A program made the position numbers and the translations under genes. A stretch of 27,603 bases of DNA from Betaproteobacteria bacterium (GTDB taxonomy: Bacteria; Pseudomonadota; Gammaproteobacteria; Burkholderiales; SG8-41): assembly GCA_025363575.1 (NCBI GenBank), contig JANYDM010000101.1, positions 1-27,603 on the forward strand, given 5' to 3'. Below the pieces are notes generated by a model. It searched no databases. It saw only the letters and a list, made by a program, of their open reading frames with translations, and was not told the origin of the DNA. This document shows positions 1-27,603 of the stretch, piece by piece. The first letter of the stretch is position 1. Each line of letters opens with the position of its first letter.

Positions 1-192
1 CCCGCACCACTACGCTGACACGATGCCCGCAACCTTGCCGCGAGCGCTTCAATCCTTGGCGGTCTTAATTCACTTCACCGAACGGCAAAGCCACGACAAC
101 CACCGCGTAAGCGGTTTAGTTCAACGAGTATTGGTTGCCAAAATTTAGGTGACAGAATTTAGTTGCCAAAATTTATCTGCTGAAATGTGACA
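1..192. mobile_element. Possible end of a DDE-type mobile element (partial, cut by window edge)
   Basis: Read on the minus strand from about 192, the sequence begins TGTCACATTTCAGCAG and runs into tandem 14-bp units. Elements with TnsB/TniA/IS21-type DDE transposases typically have 5'-TG...CA-3' ends followed by several transposase-binding repeats, so this could be such an end, with the element lying to the left of the window. A frame open from position 2 to a TAG at 146-148 (plus strand, about 48 codons) enters from the left edge. I do not recognise its product. The stretch is more AT-rich than the coding DNA next to it. No transposase is visible, so the assignment is an inference. Confidence 0.3.
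134..175. repeat. Three tandem 14-bp units
   Basis: Positions 134-147 and 162-175 are identical (GTTGCCAAAATTTA). The unit between them at 148-161 (GGTGACAGAATTTA) is a close variant, giving an exact 14-bp period. A weaker echo ending CCATTTA follows at 187-201. Regular spacing of this kind is typical of binding sites for a transposase or a regulator. Confidence 0.8.
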
Positions 193-228
193 GGCCATTT
201 AGGGACGATACTCCGATTTATGCCGTAT

Positions 229-963
229 TCATAAGTCGACTATAACTGCAGCGCCGCGCACCCTCGCCCGTTCGCCAGCCGCTTTGACCAGCCCCGACGA
301 GACTACCGACTTAATGAACGTGCGCGCGTATGCCAACGCGGGTGCTTTTCCTTGGGCCATGCCTAAAGCGATTTGTTCGACGCCATATCGGCCATCGAGG
401 ACTTTGGAGCTGGGCATTTTGTCTGCGAGCTCGAACAGGATGGTCTTGTTGGTGGCAAAGACATCGGCCTTGCCGAGTGTGAGCAGCTCGACACCGCTCT
501 CGAGGTTTGGCGTTCGCATCACGACGGCGTTCTTAAGCAAAGCGGGGAGCTTGACTACCGATGTGCTGCCTTCGACCACCACGACCCGCACACCTGTCCT
601 GTCCACGTCGGCGAGCTGCGCAATCGGCGAACCGCGGGACACGAGATAACCGGCGTCCATTTCCAGGTAGGGCTGCGTGAAATCGATTTCCTTTGCTCGC
701 GCCGGCGTGGCGTTCGTAAACAAGATATTCACGTCGCCGGATTTCAGCGCGGCTATGACTTCGCCGTTTTGCGCATAGATGACGGGATCAAACGGAACGC
801 CTAGCTGTAGCGCGAACGCTTGCCCGAGCTCAAAGCCCACGCCATTCGTCTCGCCTGTCGCGGGATCTATGATCAGAGAAAGCGGGCTGCCAAGATAGAG
901 CCCAACGCGCAGCTTGCCTGTAGGCGCCAGGGCCTTTCTTACTTCCTCGGTAATTGAAGTCAT
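229..963 (-). CDS. Family-3 (amino-acid type) solute-binding protein without signal peptide
   Basis: A 244-residue protein with the fold signature of ABC-type family-3 binding proteins. It has a KLRVGLY strand near residue 17, a GFELGQAFALQLG helix near 43, then GDVNILFTNATPARAKEIDF and TQPYLEMDAGYLV around 75-110. The family normally starts with a signal peptide, but this protein begins directly with a short polar helix (MTSITEEVRKALAP), so as read it would stay in the cytoplasm. It is the last gene of the minus-strand operon, 12 nt after Bug1. The Bug1 TAA lies in the same reading frame, four codons before this ATG. The ligand cannot be told from sequence. The family call is firm; location and role are open. 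Confidence 0.85.
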   Translation of the reverse strand: MTSITEEVRKALAPTGKLRVGLYLGSPLSLIIDPATGETNGVGFELGQAFALQLGVPFDPVIYAQNGEVIAALKSGDVNILFTNATPARAKEIDFTQPYLEMDAGYLVSRGSPIAQLADVDRTGVRVVVVEGSTSVVKLPALLKNAVVMRTPNLESGVELLTLGKADVFATNKTILFELADKMPSSKVLDGRYGVEQIALGMAQGKAPALAYARTFIKSVVSSGLVKAAGERARVRGAAVIVDL

Positions 964-975
964 CTCTGGAAACCT

Positions 976-1983
976 TTAATCCACTTTAGTGCCGGATTTC
1001 TTTACAACGACAGCCCACTTAGCCAGCTCGGACTTGATATAGGCCGCGAACTCGGCAGGCGAACTGCCGATGATCTCGATGCCTTGTGCAGCGAACATTT
1101 CTTTCGCGTCGTTCATGCGCAGAATGTTCAGGACTTCTTCATTCAGCTTTTCAATGATGTCGCTCGGCGTGCCGGCAGGCGCGAGCAACCCGTACCAGAC
1201 GATTGCCTCGAATTTCGGAATCGTCTCGGCGAAGGTTGGAATATCCGGCGCAGCTTGAGAGCGTTTCGCGCCGGTGATGCCAAGCGCGCGCAACTTGCCC
1301 GCTTTCACTTGACCGAGCACGTTCGGTATGCCCGACATCATCAGCGGGACCTGACCGCTGATGACATCGATTGTCGCAGGCGTCGCGCCGCGATACGGAA
1401 CATGCACGAGATCGATACCGGTTTCGAGCTTGAGCAGTTCCACCGACAGATGAGCGGTTGAGCCGCTGCCCGCGGTTGCGTAATTGAGTTGGCCGGGCCG
1501 CGCCTTGGCAAAGGTGATGAACTCCTTGAATGTATGCACCGGCAAAGACGGATTTGCCACAAGCATGTTCGGCACAGAGCCGATCAGCGATATCGGCGAA
1601 AAGCTTTTCACCGGATCGAATGGCAGTTTTGGATAGACGGATGGATTCACTGCAAGCTGCGCACTCGCCGCCATCAGCAATGTATAGCCGTCGGCCGCCG
1701 CATTAGCGACCAGCTCCGCGGCAATGTTGCCACCGGCGCCGGGCCGGTTATCGACAACCGCCGGCTGTCCCCAACGCTCCGACATTTTCTGCGCGAGCTT
1801 GCGCGCCACGATGTCGCTGCCGCCACCCGGCGGGAACGGCAATACGATGCGAATCGCGCGAGTTGGATAGTTAGCCTTGCTCGGCGCATTTTGCGCAGAG
1901 GCCATCGTCGCCCATGCGTGAGTGGCGAGGATCAGAATTGCCGCTATGAATCCGGCAGGTTTTCGGGCGATCATTCTGAGCAC
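976..1983 (-). CDS. Bug/TctC-family periplasmic substrate-binding protein (Bug1)
   Basis: A 335-residue tripartite tricarboxylate transporter receptor. It has a basic, hydrophobic signal peptide ending near ATMASAQ, then the Bug signatures: YPTRAIRIVLPFPPGGGSDI (ligand loop), VVDNRPGAGGN, DGYTLLM, LPFDPVKSF, HVPYRGATPA and DIPTFAE. Members bind small carboxylates or amides in the periplasm and hand them to a TctA/TctB permease or act as sensors. The frame opens at a GTG at 1983, 4 nt past the stop of the dehydratase-like gene. An ATG three codons later (1974) is an equally good start, and neither has a strong Shine-Dalgarno sequence, which suggests translational coupling. No permease genes are nearby. 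The ligand may be related to the product or substrate of the neighbouring sugar-acid enzyme. Confidence 0.93.
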   Translation of the reverse strand: MLRMIARKPAGFIAAILILATHAWATMASAQNAPSKANYPTRAIRIVLPFPPGGGSDIVARKLAQKMSERWGQPAVVDNRPGAGGNIAAELVANAAADGYTLLMAASAQLAVNPSVYPKLPFDPVKSFSPISLIGSVPNMLVANPSLPVHTFKEFITFAKARPGQLNYATAGSGSTAHLSVELLKLETGIDLVHVPYRGATPATIDVISGQVPLMMSGIPNVLGQVKAGKLRALGITGAKRSQAAPDIPTFAETIPKFEAIVWYGLLAPAGTPSDIIEKLNEEVLNILRMNDAKEMFAAQGIEIIGSSPAEFAAYIKSELAKWAVVVKKSGTKVD

Positions 1984-1987
1984 GGGG

Positions 1988-2971
1988 CTAGCGATACACC
2001 GCCTGAATCAACGCGCGTATATAGCCGATGACGAATGCCTGGTTGGCACTTTCGGCGCCGGGAAACATGGGCGAGTGATCGAGCGAGAAAGGTCCTTTGA
2101 ATCCAATGTCGCGGTACGCTTGCATCGCTTTGTACATATCGACGTCACCGTTGTCGACGAACGTCTCCTGAAAGTGCGGGAATTCTCCGCGCACATTGCG
2201 GAAGTGGACCATGACGATTTTGTCGATAGACCCCATGCGGCGTATGGCGTCGTAGACATTGACGCCTTGCATTTCCGTTACGCAGCCCTGGCAGAACAGC
2301 ATGCCGTTCGACGGCGAAGGAACGATGCCGAAGATCTGGTCGTACTGATCGAACGTCGAGGCGATGTGACCCGCGCCCGCGAGCGCCGGCGTTCCTTTGG
2401 GCACGGGCGGGTCGTCGGGATGCAGCGCCATGCGGACGCCCGCCTTCTCCGCGGCAGGCACGAGCGCTTTGAGGAAATAGGAGAGATTGTCGAACACCTG
2501 CTGCTCCGAGAGCGGCGGTGAGATCGGCGGCGCCGGCTTCTTCAGGTACTCGCCATAGTCGAACGAAATATAGGTGGATGTGCCTCGTCCCTGCGTCGGC
2601 GCCGAGCGCAACAGCTTCGAATTGAGCAGCTTGAAGTTGTAGGCGAGGATGGGCACGCCCGCCTCACCCATCGCGTGCACGATGTCGAGCAGGAACGCAA
2701 TCTTCTCGTCGCGCCCGGGTAGCCCGCGCTTGATTTCGTCGAAGCCGGCGGTAGCAAGCACCGTGCGCAGCTGCATGCCGTGCGCGGCGACTTTCTCCTT
2801 CGCAGCCTTGAAAAAAGCGCTCGTCGATTCACGTGTCGACAAATCCATCGCGGGATTACCGCGCCGTGTGTCGGGCAGGTCGATTGCAACACAGTCGAGA
2901 CCGAGCGTGCTCACGAGCGCGAGCTTTTGATCGACTTCATTGTTCCAGACTACTTTGTCTTGTATCTGCAT
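1988..2971 (-). CDS. Mannonate dehydratase (UxuA)-like TIM-barrel enzyme
   Basis: A 327-residue protein with hallmarks of the UxuA family: the HPDDPP motif at 184-189, a metal-site Cys in MLFCQGC (C227), VHFRNVRG with His at 256, NGDVDMY near 275-280, and LDHSPMFPG near 298. UxuA removes water from D-mannonate to give 2-keto-3-deoxy-D-gluconate. E. coli UxuA is about 394 residues, so this belongs to a shorter subfamily whose substrate may differ. A good Shine-Dalgarno sequence (AGAGGA) precedes the ATG at 2971. It lies between two Bug genes with gaps of 10 nt and 4 nt, so it is clearly co-transcribed. The family is secure; D-mannonate as substrate is not. Confidence 0.85.
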   Translation of the reverse strand: MQIQDKVVWNNEVDQKLALVSTLGLDCVAIDLPDTRRGNPAMDLSTRESTSAFFKAAKEKVAAHGMQLRTVLATAGFDEIKRGLPGRDEKIAFLLDIVHAMGEAGVPILAYNFKLLNSKLLRSAPTQGRGTSTYISFDYGEYLKKPAPPISPPLSEQQVFDNLSYFLKALVPAAEKAGVRMALHPDDPPVPKGTPALAGAGHIASTFDQYDQIFGIVPSPSNGMLFCQGCVTEMQGVNVYDAIRRMGSIDKIVMVHFRNVRGEFPHFQETFVDNGDVDMYKAMQAYRDIGFKGPFSLDHSPMFPGAESANQAFVIGYIRALIQAVYR

Positions 2972-2981
2972 TGATATCCTC

Positions 2982-3938
2982 TCATTCGCCTTTCACGCCG
3001 GCGGCAATCACCACTTTTTTCCATTTCACCACTTCGTCGCGGATGAACGCGGCAGTCTGCTCCGGCGTCATCAGCGATGGATCGGTGCTCTGACTCGCGA
3101 GCAGGTTGCGGAATTCAGGCGACTGCACGCATTTCTCGATCGCGGTATTGAGCAACTTCACGATGTTGCGCGGCATGCCGGCGGGCCCGGCAAGCGTGAG
3201 CCATGTATACGACTCGAATCCCGGCAGGCCCGACTCGGCGATCGTCGGAATATCGGGCACGACGGCCGTACGCGTCCTGCTCGATACGCCGAGCGCGCGT
3301 ATGCGGCCTGATTTGACGTGCGGCAGCAGCGAAGGGATCGAGCCGAACATTACGTCGACGCGCCCGCCGATCAGTTCCGGCACGGTGAACGCGCTGCCTT
3401 TGTACGGCACATGCAGCATATCCGTGCCGGTCTGCATTTTGAACATTTCCATCGTAAGGTGCAGGCTGCCGCCGGTGCCGGTCGATGCGTAAGTCAGCTT
3501 GCCCGGGCGCGCTTTCGCGAATGCGACCAGCTCCTGCACGGTGGTTGCCGGCGACGACAGATTTACAACGAGCATATGTGGCGCGACGCCCAGCATGCCC
3601 GCCGGCTGGAAATCGCGGACTACGTCAAACGTGAGTTCCTTATATAGCGACGGGCTGCTTGCGAGCGGCGTATTGAGCAGGAGCAGTGTGTAACCATCAG
3701 GCACAGCGTGCGCGACGATATCGCCGGCAAGATTGCCCGCGGCCCCCGCGCGATTGTCGACGATAAACTGCCGTCCGAGAATGTCCGAGAGCCTGGGAGC
3801 GTAGATGCGGCCGATGACATCCGCGCTCGAGCCCGGCGGATAGGGCGAGACTACGCGCACGGGCTTTGCAGGGTAGGTCTGCGCTTGGGCGGTGAGCACA
3901 GCACTGAACGTTGCCATGAGCAGCACCGCGTGGGGCAT
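2982..3938 (-). CDS. Bug/TctC-family periplasmic substrate-binding protein (Bug2)
   Basis: A 318-residue Bug protein from the ATG at 3938. It has a short hydrophobic leader ending AVLTAQAQ, then YPAKPVRVVSPYPPGSSADV, VDNRAGAAGN, DGYTLLLL, HVPYKGSAFT and GLPGFESY. It is the first gene of the operon Bug2, UxuA-like, Bug1, family-3 protein. A strong AAGGAG lies at 3963-3968, about 24 nt before the ATG, which is too far. It sits 6 nt before an in-frame ATT at 3954-3956, which would give an N-terminus INRQSRM with the basic residues a signal peptide normally has. The true start may therefore be the ATT. The ligand loop PGSSAD differs from the usual PGGxxD. Confidence 0.92.
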   Translation of the reverse strand: MPHAVLLMATFSAVLTAQAQTYPAKPVRVVSPYPPGSSADVIGRIYAPRLSDILGRQFIVDNRAGAAGNLAGDIVAHAVPDGYTLLLLNTPLASSPSLYKELTFDVVRDFQPAGMLGVAPHMLVVNLSSPATTVQELVAFAKARPGKLTYASTGTGGSLHLTMEMFKMQTGTDMLHVPYKGSAFTVPELIGGRVDVMFGSIPSLLPHVKSGRIRALGVSSRTRTAVVPDIPTIAESGLPGFESYTWLTLAGPAGMPRNIVKLLNTAIEKCVQSPEFRNLLASQSTDPSLMTPEQTAAFIRDEVVKWKKVVIAAGVKGE

Positions 3939-4256
3939 ACGGGACTGACGATTAATGGATTGCTCCTTAGGCTGTTTGGCGTAGCCGCGAGCTGTGCAGT
4001 GTAGCGGAAGCTGCGGGCAAGGGTGGCGCTTAAGACCACCCCTTTGACAGGGCTGTCCGCTGATTTAATACGAGATGTTCGTCTCCCTTCTGCGCGTGGC
4101 CGTGACTTTTCTTGTTAGAAAATGCGTATGTCATTTCATTGACCTGAGGAAATAAAACCCGTTTTGGGACTCAGCGCGGCACCAGTAACGGAATTTGTCT
4201 CGCGCAAAAAAAACCCCGCCGAAGCGGGGTTGTTGTGACTGTCGAAGTTAACGATA
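3939..4256. other. Intergenic region, 318 nt
   Basis: This stretch holds the leader of the Bug2 operon at its left, including AAGGAG at 3963-3968, and the terminator of the glycine-zipper gene at its right. The middle (about 4000-4200) has no open frame that resembles a protein and no tRNA-like sequence. I could not assign a convincing promoter for the minus-strand operon, although the start must lie here. Confidence 0.6.
4206..4231 (-). terminator. Rho-independent terminator of the glycine-zipper gene
   Basis: On the minus strand an 8-bp perfect stem AACCCCGC / GCGGGGTT with a TTCG tetraloop is followed by eight T residues. It starts about 25 nt after the TGA of the gene at 4257-4742. UUCG-type loops and an uninterrupted U run are typical of strong intrinsic terminators. 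It separates that gene from the Bug2 operon downstream. Confidence 0.92.
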
Positions 4257-4742
4257 TCAGTGCTGGTCTTTGCCAACCCGGGTCCAGGCGGCGCGCGCGG
4301 CAAACTTTGCGCGGTCCCACGACAGGTTTGAGCTGCCCTTGGATTTTTCGTAGTCGTTCCGCAGCTCGCCTTCCACGTCGTCAAAGCCGCGATCGCCGTA
4401 CTGTCCGCGCCCCATGTAGCCGGTGCGGAAGGCCGGTGAATAATCGTCGTAGCTTAGGTTCTTGTCGTAATAAGACTCGTGCTTGTAGTTGTCTTTCCAG
4501 TACGTGTCCTCGCGCGTCGGGTCCATTGCTTCGCCGGCAGCTTTGCCAGCCAGCCCGCCCGCGACTCCGCCGATTACCGCGCCGGCGACTGCGCCTACGG
4601 GGCCGGCCACTGCACCGGCTGCAGCGCCCGCCGCCATACCGCCCGCTGCGGCTCCGAGTCCTGTTCCGATGGGATGCGCACCGGGCTCGCCGGTGATCGG
4701 ATCACGATTTGCATCGCGCTTGTTGGTTTCGTGTTGGTCCAT
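4257..4742 (-). CDS. Glycine-zipper protein, probable stress-related
   Basis: A 161-residue protein. The N-terminal 25 residues are polar and end GAHPIGT. Residues 28-75 are a Gly/Ala-rich stretch of GxxxG-type repeats (AAGGMAAGAAAGAVAG, GGVAGGLAGKAAGEA) that can form a membrane hairpin or oligomer. The C-terminal half is hydrophilic and Tyr/Asp-rich (YWKDNY, YSPAFRTGY, FDDVEGELRNDYE, LSWDRAKFAARAAW). This architecture recurs in betaproteobacterial hypothetical proteins, some annotated as stress-associated; the function is unknown. There is no classical signal peptide. A GAGGAG lies 7 nt before the ATG. It is a single-gene unit with its own terminator. Confidence 0.88.
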   Translation of the reverse strand: MDQHETNKRDANRDPITGEPGAHPIGTGLGAAAGGMAAGAAAGAVAGPVGAVAGAVIGGVAGGLAGKAAGEAMDPTREDTYWKDNYKHESYYDKNLSYDDYSPAFRTGYMGRGQYGDRGFDDVEGELRNDYEKSKGSSNLSWDRAKFAARAAWTRVGKDQH

Positions 4743-4882
4743 GAAGATCTCCTCAAGTGATATGCGTCTATTCAGATCGCTTGAGAATTGTGCGCGTTAC
4801 CACTACAGGCGTCCGTCGGGCTATGTCCTATTCGGGTGCCATCAATCAACCGACTGAGAAGAATAGATTCTAAAAGCTGTCC

Positions 4883-5848
4883 TTATTCCGCCCGCGCGCC
4901 AGACGCCTTCACCACCCTGGCCCACAGCGCAATCTGCGCGCGATTGAACTGATCCATGCCTTCCGGCGTGGTGCTCACCACTTCAGCGCCCAGGCTGGAG
5001 ATGCGCTCTCTGACATCGGGCGCCGCGAGCATGCGTGCCATTTCGGCGTTGAGTTTCGCCACAACGTCTTTGGGCGTGGCTGCGGGCACGACAACACCGA
5101 ACCAGCCGATGGCCTCGAAGCCCGGCACGCCGGACTCCGCCATGGTTGGCACTAAGGGCAACGCGCCTGCGCGCCGAGCGCTGGTGACCGCAAGTGCTTT
5201 GATGCGCCCGGATTTTACGAACGGGCTGGCGACCACGATGTTCTCGAAGCTCAGTGCGATTTGTCCGCCGATGACGTCGGCGATCGCCTGCGCGCTGCCT
5301 TTGAAGGGGACGTGCTGCATGTCGATGCCGGTGAGCATCTTCAGCATCTCGCCGGATAAATGGTTAGGCGTGCCGCTGCCGGGCGAGGAGAAAGTAAGCT
5401 GGCCGGGCCGCGCCTTCGCGAGCGCCACGAGTTGACGCGCATTGCTGACGGGCATCGAAGGATGGACCGACAGGACGTAACAAGTGGTCGCCATCAGTGA
5501 AACCGACGCGAAATCTTTGACCGGATCGAACGGAAGCTTGGCGTAGAGGCTGGGCGCCACTGAATTGGGCGCGGTGGTCGCAAGCAGCAGCGTGTGCCCG
5601 TCGGGTGCGGACTTCGCAACCTGCTCGGTGCCAATGAGCCCGCCTGCCCCGGGACGGTTGTCCACTACGAACTGCTGGCCCAGGCTCTCGGAGAATTTCT
5701 GGCTCGCGATGCGCGCCATCAAGTCGGCGGTGCCGCCCGCGGTCCACGGCACCACCATGCGCGCGGGGCGCATCGGATAGTTCTGGGCCAAAGCGCAACT
5801 GGATGAGACACACAACGTGGCGGCGAGCCACAGGCGAAGTGCAGCCAT
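4883..5848 (-). CDS. Bug/TctC-family periplasmic substrate-binding protein (Bug3)
   Basis: A 321-residue Bug protein with a signal peptide ending SSCALAQ and the motifs YPMRPARMVVPWTAGGTADL, VDNRPGAGGL, DGHTLLL, LPFDPVKDF, HVPFKGSAQA and VPGFEAIGW. A GGGGAA precedes the ATG at 5848. It is not tightly linked to any enzyme: the glycine-zipper gene lies 140 nt downstream on the same strand, and upstream is a divergently oriented small protein. It is therefore the least informative of the eight Bug genes for ligand prediction. The ligand loop PWTAGGTAD is unusual in having Trp-Thr where Phe-Pro is common. Confidence 0.92.
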   Translation of the reverse strand: MAALRLWLAATLCVSSSCALAQNYPMRPARMVVPWTAGGTADLMARIASQKFSESLGQQFVVDNRPGAGGLIGTEQVAKSAPDGHTLLLATTAPNSVAPSLYAKLPFDPVKDFASVSLMATTCYVLSVHPSMPVSNARQLVALAKARPGQLTFSSPGSGTPNHLSGEMLKMLTGIDMQHVPFKGSAQAIADVIGGQIALSFENIVVASPFVKSGRIKALAVTSARRAGALPLVPTMAESGVPGFEAIGWFGVVVPAATPKDVVAKLNAEMARMLAAPDVRERISSLGAEVVSTTPEGMDQFNRAQIALWARVVKASGARAE

Positions 5849-6072
5849 CGGGTTCCCCTTTTTTGGTTAAGGCCGGATTCTACCGCTGTTGCTGCCGATG
5901 AAGACTTCGCGGCTCGACGCGCGCTGCATGACACTTGGTGCGCCAACACACAGACCGCCGGCGACCACCGTCTTATCCTAGTTCATCATCCGTGCGCAGG
6001 GCATCACGCCGGCGCGGAATGCGGACGCCAGCTCCCGGGCGAAGGACAGAAACGCAGCAAAAGGATAATCTT

Positions 6073-6303
6073 ATGTTTGAATTAAAAACGTTGGCTTCAC
6101 GCTCTTCCCTGACGCTGCTCGCGGTCGCGACCGCAGGCTATGCCGGCTACAGCATGTACCGGTCACGCAAACCCGGCTTGCCGTCCCCGGGCGCCAGAAA
6201 GCAAGAGCCCGCACAGCTCGACAAGATGCTGGACACCGCGCTGGAAGACAGCATGGCTGCCAGCGATCCGCCTTCGACCGTGATGCCCGAAGTGCGCAAT
6301 TAG
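6073..6303 (+). CDS. Small membrane-anchored protein with a DSMxASDPPS tail
   Basis: A 76-residue protein starting at the ATG at 6073, with AAGGA 7 nt upstream. The same frame is open further upstream to 5935, but that part is Arg/Pro-rich and lacks a ribosome-binding site. Residues 11-28 form one hydrophobic segment (LTLLAVATAGYAGYSMY) followed by Arg/Lys, so it is probably a single-pass inner-membrane anchor. The C-terminus has LDTALEDSMAASDPPS. A similar EDSxxASDPPS motif recurs at the end of many small proteobacterial proteins of unknown function. It is a monocistronic gene; no partner is visible. Confidence 0.7.
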   Translation: MFELKTLASRSSLTLLAVATAGYAGYSMYRSRKPGLPSPGARKQEPAQLDKMLDTALEDSMAASDPPSTVMPEVRN

Positions 6304-6366
6304 GTCGCGCGGATACCTGCCAGGCTGCCTGGCGCTACACACCGCGGCGCGTGGCGAACGGCAACT

Positions 6367-7290
6367 TCACTCATAGACCACGAGGCAACGCAGCTCGATG
6401 CTTTCACGCAGCGGCGCAGCGGCCGGCGCGTCGGGAATGTCGAATGCCGCGTGGGGCGTAAATCTCGCGACGCCGTCCACCTGCGAGTCGAACTGCTTGA
6501 AAACAAGCGCTTCATTGCGGTCCATTGCTGAATAGTAGAACCAGCGATGGCGCGCTGAGTGTGTAAGCAGATAGATTTCACCGGTGCGGCCCGGGTAGCG
6601 CACCTCACCAGCCACGAGATCAGCCGCCGACACCGTGCGCGAGTCGATCACGCCGAGCGGCGTATCCACGATCGGCCCGGCTATGGAACGCCAGATATTG
6701 ACTATGCTGTAGTGTCCGGCGGAGGCGGCAGCATCCGCATCCTTAGTTACAAGGCGCAGTCGCTTCGCGCCCGACTCTTCCGTATAGTCGTTGTGAACGC
6801 GCCCGTTGGATGATGGCTGTTGGTGCTTGCCGCGCCGGCCGAAGCTGAGTGCGGGTCGCCCGGCCTCACGCTTGCGCACGAGGTGATCGAACACATAAGC
6901 GCGAGTGCCGCCCGTGACGCGGCACGCCAGGTCGGCCATCTCCTCATAGTAAACCGTGGCGATAGCCTCTTCGTCGGTGAAGTCGCGCACGTCCGAAGGC
7001 GCGTCCCGCAATTCAAAGCCTTCCTTGTGTACTGACGGCGCCGCGAGAAGGCTGCGTGCATCGGTGACGCGCATCGCGCGGGCATCGTACTCGCAGTTTT
7101 GCCAGGGCGCGCCGGCGGGCGGCTCAAAGGCATATTCATACGGGCGCTCTTTGCCGGGCTTCAGATAGCCGAGGTTCGCTACCACTGAGGGGAGCGGTGC
7201 GGCAGTATCGCGATAGACCCGCTGCGGCTGCGCCTGTGCCGTGTTTCGCTTATCGATTGCATCGCGTTGTTGCAGAGCATGTAAATGCAT
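6367..7290 (-). CDS. CmcJ/NvfI-type Fe(II)/2-oxoglutarate-dependent oxygenase-like protein
   Basis: A 307-residue protein of the CmcJ/NvfI/AsaB-like family, which includes hydroxylases and desaturases of fungal and bacterial metabolites. The visible facial triad is H166-x-D168 in the VHNDYT motif plus H280 in FTPHAAF. An R295-x-S297 motif 15 residues later matches the 2-oxoglutarate-binding RxS motif. Other family features are NIWRSIAGP near 198 and RHRWFYYSAM near 248. TGGAGG lies 7 nt before the ATG at 7290. It follows Bug4 by 119 nt on the same strand and may be co-transcribed, which would link the Bug4 ligand to the oxygenase substrate. The substrate is unknown. The cofactor is inferred from motifs only. 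Confidence 0.8.
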   Translation of the reverse strand: MHLHALQQRDAIDKRNTAQAQPQRVYRDTAAPLPSVVANLGYLKPGKERPYEYAFEPPAGAPWQNCEYDARAMRVTDARSLLAAPSVHKEGFELRDAPSDVRDFTDEEAIATVYYEEMADLACRVTGGTRAYVFDHLVRKREAGRPALSFGRRGKHQQPSSNGRVHNDYTEESGAKRLRLVTKDADAAASAGHYSIVNIWRSIAGPIVDTPLGVIDSRTVSAADLVAGEVRYPGRTGEIYLLTHSARHRWFYYSAMDRNEALVFKQFDSQVDGVARFTPHAAFDIPDAPAAAPLRESIELRCLVVYE

Positions 7291-7409
7291 GGCGCCTCCA
7301 AAGAAACTTAGGTGGACGCATTAAATGCTCAAGCAGGCAGCGATTCAAGCGAGTTTTTTGCATCGGTCAGATGCATCGTATGCATGCGACGGTACGGGAC
7401 ACTATGTGT

Positions 7410-8405
7410 CTATTGCTGCGGAATACCCGCTTCCTTGATCACGCGCCCCCAGCGCGCGGTTTCTGCACGCATGAACTGCGCGAATTCATCACGGCTGGTC
7501 GGCGCAATCTCGATCACCATGTCTTTGAACCGCTGCTGGAGTTCGGGCTGGCGCAACACCGCTGTGAGGTCGGCATGCACCTTGTCGAGAATCCCCGCAG
7601 GCGTGCCGGTCGGTGCACACAACCCGTACCACGAGCTCACTTCGAAACCGGGCAGCGCGGTCTCGTGCACGGTCGGCACTGACGGCAACTGCGAAATGCG
7701 CGTGAGGCTCATCACCGCCAGCGCGCGCACCCGCCCGCTCTGAATGACCGGCAGCACCGCGGGCGCCGACTGTATGCTCACGGGAATCTGGCCGCCGATC
7801 AAATCGGACAGCGCCTGCGGCGCGCCCTTGTAGGGGACCTGCACGAGGTCGATCTTCGCCGTCAGCTTCAAGTACTCCATCGCGAGCTGCTGCGACGAGC
7901 CGGACGCCGACGTGCCATAGCTCAGCTTGCCCGGATTGGCTTTCGCATACGCGATGAACTCCGCAATCGAGCGCGACGGCATCGACGGATGCACGACAAG
8001 CACGTTCGGCGTCTTGCCGATGAGCGAGATGGCTGCAAAGTCGCGCTGGTGGTTGTACGGCATCGTCGCGTACAAAGACTCGGCGATTGCGCTCGACGCG
8101 ATATTGCATTGAAACAACGTATAGCCATCGGCGGGCGCCTTGGCGGCGATTGCGGCGCCCAGCGTGCCGCCCGCGCCCGAGCGGTTGTCGACCACCACTT
8201 GCTGATTCCATATCCGGCCGAGCCGTTCGCTAATCTGGCGCGCGACAATATCGGGCGAGCCCGCGGCGGGAAAAGGCACGAGGTAGCGCACGGGTTTGGC
8301 GGGATAACTCTGCGCTGGCGATGTCAGCGGGCACAGCCATGCCGCCAGCGCCAACGCCAACGTCGACGTCAACGCACGATGTCGTTCGATCGCAAGCTCA
8401 GTCAC
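7410..8405 (-). CDS. Bug/TctC-family periplasmic substrate-binding protein (Bug4)
   Basis: A 331-residue Bug protein. The start is a GTG at 8405 preceded at ideal distance by GGGAGGAG, which fixes it despite the unusual codon. Signal peptide: acidic/basic N-terminus, then LALALAAWLCPLTSPAQ. Motifs are YPAKPVRYLVPFPAAGSPDI, VDNRSGAGGTLG, DGYTLFQ, QVPYKGAPQA (Gln in place of the common His) and LPGFEVSSWYG. It ends PQQ rather than the frequent KGE. Its upstream neighbour, a radical SAM gene, is divergent; the oxygenase gene lies downstream. The ligand is unknown. Confidence 0.93.
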   Translation of the reverse strand: MTELAIERHRALTSTLALALAAWLCPLTSPAQSYPAKPVRYLVPFPAAGSPDIVARQISERLGRIWNQQVVVDNRSGAGGTLGAAIAAKAPADGYTLFQCNIASSAIAESLYATMPYNHQRDFAAISLIGKTPNVLVVHPSMPSRSIAEFIAYAKANPGKLSYGTSASGSSQQLAMEYLKLTAKIDLVQVPYKGAPQALSDLIGGQIPVSIQSAPAVLPVIQSGRVRALAVMSLTRISQLPSVPTVHETALPGFEVSSWYGLCAPTGTPAGILDKVHADLTAVLRQPELQQRFKDMVIEIAPTSRDEFAQFMRAETARWGRVIKEAGIPQQ

Positions 8406-8579
8406 CGGCTCTCCTCCCGCTTATCCAAATCTCCGCATGCATTGTCCACCTTCAAAACAGCTTCTGGAAGCGGCTGCCTGCGCATTGCCACAATTCGCCA
8501 CACGCGCGCCACGATTGCGCCCGGCCCCGCCATTTCGGCTGCCTAGCCTTGAATCTCCTTTCTACAGTTCGAGGTCACC

Positions 8580-10154
8580 ATGCGCATCCTTCTGCTCAAT
8601 CCACCGCATATCGCAATCGGCAGCCGCATTCCGCTGGAACAGCTTCCCCCGCTCGGCTTGCTTTCAATCGGCGGCCCGCTCATCGATGCGGGCCATGACG
8701 TCGAGTTGCTCGACGCCGAAGTAGGTCCGCTAACGCACGACGAGGTGATCAAGCGCGTCGTCACGCACCGCCCGCAGGTGCTGATGGTCGGACATTCAGG
8801 CTCGACGTCGGGCCATCCGATAGCCGCAGAGCTGACGCGGCGCGTGCGCGAGAAGCTGCAAAACGTCATCATCGTGTACGGCGGCGTGTTTCCGACTTAT
8901 CACTTTCGCGAGGTGATGCAGGCCGAGCCGCAAGTCGACGTGATCGTGCGCGGCGAAGGCGAAGCGACCGCGCTGAACCTGATGAACGCGCTGGAAAACG
9001 ACGTGGGCCTGAAGACGGTGGACGGCATTACCTTCCGCACCGGCGACGGGCTGGTCGTGGAAAACAATCCCGCTGAAATGATCCGCGACCTGGACGCGTT
9101 CCGCGTCGGCTGGGAGCTCATCGAGCCATCGCGCTACGGCTATTACGGCGGCAAGCGCGCGGTGGTGATGCAGTTCTCGCGCGGCTGCCCGCATCATTGC
9201 AACTATTGCGGCCAGCGCGGGTTCTGGGCGCGCTGGCGCCACCGAGATCCGCAAAAATTCGCGGCGGAGATCGCATGGCTGCACCGCGAGCATGGCGTGC
9301 AGCTCATCAATCTCGCCGACGAAAATCCCACGGTCAACAAGGCGGCGTGGCGTGCCTTCTGCGAAGCGATGATCGCCCAGAACGTCCCCGTCAGCATTAT
9401 TGGCTCGACGCGCACCGGCGACATCGTGCGCGATGCCGACATTTTGCATCTCTACCGGCGCGCCGGCGTCGAGCGCTTTCTGCTCGGCATCGAAAACACC
9501 GACGAGGCGACGCTCGACAAGATCAAGAAAGGCTGCGACACCACCACCGACCGCGAAGCGATACGGCTGATGCGCCTGCACGGCATCATCTCGCTCGCGA
9601 CGTGGGTCGCCGACTTCGAGGAGGTCACCGACCGCGACCTGCTGCGCTGCCTGCGGCAGCTCATTTCGTACGACGTCGACCAGATCACGACCATGTTTGT
9701 GACGCCGCACCGCTGGACGGGTTTCTACCGGCAGGCGCAGGACCGCCGCGTCATCCAGCTCGATCAGCGGCTGTGGGATTACAAGCACCAGGTGCTGGAA
9801 TCGCGCCGCATGCCGCCCTGGCGCCTGTACTTATGGGTCAAGCTGATCGAAGTGCTCGTGCAAACGCGGCCGCGCGCGGTGTTGCGGACTTTTTTGAACC
9901 CGGACCGCGCGATGAGCCACGGCATGCGCTGGTACACGCGCATGGGCCGGCGCGTGTGGTTTCACGAAATGAAAAACTTCCTGTTCAACGACCGCCGCGT
10001 GAAAGACGGCCCCACCCTGCGCGAGTTCTGGGGCGCGCCGCAGGACCGGCAGGAAGTGCCGGTGCGCGTGGTGAAATTCAAGAACCGCCGCAGCGAGTAC
10101 GCAAAACACTGGCTGTCGCGCGTCAAGCACGATCTTTCATCTTCGGCGGGATGA
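8580..10154 (+). CDS. B12-binding radical SAM protein, BchE-like class
   Basis: A 524-residue protein. Residues 1-140 form a cobalamin-binding Rossmann domain (MRILLLNPPH, GLLSIGGPLIDAGHDVELLDAE, VGHSGST, YGGVFPTYHF, VRGEGEAT) without the DxHxxG cobalt-ligand motif. The radical SAM core follows with the Cx3Cx2C cluster at C203, C207 and C210 (RGCPHHCNYC). Such enzymes use a 4Fe-4S cluster, SAM and often methylcobalamin for methylation, cyclisation or oxidation of unactivated carbons. The arrangement resembles the anaerobic Mg-protoporphyrin ester cyclase BchE, but no bacteriochlorophyll genes are present, so the substrate is open. GAGGT precedes the ATG. It is transcribed alone, divergent from Bug4. 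Confidence 0.88.
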   Translation: MRILLLNPPHIAIGSRIPLEQLPPLGLLSIGGPLIDAGHDVELLDAEVGPLTHDEVIKRVVTHRPQVLMVGHSGSTSGHPIAAELTRRVREKLQNVIIVYGGVFPTYHFREVMQAEPQVDVIVRGEGEATALNLMNALENDVGLKTVDGITFRTGDGLVVENNPAEMIRDLDAFRVGWELIEPSRYGYYGGKRAVVMQFSRGCPHHCNYCGQRGFWARWRHRDPQKFAAEIAWLHREHGVQLINLADENPTVNKAAWRAFCEAMIAQNVPVSIIGSTRTGDIVRDADILHLYRRAGVERFLLGIENTDEATLDKIKKGCDTTTDREAIRLMRLHGIISLATWVADFEEVTDRDLLRCLRQLISYDVDQITTMFVTPHRWTGFYRQAQDRRVIQLDQRLWDYKHQVLESRRMPPWRLYLWVKLIEVLVQTRPRAVLRTFLNPDRAMSHGMRWYTRMGRRVWFHEMKNFLFNDRRVKDGPTLREFWGAPQDRQEVPVRVVKFKNRRSEYAKHWLSRVKHDLSSSAG

Positions 10155-10195
10155 ACTCCCGGTTTTAGCCGGCTGCGCGAACCGCGGCATTAAAA

Positions 10196-10645
10196 TCAGT
10201 TGCCGGCGCGCGACGAATTCAACGCGATGGCCGCGCGAATCAGCGCTTTCAGCGCCTTCTCATTCATCTTTCCGCCCTCGTGGAAGTCGATAGCGCGCCT
10301 GACGTTGCCTTCGAGACTGGAGTTGAAGAGCCTGGCCGGGTCCGCCAGCGCGGCTCCCTTGGCGAATGTCATTTTTACCACGCTCTTATACGTTTCGCCG
10401 GTGCAGATCATGCCGTCGTGATACCACACCGGAACGCCGCGCCATTTCCACTCTTCGACGACCGCGGGATCGGCCTGCTTGATCACTGCGCGCAGCCGCG
10501 CGAGCGTTTCGCCGCGCCAGTCGCCGAGCTCTTTGATCCTCGCGTCTATCAGACGCGACGGCGACTTTACTTTGCCGGGCGCACTCTTGTTCGCACCGCT
10601 TTTTACTTTCGTTTTCTTTGCTTTCTTGCGGCTTGCTTCAGGCAT
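10196..10645 (-). CDS. DUF1801-domain protein with Lys-rich N-terminus
   Basis: A 149-residue protein. The first 30 residues are a Lys/Ser tail (KKAKKTKVKSGANKSAPGKVK) that could bind nucleic acid. Residues 32-145 match the DUF1801/YdhG-like domain: RLRAVIKQADPAVVEEWKW, GVPVWYHDGMICTGETYK, VKMTFAKGAAL, LFNSSLEGNVRRAIDF and KALIRAAIALN. The domain is widespread; its biochemical role is not established. GGAG lies 8 nt before the ATG. It faces the radical SAM gene tail to tail with 41 nt between the stops and no convincing terminator. Confidence 0.87.
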   Translation of the reverse strand: MPEASRKKAKKTKVKSGANKSAPGKVKSPSRLIDARIKELGDWRGETLARLRAVIKQADPAVVEEWKWRGVPVWYHDGMICTGETYKSVVKMTFAKGAALADPARLFNSSLEGNVRRAIDFHEGGKMNEKALKALIRAAIALNSSRAGN

Positions 10646-10754
10646 TGCAGGGCTCCGGCAAGTTACGATAGCTCATCACGGGCTGATCTGACACAGCACC
10701 AATGCTGTCGATAATACGCGAATCCAAACGGCCGCTGATCGCCGCTCCTGCTCC

Positions 10755-11729
10755 TCACTCGCCCTTGATCCCCGCGCGCGTGATCACGTCCGTCCATTTA
10801 ACCGTCTCCGCTTTGACGTGCGCGGCAAAACGCTCGGGCGTGCCGCCGACGGGCTCGATGCCCAGTGCCAGCCAGCGCTCGCGTATCGCCGGCGATTCAA
10901 TCGCTTTGTTGAGCTCCGCGTTAAGCCTGGCGACGATGGCTGCGGGCGTTGCCGCCGGCGCAATGTAACCGCCCCACGCAGTGATCTCGTAGCCCGGCAC
11001 GCCGGCCTCCGATACGGTCGGAATATCGGGCGCCAGCGGAATGCGCCGCGGGCCCGTCACGCCGAGCGCGCGCAGCCGTCCGGACGTGACGTGCGGCAAC
11101 ACGGAGGTCACGTTGTCCGACATAAGCTGCAGGCGGCCGCCGATGATTTCGGTGATGACCTGCTGCATGCCTTTATACGGCACGTGCACCATGCGCGTGT
11201 TCGTCATGAGCTTGAGCAGCTCCACGCTCAGATGCATCGTGCTGCCGCTGCCGGTCGAGCCGAACAGCAACTGGTCCGGGTTGCGCTTTGCATACGCAAT
11301 CAGTTCCGCCATCGAATTGACGGGCAGCGTCGGCGTGATCGCGATGATGTTGGGCGAAATGTTCGTCAGGACCACCATGCGGAAATCCTTTTTCACGTCG
11401 TACGGCACGCGCGCAAGCAAGCTCGGATTGGTGGCGAGCGGAAACCCGCCGTAGCCTATCGTATAGCCGTCCGGCAGAGCCCTCGCCACCGCCTCGAACC
11501 CGATCGAGCTGCTGGCGCCCGGCCGGTTGTCCACCACGACTTGCTGGCCGATTTGTTTGCCGAGCGCGACGGCGACGAGCCGCGAATTCGTGTCCGGCTG
11601 CCCGCCGGCGGCCGAGGGCACGATCATGCGTACAGGCCGTTCGGGCCAGGCAGCGAGCGCCGGGTACCCTGGCACACAGCCCATCGCGGCCATCAGCAAT
11701 AGCGTTTTTGCAGACTTCATAAACTCCAT
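10755..11729 (-). CDS. Bug/TctC-family periplasmic substrate-binding protein (Bug5)
   Basis: A 324-residue Bug protein with a signal peptide (KSAKTLLLMAAMGCVPGYPALA) and the motifs WPERPVRMIVPSAAGGQPDT, VDNRPGASSSIG, DGYTIGYGG, HVPYKGMQQV, DIPTVSEAGVPG and a KGE end. The ligand loop PSAAGGQPD is the most divergent of the plus-Gly-Gly type in the window. Two ATGs three codons apart (11729 and 11720) compete. AAAAGG abuts the first, and GGATGGAG is close to the second, so the start is uncertain by 9 nt. It is divergent from the SDR-hydrolase-Bug6 operon and not in an operon with an enzyme; a DUF1801 gene lies 109 nt downstream. Confidence 0.92.
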   Translation of the reverse strand: MEFMKSAKTLLLMAAMGCVPGYPALAAWPERPVRMIVPSAAGGQPDTNSRLVAVALGKQIGQQVVVDNRPGASSSIGFEAVARALPDGYTIGYGGFPLATNPSLLARVPYDVKKDFRMVVLTNISPNIIAITPTLPVNSMAELIAYAKRNPDQLLFGSTGSGSTMHLSVELLKLMTNTRMVHVPYKGMQQVITEIIGGRLQLMSDNVTSVLPHVTSGRLRALGVTGPRRIPLAPDIPTVSEAGVPGYEITAWGGYIAPAATPAAIVARLNAELNKAIESPAIRERWLALGIEPVGGTPERFAAHVKAETVKWTDVITRAGIKGE

Positions 11730-11795
11730 CCTTTTGTCGAGCGTGCTGCTCTGACCCGCGAGCGCGTGGACAGGGATGATACCGCCACCCGCTGT

Positions 11796-11822
11796 TTGAT
11801 GAACGCTGGGGCACCGTATAAT
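11796..11822 (+). promoter_or_regulatory. Sigma-70-type promoter of the SDR-hydrolase-Bug6 operon
   Basis: A perfect TATAAT at 11817-11822 is preceded by TTGATG at 11796-11801 with a 15-nt spacer, slightly short. Transcription would start near 11829, leaving a leader of about 37 nt that contains the strong AAGGAGGAG in front of the ATG at 11866. It is the clearest -10 box on this side of the Bug5/SDR divergent region. Confidence 0.5.
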
Positions 11823-11865
11823 CGCGACAGTTCAACGCGAGGCAGAATCGCGCAAGGAGGAGTTC

Positions 11866-12639
11866 ATGGCCGTACCAGGTCTACCCGCCGCGGGACGCGA
11901 GCTCGCCGGCCAGGTCGCGCTCGTCACCGGCGGCGCGAAGAATATCGGGCGCGCGATCTCGCTCGCACTTGCGGCCGCAGGCGCGGCGGTTGCGATCAAC
12001 ACGCTGCGCTCAAGCGAAGAGGCCGAAGCCGTAGTGAGAGAGATCCGCGCGGCGGGCGGCAACGGCGAGGTTTTCCTCGCGGACGTGGCAGATGCCAGCG
12101 CGGTGCGCGCGATGGGCGAAGGCGTGCTGAAACGTTTCGGCAGAATCGACATCCTGGTCCTCAATGCCTCGCAGCGCCGCGAGATGCTCTTCAAGGACAT
12201 GACGTTCGAGGACTGGCGCCACACGTTGTCGATCACGCTCGACGGCTCATTTCACTGCATCAAGGCCTGCCTGCCTTCCATGCTTGCGCAGCGCAGCGGC
12301 AACATCGTCACGCTGGCCGGCGACGCCGTCCTGCTTGGCGGCAATCGCAAAGCGCACAACACAACGGCGAAGAACGGGCTCGTCGGACTCACGCGCGCCC
12401 TGGCCAGGGAACTCGCCGGCGACGGCATCCGCGTCAATTGCGTATCGCCCGGCAGCATCAATACCGAACGTCCCGCTCACCGCAGCGCGCGCGCCGACCC
12501 CCAAGGCAAGATCCCGCTGGGACGCTACGGCGAGCCGGAAGAAATCGCCGCCTGCGTGCGCTTCCTGTGCGGCCCCGGCGGCGGCTTCATCACCGGCCAG
12601 ATCCTGCACGTTAGCGGCGGCGATTTTATTTTCGCGTAG
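11866..12639 (+). CDS. SDR-fold protein lacking the catalytic Ser and Tyr
   Basis: A 257-residue short-chain dehydrogenase/reductase-fold protein. The nucleotide-binding motif TGGAKNIG (21-28) is intact. The usual NNAG is replaced by LNAS (99-102). The classical Ser...Tyr-x3-Lys is degenerate: the Tyr position holds Asn165 (HNTTAK) with Lys169 kept, and the Ser position thirteen residues earlier holds Gly152. The C-terminus (FITGQILHVSGGD) is standard. It probably binds NAD(P) but is unlikely to use normal SDR chemistry; it may be a partner, sensor or non-redox enzyme. AAGGAGGAG gives a firm start. It is first gene of an operon with the hydrolase 19 nt downstream and Bug6 after that. Confidence 0.88.
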   Translation: MAVPGLPAAGRELAGQVALVTGGAKNIGRAISLALAAAGAAVAINTLRSSEEAEAVVREIRAAGGNGEVFLADVADASAVRAMGEGVLKRFGRIDILVLNASQRREMLFKDMTFEDWRHTLSITLDGSFHCIKACLPSMLAQRSGNIVTLAGDAVLLGGNRKAHNTTAKNGLVGLTRALARELAGDGIRVNCVSPGSINTERPAHRSARADPQGKIPLGRYGEPEEIAACVRFLCGPGGGFITGQILHVSGGDFIFA

Positions 12640-12658
12640 CACAACCAGAGGAAAGACG

Positions 12659-13819
12659 ATGTTCTACAACAGCAACTGGATCCACAGCTTCCCGCAGAAT
12701 TACCAGTGGTCGAACGCAATCCTCGTTACCAAGGGCATGGCGCCCTATGGCGCAGTGGCGATGGGCGAGATCGACATCGTCACGCAGAAGCTGCACGCGC
12801 GCATCAACGAGCCGCACGCGTGGTGGGAAGAATGGCAGGCGATGGCCGAATTCGTCGAACGCGGCGGTGACACAGCGGCAGCTGCAGGCAACCACGCGAC
12901 GGCCGGCAATTACTATCTACGCGCATCCAACTACTACTATTGCGGCGAGCGCATGATAGAGCCGGGCGAGAAAAAGATCGGCATGTACAAGAAGAGCCTG
13001 CATTGCGCGCACGAAGGCCTCAAGCGCCGCTATCCGAACGTCGAGTTCGTCGACGTGCCTTACGAGGGCAAATCGCTGCCGGCCTATTTCATGAAGTCGC
13101 CGTACGCCAAGGGCCCGGCACCGACCATGGTCCTGTTCGACGGCCTCGATAACTGCAAAGAGATGAGTGTGCTGTTCGCGGGCCTCGAGCTCGCCTACCG
13201 CGGGTTTCACACGCTGGCGATCGACGGCCCCGGTCAGGGAGAAGCTCTGCGCTTACGCAACATTCCGGCGCGTTACGACTACGAAGTCGCGGGCACTGCC
13301 GCCTACAATTATGTCGCCGGCCGCAACGATGTCGATGCAAAACGCGTGGCCATCATGGCTTACAGCGCCGGCGGTTATTACGCGCCGCGCGCCGCTGCTT
13401 TCGAGCCGCGCTATGCAGCCTGTGTCGCGTGGGGCCCGCATTATGACTATCACGCGGTATGGCAAAAGCGCTGGGCCGCAATGCAGAAGGACCATAACAG
13501 CGTGGCCACGTCGCACTTCCAGCTACCGTGGGTGCTCGGCGTCGACGGCATGGACGCGGCGATGGAGAAACTGAAAAAATTCACGCTCGCTGGCGTGGCC
13601 GACAAGATCAAATGCCCGATGCTGATCTGCTGGGGCGAAGAAGACAAATTGACGCCCCGCGAAATCGCACATCAGCTTCTCGACAACGTGGGGTCGACAG
13701 ACAAGACGCTGAAAGTGTTTACCGCGAAAGAAGGCGGCGCCGAACATTGCCAGGTCGACAACCGCCAGGTCGGCACGGATTACATCTGCGATTGGCTGTC
13801 GGCGCGGCTGCACCCGTAG
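12659..13819 (+). CDS. Alpha/beta hydrolase (FrsA / 2,6-dihydropseudooxynicotine hydrolase-like)
   Basis: A 386-residue serine hydrolase. Residues 1-125 are a helical N-terminal region containing YYLRASNYYYCGERM; the core follows. The triad is visible: S236 in AYSAGG, D329 in CWGEEDKLT, H363 in GGAEHCQVD. Oxyanion-region residues are near FDGLDNCKE (160-168), and DGPGQGEALRLR is at 189-200. The layout matches the family of C-C bond hydrolase DHPON hydrolase and related esterases, so the substrate may be a diketone or an ester. The start is the ATG at 12659 with AGAGGAAAG upstream; the frame extends further 5' but only as a shadow of the SDR gene. It lies 19 nt after the SDR stop and 5 nt before Bug6. 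Confidence 0.88.
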   Translation: MFYNSNWIHSFPQNYQWSNAILVTKGMAPYGAVAMGEIDIVTQKLHARINEPHAWWEEWQAMAEFVERGGDTAAAAGNHATAGNYYLRASNYYYCGERMIEPGEKKIGMYKKSLHCAHEGLKRRYPNVEFVDVPYEGKSLPAYFMKSPYAKGPAPTMVLFDGLDNCKEMSVLFAGLELAYRGFHTLAIDGPGQGEALRLRNIPARYDYEVAGTAAYNYVAGRNDVDAKRVAIMAYSAGGYYAPRAAAFEPRYAACVAWGPHYDYHAVWQKRWAAMQKDHNSVATSHFQLPWVLGVDGMDAAMEKLKKFTLAGVADKIKCPMLICWGEEDKLTPREIAHQLLDNVGSTDKTLKVFTAKEGGAEHCQVDNRQVGTDYICDWLSARLHP

Positions 13820-13824
13820 CGATC

Positions 13825-14781
13825 ATGCGCACACTCTTGCTCGCAACACTCATCGCCGCGGGCGCGGCGGCGGCGCAGGATTATCCGCAGCGCCCGATTC
13901 GCATGGTGATTCCGTTTCCCGCGGGCGGCTCTATCGACCTGATCGGCCGCTCGATCGCGCAGAACTGGAGCGCCACCCTCGGCCAGCAGATCGTCATCGA
14001 CAACCGTGGCGGCGCCGGCGGCACGCTGGGCACGGATCTCGTCGCTAAAGCGCAGCCCGACGGCTACACGATTCTCTACGGCAATTCCGGGCCGCTCTCG
14101 ATCGGTCCGCTGCTCTACAAGAAGCTCGGCTACGACCTCTTCCGCGACCTGGCGCCGGTATCGCAGTCTGTAAGCTCGCCGTTCGTCGTGTTCGCGAATC
14201 AAGCGCTGCCGCCGAACAATGCGGCGGAGCTCATCGCCTACGCGAAGGAGCGGCCGAATCAAATTAATTACGCGTCGAGCGGCGTCGGCAGCGGCCTGCA
14301 TCTCGTCGGCGAGCTCTTTCAGAGCGTGACCGGCACGAAGCTCGTGCACGTGCCATTCAAAGGTATCAGCCAGGCGCTGGCGGAACTCTTCACCGGCCGC
14401 GTGCAGCTGGCGATGAGCACCACCGCGGGGCTCGCGCCGCACGTCAGGGCCGGCCGCATGAAGGGCATTGTCAGCACCGGCCGCGAGCGGTCGCCGCAAC
14501 TGCTGGAAGTGCCGACATGCATCGAGGCCGCCTTGCCGGGCTTCTGCGTCAGTTCGTGGCATGCAATCATGGCCCCGGCCGGCACACCGCGCGCAGTCGT
14601 CAACAAGCTGCAGCAGGCGCTGAAAACCACCTTGGCGAATGCAGAGCTGCGCGATCAACTGCTTGCGCGGGAAGATGCTTCCGCCGTGGCGGGCACACCC
14701 GACGAGCTGGCGAAATTCCTGCGCGCCGAATCCGCCCGCTGGGCCGCGATCATCAAGGCGGTGGGCGTCAAGGGCGAATAG
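13825..14781 (+). CDS. Bug/TctC-family periplasmic substrate-binding protein (Bug6)
   Basis: A 318-residue Bug protein starting at the ATG at 13825, where a compact signal peptide begins (MRTLLLATLIAAGAAAAQ). Motifs are YPQRPIRMVIPFPAGGSIDL, IDNRGGAGGTLG, DGYTILYG, HVPFKGISQA, LPGFCVSSWHA and a KGE end. There is no independent Shine-Dalgarno sequence; it starts 5 nt after the hydrolase stop, so translation is probably coupled. It shares an operon with an SDR-fold protein and an alpha/beta hydrolase, which suggests that the bound compound is the hydrolase substrate or product. Confidence 0.93.
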   Translation: MRTLLLATLIAAGAAAAQDYPQRPIRMVIPFPAGGSIDLIGRSIAQNWSATLGQQIVIDNRGGAGGTLGTDLVAKAQPDGYTILYGNSGPLSIGPLLYKKLGYDLFRDLAPVSQSVSSPFVVFANQALPPNNAAELIAYAKERPNQINYASSGVGSGLHLVGELFQSVTGTKLVHVPFKGISQALAELFTGRVQLAMSTTAGLAPHVRAGRMKGIVSTGRERSPQLLEVPTCIEAALPGFCVSSWHAIMAPAGTPRAVVNKLQQALKTTLANAELRDQLLAREDASAVAGTPDELAKFLRAESARWAAIIKAVGVKGE

Positions 14782-14804
14782 CTCTAATAGCGATGCATTT
14801 TTCT

Positions 14805-14813
14805 TGCTAGAAT
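14805..14813 (+). promoter_or_regulatory. Extended -10 promoter in front of the Cys-rich gene
   Basis: TGC followed by TAGAAT matches the extended -10 pattern TGnTATAAT at five of six core positions. No good -35 is seen, as is common for extended -10 promoters. The expected transcription start falls at or within a few bases of the GTG at 14820, where no Shine-Dalgarno sequence exists. The gene may be expressed from a leaderless message. Confidence 0.45.
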
Positions 14814-14819
14814 GCCGGC

Positions 14820-15182
14820 GTGACTCCACGACTCCATCGAATTATTGCCTGCGTGCTGCTGCTGTTGCTGCCGTTGCAGGCGTTCGCCGCGGTGACCGCA
14901 TGTGCGCACGCGAAAGCGCCGCAGGCCGCTGCCATGGAAGGCATGGAGAACTGCCAGATGGCGCAGGATAACGCCGGCACGGATGGCGCTTCCAAGTCCG
15001 GCGGCGAGAGCCCGCAATCGTGCTGCGCCACGATGGCTTGTGCGATATGCAGCGCTCTGGCATCCGCTCCACGGCTGCCGGCATCCGTTGCCGCGCATGA
15101 GCAATCCGGCCCGTTGATCTTTCCGCAGTACACCTCCTTCATCCCCGACGGGTTGCAACGCCCGCCCACTATCCGCGCGTAG
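14820..15182 (+). CDS. Small exported Cys-rich protein (DUF2946-like)
   Basis: A 120-residue protein. Residues 5-23 form a signal peptide or anchor (RLHRIIACVLLLLLPLQAFA). The mature part is rich in potential metal ligands: C28-x-H30, M41, C45-x-M47, C68-C69, M72 and C74-x-x-C77. This resembles DUF2946-type proteins found next to copper and heavy-metal genes. The GTG start at 14820 is forced: an in-frame TAG lies four codons upstream and the hydrophobic leader begins just after it. It opens the envelope metal module and is separated from the outer-membrane-like gene by 127 nt of hairpins and repeats. A role in periplasmic metal binding is an inference. Confidence 0.72.
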   Translation: MTPRLHRIIACVLLLLLPLQAFAAVTACAHAKAPQAAAMEGMENCQMAQDNAGTDGASKSGGESPQSCCATMACAICSALASAPRLPASVAAHEQSGPLIFPQYTSFIPDGLQRPPTIRA

Positions 15183-15220
15183 ACGCGTTGCGCAGCCGGT
15201 CGGCTGCGCCAGGCGCGTCG
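15183..15220 (+). repeat. Large stem-loop directly after a stop codon
   Basis: The inner arm at 15191-15210 is a perfect 20-nt palindrome (GCGCAGCC / GGCTGCGC around GGTC). It is enclosed by GACGCG at 15183-15188 and CGCGTC at 15215-15220. It begins at the base after the TAG of the Cys-rich gene. Only a weak T-rich stretch (GCTTTACTT) follows, so it may terminate partially or protect the upstream message from decay. Confidence 0.8.
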
Positions 15221-15226
15221 CTTTAC

Positions 15227-15290
15227 TTGCCCCGGCCGCCGGCCGGGATGCATTTGTCTTGCCCCGGCCGCCGGCCGGGATGCATTTGTT
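15227..15290. repeat. Two exact tandem copies of a 32-bp unit, each with a hairpin
   Basis: Positions 15227-15258 and 15259-15290 are identical. Each unit starts CTTGCCCCGG, contains a 7-bp GC-only stem CCCGGCC / GGCCGGG with a GCC loop, and ends in the palindrome ATGCAT followed by TTGT. Perfect identity indicates a recent duplication or an active site. The repeats lie 20 nt upstream of the ATG of the outer-membrane-like gene, so they sit in its leader or promoter. Confidence 0.92.
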
Positions 15291-15309
15291 ACACGCACGG
15301 GGGTCACCG

Positions 15310-15966
15310 ATGAGAACTTCAGTTCCGCGACGGCTGGCGTCCGCCATTGCCATTGCTACGCTCGCCATGTCGTGCGCGCGCGCCGGGCCCATGGGTTTCA
15401 AGGATTCCTGGATGGCGATGGGCGATTTCAGCCCGAACTGGCGCGAAGCGTGGGTCAACTACGCATTCACGGCGCGCGACGCCGTTGGCGGCGGCGGACT
15501 CTATATGCGCTCCGACGACGGCCGGAAGCGGCGCGAGCTCGAGGAAGTCACTTACACCCGCCTGCTGTCACGCTGGAACGCTAAAGAAGCGCAAGCCAAT
15601 CTCTGGTTCGTCGGCGGCATCGGCGCGATACAGGGCAACGACTTCAGCGGCTCCAAAACCGTGGTCACGCCGGGCATGCAGTTCGACTATGAAACAACGC
15701 GGGTTTATTTCGCCGCCGCGGCCCGGCTGTATCGGGCGTCCGGATTGAATCACGACTACGGCTCGGTCAGGGCGGGGTTCTCGTTTTATGAAGTCGACTA
15801 TGAACAGACCCAGCCCTGGCTGATCGTCGAAGCGCGGCGCATGCGCGACCTGTCCGACAAAATGGAGATCACGCCGATGCTGCGCCTGATCAACAAAGGC
15901 TATTTCGTGGAGGCCGGCGTGAACAACTCGCGCCAGCTTCGTTTCAACTTCATGTACATATTCTAA
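15310..15966 (+). CDS. Putative outer-membrane beta-barrel protein of the metal module
   Basis: A 218-residue protein with a signal peptide (RRLASAIAIATLAMSCARA, about residues 7-25) and a mature part rich in alternating aromatic/polar strands: WVNYAFTARD, GGGLYMRS, ANLWFVGGIG, TRVYFAAAARLY, VRAGFSFYEV, YFVEAGV. It ends in RFNFMYIF, and a C-terminal Phe is typical of outer-membrane barrels recognised by BamA. I do not recognise a named family. GGGGGT precedes the ATG at 15310. It is 14 nt upstream of the HMA gene, so the two are co-transcribed. It may be the outer-membrane element of metal uptake or release; this is inferred from context. Confidence 0.7.
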   Translation: MRTSVPRRLASAIAIATLAMSCARAGPMGFKDSWMAMGDFSPNWREAWVNYAFTARDAVGGGGLYMRSDDGRKRRELEEVTYTRLLSRWNAKEAQANLWFVGGIGAIQGNDFSGSKTVVTPGMQFDYETTRVYFAAAARLYRASGLNHDYGSVRAGFSFYEVDYEQTQPWLIVEARRMRDLSDKMEITPMLRLINKGYFVEAGVNNSRQLRFNFMYIF

Positions 15967-15980
15967 AAAAAGGACACCTT

Positions 15981-16316
15981 GTGAAAAAACTGATTGCACT
16001 CTCCGCACTATTCTTCGCGCTTGCGAGCGGCGCGGCGCAGGCCGCCGTGCAGACCATCAAGGCCGAAGTCAACGGCATGGTGTGCGCTTTCTGCGCGCAG
16101 GGGATCGAGAAGAAAATGCGCTCGCTCTCGCAGACGAAAGACGTCTATGTCGACCTGAAGAACAAGGTCGTCGCGGTGGAGCTGAAAGAAGGCCAGTCGC
16201 TCTCGCATGAAGCAGTTGCCGCGCTGATCAAGGACGCCGGCTACGAAGTTGCGAAAATCGAGACGGTGGCCGAGACAGCGAAGCAAGTCAAAGCCGCCAC
16301 GCGCAACAGGAAATAG
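15981..16316 (+). CDS. MerP-like periplasmic heavy-metal-binding (HMA) protein
   Basis: A 111-residue protein with a clear Sec signal peptide (KKLIALSALFFALASGAAQA) and a single HMA domain at about 23-95. The metal site is C35-x-x-C38 in NGMVCAFCAQGIEKKM, followed by the beta-alpha-beta pattern (VYVDLKNKVVAVEL, IKDAGYEV). HMA domains bind soft metals such as Hg(II), Cu(I) or Zn(II) with the two Cys. MerP is exported and about 91 residues; this one has an extra Lys/Ala-rich tail. The start is a GTG at 15981 with AAGGA 7 nt upstream. The MerT-like gene follows after 2 nt, as merP and merT also adjoin each other. Which metal is bound cannot be seen. Confidence 0.9.
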   Translation: MKKLIALSALFFALASGAAQAAVQTIKAEVNGMVCAFCAQGIEKKMRSLSQTKDVYVDLKNKVVAVELKEGQSLSHEAVAALIKDAGYEVAKIETVAETAKQVKAATRNRK

Positions 16317-16318
16317 CG

Positions 16319-16699
16319 ATGGATGGACTGGCCCAAAGCAGGCTTGCCTCGATGCTGTCGCTGTTCACCAGCGGCAGCACCCTGGTGTGCTGCGCAATCC
16401 CGGCGCTGCTGGTGGCCATAGGCGCCGGGGCAGCGCTGTCCTCCGCGGTGTCCGCCGTGCCGCAACTGGTGTGGATCTCGGAGCACAAGGAAGAAATTTT
16501 TCTGACTGCCACGGCCATGCTCGTGCTGTCAGGCGTCATGCAATGGCAGGCAGCCCATCTGCCCTGCCCCGTCGACCCGGCGCTCGCGGCCGCCTGTACG
16601 CGAACGCGGAAAATCTCCAGCCGGGTTTATCTCATTTCGGTTGCGCTGTATCTGGTCGGCGGCTTTTTTGCTTTCGCCGCGCCGTTGCTTATCGACTAA
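16319..16699 (+). CDS. MerT-like small inner-membrane metal transporter
   Basis: A 126-residue protein with three predicted transmembrane segments: about 15-50 (containing C24-C25 in LVCCAIPALL), 58-77 and 103-124. Two further Cys (C83, C93) lie in the loop between segments two and three. MerT has the same plan: a Cys pair in the first helix that takes Hg(II) from MerP, and a Cys pair in the cytoplasmic loop. Overall sequence is diverged from classical MerT and neither MerA nor MerR is nearby, so mercury need not be the substrate. AGGA precedes the ATG, 2 nt after the HMA stop. It probably moves a thiophilic metal ion across the inner membrane. Confidence 0.72.
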   Translation: MDGLAQSRLASMLSLFTSGSTLVCCAIPALLVAIGAGAALSSAVSAVPQLVWISEHKEEIFLTATAMLVLSGVMQWQAAHLPCPVDPALAAACTRTRKISSRVYLISVALYLVGGFFAFAAPLLID

Positions 16700-16703
16700 C
16701 CGG

Positions 16704-17543
16704 TTATCCGGCCGCGGATTTCAGCGGCCAGCCGAGCCATTCGCACAGAGTGCGGCCCATTATCCATTCCAGGTCATCGGCCGTCAGCCACTTCATCTCT
16801 TCGGTAAACACCGTCACGCACTCGCGGTAAGTCCCTCTTAACCGCGACAGATCGCTGCCCCACATCATGCGCCGGGGGCCGAACGCGTCGTACACGCGCC
16901 GCACGTGCGCATGCAGATTGCCCTAAGGATAGGGCGCGTCGGTGTAGCATGGCAGCGCGCTCACCTTGACCGCGATGTTAGGCCGCCGCGCCGCGACAAG
17001 CAGCTTGTCGAGGTCGCGAAACGCGACGTCGTCCTTCACGCCGCTCGCAAGCGCCATGTGATCGAAGATGAGCTTGAGGCGCGGGTGACGTGCCGCGATG
17101 TCATCGATCACGTGCACATTCTCGTGCGACACGCCGACGTACACCGGCACCCCGGCTTCTTCGGCCACGCCCCACACCCAGTTGGCATCGCCGCTGTCCA
17201 GCGCTTGCGGCGCGCGTTTAAAGTTGAAGCGCAGGCCGAGCATGCCGGGCTGAGTGCGCCATTGAGCAAGCCGCGCGGGCGCTTCTGCGTCCTTGACGCC
17301 GATCTTGCCCATGACGGCAAAGCGGTCGGGATGCGCTTGCGCGGCCGCGAGCCCGAGATCATTGCGCGTGCCGTCGAGGCTGGGCGGTACGATGACAACG
17401 CGATCGACGCCCGCGGCGTTCATCTCGCGCAGCAGGTCTTCGCTGCCCAGCGGCGCGGGGCGATGCGGACGAGTGCCGGCTGCCCAGGGCCGCTCTGGCG
17501 AGTTCGCAGCCCAGATATGCACTTGCGAGTCGGCGATCAGCAT
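16704..17543 (-). pseudogene. Amidohydrolase (amidohydrolase-2 / TIM-barrel) interrupted by an in-frame TAG
   Basis: The reading frame encodes about 279 residues, the normal length for this family of metal-dependent lactonases and decarboxylases. It has the metal motif DSQVHIW near the start, RFNFKRAP, VYVGVSHENVH, LIFDHMA, and near the end RRMMWGSDLSRL with the conserved Asp231. Codon 207 is TAG (16923-16925). Homology continues in the same frame directly after it (GNLHAHVRRVYDAFGPRR), so a single base change such as TAC to TAG explains it. The truncated 206-residue product would lack the Asp231 site. The gene begins 7 nt after Bug7 and is in the same transcript; the MerT-like gene converges on its end with 4 nt between them. 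Confidence 0.85.
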
Positions 17544-17550
17544 TGCAGCT

Positions 17551-18519
17551 TTAGTTATCGTTCAAACCAATTTCGCGGTTCACGCGCGACCACTTGTCCA
17601 CTTCGGTCTTGATGAATGCGCCGAACGCGTCGGGCGCGAGGGTCCAGACCTCGAATCCCTGCGCCTGCACAGCGGCCGTGACGTACGGCATGTTCAATAT
17701 GCGCACGATCTCCTGGTTCAGGTGCCCGACGATGGACTGCGGCGTTTTGGCGGGTGCGACGAAACCGTACCAGGAGTGCGATTCATAGCCGGGCACGCCG
17801 GCTTCCGCGATGGTGGGCAGATCCGGAAACAATCGCGAACGATGGCCGGTCGTCACTGCAAGTGCCCGCAGCCGGCCGTCCCGGATGAAAGCGGTCGAGC
17901 TCGGCGGAGACGCGAAACCGATCTGCGTCTGGCCGGCGACGAGATCGATCATCGCCGGGCCGCCGCCTTTGTACGGCACATGCAGGAGCTGGGTCTTCGT
18001 CAGGCTGCGGAAGAGCGCGCCCGCGAGGTGCCCTGCTCCGCCGGTCCCCGATGTGCCGTATGCAAGCGCGTTGGGCTGTTTCTTCGCGATCGCGATGAGC
18101 TCCCTCACGGAGCGAGCCGGCACGGAAGGATGCAGGACCAGCACGCTGCTGCTCAATATGGCCGGAGTAATCGGCGCGAGATCGCGCACCGGATCATACT
18201 CGAGCTTCTTGTAGAAAATGACGTTCGTGCCGAGATTGCCCACGGCGCCGAGCATGATGGTGTAGCCATCCGGCGGCGCTTTCGCGGTGAACTCGGCCGC
18301 GAGCGAGCCGTTGGCACCCGTCCGGTTTTCGACGATGACCGTTTGGCCGAACGCTTCCGCCAGTTTCGGCCCGACGATCCGGCACAGCGTATCGATGCCG
18401 CCCCCCGGCGCCTGCGAAGCGATCATGCGGATGGCTTTGGATGGATACGCCGCCTGCTGGGCGAAGGCGGGCGGCGCCAACAGCGTTGCCATGGCCGTCG
18501 CGAAAAAACGATGCAACAT
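17551..18519 (-). CDS. Bug/TctC-family periplasmic substrate-binding protein (Bug7)
   Basis: A 322-residue Bug protein. The start is the ATG at 18519, with AGGAAAG upstream and a signal peptide right behind it (LHRFFATAMATLLAPPAFAQ). The frame stays open 5' to 18972, but that part is a shadow of the aldolase gene. Motifs are YPSKAIRMIASQAPGGGIDT, VENRTGANGSLA, DGYTIMLG, HVPYKGGGPAMID, DLPTIAEAGVPG. The ligand loop ASQAPGGGIDT departs from PFPPGG. A TATTAT -10-like box lies at 18549-18554 on this strand with no clear -35. It is followed after 7 nt by the broken amidohydrolase, so the ligand may have been a lactone or cyclic acid. Confidence 0.93.
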   Translation of the reverse strand: MLHRFFATAMATLLAPPAFAQQAAYPSKAIRMIASQAPGGGIDTLCRIVGPKLAEAFGQTVIVENRTGANGSLAAEFTAKAPPDGYTIMLGAVGNLGTNVIFYKKLEYDPVRDLAPITPAILSSSVLVLHPSVPARSVRELIAIAKKQPNALAYGTSGTGGAGHLAGALFRSLTKTQLLHVPYKGGGPAMIDLVAGQTQIGFASPPSSTAFIRDGRLRALAVTTGHRSRLFPDLPTIAEAGVPGYESHSWYGFVAPAKTPQSIVGHLNQEIVRILNMPYVTAAVQAQGFEVWTLAPDAFGAFIKTEVDKWSRVNREIGLNDN

Positions 18520-18622
18520 TCCAATCTTTCCTGATTTCTGTTTCTGCAATAATACAGCATGGCATTTTGACGATTCGACGGAAAGTTCGATCAGAAGGCA
18601 ACACGAAAAAAGGAACCCGGCC

Positions 18623-19426
18623 ATGCGTACCAACAAGACAAAAGCAAAGATCGCCGCCGGCGAATGCGTCATCGGCGTGAGCGTAGCCTTCCCCTCGCCC
18701 GACCTGGTCGAGCTTTGCGCGGCCGTCGGCTTCGACTTCGTCACGTTCGACACCGAGCACGAGCCGATGAACAGCGAGCAGATCGTGCACTGCATACGCG
18801 CGGCGGAGTCGTTCGACATCACGCCTATCGTGCGCCTGCCGCGCAACCCCGACCTGGTGCTGCGCTTTCTGAACGCGGGCGCCCAGGGCATACACGTGCC
18901 GCGCTGCACGACCGCGGCGGACATGCAGGAAGTGGTGCAGTGGACGCGTTTCCATCCGCTCGGCGAGCGCACGTTCTACAACCGCGGCCGCTCCGGAAAT
19001 TACACCGTCGGCCTGCCCGACACGGCTGCCTGGGCGCAGGCGGCCAACCGCGAGCTGCTCGTTATCTGCATGATCGAGGAAATAAAGGCGCTGACCAATC
19101 TCGACGAGATGCTCACTGTCCCCGGCGTCGACGTCATTCATATCGGCCACATGGACCTGTGGCAATCGATGGGCATGCCGGCCGACATGAAAGGCGTATT
19201 CGAGACGATAGCCGGGATCGCCAAACGCGGCGTGGCCGCGGGCAAATACATGAGCCACACCATACGGCTCACCGACGACGCGGTCGACCGCATGGGTGAC
19301 TACATGCGCATAGGCTCAAAGCTGTTTACGATTTCGCCGATGGATTTTCTGCGCCAGGGCGGCGTCAAGCTGACCCATGCGATGCGCGACATGGAGAAGA
19401 AGGTCGTCGCGGAACGTACTAAGTAG
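18623..19426 (+). CDS. HpcH/HpaI-family class II aldolase
   Basis: A 267-residue member of the HpcH/HpaI aldolase family, which cleaves or forms 4-hydroxy-2-oxo acids to pyruvate plus an aldehyde using a divalent metal. The expected residues are visible: H46 in DTEHEP, R71 in VRLP, metal ligands E152 (ICMIEE) and D178 (HIGHMDLWQSMG). All are close to HpaI positions 45, 70, 149 and 175. The start is the ATG at 18623 with AAGGA 8 nt upstream; the frame is open earlier only as a shadow of Bug7. Bug8 follows 16 nt after its stop, so the pair is an operon, divergent from Bug7. The aldehyde specificity is unknown. Confidence 0.9.
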   Translation: MRTNKTKAKIAAGECVIGVSVAFPSPDLVELCAAVGFDFVTFDTEHEPMNSEQIVHCIRAAESFDITPIVRLPRNPDLVLRFLNAGAQGIHVPRCTTAADMQEVVQWTRFHPLGERTFYNRGRSGNYTVGLPDTAAWAQAANRELLVICMIEEIKALTNLDEMLTVPGVDVIHIGHMDLWQSMGMPADMKGVFETIAGIAKRGVAAGKYMSHTIRLTDDAVDRMGDYMRIGSKLFTISPMDFLRQGGVKLTHAMRDMEKKVVAERTK

Positions 19427-19442
19427 TCCTGCGGTGCAACGC

Positions 19443-20411
19443 ATGACTCTATTGAGAGCATTCGGCTTTGCGAGCATGGCCTTCCTGTCCGGCGTCACCG
19501 CTGCTGCTGTCGATGACTTTTCGGCCAAACCTGTGCGGCTGATCGTGAATACCGCCCCCGGCGGCAGCACCGACATCGTCGCACGCATCATAGGGGCCCA
19601 ACTAAGCGAGCGGCTGAAGACACAGGTTGTCGTCGACAACCGCGGCGGCGCGGGCGGGGCGATCGGCATGGAAGCGGAAGCCAGGGCGGCGCCGGATGGC
19701 CGCACGCTTCTCCTGGCCAACTCGTCGCTGACGACGCTGCCCGCGTTGAGAAGGCTGCCTTACGATCCGGTCAAGTCGTTCGCCCCGATCGCAAAACTGG
19801 CGAGCGTCTATCTGGCGCTCGTCCTTCACCCGTCGATCGAGGCGAAATCCGTGCAGGAATTCATCGCACTGGCGAAACGCAAACCGGGCGCCATCGTCTT
19901 TTCCGGTTCCGGGCCAGGGGCGCATACGACGATGGCGACGGAGCTTTTCAAGAACATGGCCGCAATCGACGTATTGATCGTGGAATACAAGAGCGGCGGG
20001 CCGGCCATCATCGACCTGCTTGGCGGGCAGACGCACGCGATGCTCGCGACCATTCCTTCTGTTTTGCAGCACATCAAGGCCGGAAAACTCAGGGTGCTCG
20101 CAACGAGCGGCACGGAGCGCAGCAATTTTCTGCCGGATGCGCCGACGATAGCCAGCGCGGGCGTGCCCGGCTACTCGACGGTGCAATGGCATGGCATGCT
20201 GGCGCCTGCCGGCACGCCTCAGCGCATCACCGATTTTCTGCACGCCGGGCTGAAGGAAATACTTGCGTCGGAGGAAGGAAAACGGAAATTGGTAAGCGCC
20301 GGCGCCGAAATCGACTATTTGCCGCCCAAAGAGTTTGGGACCTTCATACGCAAGGATCTGGAACAGTGGTCGCACCTGGTGCAAAGAGCGGAGATTAAAT
20401 CGCGCGAGTAG
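19443..20411 (+). CDS. Bug/TctC-family periplasmic substrate-binding protein (Bug8), divergent
   Basis: A 322-residue Bug protein with a signal peptide (TLLRAFGFASMAFLSGVTAAA). It has KPVRLIVNTAPGGSTDIVAR, VDNRGGAGGAIG, DGRTLLL (Arg where Tyr is usual), LPYDPVKSF and VPGYSTVQWHG. The near-universal HVPYKG motif is changed to IVEYKSGGPAIID, the biggest departure among the eight, implying a different ligand environment. There is no recognisable Shine-Dalgarno sequence before the ATG at 19443; a GTG at 19434 is an alternative. It starts 16 nt after the aldolase stop, so its ligand may be a pyruvate-derived or hydroxy-oxo acid. It converges with the altronate-dehydratase-family gene. Confidence 0.92.
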   Translation: MTLLRAFGFASMAFLSGVTAAAVDDFSAKPVRLIVNTAPGGSTDIVARIIGAQLSERLKTQVVVDNRGGAGGAIGMEAEARAAPDGRTLLLANSSLTTLPALRRLPYDPVKSFAPIAKLASVYLALVLHPSIEAKSVQEFIALAKRKPGAIVFSGSGPGAHTTMATELFKNMAAIDVLIVEYKSGGPAIIDLLGGQTHAMLATIPSVLQHIKAGKLRVLATSGTERSNFLPDAPTIASAGVPGYSTVQWHGMLAPAGTPQRITDFLHAGLKEILASEEGKRKLVSAGAEIDYLPPKEFGTFIRKDLEQWSHLVQRAEIKSRE

Positions 20412-20421
20412 CAACGACGCA

Positions 20422-21945
20422 TTACATCGTCGCGCCGACGACCCACGGTGCGAATTCGTCGTCGCCGTATCCCCATTGCTCGCTTTTGGTTTTCTGCCCC
20501 GACGCGGTCTTCAATATCAATTCAAAGAATTTTCGCCCTGACCCGGCGACGGTTTCCGTGCCGTCGACGATGGTGCCGCAATTAAAATCCATGTCCTCTT
20601 CCTGGTGCGCGTAGAGCGCGGAGTTGGTGGCGAGCTTCAGCGAAGGCGCGGGCTTGCACCCGTACGCGGAGCCGCGTCCGGTGGTGAAGCACACCAGGTT
20701 GGCGCCACCCGCCACCTGGCCGGTCGCCGATACCGGATCGAACCCCGGCGTGTCCATATAGACAAAGCCGCGCGCAGTCACTGACTGCGCATATTCATAG
20801 ACCTCTACCAGATTGGTAGTGCCGCCTTTGGCCACGGCGCCAAGCGATTTTTCCAGGATGGTCGTGAGCCCGCCCGCCTTGTTGCCGGGCGAGGGGTTGT
20901 TGTTCATCTCGTTGCCGTTGCGCGCGGTGTAATCCTCCCACCACCTGATGCGGCTCAGCAGTTTCTCGCCCACCTCGCGTGATACCGCGCGGCGCGTCAA
21001 CATGTGCTCCGCGCCGTAGATTTCCGGAGTCTCCGACAGGATCGCGGTGCCGCCATGTCGCACCAGCAGATCGACCGCCGCGCCCAGCGCCGGATTGGCG
21101 GAGATGCCCGAATATCCATCCGAGCCGCCGCACTGCAGCGCGAGCGTGAGGTGACTGGCTGCCACGCTTTCGCGCTTGACCTTGTTCGCTTCCGGCAAAA
21201 TCGCCTCGATGCGGGCGATGCCTTCGCGCACCGCTTTCATGGTGCCGCCTTTTTCCTGGATCGTGTAGGCAGCGAGCGTGTCGCTGCGCTCGAGCTGGTG
21301 CGCCGCGAGCAGGTGGCTCAACTGATTCGATTCGCAGCCCAGGCCGACCAATTGCGTGGCGAAAAAATTGGGATGGCGCGCATAGCCCGCGATGGTCCGG
21401 CGCAGGATGTCCATGCCCTCGCCCTCGCTCGCCATGCCGCAACCGGTTTTATGCGTGAGCGCTACCACGCCATCCACGTTGGGATAAGCGTCGAGGCGGT
21501 TTCGGAAGTGGTCGGCGACCATTCGCGCCACCGTGGCCGAGCAGTTCACACTGGTCAGGATGCCGATGTAGTTGCGGGTGGCCACGCGTCCATCGGCGCG
21601 CACGATGCCGTCGAACGCCGCTTGCGGCTCGATGAACTGCGTCGGGCTGGCATCGACGCAAAACGCATAGTCGCGCTCGAAATCGCCCATCGCCAGGTTG
21701 TGCAGGTGAACATGCTCGCCCGCCTTGATGTCGCGCGTGGCAAATCCGATGATCTGGTTGTAGCGGCGCACGGGTGCGCCCTGCCTGATTTCGCGCACGG
21801 CTATCTTGTGGCCGGCCGGCACTGTCGCCGCAACACGCACGTTCGCTTCCTTCGGCAGCGTGGTCCCGCCGGGAATATTGACACGCGCAATCACCACGTC
21901 GTCGGCGGGATTGAGGCGTATCGTGATGTCGGCGGCTTGAAGCAT
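20422..21945 (-). CDS. uxaA: UxaA/GarD-family sugar-acid dehydratase (altronate dehydratase family)
   Basis: A 507-residue protein with both parts of UxaA: an N-terminal SAF-type domain (about 1-90, containing PGGTTLPKEANVRVAATVPAGH) and the C-terminal catalytic domain with GCGMASEGEG, GLGCESNQ, LQCGGSDGYSGI, TTGRGSAYGCKPAPSLKLA and MDFNCGTIVDG. UxaA is an iron-dependent enzyme that dehydrates D-altronate to 2-keto-3-deoxy-D-gluconate. Relatives act on galactarate and other aldonates, so the substrate is not certain. AGGA precedes the ATG at 21945, 23 nt after DctM. It is the last gene of the TRAP sugar-acid operon, which already contains an unrelated IlvD-type dehydratase. Confidence 0.88.
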   Translation of the reverse strand: MLQAADITIRLNPADDVVIARVNIPGGTTLPKEANVRVAATVPAGHKIAVREIRQGAPVRRYNQIIGFATRDIKAGEHVHLHNLAMGDFERDYAFCVDASPTQFIEPQAAFDGIVRADGRVATRNYIGILTSVNCSATVARMVADHFRNRLDAYPNVDGVVALTHKTGCGMASEGEGMDILRRTIAGYARHPNFFATQLVGLGCESNQLSHLLAAHQLERSDTLAAYTIQEKGGTMKAVREGIARIEAILPEANKVKRESVAASHLTLALQCGGSDGYSGISANPALGAAVDLLVRHGGTAILSETPEIYGAEHMLTRRAVSREVGEKLLSRIRWWEDYTARNGNEMNNNPSPGNKAGGLTTILEKSLGAVAKGGTTNLVEVYEYAQSVTARGFVYMDTPGFDPVSATGQVAGGANLVCFTTGRGSAYGCKPAPSLKLATNSALYAHQEEDMDFNCGTIVDGTETVAGSGRKFFELILKTASGQKTKSEQWGYGDDEFAPWVVGATM

Positions 21946-21968
21946 GGAAAATTATCCTACGACGGTCT

Positions 21969-23372
21969 CTAGAAGAACAGCCTCGGCAGCCACAAAGTGA
22001 TCTCCGGTACGTAGGTCACCGCAATCAGGCTGAGCAACAGGGGCGCCAGCCACGGCAAAATAGCTATGGTGGTGCGCTCCACGGACAGGTTCGCCACCCG
22101 CGCCAGCACGAACAGCACCATGCCGAGCGGCGGATGCAAGAGTCCTATCATCAGGTTCAGCACCATGATCAGCCCGAAGTGCACGGGATCGATACCGAGC
22201 TTCAGCACGATCGGCATCAGGATCGGCACCAGGATAAGGATGGCCGCGGTCGTTTCCAGAAAACAGCCGACGAACAGCATCAGGATGTTGGCGAGCAGCA
22301 GAAACCCTGCCGGCTTGTCAGTAATCGCGAGCACGCCGCTGGCGATGGCTTCCGCAACGTGCGTCACCGTCAGCAGCCAGCCGAAGATCGATGCGGCGGC
22401 GACGATCAACAGCACCGTGCAGGTCGTTTCGATGGTGTCCATCGACGCTTTGATCAGCATTTTCCAGGACAGCGTGCGATAACGTACCAGCCCGAGGAAC
22501 AACGCCCACACCACCGCCGCGACCGCGGCCTCCGTGGGCGTGAACCAGCCCATCGTCATGCCGCCGATCAGGATCACCGGCGCCATCAGTGCCATCACCG
22601 CTGCGAAATCGAGCAGCCAGTCGAGCGCGAGCAGCACCACGAAGGCAATGCCTACGGCCCAGTTCACCGATATGGCGTCGTGCAGAGTCATCAGCCATAT
22701 CGCCAAGGGGAACGCGAGCACGACGATGATTTCCAATGCGCTCCTGGACAGGCGGGCCCAGGAGAACACGCTGTCGGCGCCGTAGCCGCGCTTGTGCGCG
22801 TAGTACGCCACTGTGAGCATCATGAAAACCGACATCACGAGGCCGGGTATTACCCCGCCCAGGAACAACTGGCCGATGGAGACGTTGGCCATCATGCCGT
22901 AGATCACGAACGGCAGTGACGGCGGGATGATAGGCCCCAGCGTCGCCGACGCAGCGGTGACCCCCACGGAAAACTCGATCGGGTAGCCATGGTCGTTCAT
23001 GGCCTTGATCTCGATCGTTCCCAGTCCGGCAGCGTCGGCGATGGCGGTGCCCGACATGCCGGAGAAGATCATCGAACCCACGATGTTGACGTGCCCCAGC
23101 CCGCCCTTCATCCAGCCCACCAGCGCCAGCGCGAAATTGTAAATGCGATTGGTGATGCCGGCGGTATTCATCAGGTTGCCGGCGAGGATGAAAAACGGCA
23201 CGGCCAGCAATGGAAAGGAGTCCACGCCATTCACCATGCGATGGATGACGACGTAGTCCGGAATGGTGCCGGTGGCCATCACATAGATCAGGCAGGCGAT
23301 CGCCATGGCGAGAGCCACCGGCAAGCCGGTCGTCATCAGCGCGAGGAATGAGCCGAGCAGCGTGCCGGTCAT
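21969..23372 (-). CDS. dctM: TRAP transporter large membrane subunit
   Basis: A 467-residue DctM/SiaM-type protein with about a dozen hydrophobic helices. Hallmarks are SFPLLAVPFFILAGNLM, GSMIFSGMSGTAIADAAGLG, AASATLGPIIPPSLPFVIYG, WFTPTEAAVAAVVWA, and near the end LNLMIGLLHPPLGMVLFV. It forms the Na+-coupled channel of the TRAP carrier. The ATG at 23372 overlaps the DctQ stop by 4 nt (ATGA), so translation is coupled. The frame is open further 5' only as a shadow of DctQ. It works with the DctQ and DctP genes of the same operon; the sugar-acid dehydratases on both sides imply an aldonate or uronate substrate. Confidence 0.95.
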   Translation of the reverse strand: MTGTLLGSFLALMTTGLPVALAMAIACLIYVMATGTIPDYVVIHRMVNGVDSFPLLAVPFFILAGNLMNTAGITNRIYNFALALVGWMKGGLGHVNIVGSMIFSGMSGTAIADAAGLGTIEIKAMNDHGYPIEFSVGVTAASATLGPIIPPSLPFVIYGMMANVSIGQLFLGGVIPGLVMSVFMMLTVAYYAHKRGYGADSVFSWARLSRSALEIIVVLAFPLAIWLMTLHDAISVNWAVGIAFVVLLALDWLLDFAAVMALMAPVILIGGMTMGWFTPTEAAVAAVVWALFLGLVRYRTLSWKMLIKASMDTIETTCTVLLIVAAASIFGWLLTVTHVAEAIASGVLAITDKPAGFLLLANILMLFVGCFLETTAAILILVPILMPIVLKLGIDPVHFGLIMVLNLMIGLLHPPLGMVLFVLARVANLSVERTTIAILPWLAPLLLSLIAVTYVPEITLWLPRLFF

Positions 23373-23932
23373 AGCGTTGTCGTGATGCCGATCTCGGGCC
23401 GCTCGAGTACGCTGTAGCCGCGCCGCCAGTTCTGCAATGCAACCTGCGCGGCCCTGAAGCACATCATGACAAAACCCAGCAGCACGAACGCGTAGACGAG
23501 CCCGATCGGCCAATCGATGATGGCCATGGGCTGATGCCCGATCTTGGTGATGAGGACGTAGGTGAGCCACGCCGCGTAGCCAAGAAAGGCGATGCGAATG
23601 AGATCCACCGCGGTCGAAAGAGTACGTCCGAGAAGGCGCGGCATGAAGCGGTAAAAAACGTCCACCTGAACGTGGTTGTTCTTGCGCACGCACATGGACG
23701 CGCCGACGAACACGGTGGCGATGAGCAGGTAACGCGCAATCTCCTCGGTCCAGCCGGCCGAGTCATTGAGGGCGTAGCGCGTGAAGAACTGGATAAAAAC
23801 CACCACCGCCAGTATCCAGAAAGTCGCTAACGCCAACCAATCCTCCCAGCCGTAGCCGGAGAGGTCGATCGGCTCATCTGTGATGTTGAATTTGCCGTCC
23901 TCGCCGAGGACGTGCTGCTTGGCCTCGCTCAT
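23369..23932 (-). CDS. dctQ: TRAP transporter small membrane subunit
   Basis: A 187-residue DctQ-type protein with four hydrophobic helices (about 35-55, 70-88, 110-130, 145-165). Family features include FFTRYALNDSAGWTEEIARY and GASMCVRKNNHVQVDVFY. It has a hydrophilic N-terminus of about 28 residues. The start is the ATG at 23932, with GAGGA 5 nt upstream and 13 nt after the IlvD-type dehydratase. It partners DctM in the membrane. Confidence 0.95.
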   Translation of the reverse strand: MSEAKQHVLGEDGKFNITDEPIDLSGYGWEDWLALATFWILAVVVFIQFFTRYALNDSAGWTEEIARYLLIATVFVGASMCVRKNNHVQVDVFYRFMPRLLGRTLSTAVDLIRIAFLGYAAWLTYVLITKIGHQPMAIIDWPIGLVYAFVLLGFVMMCFRAAQVALQNWRRGYSVLERPEIGITTTL

Positions 23933-23945
23933 GCTGTCCTCAAGC

Positions 23946-25679
23946 TCAGTGGTTATCCTTCGGTACCGCTGAGCCGCTGTTGCCGACGAGAAAATCGAGG
24001 TCTGCACCTTCGTTCGCCTGCAACACGTGATCGACGTAGAGCTTGTAGTAGCCACGCCGCATCGGCGGTTTGGGCGCTTTCCAAAGCTTGCGCCGGCGCG
24101 CGAGTTCCGCATCCGAAACATGCAAATGCAAGATTCGCTTCGCTACGTTCAATTCCACCATGTCGCCGTCGCGGACCAGGCCGAGCGTGCCGCCGGCCGC
24201 CGACTCCGGCGCCGCGTGCAGCACGACCGTGCCGTACGCGGTACCGCTCATGCGCGCGTCGGAAATGCGCACCATGTCGGTGATGCCCTTCCGAAGTATC
24301 TTGGGCGGCAGCGGCATGTTGCCGACCTCGGCCATGCCCGGGTAGCCCTTGGGCCCGCAATTTTGCAGCACCATGACGCAATGCTCGTCAATGTCGAGTT
24401 TGGGATCGTCGATGCGCGCGTGAAAATCGGCGATGTCTTTGAACACTACGGCACGGCCCTTGTGCTTCATCAATTTCGGCGTCGCGGCGGACGGTTTGAT
24501 GATCGCGCCGTCGGGGCACAGATTGCCGCGCAGCACCGCGATGCCGGTGTTCTTTTTGAACGGTTCCGCGAACGAAGTGATGACGTCGCGATTGAAACAC
24601 TCCGCGCTCTTGTTGTTGTTCCAGATGGTTTTGCCATTGACGGTCGGCGCGTTCTTGTGCAGCAGCCCTTGCTCGCCCAATTCGCGCAGCACCACCGGGA
24701 GGCCGCCTGCATAGCAGAAATCCTCCATCAGGTACTTGCCGTTGGGCATCAGGTTGACGAGCGTATGCACGCCGCGCCCGAGCCGGTCCCAGTCGTCGAG
24801 GTCGAGCTTGACGCCGAGCCGTCCCGCGAGCGCGATAAGATGAATGACCGCGTTGGTCGAGCCGCCGATCGCCGCATTGGTGCGGATCGCATTCTCGAAT
24901 GCGTGGCGCGTGAGTATTTTCGACATGACGAGATCTTCCTTCACCATGTCGACGATGCGCCGGCCCGCCATGCGCGCGAGCACGTTGCGACGCGCATCGA
25001 CCGCGGGATAGGCGGCATTGCCCGGCATCCCGATCCCCAATGACTCGACCATGCTCGCCATCGTGGATGCCGTGCCCATCGTCATGCAGTGGCCGTGCGA
25101 GCGGTGCATGCACGACTCGGCCTCGTGAAATTCATCGAGCGTCATCTTGCCGGCGCGCACGTCCTCCGACATCGACCACGTGTTGGTGCCCGAACCGATG
25201 TCGGTACCGCGGTATTTGCCCGACAGCATAGGCCCGCCCGAAACCGCAATGGCGGGCACGTCGACGCTGGCTGCGCCCATCAAGAGCGCCGGCGTGGTCT
25301 TGTCGCAGCCGACCAGCAGCACCACGCCGTCGAGCGGATTCGCGCGGATCGATTCTTCCACATCCATGCTGGCCAGGTTGCGGAACATCATCGCGGTCGG
25401 GCGCAGCAGCGTTTCGCCCAGCGACATCACGGGAAATTCGAGCGGAAAGCCGCCGGCCTCGAGGATGCCGTTCCTGACGTGCTCGGCGAGCACGCGAAAA
25501 TGCGTGTTGCACGGCGTCAGCTCCGACCACGTGTTGCAGATGCCGATGACCGGCCGGCCGTCGAACTGGTCGTGCGGCACGCCGCGGTTCTTGGTCCACG
25601 AGCGGTAGATGAAGCCGTAGATGTCCTCGCGGCCGAACCACGCCTGGCTGCGCAGTTTACGCGCCGTTTTTTTTGCCAT
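23946..25679 (-). CDS. IlvD/Edd-family sugar-acid dehydratase (L-arabonate dehydratase type)
   Basis: A 577-residue enzyme. The three expected [2Fe-2S] ligands are C57 (LTPCNTHF), C125 (GCDKTTP) and C198 (HGHCMTMGTAST). K127 matches the carbamylated metal-binding Lys, and the Ser of ARMSGTAYG the catalytic base. All are shifted by two residues from published L-arabinonate dehydratase. The tail (VLQANEGADLDFLVG) is also typical of sugar-acid rather than branched-chain dihydroxy-acid dehydratases. It converts an aldonate to its 2-keto-3-deoxy form. The ATG at 25679 is chosen because MAKKTARKLRSQ is a normal family start. The Shine-Dalgarno sequence is weak (GGGG); it is 19 nt after DctP. Pentonate or fuconate are likely substrates. 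Confidence 0.92.
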   Translation of the reverse strand: MAKKTARKLRSQAWFGREDIYGFIYRSWTKNRGVPHDQFDGRPVIGICNTWSELTPCNTHFRVLAEHVRNGILEAGGFPLEFPVMSLGETLLRPTAMMFRNLASMDVEESIRANPLDGVVLLVGCDKTTPALLMGAASVDVPAIAVSGGPMLSGKYRGTDIGSGTNTWSMSEDVRAGKMTLDEFHEAESCMHRSHGHCMTMGTASTMASMVESLGIGMPGNAAYPAVDARRNVLARMAGRRIVDMVKEDLVMSKILTRHAFENAIRTNAAIGGSTNAVIHLIALAGRLGVKLDLDDWDRLGRGVHTLVNLMPNGKYLMEDFCYAGGLPVVLRELGEQGLLHKNAPTVNGKTIWNNNKSAECFNRDVITSFAEPFKKNTGIAVLRGNLCPDGAIIKPSAATPKLMKHKGRAVVFKDIADFHARIDDPKLDIDEHCVMVLQNCGPKGYPGMAEVGNMPLPPKILRKGITDMVRISDARMSGTAYGTVVLHAAPESAAGGTLGLVRDGDMVELNVAKRILHLHVSDAELARRRKLWKAPKPPMRRGYYKLYVDHVLQANEGADLDFLVGNSGSAVPKDNH

Positions 25680-25698
25680 CGCTGTTACCCCGCGCGTT

Positions 25699-26679
25699 TT
25701 ACTTAATCGCCTGCAGCTTGTCGTAGAGCGCCTTATCCCAGGTCGCATCGGGCCCGAGATGAAACGGCGTGAATGCCGCCTTGAACGCCGCGCGGTCGGA
25801 TTTCACCACGATCTTCTTGTACTTGGTGGCGAACTCGTCGACAAGTTTGTTTTCCGACACGACGATCTCGGCCGTGGCCTTGGCGGCGGCCTCACGGAAT
25901 ATGTCCTGGAACGCTTTCTTGTCCGCCTCCGACAACTTGCTCCAGGTCTGGCCGCTGACGATGGTGAACAGCATCTCGGTGATATGGCCGGTCAGGTTGA
26001 TGTGGGTCTGCACTTCGTAGAATTTCTTCGCCTCGATGGTGGGCAGCGGATTCTCCTGCGCGTCCACGGTCTTGTTCTGCAGCGCGAGATACACTTCGGC
26101 GAAGGCAATGGGCGTCGCGTTGGCGCCGACGACTTTCGGGTACATTACGTAGAGCGGCGCATCCGGCACGCGCAGCTTGAGCCCTTTCATGTCTTCCGGC
26201 TTGACGATCGCCTTGTTGGCGGTAGTGTGGCGCACGCCATAGTAAGTCGCGGCGATCGGCTTGTTGCCGCCTTTCTTGTAGTAGGCCTCGGCAAGGTCCC
26301 ACAAAACCGGGCTCTCGGAGAATTTTTTCCAGTGGTCGAAATCGCGGAACATATAAGGCGCACCGCCGATGGCGAACGGCGGGTAGGTGCGCCCCGCGAA
26401 GGCTTGCCCGGTGTAAATAACGTCGATCGTGCCGAGCGACAGCGATTGATTGATGTCGGTTTCCTTGCCGAGTTGCGAGGCCGGAAACACTTCCATGGTG
26501 TAGCGGTTGCCCGTGCGCTTGGGGATCTCCTGCGCCGCCCACAACGCCCACGTGTGGTAAGGCTCCGAGGTCTCGTAGACATGGGCGAACTTGAGTTTTT
26601 GTTGGGCCAGCGCGGCCGCCGGGGCGACCAGCACGGCCGCGAACGCTGCGGCGATGGCAAGCTTGCGTGATATCAACAT
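25699..26679 (-). CDS. dctP: TRAP transporter substrate-binding protein
   Basis: A 326-residue DctP-type periplasmic receptor. Its signal peptide is ISRKLAIAAAFAAVLVAPAAALAQ. It has KLKFAHVYETSEPYH at the mature start, VFPASQLGKETD, DVIYTGQAF, and LKLRVPDAPLYV holding the conserved Arg that pairs with a ligand carboxylate. VDAQENPLPTI contains the family's Q-E-N motif. The ATG at 26679 has an excellent GAGGAGGA. It lies 56 nt downstream of the SDR gene and 19 nt upstream of the dehydratase. Its ligand is probably the sugar acid that the IlvD-type and UxaA-type enzymes use. Confidence 0.95.
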   Translation of the reverse strand: MLISRKLAIAAAFAAVLVAPAAALAQQKLKFAHVYETSEPYHTWALWAAQEIPKRTGNRYTMEVFPASQLGKETDINQSLSLGTIDVIYTGQAFAGRTYPPFAIGGAPYMFRDFDHWKKFSESPVLWDLAEAYYKKGGNKPIAATYYGVRHTTANKAIVKPEDMKGLKLRVPDAPLYVMYPKVVGANATPIAFAEVYLALQNKTVDAQENPLPTIEAKKFYEVQTHINLTGHITEMLFTIVSGQTWSKLSEADKKAFQDIFREAAAKATAEIVVSENKLVDEFATKYKKIVVKSDRAAFKAAFTPFHLGPDATWDKALYDKLQAIK

Positions 26680-26735
26680 GGTGTTCCTCCTCTGTGATAA
26701 TTGCGCCTCAAACACTGCAACGACCGCGACCTGCG

Positions 26736-27470
26736 TCAGTACGTTGCGCGGCCGCCGGAAATATCGAACACGCCACCGGCCGAAAATGCACAGTCTGCTG
26801 ATGCGAGCCAGCACACAAGTGCTGCGATCTCGTCGACCTTAACGAAACGATTCATCGGTATCTTGGAAAGCATGTAGTTGATGTGCTCTTCGCTCATCTG
26901 ATCGAAAATTGCCGTCTTCGCCGCCGCCGGCGTCACGCAATTAACGAGGACGCCGCTTGACGCGAGTTCCTTGCCGAGCGACTTGGTGAGCGATATCACT
27001 CCGGCTTTGGAAGCACTGTAGGCAACGGCGTTCGGATTGCCCTCCTTGCCGGCGACGGAGGCGATATTCACAATGCGGCCGTACTTCTGCTTGACCATGT
27101 GCGGCGCAATCGCACGGCAGCACAAGAACGGTCCGGTCAGATTCACGCGCAGCACGCGCTCCCATTCTTCAATTGGATAGTCGACGGTCGGGGTGTTGAT
27201 TCCGGCGATACCGGCGTTGTTGACGAGCACCTCTATACGGCCGAGGCTTTTCATTGCGGAATTCACGCCCCGCTCGACGGCGTCCGGATCGGTCACATCG
27301 AGCGCGTCGCCGGTTGCGTTAACACCGAGTTCTTTGACGGTGCGCGCGAGCAGCTTCTCGTCACGGTCCCAGATATGCACGCGCGCGCCCGAGGCGAGCA
27401 GGCGCTGCACGATGGCAAAGCCGATGCCCTGCGCGCCGCCCGTGACAATCGCCGTCCGATCTTTCCGTGC
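26736..27470 (-). pseudogene. SDR, 2-keto-3-deoxy sugar-acid 4-dehydrogenase type, start codon missing
   Basis: Homology covers a nearly complete SDR: ARKDRTAIVTGGAQGIG (from 27470), VNNAG, the Ser of VNIASVAG, Tyr-x3-Lys in AYSASKAG, and the end FDISGGRATY. That C-terminus is characteristic of dehydrogenases oxidising 2-keto-3-deoxy-L-fuconate or -pentonate. Upstream of the Rossmann motif there is no ATG, GTG or TTG before an in-frame TAA at 27471-27473. The first internal start, a GTG at 27410, would delete the TGGxxGIG motif. A mobile element begins just beyond, so the 5' end was most likely cut off by insertion. It would be the first gene of the TRAP sugar-acid operon and catalyse the step after the IlvD-type dehydratase. 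Confidence 0.72.
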
Positions 27471-27603
27471 TTATCCGGTTGTCTCCCAGACCCACTACCG
27501 GTAGTATGTTGAGCATCTGCGCCAATCTGAGATGGCCATGGTTATCGACGTGCTTGATCGAGACGATTTGCCGTTTCCTCGCTCGCTTCCTGAGTTTCAG
27601 CGA
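27471..27603 (+). mobile_element. Left end of an IS1595-like insertion sequence (cut by window edge)
   Basis: From about 27471 the sequence stops matching the SDR frame. It runs through about 55 noncoding bases, with an inverted motif CTACCGGTAG at 27494-27503, into a transposase start. The exact end of the element cannot be set here; it lies between about 27471 and 27482. IS1595-family elements usually make 8-bp target duplications, but the other end is outside the window. Confidence 0.55.
27532..27603 (+). CDS. IS1595-family transposase, first 24 codons
   Basis: The frame from the ATG at 27532 (or 27538) is open to the window edge and reads VIDVLDRDDLPFPRSLPEF then QR. The phrase LPEFQR shortly after the start, normally followed by a phenylalanine-proline-acidic stretch and a zinc-ribbon, is characteristic of IS1595 (ISXO2-like) transposases. 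Only the N-terminus is present, so catalytic residues cannot be checked. No strong Shine-Dalgarno sequence is seen. Confidence 0.6.
   Translation, partial: MAMVIDVLDRDDLPFPRSLPEFQR

Follow-up and report, generated by a model that had tools for sequence, protein, structure and literature searches.

In mer operons, an exported HMA-domain carrier with a CxxC motif (MerP) is paired with a small helical membrane protein (MerT) that carries two of its cysteines as a pair in helix 1 and two more further along the chain, and the two transport metal inward. CruR and CutF, which sense copper as nascent chains, belong to the DUF2946 family (PMC9426467, PMC9973294). The CruR operon of Bordetella pertussis comprises a leader, a TonB-dependent transporter, and an inner-membrane PepSY_TM protein (PMC9426467), and leaders of the CutF type are turned on by copper (PMC9973294). 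Copper acquisition pathways are described as still poorly characterized (PMC12914433), and the cassette reported here would bear on a poorly known field, the way in which copper gets through the two membranes of Gram-negative cells.

The window (the whole 27,603-nucleotide stretch of DNA analyzed, from a Betaproteobacteria bacterium) holds four genes on the plus strand, in the order given by the original prediction: a DUF2946 gene encoding a probable copper-responsive leader (gene 1, positions 14820 to 15182, GTG start, 120 aa), a barrel gene (gene 2, 15310 to 15966, ATG start, 218 aa, with the mechanically called ORF opening at 15259), an HMA gene (gene 3, 15981 to 16316, GTG start, 111 aa), and a MerT-like gene (gene 4, 16319 to 16699, ATG start, 126 aa). 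The gaps between them are 127, 14, and 2 nt. The cysteines singled out earlier, namely, C24, C25, C83, and C93 of the MerT-like protein and the CxxC of the HMA protein (C35-A-F-C38), are present in the sequence. As had also been claimed, no MerA, MerR, or P-type ATPase was found among the window ORFs scanned (6 + 10 + 9 proteins, from the larger ORFs), nor was any copper protein aside from gene 1. A promoter scan found no plus-strand sigma-70-like promoter in positions 14600 to 16950.

The locus resembles the CruR operon in placing a probable DUF2946 leader with a CxxC and a C-terminal PP ahead of genes for an outer-membrane and an inner-membrane protein (PMC9426467), but it has a predicted 12-stranded barrel in place of the TonB-dependent transporter and the HMA and MerT-like proteins in place of PepSY_TM. 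The leaders differ as well, with RAPP at a spacing of 45 in CruR (PMC9426467) and RPP at a spacing of 37 in the window. With CutF-cutO-cutG of Rhodobacter capsulatus, the locus shares a (here putative) exported leader with a Cys motif and a C-terminal PP (PMC9973294) and an RNA predicted to shield the Shine-Dalgarno sequence of the next gene (PMC9973294; ViennaRNA in this study), whereas the genes downstream of the window leader do not encode a multicopper oxidase and its chaperone. CusF and tolerance genes of the CusF, CusCBA, and multicopper oxidase/DUF411 operons adjoin many relatives of the cassette, but none of these is in the window, and genes 2 to 4 come in addition to them.

A conserved cassette of barrel, HMA, and MerT-like genes

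Genes 2 to 4 are conserved together. Among the 46 loci found via the barrel, the HMA gene came next in all 46 and the MerT-like gene was present in 45, the one locus without it ending at its contig end. Across 250 Burkholderiales genomes, the MerT-like gene occurred in 20/20 genomes bearing the barrel and in 4/230 without it, and the cassette was kept in the 20 loci of this sample. The arrangement goes beyond chance because gene order persists in relatives down to ~21% barrel identity. Carriers include Caenimonas sedimenti (locus L014), whose genome has two copies, and Aquabacterium (L011). Co-occurrence had been expected for all four families; it held for these three as a unit, whereas gene 1 is a variable member (a leader-like gene was present in 37 of the 46 loci).

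Structure prediction, set beforehand as the check on whether the product of 15310 to 15966 is a beta-barrel, gave a confident barrel (AlphaFold2 mean pLDDT 89.8, pTM 0.78) with 13 strand segments, which we read as 12 strands. The protein also has a signal peptide and the C-terminal aromatic ending YIF, and it is thus predicted to be an outer-membrane 12-stranded beta-barrel, presumably closed. It matched no Pfam family at an E value of ≤1, PcoB/CopB included, and it differs from PcoB/CopB in its partner genes too; its profile had no meaningful sequence relatives in the PDB. Its fold matches included KdgM and autotransporter barrels, and kinship with PcoB was set aside, the similarity seen being one of fold only, at rank 14 among many other barrels. 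The predicted model contains M37 and, in lumen phase, M35, M190, and M215. M37 is kept in 71 of 72 barrels; a conserved methionine array was rejected, since the array is good among 64 barrels but broken, except for M37, in 8 more distant ones (M37 in 7, M215 in 4, and M28, M35, and M190 in 0).

The product of 15981 to 16316 is an exported HMA protein, MerP/CopZ-like in sequence, and a putative metal carrier. It matched PF00403 (Pfam, 34.4 bits against a cut-off of 24.8), its CxxC is kept in 67 of 68 rows, and the structures closest to its profile are those of copper ATPases and CopZ. By its sequence, the product of 16319 to 16699 is a MerT-like inner-membrane protein. All four of its cysteines are kept in 67/67 rows, its model is helical (pLDDT 71.5), and alignment with the true MerT profile (hhalign, probability 67, E value 5.2e-5, 107 columns) places them on the MerT cysteines. 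Nothing in Pfam scored above the cut-off, MerT (PF02411) was absent among matches with E values of ≤1, and a PDB search with the profile gave no meaningful sequence relatives.

Such likeness raises the question of whether the metal is mercury or another thiophilic metal and not copper, with the cassette a distant cousin of MerT/MerP. Four invariant cysteines at MerT positions, a match of the HMA protein to MerP (NCBIfam TIGR02052, 40.2 bits, short of the cut-off of 92.55), and MerR-like genes often accompanying a form of the pair with another barrel agree with this, but CopZ outscores MerP for the HMA protein, MerA and MerR are missing from the scanned ORFs, and the leader and neighbors are linked to copper. 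The cassette departs from mer operons further in having its own outer-membrane barrel. We consider a role for mercury or another thiophilic metal in place of copper very improbable.

The DUF2946 gene and its junction with the barrel gene

Gene 1 matched DUF2946 (PF11162) narrowly, with 24.0 bits against a Pfam cut-off of 23.7, and it carries a CAIC motif followed, after 37 residues, by a C-terminal RPPTIRA. The original prediction had treated it as one of the envelope layers. That structural role was set aside because DUF2946 includes the copper sensors CruR and CutF (PMC9426467, PMC9973294) and gene 1 has their CxxC and C-terminal PP. Instead, its sequence points to a leader, and it probably acts as a cis-acting copper sensor. 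A CxxC (or CxxxC) and a C-terminal PP at a near-constant spacing of 37 to 44 were seen in 45/45 leader rows, a count that is partly circular in that the profiles finding those genes were built from 23 such proteins. We slightly lowered our confidence in the leader assignment, and also that in the overall reading, because none of eight leader-like genes of relatives reached the DUF2946 cut-off in Pfam (two fell below it and six had no match); among the leaders scanned, only that of the window passed. Genes of the window type were found by tblastn in 6 loci.

Gene 1 might otherwise encode a stable periplasmic metal-binding protein with no regulatory function, a suggestion that draws on its signal-peptide-like N terminus, its 7 Cys, and weak matches, below the cut-off, to the CzcI and CopL models. 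The placement of PP near the C terminus at a near-constant distance from the CxxC in all 45 rows, as in CruR and CutF, argues against it, and we regard it as rather unlikely.

For the leader end and intergenic region (15159 to 15309, plus strand), ViennaRNA predicted a strong hairpin 3′ of the leader stop and pairing of the RPPTIRA codons with the G-run ahead of the barrel start. The predicted probability that the Shine-Dalgarno sequence is paired with the leader end was 0.82 in the window and 0.24 with the intergenic region shuffled. Predicted pairing between leader end and start site reached at least 0.5 in 14 of 20 junctions, the window included, and was absent in the other 6, and some shuffled controls were high. 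No Rfam match was found at the junction.

Copper-linked neighborhood and possible direction of transport

A leader-like gene and/or CusF accompanied the cassette in 41 of 46 loci, and five loci had neither (L003, L006, L007, L009, and L032). CusF was present in 24 loci, in 15 of which it overlaps the barrel start by 4 nt; about 0.01 per locus would be expected by chance (21 copies in 27.5 Mb, 6 genomes). It was found in none of the window's nearest relatives (L001 to L010). Some loci adjoin genes for multicopper oxidase, cupredoxin, or DUF411, and 89 proteins encoded upstream on the same strand in relatives fell most often into the Pfam families multicopper oxidase (8), CusF (7), OEP (7), copper-bind (7), and DUF411 (5). 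Most of these upstream copper genes come from a single set of Polaromonas-like loci that resemble one another. CusBA-like genes were present in L028 and L029, and L016 has MerR and a Pfam-confirmed heavy-metal ATPase with HMA domains. Full-length "CopA" matches were also seen in L033, L040, and a second time in L016, with Pfam confirmation limited to one in L016; some "CopA" rows are cross-matches to the HMA gene of the cassette itself. A copper ATPase beside the cassette in L021 and L023 was rejected, as the match belongs to the Cation_ATPase_N/C kind, of which two members were seen.

Because a leader-like gene and/or CusF is so frequent and copper genes adjoin some loci, copper is the likely metal of the cassette, as judged from sequence and gene context. 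The earlier proposal of a trans-envelope route for a thiophilic metal thus fares well as to the metal, with copper the best fit, but the route itself is only possible. The copper-linked leader, CusF, and neighbors therefore leave the companion claim, that this is not a detoxification operon, unsupported.

The same neighbors bear on copper tolerance or efflux, in which the HMA protein and barrel would carry periplasmic Cu(I) outward, as has been proposed for CusF and PcoB-like proteins, while the MerT-like protein would recover or release Cu(I) at the inner membrane. This is what the upstream tolerance genes (multicopper oxidase, CusF, OEP, cupredoxin, and DUF411), the CusBA-like genes, the heavy-metal ATPase with MerR, and the activation of CutF-type leaders by copper (PMC9973294) would suggest. 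The cassette, however, has no energy source for export, and L021, L026, L027, and L034 each contain two leader-like genes, one belonging to the oxidase operon and the other to the cassette. The inward movement of metal by MerP/MerT also runs counter to efflux, which we hold to be a real but minority possibility.

The reading that we favor, at about even odds, is that the operon is a copper-responsive envelope unit with leader control and a Cu(I) relay; the absence of copper genes among the scanned window ORFs, gene 1 aside, counts against it. In the unit that we infer, the nascent chain of the DUF2946 leader would sense copper via its CxxC, the ribosome would be slowed at the C-terminal RPP, and the slowed ribosome would open the RNA shielding the barrel start site. 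With this predicted copper switch, regulation by copper-sensing leader peptides would reach a further type of operon. The 12-stranded outer-membrane channel would be the first part of the relay, a periplasmic HMA carrier, joined by CusF in many relatives, would hold Cu(I) by its CxxC, and the MerT-like cysteines would take up Cu(I) from this carrier or pass it back. Because MerP and MerT serve as the model, we judge the inner-membrane step more likely to be inward than outward; inward movement is a tentative choice, held with somewhat less than even confidence, and an outward or detoxifying direction deserves serious consideration as the less favored one.

Spread of the cassette and a form with another barrel

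Elsewhere in the Gammaproteobacteria, the HMA and MerT-like genes are accompanied by a barrel of another family, PF13557 in most cases, in clusters that often contain MerR-like genes and also thioredoxin and DsbD-like genes. These clusters are like the cassette in that the same HMA and MerT-like families adjoin an outer-membrane barrel, but a relationship between the two barrels was rejected (hhalign probability 2.9). A MerT-like relative from the other-barrel form (G054) matched PF02411 with an E value of 4.6e-4, below the cut-off. The barrel of locus L092 had no PDB relative.

The occurrence of the pair with two different barrel families would suit a role in inner-membrane cuproenzyme assembly, with the barrel merely tuning outer-membrane permeability, and a parallel is reported in Rhodobacter, where CopA-exported copper supplies a multicopper oxidase (PMC8456105). 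The 25 commonest of 79 upstream families include none for oxidase assembly, and we think this role unlikely.

The copper-responsive unit can be taken further, to a so far undescribed conduit for copper that would span the envelope and be controlled by a nascent chain, in which a channel with a lumen-side M37 would pass Cu(I) to the HMA protein and on to the MerT-like protein and which would be built with at least two barrel families; this broader proposal is speculative and somewhat doubtful. That the module is undescribed, as originally predicted, agrees with the open-access literature searched, in which no description of the barrel-HMA-MerT-like cassette was found; neither MerT nor HMA is mentioned in the main texts of PMC9426467, PMC9973294, and PMC12914433. 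The cassette is not rare: at an E value of ≤0.01, the protein database contained at least 2505 relatives of the barrel and at least 7282 of the MerT-like protein (~8000 candidates scored for each), and the best 120 of each carry no Pfam domain and, where named, are mostly called "hypothetical protein."

Conservation of the barrel, HMA and MerT-like genes

Four plus-strand genes were considered in the window. The first (14820-15182) scored 24.0 bits against Pfam DUF2946 (cut-off, 23.7), the barrel gene (15310-15966) was without a Pfam match, the third (15981-16316) matched Pfam HMA, and the MerT-like gene (16319-16699) had no Pfam match above the cut-off; an NCBIfam scan gave sub-cut-off matches only. 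The remaining window ORFs scanned were chiefly TctC receptors and catabolic enzymes, with no metal genes among them. Eight TctC-type solute-binding receptor genes, an unusually dense set, lie within 27.6 kb (979-20408) and adjoin catabolic genes. Downstream of the cassette, as we call the last three of the four genes, an in-frame stop divides a minus-strand amidohydrolase gene (16704-17543) into two pieces, of which the first matches Amidohydro_2 and the second does so weakly.

A barrel search of the species-genome collection yielded 46 loci (L001 to L046), and the window's closest relatives by barrel were Betaproteobacteria MAGs. The HMA gene lay 3′ of the barrel gene in all 46 loci and the MerT-like gene was present in 45, in the same strand and order (tblastn); the sole exception, L033, is on a contig that stops ~50 bases past the HMA gene. 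In L012 (4265-4912), the barrel gene is split into two ORFs, with uninterrupted reading frames for the leader, the HMA protein, and the MerT-like protein. We then profiled 250 genomes of the order that includes G001, a genome picked for having the cassette (at locus L011). The barrel profile matched 20 genomes and the MerT-like profile 24, the latter being found in 20/20 genomes with the barrel versus 4/230 without it. All three genes occurred together in all 20 barrel loci, which include L047, a repeat of L011, as well as L048 and L049, with scores equal to those of L007 and L004. Among the MerT-like genomes outside the barrel set, an HMA piece adjoins the gene in G012 (L084), where the search detected no barrel, G054 (L091) and G126 (L092) have an HMA gene and a different barrel, and the match in G223 (L093) was weak. 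Across 63 sets, pairwise protein distances were correlated (barrel-MerT, r = 0.61; barrel-HMA, r = 0.75; HMA-MerT, r = 0.78; 999 permutations, P value = 0.001), as expected from joint inheritance of the genes.

We found no description of the cassette in the open-access literature. All of the parts have relatives of known types; what appears to be undescribed is their combination, together with the barrel family and the link to copper. The tests made did not place the parts in MerT, MerP, or PcoB. We regard the unit as a putative MerP/MerT-like relay that, in contrast to MerP/MerT, has an outer-membrane barrel of its own and stands behind a probable leader of the CruR/CutF type.

The first gene as a candidate copper-responsive leader

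Both studied DUF2946 cases are described as copper-sensing leaders (PMC9426467, PMC9973294). Arrest on CruR is relieved by copper, and Rho stops the operon, whose products are a TonB-dependent transporter and an inner-membrane protein (PMC9426467); this arrest has also been reported in vitro (PMC12992588). CutF of Rhodobacter capsulatus has a CxxxC motif and a PP end, and copper prolongs its arrest and opens a stem-loop that covers the cutO Shine-Dalgarno sequence (PMC9973294). The window gene has CAIC, followed after 37 residues by RPPTIRA. CxxC and a near-terminal PP were present in 45/45 leader rows, a partly circular count because the profiles that retrieved the rows were themselves derived from 23 proteins of this kind. 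The CxxC-to-PP spacing was 37 in 8 rows and 38 to 44 in the others, and PP started 4 to 6 residues from the end in 44 rows and 10 in one. The Pfam cut-off was passed by the window gene only: among eight relatives, L001 and L040 fell below it and six had no DUF2946 match.

At the leader-barrel junction of the window, the RPPTIRA codons are predicted, with a probability of 0.82 (shuffled-intergenic control, 0.24), to pair with the G-run that precedes the start of the barrel gene. Among 20 junctions without an intervening CusF gene, predicted pairing was at least 0.5 in 14, and in 12 its margin over the control was greater than 0.2; it was at most 0.10 in L008, L010, L011, L013, L044, and L046, and the failure in L011 and L013 may reflect a misassigned barrel start. 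The gap also holds an exact, GC-rich 31-base direct repeat (15227-15257 and 15259-15289; 0 expected by chance), which contributes to the RNA fold. Overall, the first gene probably acts as a leader. A CruR- or CutF-like switch, turned either on or off by copper, is likely.

Copper-linked neighbors and a putative envelope relay

Profile searches over the 46 barrel loci found a leader-like gene in 37, on the same strand and within about 1 kb upstream in 34, farther upstream in L015 and L035, and on the opposite strand in L045. CusF was found in 24 loci, overlapping the barrel start by 4 nt in 15. Other neighbors were OEP (9 loci), multicopper oxidase (9), cupredoxin (8), DUF411 (7), and RND (3); representative neighbors were confirmed by Pfam. 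Either a leader-like gene or CusF was present in 41/46 loci, and the profiles detected neither in L003, L006, L007, L009, and L032. CusF is rare elsewhere, with 21 copies, a few of them cassette neighbors themselves, in 27.5 Mb of six cassette-bearing genomes (about 0.01 expected per locus). Among upstream same-strand proteins (89/114 scanned), the leading families were multicopper oxidase (8), CusF (7), OEP (7), which is not specific to copper, copper-bind (7), and DUF411 (5), the next being TctC with 3 (among the first 25 of 79 families). Downstream (44/76 scanned), no copper family was among the 25 families listed. Two points count against copper: the copper-linked neighbors belong for the most part to a single group of similar loci, and the window's nearest relatives (L001 to L010) lack CusF. 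We consider copper the very probable metal of the cassette.

In the proposed working of the unit, the leader would sense copper, the barrel would then be translated, and Cu(I) would be handed across the envelope by the barrel, HMA, and MerT-like proteins, joined by CusF in many relatives. We lean toward such a relay. MerP and MerT carry out an inner-membrane metal step inward, and by analogy the step here might tentatively be inward as well; the tolerance-gene neighbors argue for the opposite, and an outward or detoxifying direction is nearly as likely, both falling short of even odds.

HMA and MerT-like pairs with another barrel

The MerT-like profile matched 4/299 genomes of the phylum (G001 included) and 48/369 of the class. 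We examined 28 new class-level loci (L095 to L122), with about 20 further matches lying outside this sample. The window's barrel family accompanied HMA and MerT-like genes in 8 loci, and a barrel like those of L069, L091, and L092 accompanied them in 17; one locus had HMA and MerT-like genes only and two had the MerT-like gene only. Five of six other-type barrels scanned passed PF13557 (L091, L092, L107, L111, and L115), and that of L109 had no Pfam match. The window's barrel family had no detectable relationship to these barrels (hhalign probability, 2.9), and the pair thus has partners from two or more barrel families. In 13 of the 20 loci L103 to L122, the short stretch examined contained a gene resembling MerR, thioredoxin, or DsbD. 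Loci L103 to L122, with L069 and L092, represent a second cluster type that appears to be undescribed, with HMA and MerT-like genes, mostly a PF13557 barrel, and often such MerR-, thioredoxin-, and DsbD-like genes. Elsewhere in the class-level sample, the HMA carriers of L096 (1876-2298) and L097 (1091-1501) have a His-rich N-terminal stretch ahead of the HMA domain, and L095 (1072-1497) has a membrane-protein-like ORF between the HMA and MerT-like genes.
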